Assembly: GCA_036245525.1 (NCBI GenBank)
Contig: BTPG01000007.1
Coordinates: 165,192,976 to 165,256,975, forward strand
Direction of reading: 5' to 3'
Source: Semisulcospira habei
Taxonomy: Eukaryota > Mollusca > Gastropoda > Semisulcospiridae
DNA: 64,000 nt
The notes under the pieces were generated by a model. That model had not been told where the DNA came from. It did no database searches and worked only from the letters and a program-made list of their open reading frames with translations. A program made the translations under genes and the position numbers. Shown piece by piece: positions 1 through 64,000 of the stretch; positions within the stretch are counted from its first letter, which is position 1, and each line of letters opens with the position of its first letter.

Positions 1-136
1 TCTCCATCGCGACTTTGGTCGCTAGCTCGTTCTACTACACCGGCAGCAGGCACAGACCCGACTAGTGCACGCTGTCCGGCTCCGCCGATCCTTTCGGCTC
101 GAGAGAGGGTACAGTTACAGGCTTCAGTACCGGTAG

Positions 137-1240
137 CGGTCTCGACACAGGAGATGCCCGCTTCCCAGCAGAAGGATACTCCTCCTCCACGCATCGACAG
201 TTCGGCGTTCAGGTACGGACCGTTACTCACCTCGTTCCAGAGAGCAGAAGCACCGGACGGTCTCCCGCTCTTCTCGCCATCGTTCACCTTCTAGGGACAG
301 GTCACCGCGGCGTAGACATGCCTCCCGATCTTCCCGTACCAGTAGGCCATCGCGGACGGTGTCCGGGGTCGGATCTCCGCAAGTGGTTCGTCGGTCCAGA
401 CCGCATTCCCCAGATGAGAGACATTCTCCTCGTAGAGCGCGCCAATCTTCTACTCCACGCTCTAGGCCGTCGTCGTCCAGAGTCAGTCGCCTTTACCGCC
501 GCCATTCCCGTTCTAGGAGTCCCCACTCTTGCCGTGAGCCCTTCCCGCGGGATAGGAGATCGCCTCGACGCTACGCTCATCGTTCTCGGTCTGGGTCTCA
601 AGTAACTTCCCCGGTCCGTTCGTGTCGTCACCGCTCCATGGGGGTTTCTCCGACTAAGGCCTCGGTTACATCCCGGCTCGTCGCGGAGGCTGGGCCCACA
701 CTCTTAGCTCGAACTGGCCCCACCCACCTCACACTGCACTTAGAGGATGACGCTCTCAGCCTAGCTCCTGAGGACTCAGTTTCGGTGTTACTTCGGGACG
801 ACAGCCCCACGCGCTCTATCCCCGCGCCCCCTGACTTGGATCAAGATGAGCAGGAGCAACATCCGTCGGCGGTAGGACACAGGTTGGAGACTCTACGTGC
901 CCTGGACGAGGCAGCTCGCATCATCTCGGCGTGCCTTCCGCCGGAAGACTGTCCTCCTTCTCCGCCTGTGAAGAAGAAGGCCGCGGCCTATGTAGGTGCG
1001 GAACTCCATACTAAGACCTTTAAGACTCTTCCTCAACCTCCGGGTTTCAGCAGCCTACGGGATGCGTTCTCAGCTCGACTCGCTCAGGGACACTTGGGCG
1101 CCGCTGGATTCTTCAATGACTCTAAGTGGCCGGCAGACCTACACATGTTTTTTCGGCAATCTTGGTATGCGGGACATACTCAGAGCTTTACCTGCGCCCT
1201 ATTGGGCCCTGGCGGCTATTCTGGCACGGACCCCTCTGCT
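137..1240 (+). pseudogene. DIRS gag (element 1), 5' part, frameshifted
   Basis: The frame is open from after a TAG at 134-136 to 1264 and starts outside the window. The first part is rich in Arg-Ser dipeptides. The C-terminal half carries blocks shared with elements 2 and 3: [22 protein letters not shown], and FFNDSKWPADL followed by QSWYAGH. Homology leaves this frame near 1195-1245 and continues in the frame of the RT ORF, so one indel separates gag from its own C-terminus and RT. Function is inferred from position and similarity between copies; DIRS gag proteins are poorly conserved. Confidence 0.75.
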
Positions 1241-3660
1241 TCAGGGCGTCGATCAGACAGCTAATCTCATACGCAGCGCCTTAGCCTCCGCGGGATTCCT
1301 TGACCTGACGACTCAAGCCATGGTTCGTCGCGTCGAGGAGGCTTGGCATCCGTCCCTCACGCCGCTGCTGGGAGATCTGCTCGCTCTAGCCGTCTCTGGT
1401 AACCGTGCCTCCTACCACACCTGTGTCAACGCTATGGCTGCGGCGGCCAACTGTGACCTTTTGCGTCGGGATTTCCTCCTCCGCTCCTGTCCTCTTCCCA
1501 ATAACCTGAAGCTTCAACTTCGTCAGGCGCCCCTTGGCGGAGAACTTCTCTTCGGCCCCACGTGGTTGGCAGTTAAGGAAGCAAATAAGGACACCTGGCC
1601 AAGTCGTACAATTCCTACTCCCTTTCAGCATACCCGCAGGACCCAGGGTCGCCCCTGCGGGGGGGGGCCAGACCCGTTTCCCGGCCTTACACCAGAGGTG
1701 GACGTCTTCCCCCCAGGCCCCCTGCCTTCCCCCACGCCCGCCCTACTGAAGGATCCACTTCGGCTCCCGCTTCCAGGACCTGGCCCAAGCCTGCCCGGCG
1801 CCCCGGGCGGGGCAGGGCTTACTGACGTTCTCCCCCTTCGGGCCCCGTCGACCGCGCTGGGATCTCCGGTTGGCGGGAGGCTCGCGCTGCACAGCGCCGC
1901 CTGGCAGGCGCTGTTTCCGGACGACCCCTGGATTCTCTCGACCATCTCCTTAGGTCTGCGGATCTCGTTTCGGTCCCCGCGCCCACTGCGACTTACTCCG
2001 GCGTGGACCTTGGTTCCGACAGATCAGCTCAAGGCAGACGCTCTGCGCAACGAGGTGGCCGCCTTACTTCGGAAAGCAGCGACAGAGGTGGTGACGCGAC
2101 TCGACTCCCCAGCCTTCTACAGCCGACTCTTTGTAGTTCCCAAGCCAGGCGGCAAGTGGCGTCCTGTGATCGACCTGTCAGCACTCAACAGGTTTATAAT
2201 AGCTCCACGCTTTCGCATGGAGACAGCTCGGGCCCTTCGTGCCTCGGTGCAACCTTTCGACTTCGCAATCAGCCTGGACCTCTCGGATGCGTACCTTCAT
2301 GTGCCCATGCACCCAGCGTCCAGACGTTATCTACGCTTCGCCTTCGAGGGTGTGGTATACCAGTTCCGCGCACTTCCCTTCGGCCTCAACCTCAGCCCAT
2401 GGGTCTTCACACGCATCATGGACGCCGTGGTGGCCAAGGCCCGACGGACTTCCACGAGCCCCACGTCCAACTATCTGGACGACCTTCTACTGAAGAATCA
2501 GACCCCGTCCGCCTTGGAAGTGGACCGGGATGCCTTGCTTCAGCTCCTCAAGACGCTGGGCTTCATAGTCAACTTCAGCAAGTCCGACCTCGTTCCGTCG
2601 CGCCATTTCATTCACCTAGGCATGGAGTTCTGCACCGACCGCAACATCGTCCGGCTGCCCGAACCCCGCATTCAGAAGCTGGCGGATCTAGCTCGGCAGG
2701 TATCCCAGATGTCTTCGATCCCCGCCAGGCAGTGGCTTCAGCTGCTGGGTCTGTTGAGCGCTGCAGCAGACCTTATTCCGTTAGGGCGTCTCTACTCCCG
2801 GCCGCTACAGTTGCACCTTCTTCTACACTGGCGTCCGTCGACTTCCGACCTAGAGTCTCCGGTTCCGATTCCTTCCTTGCTCCGTCCTCACCTTCTACGC
2901 TGGGCGGATCCCCTCTGGCTCGCGACAGGAGTGCCGCTGTTCTCGCCACCGCCCTCCCTCTCCATCTGCGTAGACGCGAGCCTCTCTGGTTGGGGAGCGC
3001 ACCTTCTACCCTCCTTCGAGGCGGCCGCCGGCCGGTGGGACCTGGATCTCCAGGACCGACACATCAACTGGTTGGAATTGGAAGCCGTCTGGCAAGCCCT
3101 TCGTGTGTGGGAATCTCGCCTTCTTCACCGGGAGCTACTGGTGTTGTCGGACAACTCTACGGTCGTCGCCTACATCCAGAAGCAAGGCGGGACCCGCTCC
3201 CCATCTCTCTGCATCCTCCTTTACCAAGTGCTCCGGTGGTGCGAGGATCGGGACATTTCTCTCCGCGCGCGTCACATCCCGGGTCACCTGAATGTGCTGG
3301 CCGATTCCCTCTCCCGTCGCGGTCAACTACTACACACCGAGTGGTCACTGCGTCCAGACATCTTTCGGATGATCGGCGCTACCTGGGAGTCACCCATGAT
3401 CGACCTTTTTGCCACGAGATGGAATCACCAACTCCCTCTGTTCGTCTCGCCGATTCCAGACCCCTTGGCCTGGGCAGTGGACGCCCTCTCCATCTCCTGG
3501 GATGGGCTGGTCGCCTACGCCTACCCACCGACGGTGCTCGTCCCCAAGGTCCTTCTCAAGCTGAGAGGCAGCAACACGATCTTGTTTCTGGTGGCCCCGT
3601 TCTGTTGGACCAGGTCATGGACGACCGACCTCCTGAATCTGGCAACGGCCCCCCCCCACT
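1200..3660 (+). pseudogene. DIRS gag C-terminus, reverse transcriptase and RNase H (element 1)
   Basis: The frame is open from 996 to 3776 and is homologous to element 3 from about 1200 to 3650. It covers the gag tail (ANCDLLRRD, RQAPLGGELLFGP), a Pro-rich linker, then RT. RT blocks include [35 protein letters not shown], and the catalytic box YLDD near 2475. RNase H follows with acidic residues in CVDAS, NWLELEAVW and [10 protein letters not shown], then [15 protein letters not shown]. Next comes a domain starting IDLFATRW, at the place of the DIRS methyltransferase-like domain. A C-run at 3649-3657 shifts the frame. Confidence 0.85.
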
Positions 3661-3907
3661 ACCGCTCCCCACTCCAGGAACGATGCTCAGACAACCTCGG
3701 CAGACACTGTACCATCCTTGTCCAGAACGTCTCTTCCTCCACGCCTGGAGGTTGTCCAGCAAGCCCTCACCGCTAGAGGCTTCTCAGGTGCGGCAGTGGA
3801 CGCGATCGCTACAGCCCGCAGAGCCTCGACCAGACGAGTTTACGAAGGCAAGTGGAGAGTTCTCAGCACCTGGTGTGACGACAGACGCCTCTCCCCCACC
3901 GAGTTGA
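3660..3907 (+). pseudogene. Displaced C-terminus of the RT/RH polyprotein (element 1)
   Basis: After the C-run the polyprotein tail continues in another frame. It has the block HPCPERLFLHAWRL that ends this protein in elements 2 and 3, and it stops at 3905-3907, inside the recombinase region. This mirrors the RT/YR overlap of element 3. Confidence 0.7.
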
Positions 3908-4808
3908 CAGTCCCTCACCTGGCGGATTTTTTCCTCTGGCTTTTTCACGACCAGCGTTTAGCTCCCATCACCATTCGAGGTTACCTGGCCATGATCGCTG
4001 ATACTTACAGGCATCTGGGACGTCCCGACCCGGGCTCCTGCAAAGACCTTGCCGATCTGATGGGCCACTTCGGTCTTCATCGTCCCGCTCTACGTACACT
4101 GTTGCCACGTTGGGACCTACCTTGGGTGCTTACTTGGCTCAACTCGGCCCGCTTTGAGCCAATACAGCTGGCGAGACTACCGGACGTGACGAGGAAGACC
4201 TGCTTCTTGCTAGCCCTCGCCTCAGCCTCCAGAGTCAGTGAGCTGCACGCCCTCTCTACTCGCCCCACCTGTTTGCAGTTCCGGACGGACGGTTCGGTGC
4301 AGCTGCTTCCTGACCCGACCTTCCTAGCCAAGACCAGATCTCCACTCTTGGCACCACAATTGGTCACATACTACCACTCGGAGAACCACGCTCCAATCGA
4401 GAGTCCAGACAGCAGGACCCAGTTCGAGCTTTACGTGTGTACCTGCGCCGGACCAAGCCACTACGCAGGGGACGCACCCGCCTTTTTCTTCCTCTGTCTC
4501 CAGGTAGAAAGGACATCTCAGCCCAGACTATATCCTCCTGGCTTCGGTGGGTGATACGATCCGCCTACCAGGAACTCGCCCCTGATACAGCCAAACGCAT
4601 GAGGATCAGGGCACACGAGATCAGAGCCATGGCCACGAGCCTCACATTCGAACGCAACTGTGCGGTCAAGGACATTGTGGCGGCCGTGGGCTGGCAAACA
4701 GAGAACACCTTCGCTCGCTTCTACCTGAGGGACCTCTCCGGCCAGCGGCAGAACCTAGCGCTGGTGGGAGACATCGTGGCGGCGCAACACTCCCTCCCGG
4801 CGCCCTAG
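3718..4808 (+). pseudogene. Tyrosine recombinase (element 1), one frameshift
   Basis: The first part reads to 4554 and carries VVQQALTARGFSGAAVDAI, the SAM-like core-binding region, and the first catalytic Arg in [12 protein letters not shown]. The second part reads in another frame (4437-4808) and carries AHEIRAMATS (the HxxR box), then [16 protein letters not shown] with the conserved Trp and nucleophile Tyr. Aligned with element 3, this copy lacks one base between about 4350 and 4405, which explains the switch. All catalytic residues are present, so the damage is a single indel. The enzyme integrates a circular DNA intermediate in DIRS elements. Confidence 0.85.
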
Positions 4809-4925
4809 GCGCCGTAAGTATCTTCACTAAAATTAGAGGGAGGTTGCTTGGGGTGGACTACTCTAGTGGTTTCGATGGCAGGGGTAGGGGCGGTTTAGCG
4901 GTGCCCGCCTCCTTTTCGGGATTCT

Positions 4926-5035
4926 TCCTAGTTGTAATACCATCGGTAATGTGTTTTGAGAAAACAAACGTATTTTTCTTTAAAATAAGTTTTTTTTTAA
5001 AATACTTACCGATGGTATTACTTGAAGGTCCCTCC
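4926..5035 (+). repeat. Internal complementary region of DIRS element 1
   Basis: Two back-to-back copies of the terminal motif (GTAATACCATCGGTAA and its complement) flank an AT-rich centre. The second half is the reverse complement of the element's right tip at 5231-5286. The first half should match the left tip, which is outside the window. This is the template-joining region typical of DIRS elements. Confidence 0.85.
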
Positions 5036-5059
5036 CACCTGCCCCGCTCGCTGCTGCTC

Positions 5060-5286
5060 CGCTAAGAAACTGACTGGTTGTTTGAGCACTGAGCACATGC
5101 GTGGTTGAACCGGAAGGGAGGCTACCGGGTTTCCGCCTAACCTATGGTGCCCCTCTCCTGCCATCATGGCCATTATCGTACACAACAATTTTGGGCTAAA
5201 ATTAGACTAGCTAAGAAACATTTCCTAGTTGTAATACCATCGGTAAGTATTTTTCAAAAAAACTTATTTTAAAGAAAAATACGTTT
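5060..5286 (+). repeat. Right inverted terminal repeat of DIRS element 1
   Basis: The sequence runs from CTAAGAAACTGAC to the right tip and ends with the terminal motif ATACCATCGGTAAGTATTTT. Equivalent blocks in elements 2 and 3 are complementary to visible left repeats. Confidence 0.75.
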
Positions 5287-5791
5287 TTAAAAAAGTCGTG
5301 AGAAGAGAGTAAAAACAAAATGTCGGACAGCGTCGTTAGCAGTGGAGACAGCAATCGCTTTGCCGACTTGAAAAGGCAGAAAATGTGAGAAAGGAAGGCC
5401 TCTGAATAAAAATAGAATTTACAGTGACCTTTGGGGAATTGTTTACATTACATCTAATGATTCCAGCACTGCCAGGGAGGGGTAGAGCCGCAGAGCGAGC
5501 CGCGACTGGTTTCCATCAAGCGGCCGGGCTTGGTCAGCTGCGGTGCGTGCCGAGTGTTTATAACAAACCAGGGCCTTCCTACCGGGACGCTTGTTATTAT
5601 ATGACCTATGCTGCTAGGTCCAAAATCACAGACCAGCAAATCTTTTTTATAGTTTGCAGACCAGTGGATGCCATAAGGAAGGCTGTAATGTTTAGAATAA
5701 GGAAGGCTGTCATGTTTAGATTATTTGATGTCTTCTGTGCTAAACGACATTTTTAACCTTTTTTTTTTTGTACCACTTTTTATCGCCACAG
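5287..5791 (+). other. BUD23 intron remnant with half of a J-type hairpin
   Basis: AT-rich intronic sequence. A fragment at 5608-5644 matches one arm of the J hairpin family (GGTCCAAAATCACAGACCAG). I see no exon for the BUD23 N-terminus here. The next upstream exon is therefore probably to the left of the window, beyond element 1. Confidence 0.5.
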
Positions 5792-5887
5792 TTCTCGAAT
5801 GATTGAGATTCAACAGAAGCTGTCAGAGAGAGCTCTAGAACTTTTGTCCTTACCTGACGACACACCATGTTTTATTCTGGATATTGG
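5792..5887 (+). CDS. BUD23: BUD23 visible exon 1
   Basis: Acceptor CCACAG lies before 5792. It encodes [18 protein letters not shown] and then FILDIG, entering SAM motif I. The only phase-compatible 3' boundary is at 5887, before GCAAGT, so this is a GC-AG intron. Confidence 0.92.
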
Positions 5888-8800
5888 GCAAGTTGTGTTT
5901 GTATATATGTGAAAGAGAGAGAGAGAGAGTTTGTGTGTTCATGTGTAGAATGGAGTTGCTGGTGGAGAGAACATTAGTGAAATGTGTTTGTGGATGTGTT
6001 CAATGTAACATGCATGTGAATTATTTTAATTCATAACCCATTCAGTTTTGGATGAGCTCAGGTTAACCCCTTCGCTGTCAGTGGACGCAGATGTAATTTT
6101 GAAATTGTAAACTTAACCCTTATCATTCGGAATACACCAGTGTGTGAAATAACTTTGACTAAAATAGTTCAAGGGTAGTGCCAGAATAGCTTGGCGCCTC
6201 TAGGCGCCAAGCTATTCTGGCACCACCCTTGAACTAAAGCCATTGGTCTATATCCTTATCTGTAAGTACTATAATGTAGCTTGCGTATGGCGGTGTACAA
6301 ATTTGAAGATTTTAGTCCCATTATGATATGGGTTATACATCAGAGTTCCCCAGCCGTCGAAGGAACATGGATACAAAGCGTTGTCAGCAAGAGGCATAGA
6401 TTCTCATGAGCCCCCACAGCTGCGAGGGCTCATAAGGATCTATACCTGTTGCAGTTGAGTAGTGTTCAACTTTTCTCAGCAGTCAAGGGGTTAACGCGTT
6501 CGCAGCCAGCCGCATCCAGATGCGCAGCATAAGTTGCGCATCCCGGATGCGGCTGGCCGCGAATGAGTTAACCCACTTGTGTATGCAGCCACCCACTTAC
6601 TTCATTCAGTGCAGTGTTTTTTTCATTTTCTTTCCATTTTCTGATTTTTTTTTTTTTTTTCAGTTGTGGTTCGGGTCTCAGCGGGGAATGCCTCACAGAC
6701 AATGGTCATGTGTGGGTCGGTGTGGACATAAGTCCTCATATGCTGGGTAAAAACGTGATGGCATTCGTGCCCTGTTGGTTGTAGTACAGCAGCGCCTGTT
6801 TGGAGTGACCACCCTTATGAGAGACCACCTGTCCTTGAAGGCTTCTCTTGCCTTTTAGCCCTGGGACCCTGCAGCAGGAGATGGATTGATCATGATAATT
6901 CAAGGGTAGTGCCAGATGAGCGTGGCGCCTTCAGGCACTGCCATTGAATTATCATGATCGATCCATCTCCTGCAACTAGTGCATAGTCATTAGATGACGC
7001 CTCCCAAAATTGGGAAAAACGGCCGTCGGGCTGAATGAGTCGACCCATTTAGCCCCAGGATAGCCCCAGGACCCTGCTGCAGGAGATGGATTGATCATGA
7101 TAATTCAAGGGTAGTGCCAGATGAGCTTGGCACCTTCAGGCGCAAAGCTCATATGGCACTACCCTTGAATTATCATGATCAATCCACTCCTACAACAAGT
7201 ACATAGGCGTTGCACAAGAGCTCCAAAATTGGAGAAATGCGACCTTGGGGCTAAAAGGGTTAAGAGCACTTTATTGCCCAAAAAGGTGGTGGCTCATAAC
7301 AGGTTCGACTGTAGTTTGACACTGTGACCGGTGTTGTACAGGTTTTCTTGTTGTCATTGGTGAAATTTAGACTATAAATGGAGGGTATCCCTAGATTAGG
7401 TCAGACTGGGGAGGACTAAAGAAGGGCATGTGATAGGGATGCTATCAAACGATCAGGGGTGCTATCAACCGACAGTGTTGCACCTCCCCTACAATCTCTT
7501 TGCTCCTTTGATGCAGACGATTTCCCTCATTTTGAGGATACCGATTGTGCTGATCTCAGGGAGCAAGAGGCATAGATTCTCATGAGCCCTGCATCTGCAG
7601 GGGCTCATGAGAATCTATGTCTCTTGCAGATGATTTGGGCTGGATAAGTAACCGACATCTGGCATTGTTTGTTTGCCTTGATTCTAATGTTGGATAACTA
7701 TAATTCAGTGGGTGGATGGATGGATGGATACTAGTTTCACCAATTTATTTTGCAGATGTGGCGAGAGAGAGGGAGGTGGAGGGTGACGTTATGCTGGCAG
7801 ACATGGGGGACGGCATGCCCTTCAAGCCTGGAACTTTTGACGGTGCCGTCAGGTAATTACTCTGTCTGCCTTTAATTTGTTTTCTATCTTTCTTATTTAA
7901 CCCACAAGTGTGTGCTGCCACCGGAACTTTGCTCAGTACCAGTGGCTGCATGCACAAAGGGGTTAAAATTGTAATGATCTAGGTTATGTGTGTGCATATG
8001 TGATTTGGGGGATTGTGACTCAAATCCTGTGGTAACTCTTCCACAGATGACTGTTAATCAGATGTTGTTTTTTTTCCATAGCATATCAGCCCTGCAGTGG
8101 TTGTGCAACGCAGACAAGAAGTATCACAAACCAGCCAAGAGACTGCACAAGTTCTTTTCCACTCTGTATTCTTGCCTGGTGAGTACTGATCCTCCCCCCC
8201 CCCCCCCCCCCCCCCCCCACACACACACACTCAAAAACACACATACACTCCAAATTGCCCTTCGATTCCTACTCTCATCTTCATTTTTCTACTTTAATTA
8301 ATGCAGATGACTCTCAGAGCAGCTAAGTAGCACAGTTTAGTCTCTTTTGAAAAGTAAGTAGTTTGTTTTGTCCTTGTTATTCTGTGTATATATTTATCCG
8401 CCGTGAGATGGCCTTAGTTGCCTGCTCGGCGTTAAACCCAAATAACTAACTATCTATATATTTATATCACAGCCGCTTATGTTTTTTTTACAATTGCACA
8501 GTTGATAATAAGCAGTAAAGACCGGTGTGATTTTTACAGGCCAACTTTTCCAAAGACTATTTGTGCACCACTCAGCTTACATGTATAATACCACTGATTT
8601 CCATTCGCACATAAGTAGAGCATTTTGTTTGTGCAGGCTAGAGGAGCACGTGCAGTCTTTCAGTTTTACCCAGAAAACAGTTCACAGGTAAGAACCACTC
8701 GTGGATTATCATTCAATGATTATCATATTAACCCATATCATACTGAGGCTAAAAGCTTCAAATTTGTACACTGCCATATGCAAGCTACATTATAGTACTC

Positions 8801-11800
8801 ACAGATAAGGATATAGACCAATTGGCTTTAGTTCAAGGGTGGTGCAAGAATAGCTTGGCGCCTAGAGGCGCCAAGCTATTCTGGCACTACCCTTGAACTA
8901 TTTTAGTCAAACTTATTTCAAACACAGGTATTCCAAATGATAAGGGTTAATGTTCGCTGAATATTGAGATTTTTCATGTTATCATTGTAGTGTATTGAGA
9001 CTTACCCTGGATCGTTTGTAGGTTTTGCTGTACAGGTAATTACAGAGTACTGGTACGTCAGCCTGGGTGTGTACACTGTAAATCAGGCCACTCCTCCCAA
9101 GCAAAAGGGATACTTTTTCATGAGCCCCTGCAATTGCCCCTGAATCTGTGGCCTGACTAAATCCACTGAATATATCAACTTTATGCATTTACTTACCAGC
9201 TTGATTTAGGATGACCTCTTTTAGTTTTATGAGCTGGGTTAGATAACTCAGAAATATGCAGTTATTTTTCTGTCATTCTCAGATTGAACTCATCACACAG
9301 CAGTCGATGCGAGCAGGATTCACAGGCGGTCTTGTGGTTGACTTCCCAAACAGCACAAAAGCCAAGAAGTAAGATTTATTTATACCCAGGGTTCTTTTTA
9401 TGGATGAAAGATGAGACATTTCCAGAAGTAGGAGGTTGGAGGGTGTTTATTGAATCACTGTGAATTCTGTTAAACAAAATATCATTAAAGTCAAAAAAAA
9501 CAGAAGATAGTGGTAGAAAACCCTTTAAAATAGAAACAAATAACGACGTTTCGGATCAAAGAGGAAGGATCTTTGATCCGAAACGTCGTTATTTGTTTCT
9601 ATTTTAAAGGGTTTTCTACCACTATCTTCTGTTTTTCTTTCACGTGAAACCCTAGCGGCAACAGTTTTACTATATCATTAAAGTCATTCTACATGATTGA
9701 AATAACCAGGCACTGCTGTACGACAGTTTGATGCTTTTTCATCTCGGGCATGCTACTTTTGTAGCAAGCATGCCCAGAAATCAACCTACTTTTTATTGTA
9801 AAAGGAGTGCTGGAAATAATTGGAGGCAAAAACCACTAAAATTTCTTGCTTGAGATGTCTTTTAGTGAAGCAGGCCTATATCGCCTCCCGTTTTTTTTTT
9901 TTTTTTTTTTTTTTTTGGGGGGGGGGGCAGGGTGGGGGGGGGGGGGGGGGGGCGCAGAAAAGTCAGGGCTCCCGTTTTAGTGCGTCTGTGTGTCTCTGAT
10001 AAAACTCAAAATCACGCACTGAAAATGTTACGAAGGGATAGGCTGATGCACTATTCAGTGCATCTGCGTCCGAGATGCACTATACTTGTGCCACCAAGTG
10101 TACCTTAACATTGTCAGATGTTCTGTTTTCGTGATGAGTTAGCTTGCTTAGCCGCGGCTGCGTTCAGATTTAACTGAATCCGGGGTCAGCGCGAGTGTAA
10201 CTGGACGAGCAGCCTGTCAGTATATTATCACATAGTGCTCACTGCATGTTGAACGTGTTATTTGCTGTGATGTCAGCCATTCATACTATTATGGGATATG
10301 GCATCGTTTTGCATTGACTTCCGATTTTGAGCAGTGTCACGCTGCAGAACTTAAAATGGTGCTCAACATCACACATCAGCAAAAGACATGTTGATTTCAG
10401 CCTGGTTTTGGATCGGCCATATACACAATGTTTATGACACAGGTGTAAATTGGTTTTCGTCACTCATTTCTTTGTGTATCACATCATCACTTTTTTAAGC
10501 CGGCCGTGTACTGCTCTCGTCAGTGAACCAAACCAGACCACATGCCTTCACTTTGGTTGGGGGTTCTGTGGCTTTAGTTTTTTGTTGGTATTTATTTTTG
10601 TTGATATTTAATGCGTTTCTGGGTGTCATTTGTTGTATCCTTGTTTTCCAGTGTGTATATTATTTCATGTTCTGTGTTTTGTTAGATGTTAGACCAACTT
10701 GGTGTTGTTCACTGGGTATCAGTTATTTTGGCACTGTTTTGCCGTTCATCTTGGGTCGTTTGGGTGTTGTTGTTTTTTTGTTTTTGTTCTTCATGGTAGA
10801 TTATGCTGGCATTGTTTTGCTTGCTTGCGTTGTTGGGAGAGGTGGGATGTGTAGTTTTCTTTTCCCTGCGGCTTAGATTGGTTCGTCCTGTGAAATAACT
10901 TTGAAGACCTTGTGTAAACACATTGTGACGTCTCTAGGAAATGGGTTGTATCCAAACGTCCACGTTCCGTTGCTCTTGTTGCAATGGTAGATTATTGCTG
11001 TCCGTTGCGTTTGTTTGGAGGGGGTTGGGATGTGTAGTTTTCTATCCCCTGCGGTTTATTTTGGTTTGTCATATTAAATAACTTTGTGTCTTTTGCAGAT
11101 TTAAAGAAGAGAGAGCGAAATGAGTTTATATTGTAAAAAACAACAACATACAAATGATGCAGTTTTCTTAAATCAAATTTCCGACCTTTTATTATGCCGA
11201 GATGGGGGTCTGTGTACCCTCTAAAATTTACACTAGGGGGTCTGCAGTCCCTTCAAGCTGTTGTGAAAACTGGAGCCCTGAAAGCAACGTGTCACAAAAC
11301 CAGCGGTCCAAGAATCACCGCTGTGGGTTGGCAGGTTATGCAAGTGTCACTGTACTGTTAGGTATTTAACCCTGTGGCTGTCAGTAGTGCTTTTTGTCAA
11401 GGTGATTCCTGCAGGACCTTGACAAAAAGGGTTAACTTTATCTTTCACAATTTTGTGTACAGAATGTTCCTGTGTCTGTTTGCTGGGGGAACCAGTCAGC
11501 AGCTGCCGCAAGGACTTGGCACAGGAGAGGAATCGGGAGTTAGAACAGATGCCTCTAACAGTGCCAGGTACATTTTGTCTTGTTGTCTTGTTAGTAGCAA
11601 GTTGGGGGTGGGGGGGGGGGGGGAGGGGGTCTAAGGGACTATGATTGCACTGTCTAAATCTCCATCGCAGACGAAAAGGATCTGCTGAACAGAGAATCAT
11701 GTAAGTCAAGTTGCATCATACCTCCCACTCAACATTGCTAGAGGGTTTCCATGTGTTGTTGTTAACCCATATCATACTGAGGCTAAAAGCTTCAAATTTG

Positions 11801-14800
11801 TACACTGCCATATGCAAGCTACATTATAGTACTTACAGATAAGGATGTAGACCAATGGCTTTAGTTCAAGGGTGGTGCCAGAATAGCTTGGCGCCTAGAG
11901 GCGCCAAACTATTCTGGCACCACCCTTGAACTATTTTAGTCACTTATTTCACACACGGGTGTATTGCGAATGATAAGGGTTAACTCTTTGGCTGTTGGTG
12001 GCAGTTTTTGTCACGATGATTCCCACAGGCAAAGGGTTAACAATAAATAAAATACAATTCCCATAGGTAGTACAGAACAAAGAATGTCGCACGGGGAGCA
12101 GGTTTGTTTAGGTAGTACAGGACAAAGAATGTCGCATGGAGAGCAAGTTTGTTTAGGTAGTACAGGACAAAGAATGTCGCACAGAGAGCAGGTTTGTTTA
12201 GGTAGTATAGGACAAAGAATGTTACACGGAGAGCAGGTTTGTTTAGGTAGTACAGGACAAAGAATGTCGCACGGAGAGCAAGTTTGTTTAGGTAGTACAG
12301 GACAAAAAATGTCGCACGGAGAGCAGATTTGCTTAGGTAGTATAGGACAAAGAATGTCGCACGGAGAGCAAGTTTGTTTAGGTAGTACAGGAAAAAGAAT
12401 GTCGCACGGAGAGCAAGTTTGTTTAGGTAGTACAGGACAAAGAATGTCGCACAGAGAGCAGATTTGTTTAGGTAGTATAGGACAAAGAATGTCGCACGGA
12501 GAGCAGATTTGCTTAGGTAGAACAGGACAAAGAATGTTGTACAGAGAGCAGATTTGCTTAGGTAGTACAGGACAAAGAATGTCGCACGGAGAGCAGTTTT
12601 GTTTTTTTCCTAAGTCCATAGTAAACGCATCTAGTCTAAGCAACGCCCAAGTGATGATTGAAAAAAGAGCTTGTCTTCGACTTCTGCTCATCATTCATAG
12701 GTTAGTGCCGCATTTTGCGTTTACTGGGTGTATTGTATGGGATGTTTGCACAGTATTGACCTGGCAAAATGAGTGTGGTCCTGAAGAGGTGTGACCCAGG
12801 TATGTAGGGAGGGTGAAGAGGGAGGTTTGGCCCACAGGGAAAAATTCAACAAAGAGGTGTGTCCGAAAGATGTTCTGGTGGTATCTATTTGTTTTTTCAA
12901 AATACATTACCGATGGCATTACTATCTGGAATACACTCTATTGCCTATAGATTTCAGCAAAAGTTGTGTGTAGCACACAACTGGGGAGGAGACACCGGGG
13001 ATCCAAGCACTAGGACCCCGGGTGGCCTCCCCTTACTACCCTATCCCGGCGAGCACAGGGCGACCTCGCCAGTTTCACTCATAGCTCGACCGGGGACGGT
13101 CGAGTTTTTGCCTTTCTCCGTTCAACGGGTTTTTTCGTCTTCAGTGGTTTTTGACTTTGGGCTTGAATTGGAGTCTTTCGATTCAGCCCTGGACTCACTA
13201 CATTCGTGGCTTTTCCTTTTGGCAATTGGACTAATTGTGAACTGTGCGCCGACCGGTTTTTACCCGCTCTGACTTTGTGAGCTTCACCCTTGGCTTGGCC
13301 TTGGGGTTCGACGACGCACGTGACTTGTGCCCTGCTGTTTTGTGCACGGTTGACTTTCTTCGCCTGCGTAGTTTGCCTAGGGCCTTATGGCTTCTTCTGT
13401 GTCGAAGACTTGCCTCCTTTGCGGGGACTTACAGTGGCCGGACGATGCACACGACTCTTGCTTGCTGTGTTCGGGCTGTTCTTCGGACGGAACGTGTGAC
13501 GTTTGCGCCGCTTGGACAGAAGACCGGTGGTCGCATGTGGGACTTCTACAGGCGTGTCCGGCCCCCTCGCCCGCTTCTGTCTCCCCGGGATCCTCCACGG
13601 GTGGACGTACTTCCCTCGGCGCTTCGGGCTCCTCTCCGCTCCGTCGTTCGGGCTTTCCGGCCCACAGGTAAGTCCCCTTCTTGTACCGTTACCTCGCAGG
13701 TTCTCCCTCCCCTCTCCGAGTCTTCGGAGCAGGGTAGGCGAGTTTCGGAGTCACGCTCCCCACGCTCTGCTTCGTTAGCGCGTGGCTTGAGCCCCATATC
13801 GTTTCCCACCCCCCGCTCTGCTTCGGGCGAGCGGTCTGGGAGAGCTGAGCGTTCGTCGGCCACCCCCGGCTCTAGGTCTCCGGAGCGGGGGCGGGTGACT
13901 AAACGCAAGCATAAGAAAGAGAGTAAACGTGATAAGAAAAGCTCTCGCTCACGCACCGAGACTTCGGAACGTGACTCGAGACCATTAGTAATGCTGCCTC
14001 CCCGCTCTGTGTTTTCCGAACGGGCCCGGCATGCTTCGCTTTCTTCCCCCCCCGCCCGCCCCGTCTCGCATGGGCGGGCCCGGGGTGCGGTTGACTCTCG
14101 CCCCCCACGCTCCGAGGCGTCGGAGCGGGGGTCGCGTGCTCATAAATTGTCCCCTCCCCGCTTCGCTTCGCCTGAGCGGGCTTGGCGTGACCTTAGACTG
14201 TCCCCCCCCCCCCCCCCCCGTCTCGTATCAACCAGACGGGCCCGGTGTGACTTGGACCCTCGCCCCCCTCGCTCCAAGGCTTCGGAGCTGGGGCAGCGGG
14301 CTCATAAATCGTCCCCTCCCCGCTCCGCCTTTCCTGAGCGGGCTTGGCGTGACCCTAGACTGTCTCCCCCCCCCGCCTCGTATCGACCAGGCGGGCCCGG
14401 TGTGACATCGCGCGTCCCCCACGGTCCGAGGCATCGGACGTGGGGCCGTGTGCCCGGTATTCGTCCCCTCCCCGCTCCGCCTTCCTGAGCGGGCTAGGAG
14501 AGACACTTTGCGGTCCCCCCCCCCCCCCCCCCCCCCCCCTCCCCGCACCGGTTCTCCCGGGCGGGCCAGGGGTGACCAGGCCACTTCCTCGGTATTCCGA
14601 TCGCGGCTTTGTCACTCACGTCGGCTTCCGCGTGCGGATCCTGACTTCGAGGTGGACCGTTGCTTTGCCACGGTCCCTCCGTCGCCGCGGCGCCCCTCTT
14701 TGCGTGCGTCGCGGGCGGCTGCGTCTACCTCGCGCGCGGCGGTGCGGCGCTCTCGTAGCCGCTCGCCCCTTTCATCTTTTCCGCGAGAGGATCAGTTTTT

Positions 14801-17800
14801 GGAAACGGACGTCCTCAGGGGGCCGGCGGAGCCAGCCGGCTTCCGGGACCTCACCGATGCTTTCTCCGCCCAGCTGCGAAACGACGCTTTCGGCGACACG
14901 GGATACTTTACTGCCGCTCGATGGCCGGTGGGAATCAACTTGAGCTTCCGCCAGGCCTGGTACGCTGGACACTCCCAAACCTTCGCCATACCTCTTCCAG
15001 CGGTGGATGCGGCGGCCTTAGTACAGACTCGCAGACTCGTCCAGAACTCGTGGCCTCGGCCTCTCGACAGGATCGCCTCCTTAGCGCGGAACTCCCTGGC
15101 GTGCTCGGGATTTTTGGAACTGGCTACCCAGGCAGCCCTGCAGTGCCTACAGGATACGTGGGACCTGGAGGTTCAGTCCCCGCTCCGTGACATGCAGTCC
15201 ATCCTGATAGCGGCCAACCGGGCCGCCTACCCTTCTTCCGCCAACGCCATGGCAGCAGCTGCCAATTGTGACCTCTGGAGGAGGGATACCCTTTTGCGCC
15301 TCTGCTCGGACCTTCCCTTGTCAGTGAAGACCCAGCTCCGTCAAGCCCCCTTAGGTGGTCCTCAGCTGTTCGGCGACACTTGGCAAACCGTTAAGGAATC
15401 TTCCAAGGACTTGTGGCCCAAGCCGGCTTCTACCCAAGCCTCGACCCGCTTTCGCGCCCCCCCGCCGGCCGGGGGTCGTGCCCGGCGGTCTTTCAGGCCC
15501 TCCATTCCTCCAGTCGGATCTTCACGAGGTCGGGCCCGTCCATTCCAGGCTCCTCAGGCCGGCCCCGCCCCTCGCCCTTCTTGGCCCCGCGGTGCCCGTA
15601 AATCGGGCCGCGGTCGGGCTCATTGACTCGCCCCCGCCTCCGCCCCCTGCCCTCAGTACTCGGGTCTCCTGTCGGCGGGCGGCTGTCGCTCTTCAGCGAT
15701 CTTTGGAGATCGCTGTTCCCGGACGACCCCTGGATTCTTTCCACGGTTACCTCAGGCCTGCAACTTTCGTTCCTGTCTCCTCCGCCTCTTCGCAGGTCAC
15801 CCATGTGGACCCAGGAACCGCTCGACGGCACACAGGCAGACGCTCTGCGCGGGGAAGTGGCGGCCCTCCTCACCAAAGCGGCGACAGGTGGTTTCGCGGC
15901 AGGACTCTCCGGCATTCTACAGCCGACTCTTTCTAGTCCCCAAACCAGGCGGCAAGTGGCGTCCAGTTATCGACTTATCAGCGCTAATCATGTTCTTATC
16001 AGCGCTAATCATGTTCTTATCAGCGCTAATCATGTTGGCCCCTCGCTTCTTTAATAGCGCTAATCATTTTGGCCCCTCGCTTCAGGATGGAGACGGCCAG
16101 GACACTCCGTGCGGCCGTCCGGCCGATGGACTTCGCGATCAGCCTCGATCTGTCAGACGCCTATCTGCACATCCCGATTCATCCGTCGTCTCGCCGGTAC
16201 CTTCGGTTTGCCTTTGGGGGGATCGTCTACCAGTTCTGCGTCCTTCCTTTCGGCCTCAACATCAGTCCGTGGGTATTTACAAGACTGCTCGACGCAGTGA
16301 TGGCCTACTTCCGTCAGCGCTCCTTGAGCCCGGCCTCCAATTACTTGGACGACCTTCTACTGCGCAACTTGGTTTCCGCAGCACTCCAGACGGACAGAGA
16401 TGCCCTGCTTTCCCTTCTGCATCGTCTCGGTTTCCTGCTCAATTTGGGGAAATCCGATCTTTCTCCCTCTCGACGGTTTCTACATCTGGGGATGGAATTC
16501 CTGACCGACCTCAACCTTGTCCGCCTGCCTCTGGCCAGGCGACAGAAGATCGTCGACTTAGCGACTTCGATGGGGATGGGATCCTCCTTCACCGCCAGGG
16601 TCTGGCTTCATCTCCTGGGCCTCCTCAGTGCGGCTGCGGACCTGCTTCCCTTGGGCAGACTTTATGCTCGGCCTCTCCAGCTACATCTCCTTCTTCACTG
16701 GCGACCCTCCTCGGGCGCTCTGTCGGATCTAGTACCAGTCACTCCTTTGGCTCGTCCTCACCTCGAGAGGTGGGCGGACCTCGCTTGGCTGGCTTCGGGG
16801 GTGCCCCTACACTCCCCGCCGCCTCGGTGGTCTCTCTGTACAGATGCGAGCCAGGCTGGCTGGAGCGCGCACCTGTTACCGGATTTTCTCTCGGCCTCGG
16901 GCGTTTGGCCTCGGGAGCTGTTAGGGAATCACATCAACTGGCTGGAGCTGAAGGCAGTTGGGTTGGCACTCGACGTTTGGCAGGAGACCTTGGCCAATCA
17001 GGAAGTCCTCGTGCTCTCCGACAACTCGACGGTGGTGGCTTACATACAGAATCAGGGGGGCACTCACTCGCCCTCCCTTTGCATTCTACTGTACCACCTT
17101 CTCCTCTGGTGCAGGGATCGGGGCATTACTCTACGTGCCCGCCACATCCCCGGCCACCTCAACGTGATTGCGGACGCCCTGTCTCGACGCGGACAGTTGC
17201 TCCACACGGAGTGGTCCCTACGCCCGGATATTTTTCGCCTGATCTGCTCTCTCTGGGAAACGCCGCTAGTGGATCTGTTTGCCACCAGATGGAACAACCA
17301 GCTCCCGGTCTACGTCTCTCCAGTCCCGGATCCGCTCGCTCGGGCAGTGGACGCGCTCGCCATCCCTTGGGACGGCCTCTTTGCTTACGCCTACCCCCCG
17401 TCAGTCCTCGTTCCGAAGGTGCTGCGGAAGCTTCTAGGATGCTCGGCGGTCCTCTTGCTGGTGGCCACCTTCAACTGGACCAAGAGCTGGACCACGGACC
17501 TCCTCGCGCTTGCGACGGGCCCTCCCCTGGAGCTTCCTACCCCTCCCACGATGCTCAAGCAGCCCCGTCAGCAGCTCTTCCATCCGTGCCCGGAACGCCT
17601 CCGCCTACACGCTTGGAGGTTGTCCGGCAAGCCCTCGCCGCTAGAGGTTTCTCGGATGCTGCAGTGGCGGCAATTGCAGCAGCCCGCAGACTCTCTACAA
17701 GGAAGGTGTACGAAGGCAAGTGGAGGGTCTTTCAGACTTGGTACGCCTCCCATGGACTCCCTCCCACTAACCTAGCCTCCCACCAACTGGCGGAGTTCTT

Positions 17801-19726
17801 CCTGTGGCTCTTCGACGACCAAGGCTTAGCCCCGGTCTCCATCAAGGGCTACCGCGCTATGATCGTGGACACCTACCGCCACCTGAGTCTTTCGGACCCA
17901 GGCGCCTGCACGGTTCTGTCGGATTTACTGGCTCATTTTGAACTCCGACGTCCGTTTTCACGTTCCCTAGTACCCCGGTGGGATCTTGCCTGGGTACTGA
18001 CGTGGTTGAATACGGACCGGTTTGAACCCCTCCCTTGGCTCGGTTCTCAGATTTGACCCGGAAAACCTGTTTCCTTCAGGCTCACGCTACAGCGTCCCGA
18101 GTCAGCGAGCTTCCCGCTCTCTCGATGCTCCCAGCCTGTTGCAGCTTCGGTCCGACGGCTCTGCACAGCTGCTCCCCGATCCGTCCTTCCTGGCCAGGAA
18201 CCGCCGCCCCGCGGCGGCCCCTCAGATGCTAACTATACGGCCCCTCCGGGGAGCGGACCTCTCCCCTGGATCGCGGCAACAGGACCAGTGCGGGCGCTAA
18301 GGATTTACCTGCGCCGCTCTAAGCCGCAGCGCCGGGGGCGCTCGCGCCTCTTCCTACCTTTGTCCGCGGGCAGACACGACATCTCGGCCCAGACCTTGTC
18401 ATCCTGGCTGCGGTGGGTGATTAGGTCAGCCTACCAGGACCTCTCCCCACGCGGCGCTGAGCTCTTACAAATCCGGGCGCTTGAAGTGAGAGCAGTAGCC
18501 ACCAGTCTAGCCCTGGACCGCAACTGCTCGGTCACAGATATTGTGACAGCGGGTGGCTGGCGCTCAGACTCCACTTTCGCACGCTTCTACCTTAGAGACC
18601 TATCCGGCCAACGTGACTCCCTGGCATGAGTGGGCGACTTCTCCGCGGCCCAGCACTCCCTCCGAGCGCCGCTGGCGTCTTAGTTACGTCATAGCTGAAA
18701 TCGTCGGGAGTTCTCTCTCGATGGGGCCGGCGGAGTGGTTGGGTTATGGTTTAGGTACGGCACCCTCCGCCTGTTCGCCATTCTTCCAGGTAGTAATGCC
18801 ATCGGTAATGTATTTTGAAAAAACAAATGAATTTTTTTTCTAAAATGTATTTTTTTGAAAAATACTTACCGATGGCATTACTCGGATGGCCCTCCCACCT
18901 GCCCCGCTTGCCTCTTGTGGCTAAGTGTGAAACTGACGAGGTCGCCCTGTGCTCGCCGGGATAGGGTAGTAAGGGGAGGCCACCCGGGGTCCTAGTGCTT
19001 GGATCCTCGGTGTCTCCTCCCCAGTTGTGTGCTACACACAACTTTTGCTGAAATCTATAGGCAATAGAGTGTATTCCAGATAGTAATGCCATCGGTAAGT
19101 ATTTTTCAAAAAAATACATTTTAGAAAAAAAATTCATTTTTTATATGATGTGCAGCCATACCTGGCCCCTGCGTTCCTATGCTCTTAACATATGTGTTTG
19201 GTTTTTTTTTTTCCAGACAAAGTTTTCGAGATAAGAAGCCAGCAAAGAACAGCGTAGACTGGATTTTGAAGAAAAAAGAACGCCGAAGAAAACAGGGGAA
19301 GTAAGTATATATTTGTAATGTGCATTTCTAACATATTTCTTCAGTTCTTAACATTTTGACTTCTCGTCTTTTCCATAGTGCAAACGCAGTCACGTTCTTA
19401 AGCCTACAATAACATCTTGGTCCAAAAAAAGCTTAGATTCTCATCAGGCCCTGGAAATGCAGGAGCTGGTGAGAATCTATGTCGCTTGCAGATGGGTTCA
19501 GAAAGATGAGTGACCAGGGGTCGCACTCACTTTTCTGAAATAGAGTATGCCAAACGCAGTGCTGCCCCAAAATTGTGTATGATGTAATCACTAAGAATAG
19601 TCGCATGTATTGTATAATCTTGCAAGACAATGCCGGGCAAGGTACATTCTGAGATCGTCCGAGATGACATCGTCGCTGAGAGTTTCCTTTGTTAGACTAT
19701 TAAGGCTGCATCTGGAAGTATCAGTC

Positions 19727-19758
<32 letters not shown>

Positions 19759-22700
19759 AACCTGTATTGTTCTGACTAACATCATTTAGCAGCAGTGAAA
19801 AATACATAGCTAAACCCCTTTGTTTTCTCAAAACACATTACCGATGGTATTACACTTAGGGAATGGTTCTTAGCTAGCCTAATTTTAGCCAAATTTGGTT
19901 GTGTCTGTATACGGTATCGTTGGCAGGAGTGGGGCGCCATAGAATAGGCCCCCGCCAGAATAGCCTCCCCTTCTTCCCATCCGGTGCGAAAATACCCGTC
20001 ATACCTCAGTTTAGTTCTTAGCTGGCGCCGAGTTAGGTTGTGTCCACTTCGAGCTCCGTGCTGAATTGAACCGGTCTTCGACCTTGGATGGACTTGCGTC
20101 TTCACTCGGCGGCTTCTTGTTTCGCCTGGGTCTGTTCGACACTGTGCCTGGCGGTTTCTGGTGACGAGAAGCTTGGCAGTGGGGACTGGGCCTTGCGGTT
20201 CTGAGCACGGCTTCGACTTGCTGCCCGGTCGGACTTCGCGGCGAGCTACCTCTTGCGTCGGAGTCTTCACTTCGCTGGACAGACGTGGGTTGACACCGGT
20301 CTCGACATGGCCAGGTAACATCTCGGTACATGCCCTCGACCGGCGCTCTGGGTGGGAAAGAGCGCCGAGCGTCGGCACGTGCGGTGCACTCGCTTCGTTT
20401 TTCGAGTAGGCTCGATACATTTTGCGCGCAGTCACTTCTTGCGTGTCCTTAGAGGCCACGCTCGCTCGTCCTTCATTATGCTATCTTGTTTCAGATACCA
20501 GGTTCGTACCTGCATGATGTGTCGGGATTTTCAATGGCCCTCAGATGAACACGAGTTTTGCCTTCCCTGCTCCGGTTGTGATTCAACCCATACTTGTGAT
20601 GTCTGCGCCTCATGACCGGAAGAAGCGTGGTCAGACCTGTGGCGTTTCTACTGCAGGGAGCGTCCGAGGCCTATGCAAGACCGGCCGACGCGGACGGCCA
20701 GCCCTAAGGAGAAAACCCAGTCAGTAACAGGGACTTCGTTGTCCCGCAGAGACTATTCCAGGCCTAGCAGAAATAACCTGGCTGAGACGACCGGAGGCCC
20801 ACAGGTGGGACCTATGTCAGTAACAGGGACTTCGTTGTCCCGCAGAGACTATTCCAGGCCTCGCAGAAGTGACCTGGCTGAGACGACCGGAGGCCCACAG
20901 GTGGGACCTAAGTCAGTAACAGGGACTTCGTTGTCCCGCAAAGACTATTCCCGGCCTCGCAGAAGTGACCGGGCTGAGACGACCGGAGGCCCAAAAGTGG
21001 GACCTAAGCCAGCGACAGGGACTTCGTTGTCCCGCAGAGACCATTCCAGTCCTGGCAGTCCTGGCAGGAGTAACTGGGCAGAGACGACCAAATGTACGAA
21101 GGTGGGACCCAAGTCGGTAACAGAGACTGTGTTGTCCCACGGAGAGCGTACAAAGCCTACCAGAGAGTGCCGGTCAGAGGCCTCTAGAGGTTACATAGGG
21201 ACTTCGTTGTCCCGCAGAGACCATAGGACTCCTCCGAGAGATCGAGCCTTAGAGACGACCACGGACACCCTTGGGGGGCCCAAGGCAGGGCCTTTGCCTG
21301 TGGCGGACAAGTCGCCGGAACCTGGAAATGCGTCAGCGGGTGGGTTAGCTGACACGTCGTTAGTGCTAGTAGCGCCAACCATTGATAAGGCCGCAGGGAT
21401 GGCGGCGCTTGGCGACTCCACGACGCTACCAGCCTTCGCTCGCTCGGAAGATCGCAGGCTCGACAAGTATAAGCACCTGCGGGAGGGACGGCTGTCGGGG
21501 ACCCTGGTCCATGATGAGCAGACAAACACGCCCTCGAGTGCGGCCTGGGGGGCCACCTCGCCGCACGACAGAGCGGACAAACGACAGACAGAGAGATTTC
21601 CGCTTTTGCGAGACGCAGGCCCCCGCAGGGTGGACAAGCCGAGTTTGGACACGCGCACTACCTCCAGACCCCAGGTGAGGGGTGATGCGTCTGTGTCGCC
21701 TTTCCGAGCGCGGGGCCTCAGCCCACGCGGCAGATACAGTTTGGAAAGACGACCTTTGACCTCACGTCGGGATCCTGTTCGCCGCTTTCGTTCGAGAGAG
21801 CTTAGCTCTTCGGACTCGAGTTGCTACCCCTTACCACGCAGAGACACTCACAGGAGATCGAGTCCGAGACTGCACGCCAGTACAGTGGACTCTTACCGTC
21901 ATGTTAGCCCTCGTTCCTTTCGTCATCACGCCTCACGGGATCCCCGTGACAGGCGTCGCTCAGCGACGCGGACGAAACCGGACTCACGTCGGTCCCGGCG
22001 GACTGCGCACAGTTCCCGCTCTTCGCGTCACAGCCGCTCGCCGGGGGTGCACCGTGCTCCCAGGAGTTCGCCTTCTGCACCCGATGGAAGACGTCCTCTT
22101 CCCAACATGGCTTCGTCGCCGCGGCATCACACGACCCCCCTTGCGCCCGTGGATCCCGTGAGGGCTTCAGACAAGCTTGGCAGCACCGCTCGTGGTCTGG
22201 ATTCCGTCAGCCTGACTCCTGGAGACTCGGTGTCCGCCTGGTTGGACGCCGCGGCGAGCCTTCACTCGGATTCTCCGGAGGAAACGGATGTTCCCCCAGC
22301 GTCGTTCGGACACAGAACGGAGACCATGCGTGCGTTAGACGAAGCTGCGCGACTTATTGCCACTACCTTACCGGCGGAAGACTGCCCTCCTTCTCCACCG
22401 GCTAAGAAGAGAGCCTCGGCCTTTGTGGACGCGGAGCGTCACGCCAAGCGCTTCAAGTCTCTACCGCAACCGCCTGGATTTCGGGACATCCGGGATGCCC
22501 TGTCGACTCATCTACTTCAGGGTTCGCTTGGAGATACGGGATTCTTCTCTGACCACAAGTGGCCGGCGGACCTCATGATAGCATTCCAGCAGAAGTGGTA
22601 CGCAGGACATTCTCAGGCCTTCGCTTGCCCTCTGCCGGACGTGGATCCCTCAGCGACTTCCTGTGCGGGCCTTACTCGACAAAAAGAAAGAGCGGTATTC

Positions 22701-25700
22701 CCCCCTGGACTGACTAAGACGGCGGCACTCATCCGCAATGCGCTAGCTTCGGCAGGGTTTTTGGACTTGGCGACTCAGGCGATAGTTCGACGGGTGGAGG
22801 CAGCTTGGAGTCCTACCATCGCACCGCTCTTGACCGACATCTTAGCCTTGACCGTGTCTTGCAACCGCGCAGCCTACCACACCTCGGTCAACGCGATGAC
22901 GGCGGCGGCAAACTGCGACCTCATGCGGCGAGATGCTGTTTTACAAGCCTGCTCACTGCCGTCAGAGATCAAGAACCAGCTGCGGCGGGCCCCGCTTGGC
23001 AACGAGCTCCTCTTCGGCCCTCATTGGCAGTCGGTTAAGGAATCCAGCAAGGAGTTGTGGCCCACCAGGTTCGCCCCGCCCCACTTTCCTCCAGCCCGCA
23101 GGCCCGCGGGTCGAGGCTTGCGGTCCACCAGACCCAGCATTCACCCCTTTACCAGTCATGGACGTCTCCCCCCCCCCGCCAACCGGCCTTTGGTCGACCC
23201 CGCCGACCTAAACCCGGCCCCGCAGACGCCCCCGTCCCCGCCCCTGCTTGGCCTAGACCTGCCCGCCGTCCCTTCGGGCGTGGTAGGGCCCGATGACTAC
23301 TCTCCGCCCACGCCTCCCCCGACCGCTTCCGGGTCCCCGGTCGGCGGGAGACTAGCACTTCACAGCGACGCTTGGACCTCGCTGTTTCCCGACGACCCGT
23401 GGATCCTCTCGACAGTTTGCCAAGGACTACAGCTCTCGTTCCGCTCACCCCCTCCACTGCGCCGGTCTCCACTTTGGACGTCGATGCCCGTCGACTCGCT
23501 CAGAGCAGAGGCACTACGCAACGAGGTGGCTGCACTACTCCAGAAGAACGCCACAGAGGTAGTCAGACGCCACGACTCTCCGGCCTTCTACAGTCGTCTG
23601 TTTGTTGTTCCCAAGCCGGGGGGCAAGTGGCGTCCGGTCATCGACCTCTCCGCCCTGAACAAGTTCCTTGTCGCCCCGCCGTTCCGGATGGAAACCGCTC
23701 GAGCCCTGCGTTCCGCGGTGCAGCCGTTCGATTTCGCCATCAGCCTCGACCTCTCAGACGCCTATCTACATGTTCCCATGCACCCGGCGTCCAGACGCTT
23801 CCTTCGGTTCGCCTTCGCCGGAATCGTCTACCAGTTCCGCGCTCTACCCTTTGGTCTCAACCTCAGCTCGTGGGTGTTCACCAGGATCATGGATGCGGTC
23901 GTCGCCAGGGCCAGAAGGACGAGCTCAAGCCCTACGTCCAACTACCTCGACGATCTTCTTCTACGAAACCAGGTGAGCTCCGCCTTGGAGAGGGACCGGG
24001 ACGCACTCATGGACCTCCTCGACTTCCTCGGGTTCATCGTCAACAAGGGCAAGTCCGACCTCTCCCCGTCCCGCTGTTTCGTCCACCTGGGAATGGAGTT
24101 CCACACTGATCTCAACTTAGTGCGGCTCCCGGTAACGCGTATTCAGAAGATCAGCGATCTGGCGCGACAGGTGGCTCAGCAGGACAAGGTCTCGGCACGG
24201 GTGTGGCTACAGTTGCTGGGCCTGATGAGCGCGGCCTCAGACCTGATTCCCCTGGGACGTCTCTATTCCCGACCGCTCCAGTTGCACCTACTACTTCATT
24301 GGCGACCCTCCAAGGACGACATCGACGCTCTGATTCCGGTTCCCCCGATGTTACTTCCACACCTGAGGCGCTGGGCGGACCACAACTGGCTGGCTTCGGG
24401 AGTCTCCCTTTACACACCGCCTCCCAGCTTGTCCCTTTGCGTCGACGCAAGTCTCACCGGTTGGGGCGCCCATCTGCTACCGTCATTCACGACAGCCTCG
24501 GGGGTGTGGCCCACGGATCTTCTGACCCGACACATCAACTGGTTGGAGTTGCAGGCGGTGTGGCAGGCGCTATTGACGTGGGACTCTCAGCTCCAGGGTC
24601 AGGAACTGCTCGTGCTGTCCGACAACTCCACAGTCGTCGCCTACCTACAGAAGCAGGGCGGTACGCGCTCCCCTTCTCTGTGCATCCTCCTGTACCAGCT
24701 GCTTCGTTGGTGCGAAGATCGGGGCATCACTCTGCGCGCCAGACACATTCCAGGTCATCTCAACGTGCTGGCCGACTCCTTATCACGCCGCGGACAGCTC
24801 CTACACACAGAATGGACACTGCGGCCGGACATCTTCCAGTTGATCGCGGCCAGATGGGAAGCTCCTATGATCGACCTGTTCGCCACCCGTTGGAACCACC
24901 AGTTGCCGCTGTTCGTCTCGCCGGTTCCAGATCCTCTAGCTTGGGCGGTCGACGCACTGTCCATTCCCTGGGACGGGCTCATCGCCTACGCTTATCCGCC
25001 GGCGGTGCTGGTTCCCAAAGTCCTCCACAAGCTTCGCGGCTGCAACACGATTCTGTTCCTGGTGGCGCCCTTCTGCTGGAGCAAGTCGTGGACGACGGAC
25101 CTGCTGAACCTAGCCACCATTCCACCTCTTCAGCTTCCTACGCCTCGCACGATGCTCAAGCAGCCTCGACAGCCGCTGTTTCACCCTTGCCCGGAGCGCC
25201 TCCTTCTACACGCTTGGAGGTTGTGCGGCAGGCCCTCACCAGAAGAGGCTTCTCAGGTGACGCAGTGGAAGCTATCGCTGCTGCACGCAGACCCTCTACC
25301 AGACGAGTCTACGAGGGGAAGTGGAAGGTGCTGTGCGACTGGTGTGGTGACAACAACCTTACCCCCACCGAGTTGACGATGCCCCAGCTGGCGGAGTTCT
25401 TCCTCTGGCTGTTCAACTTCCAGAGTTTGGCGCCTATTACCATCCGGGGTTACCTGGCAATGATTGCTGACACCTACCGCCACCTGGGCCGGACAGACCC
25501 TGGTGCCTGCAAAGACCTGGCTGATCTCATGACACACTTCGGTTTACAACGCCCGGCGCTACGGTCCCTGTTGCCTAGATGGGACCTACCTTGGGTGCTG
25601 ACCTGGCTCAACTCTGCCCGTTTTGAACCCCTACAGTTGGCAAGCTTACCGGATGTAACTAGAAAGACGTGCTTCCTGTTGGCCCTTGCTACCGCTTCCA

Positions 25701-27153
25701 GGGTCAGTGAGCTTCACGCGCTGTCCACACGATCAGATTGTCTGCAGTTCCGGACTGACGGCTCGGTGCAACTGCTGCCTGAACCATCCTTTCTCGCCAA
25801 GACGCGGTCGCCTCTGACGACCCCACAGATGATGACCATCCGACCTTTACGTGTGACAGAATCCACCCGGGAGTCCAGACAACAGGACCCGGTGAGAGCC
25901 TTGCGTGTGTACCTGCGAAGACCGCTGCGCAGAAGACGGACCCGCCTTTTTCTCCCTCTGTCCCCAGGTAGACAGGACATATCCGCCCAAACCATCTCCT
26001 CATGGATTCGATGGGTGATCCGCTCGGCCTATCAAGACCTCGCGCCAGAAGTAGCCCAACGTATGCACATCAGGGCGCACGAGGTCCGAGCCATGGCCAC
26101 AAGTCTCGCCTTCGACCGCAATTGTGCAGTGAAAGACATTGTGGCGGCCGTGGGATGGCGAGCGGAGTCCACATTTGCCCGATTCTACCTGAGGGACCTC
26201 TCCACCCAGCGGCAGAACCTCACGCTGGTGGGAGACATCGCAGCAGCGCAACACTCCCTCCCGGCGCCCTAGGCGCCATAGGTACCTTAGCTAAAATTAT
26301 CGGGAGTTTGCTGTACGAGGGCGGGTCTGTGGGCTGTGTCGTTGGCAGTGGGGGCGATAGGGCGGCACCCACCTCCTCTTTGTGATTCTCCCTAAGTGTA
26401 ATACCATCGGTAATGTGTTTTGAGAAAACAAATAAATTTTTCAATTAAAATATATTTTTTTGAAAAATACTTACCGATGGTATTACTCGAAGGTCCCTCC
26501 CACCGGCCCCGCTTGCCGCGGTTGGCTAAGAAACTAAACTGAGGTATGACGGGTATTTTCGCACCGGATGGGAAGAAGGGGAGGCTATTCTGGCGGGGGC
26601 CTATTCTATGGCGCCCCACTCCTGCCAACGATACCGTATACGGACACAACCAAATTTGGCTAAAATTAGGCTAGCTAAGAACCATTCCCTAAGTGTAATA
26701 CCATCGGTAAGTATTTTTCAAAAAAATATATTTTAATTGAAAAATTTATTTTTGTCACCTCTTTTGGCCAAGTTCAGTGTTCCCAAACATGTTCATGTTC
26801 ATGGACTTTTAAGGAATCTAGTCATCATTTCAGCCAGATATTTTAGCAATGCCATACGCAGTGCATTCTAACCAAAATCACCTCTTTGCATATTACAAAC
26901 ACATATCCCACGGAAAACTGTGCGGGTTGATATTTTTGCGTATAAAACGCAGATTTTTTTGCATACGTACAACCCCTGGTGACTTACTTATAAAGCTGTT
27001 TTTTGACATGATTCTGATTCAGTAGCACATTTTGACATCCTTGGAGATGAAAAAATCTCTAATATTTTCTCTGTTTTTTTTTTCTTCAGGGAAGTACCGT
27101 TGGACACCAAGTACACTGGAAGGAAAAGAAAGACCAACTCTTTCTGGAGATGA
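5792..27153 (+). CDS. BUD23: BUD23 18S rRNA (guanine-N7) methyltransferase gene, ten visible exons
   Basis: This is a SAM-dependent methyltransferase that modifies a guanine in 18S rRNA during small-subunit maturation in the nucleus, with TRMT112 as known partner. Joined exons give 263 residues in one phase-consistent frame, matching the family from just after its N-terminal 27 or so residues. Visible family blocks are the SAM motif DIGCGSGLSG, then [47 protein letters not shown] and [10 protein letters not shown]. The C-terminus is basic ([18 protein letters not shown]). All junctions fit splice consensus except one GC donor. Introns 8 and 9 of the visible set hold DIRS elements 2 and 3. The first exon(s) are missing to the left. 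Confidence 0.95.
6063..6494. repeat. Hairpin MITE family D with a nested family A copy
   Basis: The outer element runs from TTAACCCCTTCGCTGTCAG to CAGTCAAGGGGTTAA. It carries the D hairpin (arms around GAGGCATAGATTCTCATGAG, 6390-6450). A family A element (6113-6336) is inserted in its left part. Confidence 0.75.
6113..6336 (-). repeat. Hairpin MITE family A (reverse orientation)
   Basis: It starts TTAACCCTTATCATTCGG and ends TGATATGGGTTATA (right TTAA decayed). The core hairpin at 6168-6236 has arms from TTCAAGGGT to GGCGCC. It is nested in the D element. Confidence 0.85.
6491..6571. repeat. Hairpin MITE family G
   Basis: An 81-bp TTAA-bounded palindrome with arms containing GCCAGCCGCATCC and GGATGCGGCTGGC. 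It shares its left TTAA with the D element. A decayed family E half follows (6568-6610). Confidence 0.8.
6664..6746 (+). CDS. BUD23: BUD23 visible exon 2
   Basis: Acceptor TTTTCAG, donor GTAAAA. It completes DIG-CGSGLSG and reads on through [14 protein letters not shown], the SAM-binding strand. It is below usual ORF length and was recognised from protein similarity. Confidence 0.92.
6849..7042. repeat. Hairpin MITE family B
   Basis: Core hairpin around 6893-6960 has ATTCAAGGGTAGTGCCAGAT in its left arm. Subterminal text starts TTTTAGCCC and ends GAATGAGTCGA, so the TTAA ends are decayed. It is followed directly by a second B copy. Confidence 0.7.
7041..7262. repeat. Hairpin MITE family B
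   Basis: It runs from CCCATTTAGCCCCAGG to GGGGCTAAAAGGGTTAA with a core hairpin at about 7106-7173. It is in tandem with the preceding copy. Confidence 0.75.
7561..7632. repeat. Hairpin family D core
   Basis: Near-perfect palindrome with arms AGGCATAGATTCTCATGAGC and its complement, around CTGCATCTGCAG. Confidence 0.75.
7756..7852 (+). CDS. BUD23: BUD23 visible exon 3
   Basis: Acceptor TTTTGCAG, donor GTAATT. It encodes [19 protein letters not shown] and then [12 protein letters not shown], the acidic loop and the strand after SAM motif II. Confidence 0.95.
7897..7966. repeat. Hairpin MITE family E in a BUD23 intron
   Basis: A 70-bp TTAA-bounded imperfect palindrome with GTGGCTGCATGCACAAAGG in its right arm. 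Confidence 0.7.
8082..8178 (+). CDS. BUD23: BUD23 visible exon 4
   Basis: Acceptor TTCCATAG, donor GTGAGT. It encodes [17 protein letters not shown] and then [15 protein letters not shown], matching the methyltransferase core helix. Confidence 0.95.
8193..8235. repeat. Poly-C and CA run
   Basis: About 26 C bases followed by short CA repeats, just inside the intron after visible exon 4. Confidence 0.9.
8396..8450 (+). repeat. SINE-like 3' tail fragment
   Basis: The stretch around GAGATGGCCTTAGTTGCC and CGGCGTTAAACCC resembles a tail common in mollusc short interspersed repeats. This is recalled similarity, not a database match. Confidence 0.4.
8637..8687 (+). CDS. BUD23: BUD23 visible exon 5
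   Basis: A 51-bp exon with acceptor TTGTGCAG and donor GTAAGA. It encodes [17 protein letters not shown], the conserved strand of the methyltransferase fold. Confidence 0.93.
8728..8950 (+). repeat. Hairpin MITE family A
   Basis: A full 223-bp copy, TTAACCCATATCATACTG to TGATAAGGGTTAA, with the core hairpin at about 8830-8900. It lies in the intron between visible exons 5 and 6. Confidence 0.9.
9283..9368 (+). CDS. BUD23: BUD23 visible exon 6
   Basis: Acceptor TTCTCAG, donor GTAAGA. It encodes [16 protein letters not shown] and then [13 protein letters not shown], the last strand of the catalytic domain. Confidence 0.95.
9479..9686. mobile_element. Penelope-like inverted dimer insertion with 15-bp target duplication
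   Basis: The direct repeat ATATCATTAAAGTCA (9479-9493 and 9672-9686) flanks a 178-bp insert. Inside are 62-base perfect inverted arms (9501-9562, 9570-9631) with a 7-base loop, each carrying GATCCGAAACGTCG. That motif, beside a short hairpin, resembles the degenerate hammerhead core seen at Penelope-like element ends; the CTGATGA box is not conserved here. The duplication and arms are seen directly; the family assignment is inferred. Confidence 0.55.
9889..9953. repeat. Poly-T then poly-G tract
   Basis: About 26 T bases followed by two long G runs. The G runs could form a quadruplex or be hard to sequence. Confidence 0.9.
10792..11090. repeat. Diverged direct duplication of about 100 bp in a BUD23 intron
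   Basis: Two copies (about 10795-10905 and 10987-11082) share GGTAGATTAT, GGGATGTGTAGTTTTCT, CCCTGCGG and AATAACTTTG. The rest of the 9687-11365 intron shows no gene-like signal. Confidence 0.6.
11366..11435. repeat. Hairpin MITE family F
   Basis: A 70-bp TTAA-bounded palindrome (TTTTTGTCAAGGTGATTCC and its partner). It ends 27 bp before visible BUD23 exon 7, so it may overlap that exon's polypyrimidine or branch region. Confidence 0.75.
11463..11567 (+). CDS. BUD23: BUD23 visible exon 7
   Basis: Acceptor GTGTACAG, donor GTACAT. It encodes [17 protein letters not shown] and then LGTGEESG, the FLCLFSG block and the family's variable linker. Confidence 0.92.
11591..11640. repeat. G-rich tract
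   Basis: A G run (GGGGGTGG and similar) in the 103-bp intron between visible exons 7 and 8. Confidence 0.8.
11671..11700 (+). CDS. BUD23: BUD23 visible exon 8 (30-bp microexon)
   Basis: Acceptor CATCGCAG, donor GTAAGT. It encodes [10 protein letters not shown], bridging the linker to the basic tail. Its length preserves the frame (phase 2 on both sides). Confidence 0.85.
11762..11983 (+). repeat. Hairpin MITE family A
   Basis: TTAACCCATATCATACTG to TGATAAGGGTTAA, core hairpin 11868-11935. It shares its right TTAA with the next element. Confidence 0.9.
11980..12040. repeat. Hairpin MITE family F (shortened)
   Basis: A 61-bp TTAA-bounded element with TTTTTGTCACGATGATTCC. The right arm is mostly missing. 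Confidence 0.65.
12066..12600. repeat. 45-bp minisatellite, about 12 copies
   Basis: The unit begins ATGTCGCACGGAGAGCA and repeats every 45 bp from 12084. Because 45 is a multiple of three, long frames are open on both strands (15-residue period [15 protein letters not shown] on +). Copies differ by a few bases. It is intronic in BUD23. Confidence 0.95.
12601..12887. other. Unassigned BUD23 intron sequence
   Basis: I see no gene, palindrome or tandem repeat between the minisatellite and DIRS element 2. Confidence 0.5.
12888..13075 (+). repeat. Left inverted terminal repeat of DIRS element 2
   Basis: It contains CATTACCGATGGCATTAC and continues to GACCTCGCCAGTTTCAC. It is complementary to 18926-19139. 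Confidence 0.88.
13387..13671 (+). CDS. DIRS gag N-terminus with Cys cluster (element 2)
   Basis: ATG at 13387 opens a frame with a Cys-rich block: CLLCGDLQW, then CLLCSGC, then GTCDVCAAW. Spacing is CxxC-x12-CxxCxxC-x6-CxxC. Element 3 has the same arrangement at its gag start, so this is a conserved candidate zinc-binding N-terminus. The frame stops at 13669-13671, right after CAGGTAAG, a strong 5' splice-site match. Whether gag is spliced here or just frameshifted is unresolved. Confidence 0.65.
   Translation: MASSVSKTCLLCGDLQWPDDAHDSCLLCSGCSSDGTCDVCAAWTEDRWSHVGLLQACPAPSPASVSPGSSTGGRTSLGASGSSPLRRSGFPAHR
13550..15626 (+). pseudogene. DIRS gag, Arg/Ser-rich middle and conserved C-terminus (element 2)
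   Basis: The middle part reads to 14488 ([13 protein letters not shown] and similar). It has imperfect internal repeats of about 155-160 bp, each with TCCCCTCCCCGC and a C-run. The C-terminal part reads in the frame 14448-15626 and carries [47 protein letters not shown] and [13 protein letters not shown], as in elements 1 and 3. C-run length changes at about 14200-14220, 14368 and 14516-14540 probably caused the frame switches. Confidence 0.7.
15623..17775 (+). pseudogene. DIRS reverse transcriptase, RNase H and methyltransferase-position domain (element 2)
   Basis: The RT N-terminal linker reads at 15623-15885 ([14 protein letters not shown]). It then shifts frame into [20 protein letters not shown], and after a tandem triplication at about 15978-16086 shifts again into the long frame 16069-17775. 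That frame has [25 protein letters not shown], RNase H blocks [27 protein letters not shown] and [15 protein letters not shown], then VDLFATRW. Catalytic acidic residues remain, but the protein cannot be made in one piece. Confidence 0.85.
15978..16086 (+). repeat. 21-bp triplication plus a 35-bp duplication inside the RT of element 2
   Basis: GCGCTAATCATGTTCTTATCA is repeated at 21-bp spacing, then a longer unit with GGCCCCTCGCTTC occurs twice. Elements 1 and 3 have a single version. The duplication repeats SALIMFL in RT and breaks the frame. Confidence 0.9.
17590..18629 (+). pseudogene. Tyrosine recombinase (element 2), frameshifted, catalytic His lost
   Basis: Pieces in several frames give [19 protein letters not shown], a catalytic Arg in ATASRVSEL (near 18090), and the C-terminal part 18288-18629 with [17 protein letters not shown]. 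The HxxR box reads [10 protein letters not shown], where elements 1 and 3 have AHE(I/V)RAMATS. The catalytic His is therefore replaced by Leu, apart from the frameshifts. Confidence 0.8.
18791..18883 (+). repeat. Internal complementary region of DIRS element 2
   Basis: The first half is the reverse complement of the left tip and the second half that of the right tip. They meet at the AT-rich centre around ACAAATGAATTT. Confidence 0.9.
18926..19139 (+). repeat. Right inverted terminal repeat of DIRS element 2
   Basis: Complementary to 12888-13075. It includes GTGTGCTACACACAACTTTT and ends with the motif ATGCCATCGGTAAGTATTTT. Confidence 0.9.
19217..19300 (+). CDS. BUD23: BUD23 visible exon 9, between two DIRS elements
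   Basis: Acceptor TTTTTTCCAG, donor GTAAGT. It encodes [20 protein letters not shown] and then a basic stretch. Only 77 bp separate it from element 2; element 3 starts 518 bp downstream. Confidence 0.94.
19431..19490. repeat. Hairpin family D core
   Basis: Palindrome with TTAGATTCTCATCAGGCCC and a complementary right arm around ATGCAGG. Confidence 0.6.
19736..19758. repeat. CA microsatellite
   Basis: About 11 CA units shortly before DIRS element 3. Confidence 0.9.
19819..20020 (+). repeat. Left inverted terminal repeat of DIRS element 3
   Basis: It contains CACATTACCGATGGTATTAC and runs to CATACCTCAGTTTAG. It is complementary to 26527-26752. Confidence 0.92.
20478..25376 (+). pseudogene. 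DIRS gag-RT-RNase H polyprotein (element 3), one nonsense codon
   Basis: ATG at 20478 starts a Cys cluster ([24 protein letters not shown]). An in-frame TGA at 20613 follows where element 2 has TGG. Beyond it the same frame is open for 1567 codons from 20673. Order: 32-residue repeats (20721-21110), Arg/Ser-rich region, conserved gag block ([32 protein letters not shown]), Pro-rich linker, RT ([24 protein letters not shown] near 23940), RNase H ([43 protein letters not shown]), then IDLFATRW to AYAYPP at the methyltransferase position. RT copies the RNA; RNase H removes it. Confidence 0.9.
20721..21110 (+). repeat. 96-bp in-frame tandem repeat in gag of element 3
   Basis: About four copies, at 96-bp spacing from 20721, encode a 32-residue unit with [13 protein letters not shown] and [11 protein letters not shown]. 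The fourth copy is diverged, and a further partial TSLSRRDH unit occurs near 21200. Confidence 0.92.
25170..26272 (+). CDS. Tyrosine recombinase (element 3)
   Basis: An intact C-terminal ORF, -1 relative to the RT frame and overlapping its last 200 bp or so. Blocks: [37 protein letters not shown], the first catalytic Arg in [22 protein letters not shown] (HxxR), then [16 protein letters not shown] with the Tyr nucleophile. Stop TAG at 26270-26272. No ATG lies near the domain start, so expression by -1 frameshifting, reinitiation or splicing is possible; the start given is approximate. Confidence 0.88.
26396..26488 (+). repeat. Internal complementary region of DIRS element 3
   Basis: Reverse complement of the left tip joined to that of the right tip, meeting at ACAAATAAATTT. 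This is the sequence expected at the junction of a circular intermediate, in reverse complement. Confidence 0.92.
26527..26752 (+). repeat. Right inverted terminal repeat of DIRS element 3
   Basis: Complementary to 19819-20020 across more than 190 bp, with few mismatches on reading. Confidence 0.92.
27090..27153 (+). CDS. BUD23: BUD23 terminal coding exon
   Basis: Acceptor TTTTTTTCTTCAG. It encodes [20 protein letters not shown] and ends at TGA 27151-27153. The YTGRKRK block is the hallmark BUD23 C-terminus. Confidence 0.95.
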
Positions 27154-27248
27154 AAATGGATGCCTTTTTTTGGTGGGAATGCAAAAGGTGGATGCTTCCT
27201 CAGTTGCCGACTGTTGGATGAACTGTTGAATGTCTACATGTGCTGGAA

Positions 27249-27254
27249 ATTAAA
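27249..27254 (+). promoter_or_regulatory. Candidate BUD23 polyadenylation signal
   Basis: ATTAAA, about 96 nt after the stop codon. It is a common variant hexamer; no transcript evidence is available. Confidence 0.4.
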
Positions 27255-27264
27255 ATTTGTCATG

Positions 27265-28645
27265 TGATAAGTAAATTTAAGTTTTCTGGAAAAGTTGATG
27301 TGGATGTTGTTTTAATGTGTGTGTTCTTGTGCCATTTATGTGATAAATAACACAGATCAAGGGTCTCGGGTCTCTCTTGTCCACACTGGGTGCCAAAACA
27401 CTTTGTCTGGAAACGCTTATAGAGGCTATGTAGGTAAAACCTTTTCTTATATTCTGAGACGGGTGCCTTTGCCACAAGGTCCACTCTTGGTGCCTCAGTA
27501 CACTGGTCTGGCCCTGGCAACTCCCTGCATCCACTAATCAAGGGTCTAGGGTCTATATCCTGTAAACGCTGGGTGACAAATACAGTGTCTGGAAAGGCTA
27601 TAGAAGATACATAAGGAAAACCTATTATTGTGCTCTGCGGTGGGCACCTTTGGCACAAATTGGCTTTTGGAGTCTCAGTACATTGGTCTGGCCCTGGGAA
27701 CTCCCTGCATCCACAATCAAGGGTCTCGGGTGTCTCTTGTCCACTATGGGTGACAAAACACTTTGTCCGGAAATGCTTATAAAGGCTAAACTGTCGACAA
27801 CGCTCAAGTTGAACCGGCAAGGGAAATCTTTTTTGTTCGACTTGTCTGTCATTTGACTTACCTGCATTCACATTTGTCAAATTGTTCACAGAATTATTTT
27901 ACTTGAGCATTGTTTTTTCTACGGCCCCAAATTATGTTCATAACACACTTTTTTTTTCTAAAATAAGAATAAGATATAAAAGTCATGTTGAAACAAACAA
28001 AAAAGAACTGATAGAAGGTTTACATCAGAATTTACTGATGCCTAAAATGAATCTCTCAAATGCCAGGATGAGAAAGAGAGAGAGAATAATACATGGGTGT
28101 GTTCCCAGCGACATTGGTAACCACACGTCTGAAAGCAACTATACATGTATTTCAGGATGCTTTTTTTTTCTGTGGCAATTTTTTCAAATCCATGACTCGA
28201 GGAATATACACCCGAATTAATAACTTTCATCACATAAAGTTCAACAAACTCAAAGCATGTGGCTGAGAACCTGTATTCCATCTTTCCATCCTCGTAAAGT
28301 CCTTGTATTCTGCGACGAGCCCCTTTGCCATGAGTTCCACTCTTGGTGCCTCAGTACACTGGTCTGGCCATGGGAACATCCAACAATCAAGGGTCTCGGG
28401 TCTCTCTTGTACTCACTGGGTGACAAATGCTCTGTTTGGAATTGCTATAGAGAAGATACAAAAGGAAAGCCTATTATTTGCTTTGCAGGCACAATTGGCT
28501 TTTGGGGTCTCGGTACATTGGTCTAGCCTTGGGAACTCCCTGCGTCCACAATCAAGGGTCTCGGGTATCTCTTGTCCACACAATGTGATCGGTAAATATA
28601 AGTTTTCTGGAAAAGTTGATGTGGATGTTGTTTTATGTAAAAGTG
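27265..28645. repeat. Tandem 166-181 bp repeat block flanked by direct repeats
   Basis: Units begin at ATCAAGGGTCTCGGG (about 27359, 27540, 27717, 28387, 28553) and contain CAGTACACTGGTCTGGCCC. The stretch 27850-28260 between units is unrelated AT-rich DNA. Both edges carry AAGTTTTCTGGAAAAGTTGA (27279 and 28601). It may be a local satellite or a gene-tail duplication. Confidence 0.75.
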
Positions 28646-28810
28646 GATGTGGATGTTGTTTTTATGTGTGTTCCTGTCATTTTTGTGGCTACACACTCGC
28701 AATTACATTCTTTTCACATTAATTTCACATAACACGCACACAATCCAGACAAAATGAGCAGTTGCCAAGATTGTAAATGTGGGGAAATGGAGACAAAAGG
28801 AGAGAAACAC

Positions 28811-29006
28811 TTGACCCATATTATACCGAGGCTAAAAGCTTCACATTTGTACACTGCCATCAGATAAGGATTCAGACCAATGGCTTTAGTTCAAGGATGG
28901 TGCCAGAATAGCTTGGCACCTAGAGGCGCCAAGCTATTCTGGCACTACCCTTGAACTATTTTAGTCAAACTTCACACACTGGTGTATTCCAAATGATAAG
29001 GGTTAA
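28811..29006 (+). repeat. Hairpin MITE family A
   Basis: It lacks the segment between CTGCCAT and CAGATAAGG. Core hairpin about 28889-28960; right end GATAAGGGTTAA. Confidence 0.85.
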
Positions 29007-29149
29007 GGACAACAATGGACAAAATCTTTTAATTAGCGAGCTGTTATTGTCTCCGAGCTAAACACTCCCATTCTCGTACATAGTGAACTGCGCATGTGGC
29101 TACTTTTGATTACCTCACCTTAAAGATAGCGAGGCAGAAAAACGCCCAA

Positions 29150-29225
29150 TGTGCGTAAGACCGTCGTCCACTGTTGGCCTGTGCACAGGCCAACGGTGGC
29201 CCAATGGCCTTTTGCGCATTGGGCA
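29150..29225. repeat. Short palindrome
   Basis: GCCCAATGTGCG and CGCATTGGGC bracket an inner GGCCTGTGCACAGGCC. Family unknown. Confidence 0.6.
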
Positions 29226-29358
29226 AATTGTTGGACATCATGTTGGAATGGACATACTTCCTGGTTCCAGAGCTGCTGCGGAAAACGGGTCAAGCTGGGA
29301 AATGTCTGCATCAGCATCCCTGAAGTCCCCCTCAACAACTGGACTGGTTATGGAACGA

Positions 29359-29572
29359 TTAACCCTTTTAGCCCCAAGGTCCCATTTATCAAATTTGGGA
29401 GGTGTTGCCTAACGACAATCTACCAGCTGCAGGTGGTGGATTGACCATGATAATTCAAGGGTAGTGACAGATTAGCTTGGCGCCTTCAGGCGCCAAGCTA
29501 ATCTGGCACTACCCTTGAATTATCATGATCAAACCATCTCCTGCTGTAGGGACTCGTGGCTATATGGGTTAA
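29359..29572 (+). repeat. Hairpin MITE family B
   Basis: A 214-bp full copy including both TTAA. Core hairpin 29452-29525. Confidence 0.9.
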
Positions 29573-30084
29573 GTTGGAGAGTGAGTAGGTGTCCATCTTC
29601 AGAGGGTTTTATCTTTAATGTTAATTATTATGCTGGGGGCTTACCATGGCTGAAGATAAGCCCCATAAGCCAGTGCCATAACAACAGTTGATGTAGCCTT
29701 GGTGTTTTGGCTCAAGTCAGGTAATGACAGCAGCCTTTGCTTGAGGCAATGCCAAGAGTGTAAGATACAAAAAAAAATCACCAACAAAGAAAAAAATGGT
29801 TCAAAATAAAGCAATTGAAAACTGTTTTGTCCTTACTCTGAAGCATGTTCTTTTGTTGTTGCTTATTTCCTCGCAGACACACACATACATTCACACACTA
29901 ACAGAACAGAAGACAGACGCGTCAACATTTACATCAATAAAAAGTTTAATGTTCATTAAACACCCTGACACTGATGGGGGAATTATTGTCTGACACATTG
30001 ACTAGTACACCCACTCTATGGTAATATTGATGCTGGTAAATGCAGTAAACAGCAGTGGGAATACAGGGCGAGACTCTAGTGTGA

Positions 30085-30420
30085 CCTTGAACAAAACAAC
30101 CTTCAGGCAACACTGACCTTGCCACCAAATGACATTCTGTTGGCATCCAAGGCCACCCTTATCGACATGATCATTCATCTCGATAAGTGTGACCTTAAAT
30201 GCCAAGGTCACTTTCAGTTTAAGAAGCCTGACCCGGATGCCAAGATGACCACCTTGTGTGACACTTTCACCATGGTGACCCTCAGAATGTCAAAGGTGAC
30301 ATGCCCAAATAAAAGTTAACCACATTGAAAGCAAATCTGCAGCCAGGTGACCTTCACCTTAACAATGGCAAAGTATGCTAACCTTGGCAGAGATGATCTT
30401 GATACCACATGACCTTCAGC
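30085..30420. repeat. Cluster of TGACCT/AGGTCA motifs
   Basis: At least six TGACCTT or complementary sites, including TGACCTTAAATGCCAAGGTC. They could be a decayed minisatellite or nuclear-receptor-like half-sites. Confidence 0.4.
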
Positions 30421-30520
30421 ATTGCTCCCTGACTTTCTTGTATGTGGAATGTGACTGACGGGATATCTAGCAAATTCTATACCACAGCAATCGTAAGACA
30501 CAAAAAGAAATAGTCGTGAC

Positions 30521-30601
30521 TCTAACTCATTCATGGCCAGCCGCATCCGGATGCGCGGCATAAGCCGCACATCCGGATGCGGCTGGCCGCAAATGAGTTA
30601 A
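30521..30601. repeat. Hairpin MITE family G
   Basis: Near-perfect palindrome with GGCCAGCCGCATCCGGATGC. Right TTAA at 30598; the left is CTAA. Confidence 0.8.
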
Positions 30602-30688
30602 CCCTTTGACTTCTGGGGTGCATTTTGTCACAATGATTCCTGCAGGAATCATGCTGACAAAATGCACTGCCTACAGCCAAACCGTTAA
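30598..30688. repeat. Hairpin MITE family F
   Basis: TTAA-bounded palindrome with GTGCATTTTGTCA arms around GATTCCTGCAGGAATC. It shares a TTAA with the G element. Confidence 0.8.
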
Positions 30689-30789
30689 CCAACAGGAATG
30701 TAGCGTGGAAATGTACACGTGGAAACAAGAACATTGCCTTGGACAGTAACATTGCATCACATGTGTCAGACTGATGTTTTGAAGGTACA

Positions 30790-30850
30790 ATATGTGTGCT
30801 GTCTGTCATTTTGGACCATAGCAACCTAAGCTCCAAAATCACAGAAAACA
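30790..30850. repeat. Hairpin family J
   Basis: Decayed hairpin: GTCATTTTGGACCATAG and CTCCAAAATCACAG. Confidence 0.5.
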
Positions 30851-30890
30851 ATTAAAATCTTTTTCAATCTGCGCACATAATGTGATGTTT

Positions 30891-31104
30891 TTAACCCACT
30901 TAACCCCAAGGCCGCATTTCCCAAATTGTGAAGGTTTTGCCAGACGATTGTGTACCATTTGCAGGACATGGAGTGACCATGATGATTCAAGGGTAGTGCC
31001 AGATTAGCTTGGCGCCGACCGGCGCCAAGCTAATCTGCCACTACCCTTGAATTATCATGGTCGAGCCATCTCCTGCTGTTGGGTGTCGGGGCTGAATGGA
31101 TTAA
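30891..31104 (+). repeat. Hairpin MITE family B
   Basis: Full 214-bp copy with TTAA at both ends. One uncoupled arm change occurs (CTGCCAC on the right). Confidence 0.9.
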
Positions 31105-31110
31105 GGTACA

Positions 31111-31180
31111 TGTGTGCTGTCTGTGATTTTGGACCATGCCAACCTAAAGTCGTAAACTTCAAAATCACAGATCTGCACAC
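31111..31180. repeat. Hairpin family J
   Basis: Arms GTCTGTGATTTTGGACC and TTCAAAATCACAGATC. It lies just outside the preceding B copy. Confidence 0.65.
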
Positions 31181-31274
31181 ATACAAATTAAAATCTTTCT
31201 TAGACCTGCACACATAATCAAAATACTTCTACGCTCCCAAAACATTCATTTTCAATAATATGTATGGTAAAAAA

Positions 31275-31488
31275 TTAACCCATTTATCCCCAAGGTCCCA
31301 TTTCCCAAATTTTGGAGGTGTTACCTAAAAACAATGTAACAATTGCAGGAAATGGATCCACCATGATAATTCAAGGATAGTGCCAGATTAGCTTGGCGCC
31401 AACAATCGCCAAGCTAATCTGGCACTACCCTTGAATTATCAAGGTCGAACGATCTCCTGTTGTAGTGCGTCAGGGCTGAATGGGTTAA
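31275..31488 (+). repeat. Hairpin MITE family B
   Basis: Full 214-bp copy with TTAA at both ends and the core around 31370-31441. Confidence 0.9.
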
Positions 31489-31940
31489 CATGTACGTGTA
31501 ATTTAGGTTTTTTTTCACAAGCATTGTCAACAAAAGAGTTGAACATATTCTTTGAGATTTTCTGTCGTTCTAGGAGTGTTCGATAATTGGTACTGCAACA
31601 TAGAGTCTAGATAATTTTAAAAGTCTTCTCAAAACTTTGTGCACATTAACAAAAAAAATGTTAGCACATTTGAATCACAATGACATAATTGCGGCATAAA
31701 TGTCCGCAACTCTTAAAGTGCAACCATAAAATCATGGATGCTTTCTCCTCTCATTTTCATTTTCAATCACTTTTAATGTTTTGGAGGCTGATGAAAACTG
31801 ACCTGTGATCTATTGACCATAGGCGTTTGACATCTAGTCGCTTGAAAGCAACATACCTTGCGTCCAGAAACTCTGTCATTTTGTCTAACACTATAACTAG
31901 AATGACAGTGGGTGTTTTGGGCGTAATGTATTGTCAGTCT

Positions 31941-32164
31941 TTAACCCATGTCATACTGGGGCTAAAAGCTTCAAATGTGTACACTGCCATATGCAAGCTA
32001 CATTATAGCACTTACAGATAATGATATTGACCAATGGCTTTAGTTCAAGGGTGGTGCCAGAATAGCTTGGCGCCACTAGGCGCCAAGCTATTCTGGCACT
32101 ACCCTTGAACTATTTTAGTCAAACTTATTTCACACACTGGTGTATTCCGAATAATAAGGGTTAA
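31941..32164 (+). repeat. Hairpin MITE family A
   Basis: Full copy; core hairpin about 32044-32112. Confidence 0.9.
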
Positions 32165-32548
32165 TAATTCATCGTTGAGCATCTACGGCTTATGACATTA
32201 CTTCTTGATGAGATGTTCCTGACATTTCTGAATAAATAAATGATATTCATAAAAAATTAAAAAAAAATACACACAAATTCGCTCTACAAATGTGCCAGTC
32301 AAGAAAAAAGTTGTGCGGTAACAATGCTGACTCACGACACATAGGTACAACTTGAAACACACAGATTTGTGAAGTTTTTAAATAGGTGGACTGAGCCGTG
32401 CCCCTTCCCTGCTTCACCAACACAGATATAAATTGGGCAAACAAAAGGCATCATCCAAAGTATCTGACTCTGTGGTTTCTGGCTATCTCATACTGGAATG
32501 AAATATGGAGTGTATGAAAACAGAGAGACCAGAAACCCACATACTCTG

Positions 32549-33022
32549 GACATGAGAGGCATATATCCTCATAAGCCCCCACAGTCTGCAGGGTTTAATT
32601 GATTGATTGTACATTGCTTAACGTCCCGACAGCAACAAGACTTTCTCAGGACGTGCCTGCACTGCTTGTGAAAAAAAACTAAACAGAGCATTGAATGTAT
32701 GTCGCCAGCCGGTCCAATACGTTAAATAAACCTATGACATAGGGCCTAAATAAAGCTAAGACCATTTAGCAACACACATCCAATATCAAGAGCTACAGGC
32801 AGCGCAGACAGTAGGGAGAGTTTAAAAAAGGAAAATACAGGTGAATGGACCAAGGGTAGACAGAAACACATGCCCCAGAATAGAGGGAAAAATCCACCCT
32901 GTGGGACTGACCAGGGTGACCCTGGGAACTAAAAAGTAGTTAACCCCACCCAAGTCCCCCAGGGCAGACCCGGGTGGGGTAGTCTGCAGGGGCTCATGAG
33001 GATCTAAATCTTTTGCAGATAA
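32549..33022. repeat. Hairpin family D core split by a SINE-like insertion
   Basis: Left arm GAGAGGCATATATCCTCATA (32549 onward) and right arm GGGCTCATGAGGATCTAAAT (32990 onward) are separated at the hairpin tip by the insertion listed next. Confidence 0.8.
32594..32980 (-). mobile_element. 387-bp SINE-like element, copy 1
   Basis: Flanked by an 11-bp duplication AGTCTGCAGGG (32583-32593, 32981-32991). It shares its whole length with 50376-50757. One end has ATTGATTGTACATTGCTTAA and the other ACCCGGGTGGGG. It has no coding capacity. Strand is a guess. Confidence 0.75.
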
Positions 33023-33290
33023 GTGTCATTGATTGAAGAAATGGGAGACCTACCGGTAAGCACCAGCCAAATTTGTCAGAAGGGGAGCAAAGCCAAACCA
33101 AGTGATCATTCAGCAAGAACAGTTATGTGCCTTCACAAACAAAATGGCCACTCAAAACCTTGGCTAACACACTGGCTGGCAACTGTGGTGAAAATCTGAC
33201 AATTACAGCCAACAATGTGGCCATCAGCGATGAGCATTAAGTCGACTACAAAATGACACTTAGTAAGGAAATGTACACACAGAAAATGTT

Positions 33291-33360
33291 TTGACTCATT
33301 TGTGGATGCAGCCTCTGGTACTGTCTACAGAGCCAGTGGCTGCATGCACCAAAGAGTTAA
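33291..33360. repeat. Hairpin MITE family E
   Basis: Decayed left TTAA (TTGA). Right arm GTGGCTGCATGCACC then AAAGAGTTAA. Confidence 0.65.
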
Positions 33361-33436
33361 CTCATTCAAGACGTGCCACCTCCAGATATGCGGCTTAAAG
33401 CCGCATATCTGGAGGTGGCACATCTCGAATGAGTTC
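33357..33436. repeat. Hairpin MITE family G-like
   Basis: Strong palindrome: GTGCCACCTCCAGATATGCG and its complement around TTAA. It is adjacent to the E copy. Confidence 0.8.
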
Positions 33437-33837
33437 ATAATGTCTCCCTTGAAACTTGCATGCACTGACACAAAAGGAAAAAATCAACATTAACATATAA
33501 TTAAATATCGGTCTATACAAAGACTACCAAGTACGTATCACTACCATACACCCACACTTACTCACAGAGAGGGAGTGTGTAGGTAGATACAGTATTATTA
33601 TCACATTCTCTCATACCTGAATTAATTCATATACAGACGACTCAAAGCTGTGTGCTACTCAAGACATGTATTTCTCCATTTGTACACACGTTAAGTTGCT
33701 CAAAACACATATAAGTACGGTATTCCTCATTTACACACAATTCAAAGCTGTGCTCCAAAACAGGTCAAAGTAAATACATATACATTTGAAGAAAATATTC
33801 AAAATGATCAAAAAATTGAAATGGACGATACATGTAT

Positions 33838-33893
33838 TTTACCCCCTTTGAGCATGCCGCCACCTGGTGGCTGCATGCACAGGGGGGGCTAAT
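33838..33893. repeat. Hairpin MITE family E (short)
   Basis: GCATGCCGCCACCTGGTGGC with right arm GCATGCACAGG. Confidence 0.55.
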
Positions 33894-34016
33894 CTCTAAA
33901 AGCAAAGTACTACAGGTATAGTGATTCATATTTATTCAATCTTCTAAACACACAGACAAATTTGTCACAGCATCCCTAATTAGTGGCCTTAAAAGATGTC
34001 TTGGTTATTCATGATC

Positions 34017-34086
34017 TTAACCTTCATGTGCATGCAGCCATCAGTACTGTCAACAGTATTGGTGGTTGTTTGCACAGGGGGGGCTA
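34017..34086. repeat. Hairpin MITE family E
   Basis: TTAA at the left. Arms GTGCATGCAGCCATCAGTAC and GTATTGGTGGTTGTTTGCAC. Confidence 0.6.
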
Positions 34087-34145
34087 AAGGAAAATGTTTA
34101 GAACACTGAGCCTTACAGTTGAAAATCGCTGAGAGTTGTTTCTGG

Positions 34146-34290
34146 TGACAGATATATTATGACAGTTCAAAGGTTGCACTAAAGCAGCCTGGTGCTATTT
34201 TGGTACCCCCCTTGAACTGCATGTACATGTACAACTGAAACATGGTCATTCCCATCTCCTGTTGTCCTGTATCAGGTCTGATCACACTTA
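34146..34290. repeat. Decayed hairpin of the A/B/C core type
   Basis: GACAGTTCAAAGGTTGCAC and ACCCCCTTGAACTG remain of the core; most of the centre is lost. Confidence 0.5.
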
Positions 34291-34501
34291 ACTCATTCAG
34301 CCCAGACACACCACACCAAGACATGGATCGAGCATGATAGTTCAAGGGTGGTGCCAAAATAGCTTGGCGCCAATAGGCGCCAAGCTATTCTGGCACCACC
34401 CTTGAACCATCATGTTCGATCTGTCTCTAGAATTGTAATGCAGTTCTTCAGAGGGCACCATCAAAGTTTCGGGATTTTGGTCCTCGGGTAGAATGTGTTA
34501 A
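34288..34501 (+). repeat. Hairpin MITE family C
   Basis: 214 bp with TTAA at both ends. Core hairpin 34336-34413 flanked by CATGATAG and CATCATG. Confidence 0.88.
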
Positions 34502-35186
34502 TGCCTAGATTCACAAAGAGGCAATGCCTTATCATGAGTCCAGGCCTTAAGGTGGCTTATTTACCAGTCTCTTTAGCGGCCGCTTGTGACAATTTTGAAT
34601 GTGTTTGGGTTTATCTACACGCACACAGACAAAAAAATAGGGTAACAAGTTTAGATTTCTAGGACATGATAATATAGTGGTACACAACTAATATGTCATA
34701 ATTAGCTGGTGTCCTTTTGTCTCAGTTTCAAAATGCTTTGCCAGTTATACAAAAATCTGGTCTCAAATGAAAACTTATTTTTGTGTGAGGACAAAGCACA
34801 CAATTTTTTTTTTTTACAGTGCTGCTTAAAAAAAAGAAGAAGATATAATTAACAAGATGTTCCTAAGCCCAAAGTTGTTCCTATTTTCAAGCTTATCCTT
34901 CTGATCCGTGTCCTTCTACCCTAACCCACCCTCTGATCCACACACACTAGCACACAGAAATAAAGACAGACACATGGCGCTTCCCGCGATTCCATGGACT
35001 GGCACAGTGATAGCCATTCTAAAGAAGAATAATAGCATGAGGCACGAAATAACGTCACTTCAAGCTTCAGGGTCATGGTAGCATTAGTCCCACGACGCCA
35101 TGTTTATAGTGATGACTTGATGTTATACGTCAGTCATTGCAGTACTAACATTTTACATATTATAAGATCACACTTTGCATTTGTCT
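34502..35186. other. Intergenic AT-rich sequence
   Basis: I see no gene, hairpin element or clear tandem repeat here. Confidence 0.5.
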
Positions 35187-35580
35187 AGCTGATTTTCACT
35201 CCAAGGGCATACAGGTCACAATTTGAACTAATACTACCGGACAGCCGAGAAAAACAACAGGCTCATGCAAACACTGTTTATGAAAAATCATTAATGAGAA
35301 GATACATGTAATTTTGTTTCATAAAAGAAAAATCAAAGTTATGTTAGTTGTTTTAAAAATAAATCTGAAAAGAGGTGCTGAAAATTAGCTGATTTTCACA
35401 CCTAGGGCTTACAGGTCACAATTTGACATAATCGTACCTGACAGCTGAGACAAACTGTAGGCTTATGTAAATACCTTTTTTGAAAAATCATGCGATTATT
35501 AATGAGAAGATTTTTTTTTTCATAAACAGATTCAATTGTTTTCAGATTAATCTAAAATAATTTGTGAAATTAATCCCCCA
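35187..35580. repeat. Tandem duplication of about 198 bp
   Basis: AGCTGATTTTCAC starts both copies (35188, 35386). They share ACAGGTCACAATTTGA, GAAAAATCAT and TTAATGAGAAGAT. Both are diverged. Confidence 0.7.
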
Positions 35581-36194
35581 AAACATGAAACTTTAAAAAA
35601 AAAATATCTAATTATCACTCAGAAAGTTGAAGAGGTACAATGCTGGTTAAATCACTCATTCAATGTCCTTCTTAAATCTAGCGATATGCAAAATATCTAG
35701 TAAAAATAAGAAAAATTACAGACCCCAATGTGTATCAACCGTTTTTTTGTGAAATGGCAATTTTCTCGCCAATGTGCATCTTTTACAAAAATTTAAAACC
35801 TGCCTCGAGATAATTCTTTTAAAGACAATATCATAAAATTTCAAGCTTGTCCTCTGTCCTCAAAAGCGGGCTATAGTCGCAGTCATACACACACACACAC
35901 ACACACGGTGTTGGTGCCAAAAGTACATTTGCCAGCAAGGTTTGTGTATTTTTATCTCGTTACTTCTTTGCCAGAATTTCGGGCCTGCATGCCCAAAATG
36001 TCACGTGCATGCTCCTGAACATGCTCCGACGAGCCCCATTTTAAAGTTCTTCCTATTTTTACATAGGAGCAACAGAAAGGAATGACATATTTTAGTTATT
36101 TGCTTTGAACGTATAGCACTGAAAAACCTCTGGCATTCTGGCCGATCATCGTGTGGGATGTGTGATGTAGCTGGCCACGTTATCTATAGTCACA
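35581..36194. other. Intergenic sequence with a CA microsatellite
   Basis: A CA run at 35885-35907. Otherwise nothing recognisable. Confidence 0.5.
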
Positions 36195-36407
36195 TTAACC
36201 TTTATCATTCTGACACACCCATTGCTTGAAATAACTTTCGACTGATAGTTCAAGGGTGGTGCCAGAATAGCTTGGCGTCTGAGGCGCCAAGGTATTCCAG
36301 CACCACCCTTGAACTAAAACAGTTGATCCGTCTCCTAATCTGTAATGTACCCTTCATAGGGCAGTAAGCTAATTTTACAAAATCAGCCTCAGGATGCAAT
36401 GGGTTAA
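36195..36407 (-). repeat. Hairpin MITE family A variant
   Basis: TTAACCTTTATCATTCTG to CAATGGGTTAA, with core hairpin 36250-36314. Subterminal text (TCAGCCTCAGGATGCAATGG) matches the variants at 55074 and 59666. Confidence 0.85.
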
Positions 36408-36474
36408 CACCCTTTTGTGCAGGCAGCTACCAGTACTGTATACAGTGTCAGTGGCTGCATGCATGAGGGGGTTC
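36404..36474. repeat. Hairpin MITE family E
   Basis: It shares TTAA with the A variant. Right arm GTGGCTGCATGCATG. Confidence 0.6.
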
Positions 36475-36799
36475 ACACACTGAGGAATGATGGCCGGAAA
36501 GCGACACACACTGTTCTAGCATCTCAAACGAAAATAAGATTTCCATCCAAAGACCAGTCTTTACAACTCTGACAAAGTTTTTAGATAAACGTATGTGTGA
36601 ATATGGCATCTATTATTTACTTGGAACAACTATCATCAATTCAGACACTAAACTAAAAGAAGAGACATACAGTGCAGACAAATTTGACAAATGTCTATAG
36701 CTACTTGTACTCTTTCCACGACAAACACAAAACAAATGCATAGATTTGTTTACATCTGTTTCATAAAGCACACAAATAAGCCTACCCAACATTTGATGA

Positions 36800-37013
36800 T
36801 TAACCCATTCAGCCCTGATGCAATACAGAAGGAGATGGGTCGACCATGATAATTCAAGGGCAGTGCCAGATTAGCTTGGCGCCTGTCGGCGCCAAGCTAA
36901 TCTGGCACTGCCCTTGAATTATCATGGTCGATCCATCTTCTGCAACTGGTGCATAGTCATTAGATGACGCCTCCCAAATTTGGGAATTACGACCGTCGGG
37001 CTGAATGATTTAA
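36800..37013 (-). repeat. Hairpin MITE family B
   Basis: Full 214-bp copy, TTAA at both ends, very clean core palindrome 36850-36922. Confidence 0.9.
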
Positions 37014-37246
37014 TGTGCTACATAGTGGTAATGTTGTCTCCTAAGCACACACGTAAAAGCATTCGTGCAGAATTCAAATGTACATGTACCACAAAAACTG
37101 TACAGTGTTTATCCTTTCGTCAGTGTAACTCGACAACCTCGGATCTGACATACATGTCACATAATTATGAGGTTGGCCAGTTAGACCAACCATTTACAAT
37201 GTTATCGATACCTTAGAACTAAGTGAGAGTAACATGGACCATTTAC

Positions 37247-37367
37247 AGTCTTATAGATCCCTTAGATACCAATGACAATCTGATAGATCCCTTAGATACC
37301 AGTGACAATCTGATAGATCCCTTAGATCTAAGAGGCAATCTTATGAATCCCTTAGATCCAACTGGTT
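37247..37367. repeat. Tandem repeat of about 30-35 bp, four copies
   Basis: The unit contains AATCTGATAGATCCCTTAGA. Copies diverge at the right. Confidence 0.85.
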
Positions 37368-37401
37368 CCTACATCAGGATGTAAATAACACTGATGCCTG
37401 C

Positions 37402-37490
37402 CAGCAAGAGACAGATTCTCTTCAGCTCCTGCACCTGCAGGAGCTGATGAGAATGTATATACATGTACTGTATGTCTCTTGCATATGAAA
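37402..37490. repeat. Hairpin family D core
   Basis: GCAAGAGACAGATTCTCTTC and a complementary right arm ending CTCTTGC, with extra sequence in the right arm. Confidence 0.65.
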
Positions 37491-37582
37491 CTGGGTCACG
37501 GGAGCAATTGTAATGTATCCCTAACTTCTGTTGGCCATTCCCATGCTATGCATAGTGTGTTCATGTCTTGGATACACATCAT

Positions 37583-37648
37583 ACCTCTTGTGCATGTAGT
37601 CACTGGTACTGAAAACAGTTCCCGTGGCTGCATGCACAAGCGAGTTAA
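37583..37648. repeat. Hairpin MITE family E
   Basis: Left part decayed; right arm GTGGCTGCATGCACAAG and TTAA at 37645. Confidence 0.6.
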
Positions 37649-37869
37649 CCCATATCATACTGAGGCTAAAAGTTTCAAATTTGTACACTGCCATATGCAA
37701 GCTACATTATAGTACTTACAGATAAGGATATAGACCAATGGCTCTAGTTCAAGGGTGGTGCCGGAATAGCTTGGCGCCTCAAGGCGCCAAGCTATTCTGG
37801 CACCACCCTTGAACTATTTTAGTCAAACTTATTTCACACACTGGTGTATTCCGAATGATATAGGTTTAA
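37645..37869 (+). repeat. Hairpin MITE family A
   Basis: Full copy directly abutting the E copy through a shared TTAA. Confidence 0.9.
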
Positions 37870-38240
37870 TCTTATTGTTTTTGCAAATGACAGTTGTTAA
37901 GAGCCAAGAAAATTAACTGACTTGATCTTAAAATACCAACAAAATCCTTAAGATTCATCCCATAATAATGCTTGTCAGTGGACCATTCAAACCCATAGAT
38001 TTAAAAAAAAGTATAGCATTCGAGTATTGAATGATTAGAGGTACAAAGTTTTGTAACGTACACTTTATTTTTGTAAGATAATTTTTGGGTATTTTCTCAA
38101 GGTAATAGTTTTAAAAGTAATATTTTCTTTTGTCAACTACAACTACAGATAATAGTGAGAAAGACGGATACAAGGAGAACTCACACAAACTAACCATCCA
38201 TAGAGGTAGGTAAAATAATATGATTTTCATGATGACAGCC

Positions 38241-38464
38241 TTGTGCCGGTCTATGATTTCGAACCTTATGGCTCTAAGTCATAATGTAACAAAATCACAG
38301 ACCATTACACATGAACTAAAATGAGGATCCCTTGATGTTTTGTGCTGTGCAAACATACACTTTCCAAATTCATAATGAAAACGAAGCATACAATTGCTGG
38401 TCTGTGACTAAGGACCTTACTTTACCCCTCAAGAGCTTTAAAGTCCAAAGTCACAGATCATCCC
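38241..38464. repeat. Two J-type hairpins
   Basis: At 38241-38307 (GGTCTATGATTTCGAACC / AAATCACAGACC) and 38395-38464 (CTGGTCTGTGACTAAGGACC / GTCCAAAGTCACAGATC). Confidence 0.65.
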
Positions 38465-38699
38465 ACAATTCGTGTGTCTAAAACACTGTGGCTAACATAC
38501 TCAAAGAGTGCTGAGACAGCTAATTTCATTCGAGCTTTACCACAGGGCATCCACATTTATACACCCAAGCGAACAATCTACATTCTCTCTGACAAACATG
38601 TGTGCTTCACTCAAAAGAAACGAAAATCAAAGGTGTTTAAAAAAAAAAAAATACTCACTTTACCAAGCAGCCAAGTACATATGAAATAATAGTGGTCCC

Positions 38700-38912
38700 T
38701 TAACCCTTTTAGCTCCAAACACTACAGCAGGAGACTGATAGACCATGATAGTTCAAGGGTAATGCCAGATTAGCTTGGCACCTGAAGGTGCCAAGCTAAT
38801 CTGGCACTACCCTTGAACTATCATGGTCAATCCACCTCCTGCAACTGGTACATAGTCTTTCAGTAACACTTCCAAACTTTGGGAAAAGCACCTGTGGGGC
38901 TAAAAAGGTTAA
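38700..38912 (+). repeat. Hairpin MITE family B
   Basis: TTAA at both ends. The core inner bases change together (GGCACC on the left, GGTGCC on the right). Confidence 0.9.
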
Positions 38913-39039
38913 AGTCAGTTGATAAATCCCTCCAAGGTTCAAAAGCCCTGTGCTTCCAATGAAATTGGTGCCAGAAAATAGAGATACAATGCTGTATGAA
39001 ACTGCCTCAGACAAAATATTGGTTTTGAATGTTGGCGTT

Positions 39040-39090
39040 GGTTTTGGTTGTACATTGCCTAATGTCCCGCCAGCAACTAGACTCTCGAAA
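39040..39090. repeat. Fragment of the SINE-like element
   Basis: TTGTACATTGCCTAATGTCC and CAGCAACTAGACT match the end of the copies at 32594 and 50376. Confidence 0.5.
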
Positions 39091-39276
39091 CAGACTGGAC
39101 ATGTGGAGTGACCCACCAATTGTATTAATAGGTACATACACGCAAATGAACAAGTTACAATTTCTAGTTCTACTGAAAGAAAGCCGCAAATCAAGCTACT
39201 AGATGTGAGAATTTAACACTTTGGTACGTTTTGTGCCATGTAAGCTAGATACAAATGTGTATGTCATTTGTGACAA

Positions 39277-39343
39277 TTAACCCTTAGGCTTCCCAGGAAT
39301 CATCATGACAAAAAAAAAATGCTACCAACATTCAAAGGGTTAG
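39277..39343. repeat. Hairpin MITE family F (decayed)
   Basis: TTAACCCTTAGG, AATCATCATGACA and AAAGGGTTA remain. Confidence 0.6.
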
Positions 39344-39370
39344 TTTACATGATCCCACGTACCACTCATA

Positions 39371-39587
39371 TTAACCACTTCACTGACAGGGGTCGTAAAC
39401 AAAATCTCTGAAGCCTTCGCAGACTGAAAGTACAACAGCCTTAATGTTTAGGAGCGCTGATAGTGATAGAGGTGTTGTCAGCAAGAGGCATAGATCCTCG
39501 TGAGTCCCCGGAACTGTGGGGGCTCATGAGGATCTATGCCTCTTGCGGTTGGTAGTTTTCACTTTTTTCCTGACAGTGAGGAAGCCA
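39371..39587. repeat. Hairpin MITE family D
   Basis: Starts TTAACCACTTCACTGACAG. Core hairpin 39482-39546 with AAGAGGCATAGATCCTCGTG. Ends near CCTGACAGTGAGG. Confidence 0.75.
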
Positions 39588-39632
39588 AGCGGTGCCTGAC
39601 TTCCCAAATATGTACACACACATTTACCTCAT

Positions 39633-40001
39633 TGTGCCCGAGGTACGAAATACCCACATTTTGGAGTCCTCCTCTGAGGACTGCATTACAACTCAGAAGG
39701 CAGATCGACCATGATAGTTCAAGGGTGATGGCAGAATAGCTTGGCGCCTATAGGCGCCAAGCTATTCTGCCACCACCCTTGAACTATCATGGTCGAGCCA
39801 TATCTTGCATAGGGGACCGATGACAGTAGCTTTGACTAATGCAAATCCGCTGCGCCACCTCATGCGCGCCACCGCCTACTAAGCTCAAGTCAGAAGTGGC
39901 GCGCACGCGGTGGCGCAGCGGATTTGCATTAGTCAAAGCTACTATCATCGGGCCCCTATGATAATTATCTTGCTCTGGTGTGTCGCGGGCAGAATGAGTT
40001 G
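39633..40001 (+). repeat. Hairpin MITE family C with a nested palindrome
   Basis: Core hairpin 39716-39786 in which a C-to-G change occurs in both arms (TGGCAGAAT / ATTCTGCCA). It is interrupted at 39808-39960. Confidence 0.8.
39808..39960. mobile_element. Long-armed palindromic insertion
   Basis: About 50-base arms (CATAGGGGACCGATGACAG and its partner, including GCAAATCCGCTGCGCCACC) enclose about 45 bp. It lies inside a family C element, so it is younger. Family unknown. Confidence 0.75.
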
Positions 40002-40220
40002 AAATGGTGCTTAACAACCTTCACTCAGGTTTTCAAGCACATCTACCACAAATGCTACTCCCGGTTTTTTATCCCAGTGAATTTACTAAAGTGCCCAATG
40101 ACAAGTATTAGTGCCGGTAGTGCAGGGAAGATACATTTTGCAATAATTATTTTGCAGTAAATCTGCTAAGTGTGGCACAGTCATTCTCGATACCAGTATT
40201 CAAATATGGCTCGAATTTAT

Positions 40221-40291
40221 GTGTGTTCGTCTGTGATTTGGGACCTTACGGCTTTGAGCCGTCAAGCCAAAATTCATAGATCAGAACACAT
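40221..40291. repeat. Hairpin family J
   Basis: GTCTGTGATTTGGGACCTTA with a weaker right arm. Flanking 40292-40653 shows nothing recognisable. Confidence 0.55.
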
Positions 40292-40653
40292 CTTAAGTAG
40301 TTTTAGAGAGCTAGGTGGTTGACACCACACAAAACAAAATCACAGTTAATCTGTTTAGCGTTACCATTCGCAGATAAATTACTGCCTGGTGTACGGTAAA
40401 TTATGACCCTCCCTGCAAATTTCCCACTGATATAGTCCATCAGAATAGTATTAAAATCCATATTCACAAAAAGTTGAAATAAATTTGTCTTTTTTTCCCC
40501 ATTCCCTCTCCACTTTCATGTGATTTTCACAAAATCACCAACAAAAAGCCTGACACTAACATGGGGTGCGTCCTGTAATACTGGTGTCACTCTTTTTGAA
40601 ACAGATAAAATGCAAAATGCACACCAAAAGAATGTCAGACAAGTGTGTAAATT

Positions 40654-40735
40654 TTAACTCTTAAACTCCCAGAACTGAATGACTTCCATTCCCTATAGAA
40701 TGGAAGTCATTCAGTTCTGGGAGTTTAAGGGTTAA
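40654..40735. repeat. Hairpin MITE family H
   Basis: An 82-bp, almost perfect TTAA-bounded palindrome (AACTCCCAGAACTGAATGAC and complement). Confidence 0.88.
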
Positions 40736-40907
40736 ATACTGGGTTAACCAAGACAAGGAAGGAACTCACTTCTGAATGACGTTTTGTTTTGTCATTATTA
40801 TTTTAAAGCACGTTTCTTTGTTGGGTATGAAATTCAAATACAGCGAACAACAAAAAGCAAAACGCTTTGGAATATTAGAGACTAAACAGTTATGTTCTGT
40901 CCTCGTT

Positions 40908-41290
40908 ACAGCAGAAACCGCTCTGAGCGACCACCCCAATGAGAGATCACCTGTGATTAAAGACCATCATTCAGGCGGCTGTAGCCACCAAAATAGACTT
41001 TAACCCTTTTAGCCCCAAGTTCCCATTTCTCAAATGTTGGAGGTGTTGCCTAACGACTACCTACCAGTTGCAGGAGATCGATTGACCATGATAATTCAAG
41101 GGTAGTGCCAGATTAGCTTGGCACCTTCAGGCGCCAAGCTAATCTGGCACTACCCTTGAATTATCATGGTCAAATCATCTCCTGCTGGAGGGACTAGGGG
41201 CTAAACGTGTTAATGACAGGTGACTTCATCTGCCCTTGAAAACTTCTCTAAAGAGGGCATCTGCCCTATAGAACCATTTATTTTTTTATG
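40908..41290. repeat. Hairpin element family K split by a family B copy
   Basis: The left part ends CAAAATAGACTT and the right part starts TTAATGACAGGTGAC. The intact K copy at 56498 has the two joined as GGTCTTTAATGACAGGTGA. Confidence 0.8.
41000..41213 (+). repeat. Hairpin MITE family B inserted in a K element
   Basis: 214 bp including both TTAA copies. Its insertion site can be compared with the uninterrupted K copy. Confidence 0.92.
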
Positions 41291-41630
41291 GAACTGAAAA
41301 CGAGTTCTAGTGTACTCTGAAGAAGATTTCTTTCCAGGTTAGCCATGGAAACATGCTGTAGAATAACGCACAGTTTTGTCCTTTTATTCTGAAGCGTGTT
41401 CCTTTTTTTTTGTTGGTGATGAAACTGAAGTACAGTAATTTTCCCGTAAATTGCTCGTGGAGTCTCACAGATTTCATCCTCAAACATATCCAGCAGTGTA
41501 AACGTATGAAAGTGCAACTTAGGTTGAATGATGGTGGTAGGGTCGCCGAAGGGTGGGGATGTGTGACAGTGATTCAAACATCGACGGCCGAATGTAAAGG
41601 GGGGGCGAGTGGTTGTAGTGAAGGTGATCG

Positions 41631-41708
41631 CTAGCCCAAGACGCCTCCGAGAATTCCACACAAGATTATGACGAGAATGACTAGGCAGATGAGGATCATG
41701 ATTTTCTT
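41631..41708 (-). CDS. Syntaxin alternative terminal exon a (transmembrane anchor)
   Basis: On the - strand, acceptor TTTTTCAG precedes AAGAAAATCATG. It encodes [16 protein letters not shown] followed by CGILGGVLG and TAG (41631-41633). KKIM plus the hydrophobic helix and a GG(V/I)xG end is closest to the canonical syntaxin-1 tail. It is 20 kb downstream of the SNARE exon, the most distal choice. Confidence 0.93.
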   Translation of the reverse strand, partial: KKIMILICLVILVIILCGILGGVLG

Positions 41709-44700
41709 CTGAAAAACAGAAAGAAAAAGATATCGCTTAATACAACAATGATTACTGTGCAAGGCACTCAAGTTGCTCAACAGTAGATGTAAATAGAAGT
41801 AGGTACAAAATGATGCGTTTTTTTATGTAAACAGTTGATCAAAGTATGGATAAATACGCAATATGTCAAAACGTGTAAAGTTGATCAACATGTACTTCTA
41901 ATTTCTGAATGTTGTCTATTAGAAAATACTTGTTAACCCATTCAGTCCTGACGCCCTACAGCAGGAGATGGGTCGACCATGATAATTCAAGGGTAGTGCC
42001 AGATTAGCACGGCGCCGACAGGCGCCAAGCTAATCTGGCACTACCGTTGAATTATCATGGTCGATCCATCTCCTGCAACAGGTGCATAGTCGTCAGATGA
42101 CGCCTCCAAAATTGGGGAAATACGTGCGTCGGGGCTGAATGAATTAAAAATATACAGATATATTTTGTACTGTCAGTCTGTGAACAAAATACAGTATGCG
42201 CGTAACTTGAGTACAGTTTAAGAGACACAGGATCTCTTACAATCCCCCAAACGCTCAAGAACTAGAGTTCTGGAAAAAAACATTTAAATAATTTGTAAAA
42301 ATCCTGTTTATTCACTAATAACATTCAAATTCATCTATTTAACCCTTTTAGCCCCAAGGTCTCATTTCTCAAATTTGGGAGGTGTAGCAGTTGCAGGAGA
42401 TGGATTGACCATGATAATTCAAGGGTAGTGCCAGATTAGCTCGGCGCCTGCAGGCGCCAAGCGAATCTTGCACTACCCTTGAATTATCATGGTTAATCCA
42501 TCTCCTGGAACTCCACCAGGGAGGCCCCTTTGGGGGCTTAACTGCCTGTCCCAAGTCAGGATAAAGGAGGAGGGTTAGGCGTGGGGCTAGCGACTCCACC
42601 CTGTAAAAAGAAACTTGCTACGGAAACGACAACAAGGGAAAAAGCGACAACCGGCGCTGGGAGCGAAGCAGACCAGGAAACTGGACTTATGACGGATGGG
42701 GACCAAAGCCGCAAGGACGTCTCCACCCCGATAGCGGAACTCCTGACGCCAAAACGATGGATCAGAATTGGATGCTGGAACGTGCGAACGCTCTACCAGA
42801 CTGGAAAGCTGGCGCAAGCAGTAAGTGAACTGAACCGCCACAAACTAACCCTCATGGGAGTAACAGAAGCAAGATGGACTGGTGCTGGCAGACAGAGGTT
42901 GAGCTCCGGAGAAGTCATCATCTGGTCTGGAAGAACAGACAACGAACACCGAGAAGGAGTTGCTGTCATCATCAATAAGAGCAAGGCCAACACCGTTCTA
43001 CAGTGGAAACCTGTGAACGAGCGCCTGCTGTACGTCAGGATGAATTCCAAATACGCAAAGCTGTCTATTGTTGTGGGCTACGCACCGATAGACGACGCGG
43101 AAGAAGAGGATAAGGATGCATTCTACGACGCCCTCCAAGCTGTTTTGGAAGACATCCCTCGACATGACGTGCTGATGCTGATCGGTGACTTCAACGCTAA
43201 GGTCGGCTGCGACAATGAAGACAGAAAGAGGACCATGGGACGACATGGAGCGGGTGTGATCAACGACAACGGGGAGAGGCTGGTCAATTTCTGCGAGGAG
43301 AATGACTTAGTCATAGGAGGGACCCTGTTTGCGCATAGGGAGATCCACAAACTCACATGGAAATCACCAGACGGCAAGACCCAGAACCAGATCGACCACA
43401 TCATCATTAATGGTCGCTGGAGGCACTCTCTGCAGGATGTGCGAGTGATGCGACATGCTGACATTGGCAGCGACCATAGTCTTCTGGTGGGGAAGGTGAC
43501 ATTGAAGCTTAGGAAAGTAAAGATAGGAGACACCAGAAATCAGCGCTACGACGTGGCCAAGTTGAAAGACCCAAAAGTGAAAGAAGAGTTTAGGTTGGCC
43601 CTCAGGAATAGATTTAGTGTTTTGGAAGATGAGACAGCGCTGACTATTGAAGATTTCAACAGAGCCATGAAGGAAACAGGAGGGGAAGTTTTAGGATACA
43701 GAAAGAGCAGGAAGACAGAGTGGATCTCAGAAGACACGTGGGCTCGCATAGAAGAGAGAAGACAGATCAAGAAGAAACTTTTGGATACCAAATCACCAAG
43801 ACTGAAGGAAAGAATATCAAGAGAATACAGAGAGAAAGATCAAGCGGTGAAGACATCAGCGAGAAGAGACAAGAGAATGTACACAGAAAGGCTGGCAGAA
43901 GAAGCGGAGGCAGCTGCAAAACAGAGAGACATGAAGACAGTGTACCAGAACACCAAGAAGCTGAAGGGCGATTACGGGCAACACCACGACCTTCCAGTGA
44001 GAGCTGAAGATGGAACTCATGTCACAGTAGAGGAAGAGAAGCTGAAGAGATGGAAGCAACACTTCGAGTCCATCCTGAACCGCTCAGACCCACCAACCCT
44101 CACTGACATTCCTGAAGCGGAGGAGGACCTGGACATTAACCTCGGCAACATTACTATTGCGGAAGTCAAGCAGGCCATTCAAAAGCTGAAGAACGGGAAG
44201 GCACCTGGCGATGACGGAGTGTGCCCCGAGATGCTGAAAGTAGAAGATATGGTAACGCCGCAGCTTCTTTGTCAGATTTTTCAAAAGATCTGGGACACTG
44301 AGGAAGCGCCGAGCGATTGGAAGACCGGCACCATCGTCAAACTTCCGAAGAAAGGAGACCTGGGGAACTGTAACAACTGGCGAGGCATCACCTTACTATC
44401 CCTCGCCAGCAAGATCTTCAGCCGCATTCTCCTTGAACGCATTACGACAGCAGTGAATGGCATCCTTCGCCGGGAGCAGGCAGGTTTTAGGAAAGGCAAG
44501 TCCTGCATTGACCATATTTTCGTACTGAGACAGATCCTTGAGCAGTCTAACGAATGGAATGGATCCCTCTATGTGGTCTTTGTAGACTTTGAGAAGGCCT
44601 TCGACAGTCTGCATCGAGACTCCCTTTGGAAAATCCTGCGATACTATGGAATCCCCCAGAAACTTGTCAACGTCATCAGGTCCCTGTACAAGAATTTTGA

Positions 44701-47700
44701 GTGCAGAGTCGTCCACAACAACCAGCTCACCGAACCGTTTAAGGTGGAAACCGGAGTGAAACAAGGATGTATTCTTTCGCCAATCCTATTCTCAATGGCA
44801 ATTGATTGGATCATGCGCCGCACCACAGAGGGAAGGAGGCAGGGAATTCAGTGGACGCTGACCTCAATGCTGGATGACCTCGACTACGCCGATGATATCG
44901 GGCTGCTGGCAAGCAGAAACCAGGACATGCAACAGAAGACACAACAGTTGACACAGTCAGCAAGCTCCATAGGTCTCGGGGTCAACATTAGGAAGACTCA
45001 AGTCATGAGGAAGAACACCATAGTGGGCGACCCAATCACCATCAATGACCAACCTCTGCAAGAGGTGGACGAGTTCACGTACCTGGGCAGCAAGGTTACC
45101 ACAGATGGAGACTGCACAAGGGAGATCACCACAAGAATCAGCAAAGCCAACCAAGCCTTCGCAATGCTGAAACCCATCTGGAGGACCACAAGCCTGAGCA
45201 TCCACACCAAGCTCCGTATTTTTAAGAGCAACGTGCTGAGTGTCCTTCTATATGGGTCAGAATGCTGGAAATCCACTACCGCTACGGAACGCAAGCTGGA
45301 TGTCTTCCAGAACAAGTGCCTGCGACGGATCATGAAGGTCTTCTGGCCAAACATGATTACAAACGAGGAACTACGGAAGAGAGCAGGCGCAGACAGCATC
45401 GCTGAAACCATCGCCACATGGAGATGGAGATGGCTAGGCCACGTTTGCAGAATGTCACCTGACTCATTACCAAGGGTGGCACTGAGATGGACACCACAGG
45501 GGAAGAGAAACCGTGGGCGACCAAAGGAGACGTGGCGCCGAACCGTGGAGCGAGAGCTCAAGAACAGAGGCCTTACTCTGCAAACAGCACCCAAAATAGC
45601 AGCTGACAGACAAAAGTGGCGCTCCCTTGCCGTCGCCTCAAGCACCAGATGGCGCAGAGAGGACTGAATGAATCCATCTCCTGGTCCATGTAGGGACTCG
45701 GGGCTAAACAAGCATTTGTTGGTACTTCAGGGACATGATACTGAGAACATTCCAACCCAACTTAGCTTGCCGCAAGAGTGTTTGCATCGCTACCAACATT
45801 ATTTAGCATTTCATTATGTAGCTTTCAGATTTCAACATTCAAATTATAAAATCTTATCTTATGAGGTCTGAAATGTGAAGTATAAAATGTACTTCTCCAT
45901 GTGAAAAACATGTACAGTTACTTACTAAATGGAGCAGGAAACCACAACAAAAGTATTCAATCATTAATTCAACACATTCAGCCCGACGGCCGTATTTCCC
46001 AAATATTGGAGGCGTCCTCTAATTACTATGCACCAGTTGCAGGAGATGGATTGACCATGATAATTTAAGGGCAGTGCCAGATTAGCTTGGCGCCGACAGG
46101 CGCCAAGCTAATCTGGCACTACCCTTGAATTATCATGGTCCACCCATCTCCTGCTGTAGTGCGTCAGGGCTGAATGGGTTAAAGGGATAGGTGTGCTGGT
46201 CTGTGCTTTTGGACCTTACGGCTCAAAGCAGCAAGGCCAAAGTCAAAGGCCAGCACCAAAATAACTTACCAACTCCGTGCGCTGTACAATATTAATGGAA
46301 TCTGATGTGACAAAAAGAACATCATTGTAAGAGTGAACAACATCAAGACGCCAAATCCACATGAAGCTTGTGCAACACACCAAAACAGTCACATGCAAGT
46401 GTACAAGGAGACTAGCTCAGTTCACTGTTTTATTACTATTATTTAGCATTATTATTATCATTGCACTGTATGATTATATTATTATTATTATTGCAGGCAT
46501 TTGGGCCACTCATCAGGGTTTTCCTCAGGTACTCCCCCAAAATTGGTAAAATAATAATAATAGTCAATTTTTAAATAGGTCGGGTGGCACTGATCTATGA
46601 CACATCTTCTCCAGAGAAGGCATCCCAAATTTCCCCTAGTTGGACAATAAAGTTGTAAAAATAAGAAATAATAAAAACAAACTAGATTTATCACACCTTT
46701 GAAACAGGGCAGTACCACATACCTGAAACACAAAAGTATACAACCAACAGATTTTCTGTTCTTAACCCATATCGTACCGAGGCTAAAAGCTTGAAATTTG
46801 TGCACTGCCATATGCAAGCTACATTATAGTACTTACTGATAAGGATATAGAGGCGCCAAGCTATTCTGGCACTACCCTTGAACTATTTTAGTCAAACTCA
46901 TTTCACACACCGGTGTATTCCGAATGATAAGGGTTAAATTAACCCCCATCTGGCTGCAGCCATCGGTACTGTAAACAGTATGGGTGACTGCAAGGGTAAA
47001 GTCAGATACAGGTACAAGTGCTGGGTAGGTTTAGCTGATCTTTTCACCTGTTTGCAAATGAATGTGTCGGACTCACGTGAACGCGTTTGATGGGCTAACC
47101 CCTTTCAATGCCAGTGGTCATGTTTCTAAAACCACAGTGAATTGAACATGTGGTCCAAGCAACACAGTTACAAAGCCATCAAGAGGCACAGAATCTCACG
47201 AGCTCCCGCAACTGTGGGGGGTTCTTTGCCATTTGTAGCTGTGTTGAACTTATTTTGGCTGGGTAAAGGGAGCCGCCTCAAGGGTAGTGCCTGATTAGCT
47301 TAGCGCCTGGAAGGCGCCAAGCTAATCAGGCACTACCCTTGAGTCAGCTACCTTTATTAAGGGTGATGACAGTGCAAGGGTAGAGGTAGTGGCACTTTCC
47401 GGTGATGCCCATTTTCAGAACCGCAGTAATATGCGGTCTCGTTACCATCACAAGTTGTCCAAGCGCAAACAATAATCCAGCCTCAAGATTGCAGCAATTT
47501 AATTTTTACCAGTCCATCTGTGTCCATATAGATGTAGACATATAACTGTGCTCGGGTGATTTTTGGCCTTATGGTCAACAGCCATAAGCTGCAAAATCAC
47601 AGACCAGTATACAAATTATGAGAAACCTATCACACCCTGTAAACATTTTTTTAAAGTTGTTTCTGCAGTCATCAAGGCTAATGTCCCAACATGCTGCCCA

Positions 47701-50700
47701 TTTATCATTCAGGCAAAGGAAACAAAACGCACAACTCAAGGTCATTTCTACTGAGTTTACTAATGACAAATAAATGTTAAGAACATTGTAATGTACACAA
47801 AAAGGTACATCAAGGTCAAGGTCAAATGACAGAATGTAACAAAAAATTCACCTCTCCATTTGTTTTCAACCAAGTGATATCTGTATGTCAAAATGTCGAA
47901 GTTGCACATGTGATAGTGAATGAGGAGGCACTTGTTCTGAATATTTTGCCAAATCCAAAGGCAAAATGTTGTCCAGAGGAATGTTTTGTTGTTCTGTTAA
48001 CCATCTGGCTGTCCAGAGCGCAGTTCATCCAAGTGATCCATGCAAAGTGCTATGAACAGCCAAAGGGTTAACCCCCTTGTACACACAGCCAGTTTACAGT
48101 GCCTGCACGCACAAGGGGGGGTTATGAGCAGAAATTTGATGAAACCCATGATTTCTGAAGAAAACAGCCTTTGACCGTATCAACAATTACCCTCAGTACA
48201 AAAAATAATGTACAGCGTACACTGAAAAAAACAAAAAAAAGATCACGAAGGTATTTACTATGCTGATTATCTACAGAATACTTTGGCATGGGGTGGGGAT
48301 AATTGATAAAGTGAGGTACACTTGTGTGTGTGTGTGTGTGTGTGTGCGCGTGTGTGTGTGCATGCATGCCACACGTACACTTGCATATAAACACACTCGC
48401 ATGCGCACACGCTCGCATGCGAGTGTGTTTATATGCAAGTGAATGTGTGGAAAGGGGGTCTGGGGCATAGACTAAACTTGAGACAGACGAAAAAGGAGGC
48501 AACTCTGAGACAAATCTGACAACTGCTAATGGCTGGTTGACTTTACATAATCATTCGTCGTCCTCAGTCCCTGACAACAAAATGTTAAAAAGACTGAATC
48601 CTTTTCGCACGACGCCACCAGCAATACAGTATCAGTGACTGCATGAAAAAGGGGCTAAAAGGATATTTAACACATTCACACTTAAAAACACCACAGCTGA
48701 AGGACTGGACTTGAACTATAATAAACGAGCCATCTCAACAAATTTCTCCAAATTTGCGATAATCATAATGATTATTTGGAGCGGAAGAATTGATGTACAA
48801 AATGTAGTTTAACCCTCTTAACCCCAAGGCAGCATTTCCAAACTTTCGGAGGCGTTGTCCAACGACTGTGTATTAGTTGTAAGAGATGGAATGATCATGG
48901 TTGTAAGAGATGGAATGATCATGATAATTCATCATGATAATTCAAGGGTAGTGCCAGATGAGCTTGGCGCCTTCAGGCGCCAAGCTCATCTGGCACTACC
49001 CTTGAATTATTATGATCAATCCATCACCTGCTGCGGGGTCCCGGGGCTAAATGGGTTAAAGAAATGAAGGCTGTACAATGCTTGATGTCCCGACAGCAAC
49101 AAGACTTCCTCAGGATGTGCCTGCACTGATTTTACTTTTAGGGAAGGTGGAGGGGGGTTTACAACTGACCGAGTCAAAGATTTGGTCTTTTCTTTGTGGG
49201 TAGGTGTTAAGGGACGGAGAAAACACTTTAACCCTTTGCGTGTCCGTATCGGTTTCTGTTGCGATGATATCGCGACAAAAACCGATACGGACACGCAAGG
49301 GTTAAGTTTTGCAACAAGATGGCCCATTTCTACAGCCACGGGTAAGGTTTAAAGTATGAGTGGTTGCATGCATAAAGGGTTAACCAACCCCCAGCGACCT
49401 CATAAAATTCCTTCATCATGAAAGAATATTAAATTATTTGCACATTAAATTTAAGATCATGAGCATTACACTATTGAAAATACAACTGTACATCGTGCTG
49501 TGCTGGTCTGTGATGTTGGGCCGTATGCCTTACAGCTAGAGGGTCCAAATCACAAACCAGCAAACCAAATACATGTATGTACACCAGACATGATGCACAT
49601 CTAATACGTATGGAGGAAATCATAGACGTTCATTCACATCTAAGGCAGTACTGAGAAATCACAACAAAAATCCAAGCAAAATGAAGTCAGTACCTTTAAT
49701 GCCAGGGCACAGTGCTATACATAGCGAAACAACAAGAGACACAGATCCGCACACGCCCCTGCACATGCACAGGCTCATGCAGATCTCTGCCTCTTGCCCA
49801 ACCCTTTTATATCTAGAGACGTAACTCACCGCAAGTGGCATTTTAAATTGTTAAGAGTAAAAACACAACATGAATTGAAGGTAATGTATGTACACTGTAC
49901 TTAACTGAGTTTAGAGGAAAGACTCAACGTGAATTTAATGTATGTACATTCTAATGTACACTATATCAAACAGCTGCTTTAACCCATATCATACTGAGGC
50001 TAAAAGTTCAAATTTGTACACTGCCATATGCAAGCTACATTACAGTACTTACAGATAAGGATACGGACCAATGGCTGTAGTTCAAGGGTGGTGCCAGAAT
50101 AGCTTGGCGCCTCAAGGCGCCAAGCTATTCTGGCACTACCCTTGAACTATTTTAGTCAAACTTATTTCGCACACTGGTGTATTCCGAATGATGAGGGTTA
50201 ATCAAACAGTTGGTTTAATCAAAATCTAAAATGTAACTCAGAGTATCAAGTTAGGATGAACCGGTTTAACAAGTTCAGCGTGTGTAGAGTACAAAATAAT
50301 TGCCTTTAAAATCAACGTCCAAACTGTCAGGTCTAGCCTGTTCGGGCATCAAGTTAGGATGAAACAAAAAAGGAGATGGATTGATTGTACATTGCTTAAC
50401 GCCCCGACAGCAACAAGACTTTCTCAGGACGTGCCTGCACTGCTTGTGAAAAAAACAAAACAACAGAATATTGAATGTATGTCGCCAGCCAGTTTAATAC
50501 GTTAAATAAACCTACGACATTGGGCCTAAATAACGCCAAGACCATTTAGCAACACACATCCAATATCAAGAGCTACAGGCAGCACAGACAGTAGGGAGAG
50601 TTTAAAAAAGGAAAATACAGGTGAATGGACCAAGGGTAGACAGAAACACATACCCCAGAATAGAACAGAAAACCCACCCTGTGAGGCTGACCAGGGTGAC

Positions 50701-53700
50701 CCTGGGAACTAAAAAGTAGTTAACCCCACCCAAGTCCCCCAGGGCAGACCCGGGTGGGGAAAAATAGATGGAAAAAGAAGAACTGTTAAGCTTTGTCTCA
50801 TGAAACCTAACCATCATGGCCCTATAAAGGAAGACCTAAAGATTAGCTGGGCGGGGAATGAAGCACTGTAAACTGTTGCTGAGTTACTTCTGTATTTTAT
50901 GATTACCAATGTTGTAGAAATAATCCCCCCCCCCCCTCTCCTGACAATGAAAAGACATTTTTGTCACCTAACAACTGTACAATTTTCAGTGGCAGAACTG
51001 GCCCTTCGTCTGTCTTGTACCGTGTTTGTCTTAAATGGCGTAAATCCGTGTCTGTTACGTGAGTGTGCGTGTTGGGTTTCAGTTCGCGGCGCTTTGAGTC
51101 GATTTGCCCAAAAATTGAGAAAAAGCGCCTATATAATACCGGTATTATTATTATTATTATTATTATTACAATTACATGTATTCACACTTAACCCTCTGCG
51201 TGTCCCTATAAGTTTTTGTCGCGATGATTCAGGAATGATACAGGAATCATCGTGACAAAAACCGATACAGACATGCAAAGGGTTAACACTGTATGGGGTA
51301 AGCAAAGGAAATTCTGAATATCAGCATTTTAACCCCTTGTGCATGCAGCCACTGGTATTGTAAACAGTACTGATGGCTGCATGCACACGAGGGGTTAACG
51401 TATTTCATAAAGATGAAGAACGCACACCTATAACTCAACCTCATCACACTGGAAAAAATGAACATGTCAGGGAGAATACATGTATAGGCAAACTATACCA
51501 AATTACTCTCCCCCCTCCCCAAAACATCTGGAGTTAAGTGGTTATGATGGAAATGTACATAAAACTGTAATGGCTAAAAAGAAAATGCCACCTAAGTACT
51601 ATATCGAGAAGGAATTCGCCATGCAATATATTTTTTTTTAATATAAACATTGTTCTGGTTACTAAATACATAATTACACATGCAGCAATATCTGTTTTGA
51701 ACAAACTACACATAACTGAACGTTCACAAGAAACTAAAACTAATAAAACGGCAGAAAAATTCCCTCAGTCATGCAAAACACCTTTAACTCATTCCGCCCG
51801 GCGCACATATTTCCCAAATTTTGGAGGCCTCATCCAACGACTATGCACCTGTTGCAGGAGATGGATCGACCACGATAATTCAAGGGTAGTGCCAGATTAG
51901 CTTGGCGCCTGTTGGCGCCAAGCTAATCTGGCACTCCCCTTGAATTATCATGGTCGACCCATCTCCTGCTGTAGTGCGTCAGGGCTGAATGGGTTAACCC
52001 GTGCAGTGCTGAGAAAATCTGAACACCACCCAACTGCAAAGGGCATAGATCCTCATGATAATAATAATCATAATAAAGGAGATTTGTTAAGCGCTTATTC
52101 TAAAAGTAGATCTAAGCACTGATACAATGAAAAGGCTAACAGCTAACATGCACACACACACACACACACCCACATACGTGACAGTGGTGATGAATTGTGC
52201 ATGGCTGGGGAAATGAACTAATGAAAGGCAGCGTCGTAGAAGTGGGTTTTGCAAAGTGATTTGAGTGAGGAGACCATTTGACAGTTACGGACCGGGTGAA
52301 GGGGGGGGGGGGGAGGCGGGGGGAAGGGGGCGGGGAGGCGGGGGGAGGGGGCGGGGAGACTGTTCCAAGTGGCGGGGCCAAGATGGGAAAAGGCACGACC
52401 GCCACGTGTTTCACATTTGAAATTGGGAAGGCGAAATTTTAAGCGTTTCAGAGGAGGAAGAATGGAGGGTGTGAGATGGAGTACACAGATGGAGTAAGTC
52501 AGAGATATAGGCAGTTGCAGGGACTCATGAGGATCTATGCCCCTTGCTGGCACCACTTTGAATCCGTGTTCCTGGGACAGCTGGGGATCCTGGTGTTGAA
52601 TTAACCAAGACTGCGGGAAAAACAGTCTGTGTCAATTGGCACTGAACGGGTTAACAAAGGCTATGAACACTAACCATCTACATTGTCAAGGCGCCTCCAT
52701 GTACTTTTTGGTATGAACTACTCAAATGAACCCTCGTTACCTACAAAAGTGGTGTCTATGGGGAAATCATAAATATAAACCCCCTTCTAAACCCCCTTTC
52801 ACTCCCAGAACTAAATGAGTTCCACTCCATAGAAGGCATTTAGTTTTGGGAGTCAAAGAGTTAATCTATGCACTAATGATGACAATGTCTTTAACTCATT
52901 CAGCCCGACGCATGCATTTCCCAAATTTTGGAGGCCTCATCTAACGACTATGCACCTGTTGCAGGAGATGCATCGACCATGATAATCCAAGGGCAGTGCC
53001 AGATTAGCTTGGCGCTAACAGGCGCCAAGCTAATCTGGCACTGCCCTTGAATTATCATGGTTGACCCATCTCCTGCTGTCGTGCATTAGGGCTGAATGGG
53101 TTAAGGTGAAAAAAAAAGACAAGATATGTATGCTGAGAGTACAAGAAGTGTGACATCACTTGAATCAGCGGAAACACTTTCATGTTTCCGATGTTGCATT
53201 TCTTCTGCTCATCAGTATACGAATGCTTAAATGTCCTGCTACTAGTTTACACTTCCAGATTATTTCACCCTCTTGTGCATGCTGCCACTAGCACTGCAGA
53301 CAGTACCAGCACCTGTTTGTTTCACCCTCTTGTGCATGCTGCCACTAGCACTGCAGACAGTACCAGCACCTGTTTGCACCAATGGGTTAACCCATTTAAT
53401 CCCAAGGCCCACAATTTTGGAGGTGTCACCTAACAAATATGTACCAGTTGCAGGAGATGAATCAACCATGAAAATTCAAGGGCAGTGCCAGATTAGCTTG
53501 GCGCCTGAAGGCGCCAAGCAAATCTGGCGCTACTCTTGAATTAACATGACAGATCCATTTTGTCGAGGCTAAATGTGTTAAAAAACATTGAAAACATGCA
53601 TCCTTTTTTTAAAAAAAGTACACATTCACACATTTGATACATGTATCTACCGCGAGCATGTCAGATATTTAACTCATTTAAGGTGCCCGACATCGACAGC

Positions 53701-56700
53701 TGCAGAAGTGTTGTATAGCGCTTCCACTGGCAACGCTATATGACACTTTTGCAGCTACTGAAGCGGGGCTCATTCACCGACATTACATGCAAAAATGTAG
53801 GTATTCACTGAAGGTGAGTTGTGAAGTATTACTACAAACTAATTCAGGTTTTTCCCAATCACCATGATTAACTGAAAAAAAAAAAGTTTCTGGAGCAGTA
53901 ATTCTTAATTGGTTAAGTGACGCATGAATAAAGTTAATTAGGGAGTTATTTTCACAACTTTAAACCCGTTTTGTCTGTGTCATTCAAAACCGCATTTCTC
54001 TCTTGGCTGTTTATAGCCCAATAGGAAACAATGTTTTCGCATTTCTGTCCTGACTTGACTAAGCAAGCAATTATTTCTGTTTAATGACTGCTTAATATTG
54101 CACATAATTAGACCAATACACAATGAAAAAAAAAAGAGAAAATTAAACGCTTCTTCTTGATCAGCAGGATTCCGCATTATGTACACAAACAAAAACATAC
54201 CACGTGTGATTGTGTCAATATAAAATTGTACATATATCACTGAATGCTACGGGAAACATAGTCCTTAATGAAAATATATTTTTCAAAAGAAAATTCTACC
54301 ATATTCATTTTGTACAAAGCAGGAGACAAAATCATCAAAAAGTTCTAAATTTACAGAAAAATGAAATGATTCCTTTACAGGAAAGTGATTTCGTGAAATC
54401 ATGAATAAATTATAGAGTGGATACAGCGCTGAATACACAAATTTGCATGATCAATCTACAGAATGACACAATGAAATGAAAAACATTAACTGCCATTACG
54501 GAAAAATTACAGAAACAACTAAAATGTTTCAACAGTTGAAAAAAACAATGCTACCACAATTAATGTTACAAGTGCTAGTATTAATCCTTTCACCGACACA
54601 GATCGTGTTTTTGAAATCACTGAAAATTCAACACCAAAGATCCCCAGGCACCAAAGGAACGTGGATACAAAGTGTCCCTAGCAAGAGACATACATTTTCT
54701 TGAGCCCCTGCAAATGTGGAGGCTCATGAGTACCTATGCCTCTTTCAGTTAACCCGTATCATACTGAGGCTAAAAGCTTCAAATGTGTACACTGCCATAG
54801 GCAAGCTACATTATAGTGCTCACAGATAAAGATATAGACCAAATGGCTTTAGTTCAAGGGTGGTGCCAGAATAGCTTGGCGCCTAGGGGCGCCAAGCTAT
54901 TCTGGCACCACCCTTGAACTATTTTAGTCAAACTTATTTCACACACTGGTGTATTCCGAATGATAAGGGTTAAATAGTATTCAACTTTTCTTGGGCAGTG
55001 AATAGGTCTAACTCTGATCAACACGTCCGATTTGAAAATCTGGAATGATAGCTGTGTCAAATCACAAACACGATTAACCCCGTAACCCATTACCTCCTGA
55101 GGCTGATTTGGTAACACTCGCTTACCGTCCTATGAAGGGCTACACTACAGATTAGGAGATAGATCAACTGGTTTAGCTCAAGGCTGGTGCCAGAAAAGCT
55201 TGGCGCCACAGGCGCCAAGCTATTCTCGCACCACCCTTAAACTATCAGTCAAATTCATTTCAAGCGATGGGTGTACCAGATTAAAAGGGTTATGCCCTGA
55301 AACGCTACAACCAGAAACAGATGGACCATGATAGTTCAAGCTTAACTTTCATGGTCCACGGACCACTACGGTTCAACGTCAAACTACATGTACCATGCTG
55401 TATGTGCTTGCGGCTGTTGTGTGCCTGGGGCCAGTTGCATGAGCGAGCTTTAGTCCTGCACCAGCCACTAAGCAAGGGGCGCCGCTATAGTGGCGCCCCT
55501 TGCTTAGTGGCTGGTGATGGACTAAACTCGCTCATGCAACTGACCTTGGTTCAGGCTGAGCTTTAACAAGCAGTGTGACGTGGACGGTCTCCTTGTGACA
55601 GCAGACACATTTTCCGCCTCACATTTTGGCTGGGTAGGTCAATAAACCTTAGCAGATGATGAATAGATATTTCAAGGGAAGCTACTTTAAACTGCTACAA
55701 TTTGTCCTCCTCAGATTTTGGCTAGGTAAGTAATAAACTCAGCAGACGATGAACTGATAATTCAAAGGAAGCAAGTTGAAAGCTGTCTTCGAGTGACAGC
55801 ATACGGGTACAATTTGCTTTGCATCAGATTTTGGCTAGTATGGTAAATTGAAAAACTGTACCCAGAGATGAAGCATCAATTTATGGGTAACGGGATGTGC
55901 ATTGTCAGCTTGTCAAAGCACATTTTTTTTCTTGCAATATGTTTTGGCTTCATAAGTCGATAAACTGTAGCAACGAAATGACTAATAGCCCACAGGTAAC
56001 TAGTTGCAGATTGTCTTCTTGTGAGCACAAAATTTTACAGCATCTGATTTTGACTAGGTCAAACTTAGACACAACCAGCATAGATAAACAGCGCACCAGC
56101 CTACCATATTATCTGATGCCTGACTGTCAGTGTGTAAACATCGGTAAACAGCGCACCAGCCTACCACATTATCTGATGCCTGACTGTCAGTTTGTAAACA
56201 TCGGTAAACAGCGTGCCAGCCTAGCATATCATCTGATGCCCGACTGTCAGTTTGTAAACATCGGTAAACAGCGCGCCAGCCTAGCACGTTATCTGATGCC
56301 TGACTGTCAGTGTGTAAGCATGGCACTACCAGTGCTGAGCGCTTACCTGACCGTCGGTTGTTGTGTCCTTAAAGCTCATGTGACAAACGCACTCAAGACA
56401 TGATGAGGAAGTGTGTAATTTTGGACTTTAACGCTCCTAGAAATGTGTGCTGGTCTATAATTTCAATATTCAACTAACATAATAATAATAATAATACAGC
56501 AGAACCTGTTTTGAGTGATCACATCACCTGTCATTAAAGACCATCATTCAGGTGGCTGTCGCCACCTGAATGATGGTCTTTAATGACAGGTGACACTGTT
56601 TGCCCTTCCAGACTTCTCTTGTCTCTTCAGGCCATTTTTGTAGTGCAAAAAGATGGATGCTCAAAACAGGTTCTGCTGTAAAATAACAGACCAGCACAAA

Positions 56701-59700
56701 AATGTGGCATGGAACCCAGTTTAACTCCATATTAAAACAGGACAATTGGGTGAGACTTCATTTTTTAAAAATAAAAATCTATCTGGGACTACAGCAAATA
56801 ACTAACAATAACAGCTTTGAGACATCATTTGGCTGTATTTCAAACCAGTTTTAGATGAAATAAATTTCAAAGACCTTTTTTTTTGTGCAAATAAAGGAAA
56901 GAGAGAAAGAACACATATACACTGACAAATACACAATGTCAACATTCAAACATGCACAACAACACATTAAAACACAATTAGGAAACTAAAAAAATTCACA
57001 GATACTGTGCTCTTAAAAATCACACACCATGATTCAGAAGGGGTCAATTTTACGTAATTTCAGCGCAAATGTACCCTGCAAATGTCATAAAGATGACCCC
57101 TTCAGCAAAGTAAGACAAACACACCTTAAGAATATGAATTGCAACATAATCACAGTTCAAATGTTACCAAAATACAAAGCTGTCACTCAGACGTCGGTGA
57201 ATTTAACAAAAATATTGGGCACTGTGGTACACAAAAGTGGACAACATTTCATGCCGATTGTAATAAATGAAGTAAAAAAACGGTCTGACATCTGAGAGTT
57301 TAAGTTCTACATATATCATAGAGTACATAACAAGACATGAGTCAGTAACAGAGCATAGCTTGAATTTTCATGACAGTTAGTGGGTAGTGGAGGATTTAGG
57401 CGCGAAGGCAATCTGCACTACCCTTCAACTATCAGGGACAACCTATCTTCTGTGACACTGATTGCGTGTGAAGACTGATTATGTTCAGCAATTAGCATGG
57501 TCACTTTTGGTATACTCGTGGGGTGTAAGTCAAATTACATGCTGATTTAAACACTCACTTTGTAACCGATGGAACTGATCAAACTGAAAAGTTGATTAAG
57601 GGTTCACTTTGTGATCTGACTGAACTGATAACGTTTGACAGCTGATTTAACCCATTTAGCCCCGGATCATTACAGGAGATGGCTTGACAATGATAATTCA
57701 AGGGTAGTGCCAGATTAGCTTGGCCCCTTCAGGCGCCAAGCTAATCTGGCACTACCCTTGAATTGCCATGATCAAGCCATCTCCTGCACACAACGGTAAA
57801 GTCGTTGAGTAACACTTCCACAATCTGGAAATGGCACCTGTGGGGCCAAAAGAGTTAAATGTTCACTTTTTGCGATTTAGCTGAACTGACTAACTAACTG
57901 TTGAAGTTCTTGGATGATGTCAACAGGTACTACGTGAGGTCTAGAGAATGTCAAATGGGTGTCTGCAAGACGCTCAAAGCAGCAAAGCAATGGCCACGCC
58001 CACAAATACTGACTCTTGGCAGTATTATGAAACTCCAGAATAAAAATGAATGGTGTATGAAAAATCATTTACAAAAAAATATTGATAACTTCCCTGCAGA
58101 GCTCAACGGATGGGAAAAATACACCAATAATGTTCTCTGGAATTAGGAGAAACTTCTCGAGAAATTACATCACTGGACTCATGACACACTTTGACAACAA
58201 TCACAGTTCACGGCATAGAGTCACAAGAGCACCTGGAGCTGCAGGGGATGAGAATCTATGTCTCTTGATGGCCGAGACCGGCTCAATTTGTATCTTCTGC
58301 TTAACTCATTCAGCCCGGCGCACATACTTCCCAAATGTTGGAGGCGTCATCTAATGACTATGCACCTGTTGCAGGAGATGGGTGGACCATGATAATTCAA
58401 GGGTCGTGCCAGATTAGGTTGGCGCCGACAGGCACCAAGCTAATCTGGCACTACCCTTGAATTGTCATGGTCCACCCATCTCCTGCTGTAGTGCGTCAGG
58501 GCTGAATGAGTTAAGGGAAATCATCTGAGTTATGCAAGCAAAGATCATATGCAATGCCTACTGATGTAGAATAACTCTTACTGGGTATTGTCTGTTCTGA
58601 GATGATAGTTTCCCCTCAAATAATAGTAAAATTGGGAGCTCTTTCCAACAGAGAATATTTGTCAATGCACACGTCAGGCAGCTAAGTCCATAAAACGTTT
58701 AAGTGGAAATCCATGAACAGTTCAACAAAAACAACGCTGATTCTCCATCACTGTTTGTTGGTTTCGACTCCAATTATGATGGCTATAATAATAATGGCCA
58801 GGACAGCACATATACAAACTATGATGATAATCTTTTTCTGAAACAAACCAAACAAAAAACAGAAATAAGGATAACATCAAAAACCAAAAGAACAGAAGTA
58901 AAAGACATGAAAGAAATCAGGAAAAATAAAAATATATTTTGAACAATAAATGAGCACAATAATACACGAACACATGTATGAAGGAGGGTGCTGAGACGAA
59001 ACAGGAAAGGGGAGGAGGTGGAGGGTGGGGGTGGGCTTGTGGGGTGGGGGTTGGAAGGAATCAAAGAAAATAAAAATGTATGTAAAACTACAAAAATATG
59101 TAGAAATGATATTTCATGAAATTAAAAAAAAAGGAAAATGAAATGTGCAGACATACAATGACATGTATGGAAGGTGCTGAAATGACTCTGTGAGGGATAA
59201 ACAGTTTGAAAGACACTGAACAATTTGACACTAGCTGCTGTACACAACATAAGTGAAAACAAAAACAACAACAACAGAAAAGAAGCAACAAAGATAGGCG
59301 GTAGTTTTGACTGAAATCAGAACACCAGCATGAACCAAAACTCAACACACAAACATCAACGCTGACGTGACGTAAACAAATCTTATACTGATGAGCAAAA
59401 GAAATGTCACATAATTTGAATCATCAAAACTGTTTCCGATGATTCCAATGACATCACATTTCTTTTTAACATCAATGCAATTTGTTTGACACTGACATGG
59501 ACGTGGACAATCAAACGTCAATATATATGTGCAGTCACACATTAGTCCCTCCAGCTGTAAGCATTAGATCAAGACAGTTTGCAGGCTTCTATCAACACAA
59601 TACCCACACTAGTTCACTCCCTTCAGTCTGCTCCACGTCACGTGGATCAAGGGAGGTAACCAATGTTAACCCATTACATCCTGACGCTGATTTTGTAAAA

Positions 59701-62010
59701 TGTGCTTATTGCCCTATGAAGGCTACAGTACAGATTAGGATATAGATCAACTGTTTTAGTTCAAGGGTGGTGCCAGAATAGCTTGGCGCCTCAGGCACCA
59801 AGCTATTCTGGCACCACCCTTGAACTATCAGTCAAATGTATTTCAAGCAATCGATGTATTAGAATAATATGGGTTAATGGAACCACATGCTGCGCCCCAC
59901 AACCATGATTCTATTCACTATAGCAGAACTTCTAACACTGAGAAACACCTAGCCCCAAACCGCTAAACCCAGAACCAGATGTCTAAACATAATTGTTTAA
60001 TATCATCTGCTGAGCAATATGTACAAGTCACAGGATGTGGATCAGCTGTGATATCTCAGGAGTAGTTCCTGACTATTGGTTAAAGCAGGTCAAACACACC
60101 ATGAACTTTACCAGAGAAAACTGAACTCTAAATGACTTCAATCCTCCCCCTTTTTCAAGAGGACAAAATTCATCCACGTGAATGTCTAGATTATTTAGTT
60201 GCCACAGCGGTTCTGGGTGGCGGGAAAGGGACGGTGGGGTTCACTGAAAGTTTAGTTTTGTAGAATTCATAGTAAATTCGGCGCATGCTCAGCTCGAAGT
60301 CTCTCTAGGTGTATGGCTTTTCAGACATTAATCTTAAAGAATCCAGCATCACAGCTCAAGGTAGTGCCTGATCAGCTTGACAAACAGATCAGCACCAAGC
60401 TAATCAAGCACTATCTAAAGCTATCCTTGTTCATCCATATCCCACGGGTGGTGTTAGAAGTGACCTAGTCTCAATCATGAATGTTAGTGAACCACAGAAT
60501 CCATGAGCTCTGCGACACAATAATCATACCTCACAACAAACAAGTTCTAACATTCAGCCCTGACACAGTAAAACAAGACTGGATTGGACCATGACAGTTC
60601 AAGGGTGGTGTCATTATAGCTTGGCGCCTGAAGGCGCCAAGCTATAATGACAGCACCCTTGAACTATCATGGTCGATCTTGCCTAAACTAAAGTAGTCTT
60701 CAGAGAACAACTCCCCAATAGGGAATTTTGCAAATTTCAACATCAGGGCTCAATGCATTGACATGCTGAACATGCAACAAATCATAAACGAGAAAGTCAG
60801 TGCATTAGTGCGCAGGCTGAGCCTCTAGCGTGCAGACAGAAGCGTGTTGACAGAGCACAGTTGAGTGCTGACTCGTTACGGGATAACGGTGACCAGGATG
60901 ATAATCGTAATAATGGCCAGCAGGATGAGAATGCAAATTATGATCAGAATTTTTTTCTGAAAAATAAGAAAATGGCATTCCAAAGAAACAGGGATTCGAT
61001 CGAGATGATATAATTCAAGAGAACAGGACTGATATGAATCTGATATAATTACTGGCATAAACTCCCAATCTTTTTTATTCTAAATTTTCAATCAGTAAGT
61101 TAGAATATTGGGGTCAAGAGGTGGACGCCAAAGTAGAGCAATTAGGGCCAATGAACATAAGACATTATGCTACCAGTATTTAACTTTTCAAGTTACATTA
61201 AACTGATGTGCAAAAGAAATGCAACATAATCAGAATCTTCAAGAACACTGGTACATGTATATTTCAGATGATTCTGATGATGTTGCATTTCTCTTGCTGA
61301 CCAGTATACAGAAAGAGTATCACAAGGCAGCCATCTTCCTTTTGCTGGTTAGTATAGAAAGATGTATTACAACACACATGTTAAACATGCAGACATGAAA
61401 CAACTCTTGAGAGGAAAACACCACACAGACTGAGCAAAGTGCATGTTTGAAAGAACACTCACAACGTGCAAGACAGAAAGTGACAAAACAAAACAACACA
61501 CAGTGTGCCATGTAGTATTGTTATACGCTAACACTGATGATGAAAAATACTGACACACAAAACACTCACACACAAGGAAAATGGTGAACTACTTAGAGTA
61601 CTAACACTGAAGTGCTAATCTGTAATTATGGACCTTTTGGCATTAAACTGCAAGGTTTCTACCACAGCCAAACAAATTTTTATCACATCGAAACAAAGAA
61701 CAGACACAGTGGTTGATTGTGCAAAATGAACTCATCACTAACAAATTCTCAACACATCTAAAACATGTAAGTGATTGCTGATCTGTGATATTGGACCATA
61801 TGGCTGAAAAGTCATAAGTTCCAAAATCACAGCCCAGCACACAAAACACATGCAACATTCACAAATGATAGAGATCAACAAAATGTCTGATTCACTTACC
61901 CGTCTTGCTTTACTCTGGTATTTGACGGCTTTCTTTGTATCCATTTTGGCCGTTTCTATGTAATCCACCGCCTGCTCCACATTGTATTCTATCCTGTCGA
62001 TCATCTCTCC
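41631..62010 (-). CDS. STX1A: Syntaxin-1-like t-SNARE gene, 3' part, three alternative last exons
   Basis: Plasma-membrane Qa-SNARE for vesicle fusion, with SNAP-25 and synaptobrevin as known partners. Only the end is in the window: the exon for the C-terminal half of the SNARE helix and juxtamembrane region, and three phase-0 terminal exons, each with KK plus a hydrophobic helix and its own stop. Alternative syntaxin tails are known in other invertebrates (C. elegans unc-64). N-terminal Habc exons lie beyond 64 kb. STX1A is used as a family symbol; bilaterian one-to-one naming is not tested. Confidence 0.92.
41933..42147 (-). repeat. Hairpin MITE family B
   Basis: TTAA at both ends. Its core has ATTAGCACGGCGCC on the left, an uncoupled change. 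Confidence 0.9.
42509..45670 (+). mobile_element. RTE-like non-LTR retrotransposon, apparently full length
   Basis: Flanked by a 14-bp target duplication AATCCATCTCCTGG (42495-42508 and 45671-45684). The 5' leader has GGGCTAGCGACTCCACCCTG, similar to leaders of many RTE elements. The 3' end is TGAATG right at the stop codon, so there is almost no 3' UTR; the TGAA-type tail fits RTE clades. The uninterrupted ORF suggests a recent insertion. Confidence 0.88.
42581..45667 (+). CDS. LINE endonuclease-reverse transcriptase (RTE-like)
   Basis: 1028 open codons from a GTG; the first ATG in a good place is near 42689 ([10 protein letters not shown]). The apurinic-type endonuclease has [21 protein letters not shown] and SDHSLL. 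RT has [64 protein letters not shown] and catalytic YADD (near 44890). The tail has WLGHVCRM and [13 protein letters not shown]. It nicks target DNA and primes reverse transcription there. Clade call (RTE versus relatives) is moderate; no frameshift or stop is seen. Confidence 0.93.
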   Translation: MGLATPPCKKKLATETTTREKATTGAGSEADQETGLMTDGDQSRKDVSTPIAELLTPKRWIRIGCWNVRTLYQTGKLAQAVSELNRHKLTLMGVTEARWTGAGRQRLSSGEVIIWSGRTDNEHREGVAVIINKSKANTVLQWKPVNERLLYVRMNSKYAKLSIVVGYAPIDDAEEEDKDAFYDALQAVLEDIPRHDVLMLIGDFNAKVGCDNEDRKRTMGRHGAGVINDNGERLVNFCEENDLVIGGTLFAHREIHKLTWKSPDGKTQNQIDHIIINGRWRHSLQDVRVMRHADIGSDHSLLVGKVTLKLRKVKIGDTRNQRYDVAKLKDPKVKEEFRLALRNRFSVLEDETALTIEDFNRAMKETGGEVLGYRKSRKTEWISEDTWARIEERRQIKKKLLDTKSPRLKERISREYREKDQAVKTSARRDKRMYTERLAEEAEAAAKQRDMKTVYQNTKKLKGDYGQHHDLPVRAEDGTHVTVEEEKLKRWKQHFESILNRSDPPTLTDIPEAEEDLDINLGNITIAEVKQAIQKLKNGKAPGDDGVCPEMLKVEDMVTPQLLCQIFQKIWDTEEAPSDWKTGTIVKLPKKGDLGNCNNWRGITLLSLASKIFSRILLERITTAVNGILRREQAGFRKGKSCIDHIFVLRQILEQSNEWNGSLYVVFVDFEKAFDSLHRDSLWKILRYYGIPQKLVNVIRSLYKNFECRVVHNNQLTEPFKVETGVKQGCILSPILFSMAIDWIMRRTTEGRRQGIQWTLTSMLDDLDYADDIGLLASRNQDMQQKTQQLTQSASSIGLGVNIRKTQVMRKNTIVGDPITINDQPLQEVDEFTYLGSKVTTDGDCTREITTRISKANQAFAMLKPIWRTTSLSIHTKLRIFKSNVLSVLLYGSECWKSTTATERKLDVFQNKCLRRIMKVFWPNMITNEELRKRAGADSIAETIATWRWRWLGHVCRMSPDSLPRVALRWTPQGKRNRGRPKETWRRTVERELKNRGLTLQTAPKIAADRQKWRSLAVASSTRWRRED
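45967..46182 (-). repeat. Hairpin MITE family B
   Basis: Core 46060-46133. Left end decayed (TTCAAC), right end GGGTTAA. Confidence 0.88.
46187..46259. repeat. Hairpin family J
   Basis: GTGCTGGTCTGTGCTTTTGG and a right arm ending GGCCAGCAC. Confidence 0.7.
46762..46937 (+). repeat. Hairpin MITE family A lacking one core arm
   Basis: Both ends are intact (TTAACCCATATCGTACC, GATAAGGGTTAA), but the left core arm is deleted between two TAG triplets: GATATAG joins directly to AGGCGCCAAG. Confidence 0.9.
46939..46999. repeat. Hairpin MITE family E
   Basis: TTAA at the left. GCAGCCATCGGTACTG and CAGTATGGGTGACTGC. Confidence 0.6.
47096..47370. repeat. Decayed family D element containing a B-type core hairpin
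   Basis: CCCCTTTCAATGCCAGTGG and the AAGAGGCACAGAATCTCACG arm are D-like. At 47279-47345 a hairpin has GTGCCTGATTAGCTTAGC on the left and GCTAATCAGGCAC on the right, with a coupled A-to-T change. Confidence 0.65.
47546..47612. repeat. Hairpin family J
   Basis: GGTGATTTTTGGCCTTATGG and AAAATCACAGACC. Confidence 0.65.
47997..48124. repeat. Decayed family F-type and E-type elements sharing a TTAA
   Basis: 47997-48071 runs TTAACCATCTGGCTGT to ACAGCCAAAGGGTTAA. 48068-48124 is a short E copy ending GCACAAGGGGGGG. Confidence 0.6.
48321..48445. repeat. TG microsatellite beside a perfect palindrome
   Basis: A TG/GCG run (48323-48360), then CTTGCATATAAACACACTCG with its complement (48380-48440), enclosing CATGCG repeats. 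Confidence 0.88.
48594..48660. repeat. Hairpin MITE family E (decayed)
   Basis: CCTTTTCGCACGACGCCACC and GTGACTGCATGAAAAAGGGG. Confidence 0.5.
48809..49059 (+). repeat. Hairpin MITE family B with local duplication
   Basis: TTAA at both ends. GTAAGAGATGGAATGATCAT occurs twice. The core has coupled T-to-G changes (CAGATGAGC / GCTCATCTG). Confidence 0.9.
49066..49140. repeat. Fragment of the SINE-like element
   Basis: GATGTCCCGACAGCAACAAG and GGATGTGCCTGCACTG match copies at 32594 and 50376. Confidence 0.65.
49228..49305. repeat. Hairpin MITE family F
   Basis: A 78-bp near-perfect palindrome, TTAACCCTTTGCGTGTCCG with its complement. Confidence 0.9.
49498..49565. repeat. Hairpin family J
   Basis: CTGTGCTGGTCTGTGATGTT and a right arm CAAATCACAAACCAGC. 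Confidence 0.65.
49728..49802. repeat. Hairpin family D core
   Basis: CAAGAGACACAGATCCGCAC and a right arm GCAGATCTCTGCCTCTTG. Confidence 0.6.
49979..50201 (+). repeat. Hairpin MITE family A
   Basis: Full copy; core hairpin 50081-50149. Confidence 0.9.
50376..50757 (-). mobile_element. SINE-like element, copy 2
   Basis: Collinear with 32594-32980, including GACAGTAGGGAGAGTTTAAA and ACCCGGGTGGGG. Possible imperfect flanking duplication around AGATGGA. Confidence 0.75.
50990..51165 (+). mobile_element. CR1/L2-like LINE 3' tail fragment
   Basis: GCGCTTTGAGTCGATTTGCC, AAAAGCGCCTATATAATACC, then a TTA microsatellite, the usual form of CR1/L2-like 3' ends. Confidence 0.55.
51188..51286. repeat. 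Hairpin MITE family F
   Basis: TTAACCCTCTGCGTGTCCC to CATGCAAAGGGTTAA, with ATTCAGGAATGAT at the tip. Confidence 0.85.
51329..51398. repeat. Hairpin MITE family E
   Basis: The cleanest E copy: a 70-bp TTAA-bounded palindrome with GTGCATGCAGCCACTGG. Confidence 0.88.
51784..51997 (-). repeat. Hairpin MITE family B
   Basis: 214 bp with TTAA at both ends. It shares its right TTAA with the next D element. Confidence 0.92.
52061..52508 (-). mobile_element. 5'-truncated CR1/L2-like LINE fragment
   Basis: On the - strand it reads [13 protein letters not shown] and then [15 protein letters not shown], typical of the very C-terminus of CR1/L2-like RT proteins, then a 3' UTR with AAGCGCTTAACAAATCTCC and an ATT-type tail. 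A G-rich expansion (52298-52365) interrupts the coding part. Confidence 0.75.
52298..52365. repeat. G-rich tract
   Basis: GGGGGAGGCGGGGGG-type repeats inside the LINE fragment, a candidate quadruplex. Confidence 0.85.
52783..52864. repeat. Hairpin MITE family H
   Basis: CTCCCAGAACTAAATGAG and CATTTAGTTTTGGGAG. Right TTAA present. Confidence 0.75.
52891..53104 (-). repeat. Hairpin MITE family B
   Basis: 214-bp copy with TTAA at both ends. Confidence 0.92.
53264..53390. repeat. Family E arm duplicated in tandem (59 bp, two copies)
   Basis: TTCACCCTCTTGTGCATGCT starts both copies. Each carries AGCACTGCAGACAGTACCAG. Ends at a TTAA shared with the next element. Confidence 0.85.
53387..53581 (+). 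repeat. Hairpin MITE family B (short)
   Basis: TTAA at both ends, 195 bp. The right subterminal region is shortened. Confidence 0.88.
53669..53776. repeat. TTAA-started hairpin, single-copy family I
   Basis: Arms with AGCTGCAGAAGTGTTGTATA and TATATGACACTTTTGCAGCT. Left TTAA at 53669; right end unclear. Confidence 0.65.
53777..54580. other. Intron of the syntaxin gene, AT-rich
   Basis: I see no gene, hairpin element or tandem repeat here. Confidence 0.5.
54581..55012. repeat. Hairpin MITE family D with nested family A copy
   Basis: TTAATCCTTTCACCGACAC, the D hairpin 54680-54748, then the nested A copy, then TAGTATTCAACTTTTCTTGG as in the 6063 copy. Confidence 0.75.
54749..54973 (+). repeat. 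Hairpin MITE family A
   Basis: Full copy with TTAA at both ends, placed at the TTAA just after the D hairpin. Confidence 0.9.
55074..55293 (+). repeat. Hairpin MITE family A variant
   Basis: TTAACCCCGTAACCC to AAAAGGGTTA. Core hairpin 55174-55243 with several mismatches. Confidence 0.8.
55430..55547. repeat. Long perfect-arm palindrome
   Basis: Arms of about 50 bases (CAGTTGCATGAGCGAG and CACTAAGCAAGGGGCGCC with complements) around GCTATA. No TTAA at the edges. Confidence 0.85.
55610..56075. repeat. Degenerate tandem repeat of about 110 bp
   Basis: Four to five units, each starting near GATTTTGGCTAGGTAA and containing GATGAA plus a TCAAGGGAAGC-like block. Confidence 0.6.
56083..56325. repeat. 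60-bp minisatellite, four copies
   Basis: The unit contains GGTAAACAGCGCACCAGCCT and CTGATGCCTGACTGTCAG. The 20-codon period keeps frames open on both strands, which explains the apparent ORFs here. Confidence 0.92.
56498..56680. repeat. Hairpin element family K, uninterrupted
   Basis: Outer arms ACAGCAGAACCTGTTTTGAG and complement. Inner 33-base perfect arms at 56524-56556 and 56561-56593 around TGTC. Confidence 0.88.
56681..57646. other. Syntaxin intron, mostly unassigned
   Basis: No gene-like signal. At 57370-57440 a decayed core-hairpin relic (GGCGCGAAGG, CACTACCCTTCAACTATC). Around 57540-57640 weak repeats of TTCACTTTGTGATCTGACTG. Confidence 0.45.
57647..57858 (+). repeat. Hairpin MITE family B
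   Basis: TTAA at both ends; core 57690-57765. Confidence 0.9.
58301..58514 (-). repeat. Hairpin MITE family B
   Basis: 214-bp copy with TTAA at both ends. A D-type relic (CATAGAGTCACAAGAG to CTATGTCTCTTG) lies at 58214-58268. Confidence 0.9.
58748..58837 (-). CDS. Syntaxin alternative terminal exon b (transmembrane anchor)
   Basis: On the - strand, acceptor GTTTCAG precedes AAAAAGATTATC. It encodes [18 protein letters not shown], then [11 protein letters not shown] and TGA (58748-58750). It starts in the same phase as exons a and c and adds a short polar extracellular tail after the helix. Confidence 0.92.
   Translation of the reverse strand, partial: KKIIIIVCICAVLAIIIIAIIIGVETNKQ
58838..59665. 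other. Syntaxin intron between alternative exons b and c, left part
   Basis: AT-rich with a purine-rich GGAGG tract at 58980-59060. No hairpin element until 59666. Confidence 0.5.
59666..59877 (+). repeat. Hairpin MITE family A variant
   Basis: TTAACCCATTACATCCTGACG to ATATGGGTTAA. Same subterminal type as 36195 and 55074. Confidence 0.88.
60355..60425. repeat. Decayed core hairpin
   Basis: CTCAAGGTAGTGCCTGATCAGC and CTAATCAAGCACTATC remain of a B-like core. Confidence 0.5.
60547..60763 (+). repeat. Hairpin MITE family C with fully coupled arm changes
   Basis: Core 60597-60664. Left arm GTCATTATAGCTTGGCGCC and right arm GGCGCCAAGCTATAATGAC are perfect complements but differ from the family sequence at several bases. 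End TTAAs decayed. Confidence 0.85.
60876..60956 (-). CDS. Syntaxin alternative terminal exon c (transmembrane anchor)
   Basis: On the - strand, acceptor TTTTCAG precedes AAAAAAATTCTG. It encodes [17 protein letters not shown], then IIILVTVIP and TAA (60876-60878). It is the terminal exon nearest the SNARE exon (0.94 kb away) and is phase 0 like the others. Confidence 0.93.
   Translation of the reverse strand, partial: KKILIIICILILLAIITIIILVTVIP
60957..61770. other. Syntaxin intron between exon c and the SNARE exon
   Basis: AT-rich. A palindrome-like pair (GCAACATAATCAGAATCTTC, GATTCTGATGATGTTGCATT) lies at 61221-61290, and a J-type half at 61611-61665. Confidence 0.5.
61776..61841. repeat. 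Hairpin family J, 59 bp from the syntaxin donor
   Basis: TGCTGATCTGTGATATTGG and a right arm TTCCAAAATCACAGCCCAGC. Confidence 0.7.
61900..62010 (-). CDS. Syntaxin SNARE-motif exon (shared by all tails)
   Basis: A 37-codon exon on the - strand with acceptor TTTATTTAG and donor GTAAGT. It encodes [20 protein letters not shown] and then [17 protein letters not shown], the C-terminal half of the Qa-SNARE helix and the basic juxtamembrane segment. Near identity to syntaxin-1 of other animals is recalled knowledge. It ends in phase 0, so any of the three terminal exons can follow. Confidence 0.96.
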
Positions 62011-62062
62011 CTAAATAAATGACATAAAATAAAGAAAAATGAAGTAAAGTAATTACATGTCA

Positions 62063-62283
62063 TTAACACATTCTAGTTTCTACCCCAGGACTGATATCCC
62101 CAAATTGTGAAATTGCCCTCTGAAGGACTGTATTACAATTCTAGAGACAGATCGAGCATAATAGTTCAAGGGTGGTGCCAGAATAGCTTGGCACCTATGG
62201 GCGCCAAGCTATTCTGGCACCACCCTTGAACTATCATGGTCGATCCATGTCTTGTTGTGATGTGTCGGGGCTGAATGAGTTAA
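62063..62283 (+). repeat. Hairpin MITE family C
   Basis: TTAA at both ends, core 62163-62231. It lies 53 bp upstream (gene sense) of the SNARE exon acceptor. Confidence 0.9.
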
Positions 62284-62667
62284 AAGCAGCCACACACACA
62301 ATCCTCTGTCCTTGAAGGGTGACTGCGCGAGTGTTTCGCTCAGGAGTGCGAAAAGAAAGCAGTTCATTAGTTATATTATCAATATCTCCAAACAAAACTA
62401 ATTCATCAAATACTGCAGACCTGTTCCGGCAATGCAGAGGCTTTTCCAAAATATCGCCAAAAGTTAAAGCAACTCATAGTGATGCTTCAGTTAGGGACGT
62501 GTGCAGTCCACAAACTGGGGATGCAGCGGAAAGAGAACCCAGCACAGAATGCACCACAGGCCACGCTAGGGCTATGTGCCCAAATCGTGATTTGTCACAA
62601 AGCTTTAACAGGTGATGACTTTTCCCATCAGAAGAGCTGACACAGCGGAAGGGGGAACGACCCGTGT

Positions 62668-62740
62668 CACCAAGAGGCATACATTCTCATGAGTCCCTGC
62701 AGTCGCAGGGATTCAGGAGAATCTACGCCTCTTGCAGATT
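62668..62740. repeat. Hairpin family D core
   Basis: CAAGAGGCATACATTCTCAT and a right arm GAATCTACGCCTCTTGC. Confidence 0.7.
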
Positions 62741-62919
62741 AACAGGGGTTGACTGAGACACTCTGCTTTGAAAGACATTACATATATAATCCACCCAGCC
62801 CACCCTCTCCCATTTTACAATTCACACTGGCTGACGAGATCTCAGTCTGAGGAACTACATATTAGATTCAGTCTACTGAGATAACTTTATTGAAATCATT
62901 TAATTTTTTGGTTTTTGTG

Positions 62920-63015
62920 TTGTTGGGGGGAGGTGAGGGGGTGGGTGGCAAGGAGGGCGGTGGTGAGGAGGAAAGGGGAGCGGGTGTGTGTTGGAGGGGG
63001 GGGGGGGGAGGACGA
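62920..63015. repeat. G-rich tract
   Basis: GGGGGGAGGTGAGGGGGTGGG-type purine-rich run ending in about 14 G bases. Confidence 0.85.
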
Positions 63016-63202
63016 CACAACTAATGTTTATAGAAAATCTCTCCATACTTGCCCTGCCCACCTCCAGCACAACCCTCTCATACATTTTCATGCTACATGT
63101 ACAAGCGGTATACTAACACGACTGCATGATAACGGTCGGAAGACATATGAGATTTTCCTCAGGTGACATGCAGCACACACTTTTCCAACTTGCGTCCATT
63201 TA

Positions 63203-63480
63203 TGTGCTGGTCTGTGATTTTGGACCCTACAGCTGAACGCCACAAGGTCCTAAATCACAGACCAGCACACCTTAATGTTGCCCGACAACCATATAACAGC
63301 AATGATAGCGATCACATTGTAAAGTAATAAGCTATCAATCAGACAGCAATTACACTGATAGTAATCTAACGTTACATGGCCATCACTTGTAGCCAAAATT
63401 AGTTACACATACTTGTGCTGATCTGTGATTTTGGACATTACAGTTCCAGGCTGTAAGGACCAAAATCACAGGAATGCACA
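63203..63480. repeat. Two J-type hairpins
   Basis: 63203-63269 (GTGCTGGTCTGTGATTTTGG with TAAATCACAGACCAGCAC) and 63414-63480 (GTGCTGATCTGTGATTTTGG with CCAAAATCACAGG). Confidence 0.75.
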
Positions 63481-63782
63481 CAATAAAGGTTCTGTGGGAA
63501 AAACATGTCCGACTTGGTATTCCGAGTAACTTCAAATGTACTTAATCACAAATAAAAAATTAAATAAATCTTAATGACACCATATCATTCTCTATGTATT
63601 GACACACTTACAGTTTCAGACTAACATTACATGTTATGTTTTTGAAGTAATGTTTTGCAAAGTATCACTAACAATAGATGTTACATTTATGAAATAATGT
63701 TGTGCAATGTATCTCTTTGGAATAACAGTGTACCTTTCAGAGACATCATACCTCATGGAATAGCATTGTTATCTTTTGCCCC

Positions 63783-63880
63783 GTGTGCTGGTGTGTGATT
63801 TCAGACTTGATGGATCCAGACTGTACACACCAGCACATACCTCTAGGTCCTAAGTTTCAGAATCACACACCATCACACCT
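63783..63880. repeat. J-type hairpin with extra right arm
   Basis: GTGTGCTGGTGTGTGATTTC pairs with both CACACCAGCACA and the later GAATCACACACCATCAC. Confidence 0.6.
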
Positions 63881-63935
63881 ATTTTAGATATTTAGACGTT
63901 TCTGGTACCATGTAGCTGGTGTGCACGGCACACTC

Positions 63936-64000
63936 TTAACCCATTTAACTCCACAGCAGCATTTTCCAAATTTAGGAGGTGTTACTCAACGACTACATAC
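63936..64000 (+). repeat. Hairpin MITE family B, cut by the window end
   Basis: TTAACCCATTTAACTCC and TTCCAAATTTAGGAGGTGTT match B left ends. Confidence 0.8.

Follow-up and report, generated by a model that had tools for sequence, protein, structure and literature searches.

Results

The window (the whole stretch of DNA analyzed here, 64 kb long) very probably carries on its minus strand the 3'-terminal part of a syntaxin-1 gene, in which one SNARE exon is followed by three alternative last exons (Table 1). The last exons are named e1, e2, and e3 in transcript order and correspond to exons c, b, and a of the initial annotation. The SNARE exon, 111 nt long, codes for 37 residues of the C-terminal part of the syntaxin-1 SNARE motif and ends in phase 0, with the borders tttatttag/GGAGAGATG ... 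GCAAGACGG/gtaagtg. Each of the following exons has a pyrimidine-rich acceptor (ttcttatttttcag/AAAAAA at 60956 for e1, ggtttgtttcag/AAAAAG at 58837 for e2, and tttctgtttttcag/AAGAAA at 41708 for e3) and its own stop codon. The four exons proposed by the initial annotation were thus all recovered on the minus strand, as was the design ascribed to them, i.e., a phase-0 SNARE exon and then exons with a KK start, a good acceptor, a hydrophobic helix, and a private stop. The exon ends that it had read (GGVLG, the polar GVETNKQ, and VTVIP for a, b, and c, respectively) were likewise found.

TABLE 1 Predicted features of the syntaxin-1 locus, in window positions
Feature	Position	Strand	Remarks
SNARE exon	61900..62010	-	Donor gtaagtg; PF05739 with each tail; 37 residues the same as in Mytilus, Lymnaea, and Haliotis
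Intron before e1, TGTGT-rich, possible CELF-type sites (dropped, see text)	60957..61899	-	13 TGTGT
e1, first alternative last exon, putative V-type anchor	60876..60956	-	26 residues and stop; KKIL...VTVIP
e2, second alternative last exon, divergent anchor apparently leaning to V-type	58748..58837	-	29 residues and stop; KKII...GVETNKQ, polar end
e3, third alternative last exon, putative canonical GG-type anchor	41631..41708	-	25 residues and stop; KKIM...GGVLG
AATAAA polyadenylation-type hexamers 3' of e3	41277..41388	-	First bases 41388 and 41282

In all three forms, the sequence KARRKK, a basic juxtamembrane stretch, precedes a single C-terminal anchor of 22 to 24 hydrophobic residues (24 after the KK of e1, 22 for e2, and 23 for e3). 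The Pfam domain PF05739 was detected with E values of 8.2e-21 with the e3 tail, 4.7e-16 with that of e2, and 4.1e-17 with that of e1. The best PDB match is syntaxin-1A, the SNARE exon joined to e3 aligning with 2m8r_A over 62 of 62 residues. A tblastn search with 120 whole syntaxins found in the 64-kb window neither the upstream exons (N-terminal peptide, Habc domain, and first SNARE half), which presumably lie beyond position 64000, nor a second SNARE half-exon.

A putative further gene and several repeats share the window. On the plus strand, six pieces at 5799-9369, possibly extending to 19295, match the methyltransferase part of the turbot model P0116 with 60 to 79% identity and E values of 7e-5 or better. 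This model, named 18S rRNA guanine-N7 methyltransferase (BUD23), joins the methyltransferase to syntaxin-1A; in P0162, another fish model, the related C-terminal domain PF12589 is fused to a syntaxin. The BUD23 matches run on the strand opposite to the syntaxin gene, in a tail-to-tail arrangement. Since BUD23 and STX1A also adjoin in human, they may have been neighbors since early bilaterians. Long retroelement-like frames in several copies, presumably DIRS-like, occupy 359-4808, 13244-18629, and 20673-26272 on the plus strand, some of them interspersed with the BUD23 exon matches. The frame at 20673-25376 (plus strand) includes a reverse transcriptase domain; no Pfam domain was detected in that at 3718-4554. 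An intact plus-strand frame of 1028 residues with endonuclease and reverse transcriptase domains (42581-45667), a non-LTR retroelement, lies between e2 and e3 on the strand opposite to the syntaxin gene. Short dispersed repeats at 59663-59879, 60551-60684, and 62061-62284 each have 55 to 62 matches within the 64-kb window, and one of them lies some 50 bases 5' of the SNARE exon. No tRNA and, at the gathering threshold, no Rfam family was detected in the window.

The three anchor exons stand out from chance

We scanned both strands of the window for an acceptor followed by a K/R start, a hydrophobic stretch of 19 residues, and a stop within 45 residues. The scan returned e1, e2, and e3 and nothing else. 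In 150 third-order Markov sequences, 0.013 such exons were expected per strand, none beginning with two basic residues, at a pyrimidine threshold of 14/20 (the scan used 12/20, and the three exons have 15, 15, and 18). Chance hydrophobic frames were rejected on this basis. Among the 1113 AG dinucleotides in 41300-62100, the acceptors of e1, e2, and e3 ranked 4th, 9th, and 2nd, respectively, by a crude ad hoc score that placed the SNARE exon acceptor 38th. A tblastn search that used 22 homologous anchors and no composition correction gave E values of 7e-9 for e3, 3e-8 for e1, and 7e-6 for e2, the next place having an E value of 0.041. With 120 whole syntaxins and the correction on, e3 (8e-6) was in the best 25 places, and e1 and e2 fell outside them.

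This last result, together with the repeats around e1 and e2, is what could be expected if the two exons were foreign to the syntaxin gene, either as chance hydrophobic frames or as remnants of another gene. We nevertheless consider such an origin very improbable, given the chance expectation above and the anchor homology of both exons. Moreover, e1 and e2 agree in strand and phase with the SNARE exon, which is the only one that tblastn found in the window. The sequence thus supports the initial proposal of a syntaxin-1 gene whose one SNARE exon is followed by three alternative anchors.

The 3' ends differ in their polyadenylation-type signals. Two AATAAA hexamers follow e3 (Table 1). For e1, the only hexamer is ATTAAA at 60001, 0.9 kb past the stop, and for e2, it is ATTAAA at 56584; neither AATAAA nor ATTAAA occurs closer to the e2 stop than these 2.2 kb. 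As for splicing out to a further exon, a scan with three simple donor patterns found none in the 3 kb that follow the e1 stop and a single one after e2, 2.4 kb past its stop. The exons had been described as mutually exclusive last exons: they are best viewed as alternative last exons, but not as mutually exclusive internal ones, and we have abandoned that wording.

We also considered CELF-type regulation. TGTGT resembles the UGUGUGUG motif reported for CELF2 in mouse (PMC4946901). Only 5 of 1225 minus-strand windows equal the intron before e1 in TGTGT richness. However, when the intron was simulated 1000 times with a second-order Markov model, 271 copies reached this level; the richness is no more than composition predicts, and the candidate was dropped.

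Two anchor classes and a divergent third exon

Anchors were sorted by hand into a GG type, that of canonical syntaxin-1, and an isoleucine/valine-rich V type, with reference sets of 10 and 12 anchors, respectively. Leave-one-out separation of these sets was complete (22/22), a partly circular result because they were hand-picked after viewing the anchors and include same-gene pairs. The mean alignment score of e3 was 81.8 against the GG set versus 54.5 against the V set; e1 scored 68.7 against V versus 45.7 against GG, and e2 scored 59.3 versus 51.2. By sequence, e3 appears to match the canonical GG-type syntaxin-1 anchor and e1 the widespread V-type anchor. The assignment of e2 is less certain: it resembles a more divergent V-type anchor and is nearly as close to GG. 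Its GVETNKQ end had no match among the 142 distinct anchors compared (22 to 36 residues long, from 225 proteins). When residues were shuffled, the mean score against the own class was reached in 0 of 2000 shuffles for each exon, and that against the other class in 7 of 2000 for e1 and in none of 2000 for e2 and e3. Each exon therefore resembles a syntaxin anchor beyond its residue composition, although the shuffles alone do not settle whether an anchor belongs to GG or V.

The anchors have I/V/T fractions of 0.67 (e1), 0.68 (e2), and 0.43 (e3) and zero, one, and four glycines, respectively. All three exons keep the KK and have a cysteine as their eighth residue. The transmembrane domain (TMD) of syntaxin-1A contains a pair of adjacent cysteines; in e3, the residue-8 cysteine aligns with the first of them, and the second is missing from all three exons. 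In STX1A, PIP2 binding involves K264 and K265, and the TMD cysteines C271 and C272 are reported to be needed for palmitoylation (PMC9183232).

Syntaxins with several anchors in other animals

For comparison, we used 120 of 1566, 120 of 143, and 120 of 504 protein matches, together 225 distinct proteins, and picked by hand, by name, 17 species or genus groups from the matches listed. Isoforms with different anchors on an otherwise identical protein occur in at least 12 of these 17 groups, a lower bound given this sampling; further isoforms may be hidden because the protein collection is clustered at 90% identity. Three anchors were found in at least three groups (Mytilus galloprovincialis, Diadema antillarum, and Amphiura filiformis) and two in the other nine of the 12. 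Among the matches listed, four groups (Dreissena, Mizuhopecten, Tachypleus, and Varroa) have the same anchor in every isoform, and the isoforms of the remaining group, Gordionus, differ by an extension only. Genera with more than one isoform outside the 17-group count include Argopecten, with the same anchor in both, Octopus, and Montipora.

A close counterpart is found in M. galloprovincialis, whose syntaxin X1, X2, and X3 (P0034, P0049, and P0039) carry two V-type anchors and one GG-type anchor, share the identical 37-residue SNARE exon, and are 265/265 identical before the anchor. However, no polar end comparable to that of e2 is present in the second of its V anchors, and these isoforms are known as database protein models alone. 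D. antillarum and A. filiformis also combine three anchors with an otherwise identical protein, but none of their listed anchors is of the GG type by eye. Therefore, three-anchor syntaxins are already present as data, and the suggestion that three tandem anchors might be undescribed is not supported: the arrangement is not new, having entered protein databases as models or predicted proteins. Judged by title and abstract, no paper listed in our searches of the open-access literature treats such exons in molluscs.

Two anchors are more common than three (nine versus three of the 12 differing groups), as would be seen if only e3 and e1 were working alternatives, forming a GG and V pair, and e2 were a local duplicate, little used or decaying. 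The uncertain class of e2, its unmatched polar end, and the distance to its nearest polyadenylation hexamer agree with this possibility. Yet e2 has retained an open frame, the KK, the residue-8 cysteine, a high-ranking acceptor, and V and GG scores that no shuffle attained. We consider it unlikely, though worth keeping in mind, that e2 is such a duplicate, and we favor three usable anchors.

GG and V anchors on one gene were found, as classed by hand, in at least 5 of the 12 differing groups: M. galloprovincialis, Mytilus californianus, Mya, the nemertean Lineus, and the hemichordate Ptychodera. Single records that score closer to the V set than to the GG set, in several cases only slightly, and with no same-gene partner shown come from Daphnia, beetles, an ant, annelids, a brachiopod, and some fishes. 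The echinoderm anchors among the matches listed are non-GG by eye.

In three models, P0002 (Pinctada imbricata), P0006 (Anopheles), and P0014 (Agrilus), two versions of the C-terminal SNARE half stand in tandem, an arrangement that looks like one alternative SNARE exon spliced onto another. The syntaxin-1 of protostomes may often have such alternative halves.

Discussion

Joining the donor at 61900 to one of the acceptors at 60956, 58837, and 41708 would yield one fusion protein with three possible anchors. Each last exon would be used with its own 3' end, the choice presumably being made by cell type, so that the SNARE motif would stay constant and the anchor would change. Since the KK and the residue-8 cysteine are kept in all three exons, docking and perhaps palmitoylation would be kept as well. 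The likeliest effect would be that the three forms cluster or are sorted differently in the plasma membrane and differ in fusion behavior. Because the hydrophobic lengths are close and the compositions differ more, length is no more likely to be important than are composition, flexibility, and the polar end of e2. The initial annotation had suggested that different anchors place the protein in different membrane domains; this is plausible because changes of two to three residues in the anchor shift syntaxin between clusters, and anchor length sorts syntaxins into clusters. Anchors two residues longer or three residues shorter were reported to change cluster segregation (PMC4313621). The extent of the anchor's contribution in syntaxin-1 is described as still under debate (PMC9183232).

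The likeness to worm unc-64 already pointed out for this locus is supported. In Caenorhabditis elegans, exons 8a and 8b of this syntaxin-1-type gene give rise to the UNC-64A and UNC-64B anchors on one protein (PMC4946901), and the window has the same design, with at least two 3' exons that encode anchors and stops after one common exon. As described there, however, the two worm anchors differ in their last 14 residues only, whereas the three exons found here each start at the KK. UNC-75/CELF favors exon 8a in neurons (PMC4946901), a regulation demonstrated for unc-64. By analogy with UNC-64A and UNC-64B, e3 may be the nerve form and e1 and e2 the forms of other tissues, although the roles of the two worm anchors are disputed (PMC4946901). 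Vertebrate Syntaxin2 and Syntaxin3 splice forms provide further C-terminal anchor alternatives within the syntaxin-1 subfamily (PMC4946901, PMC11119284, and PMC9183232), including two anchor forms of mouse Syntaxin2 (PMC4946901). In STX3A and STX3B, unlike in the window, with its single SNARE exon, the C-terminal half of the SNARE motif is reported to be swapped too (PMC11119284).

An alternative is that the anchors of the window are functionally equal, the last exons persisting mainly for their own 3' untranslated regions and thus for different mRNA control. Such equivalence would fit the shared KK and cysteine and the similar hydrophobic lengths, as well as the finding that axon regrowth in unc-64 mutants was rescued by either anchor when overexpressed (PMC4946901). 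In the same study, however, movement was rescued by the A anchor only, although another study cited there found otherwise (PMC4946901). Moreover, the GG and V types remain distinct in composition across distantly related animals. We therefore regard functional equality as rather improbable and favor anchors that differ in their effects.

The GG and V exon pair on one syntaxin-1 gene could be an ancient bilaterian arrangement, of which the window would have both members and a third. We put this forward tentatively, as somewhat short of an even chance, the alternative being a repeated, independent duplication of anchor exons. At synapses, syntaxin-1 is the central SNARE of the plasma membrane, and swapping the anchor on a constant SNARE motif amounts to a natural experiment. 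That such swaps are spread among bilaterians suggests regulation of the anchor as a part of the protein. If the pair is indeed ancestral, two ways of anchoring one fusion machine would have been kept since before the protostome/deuterostome split, with local duplication now and then adding a third anchor.
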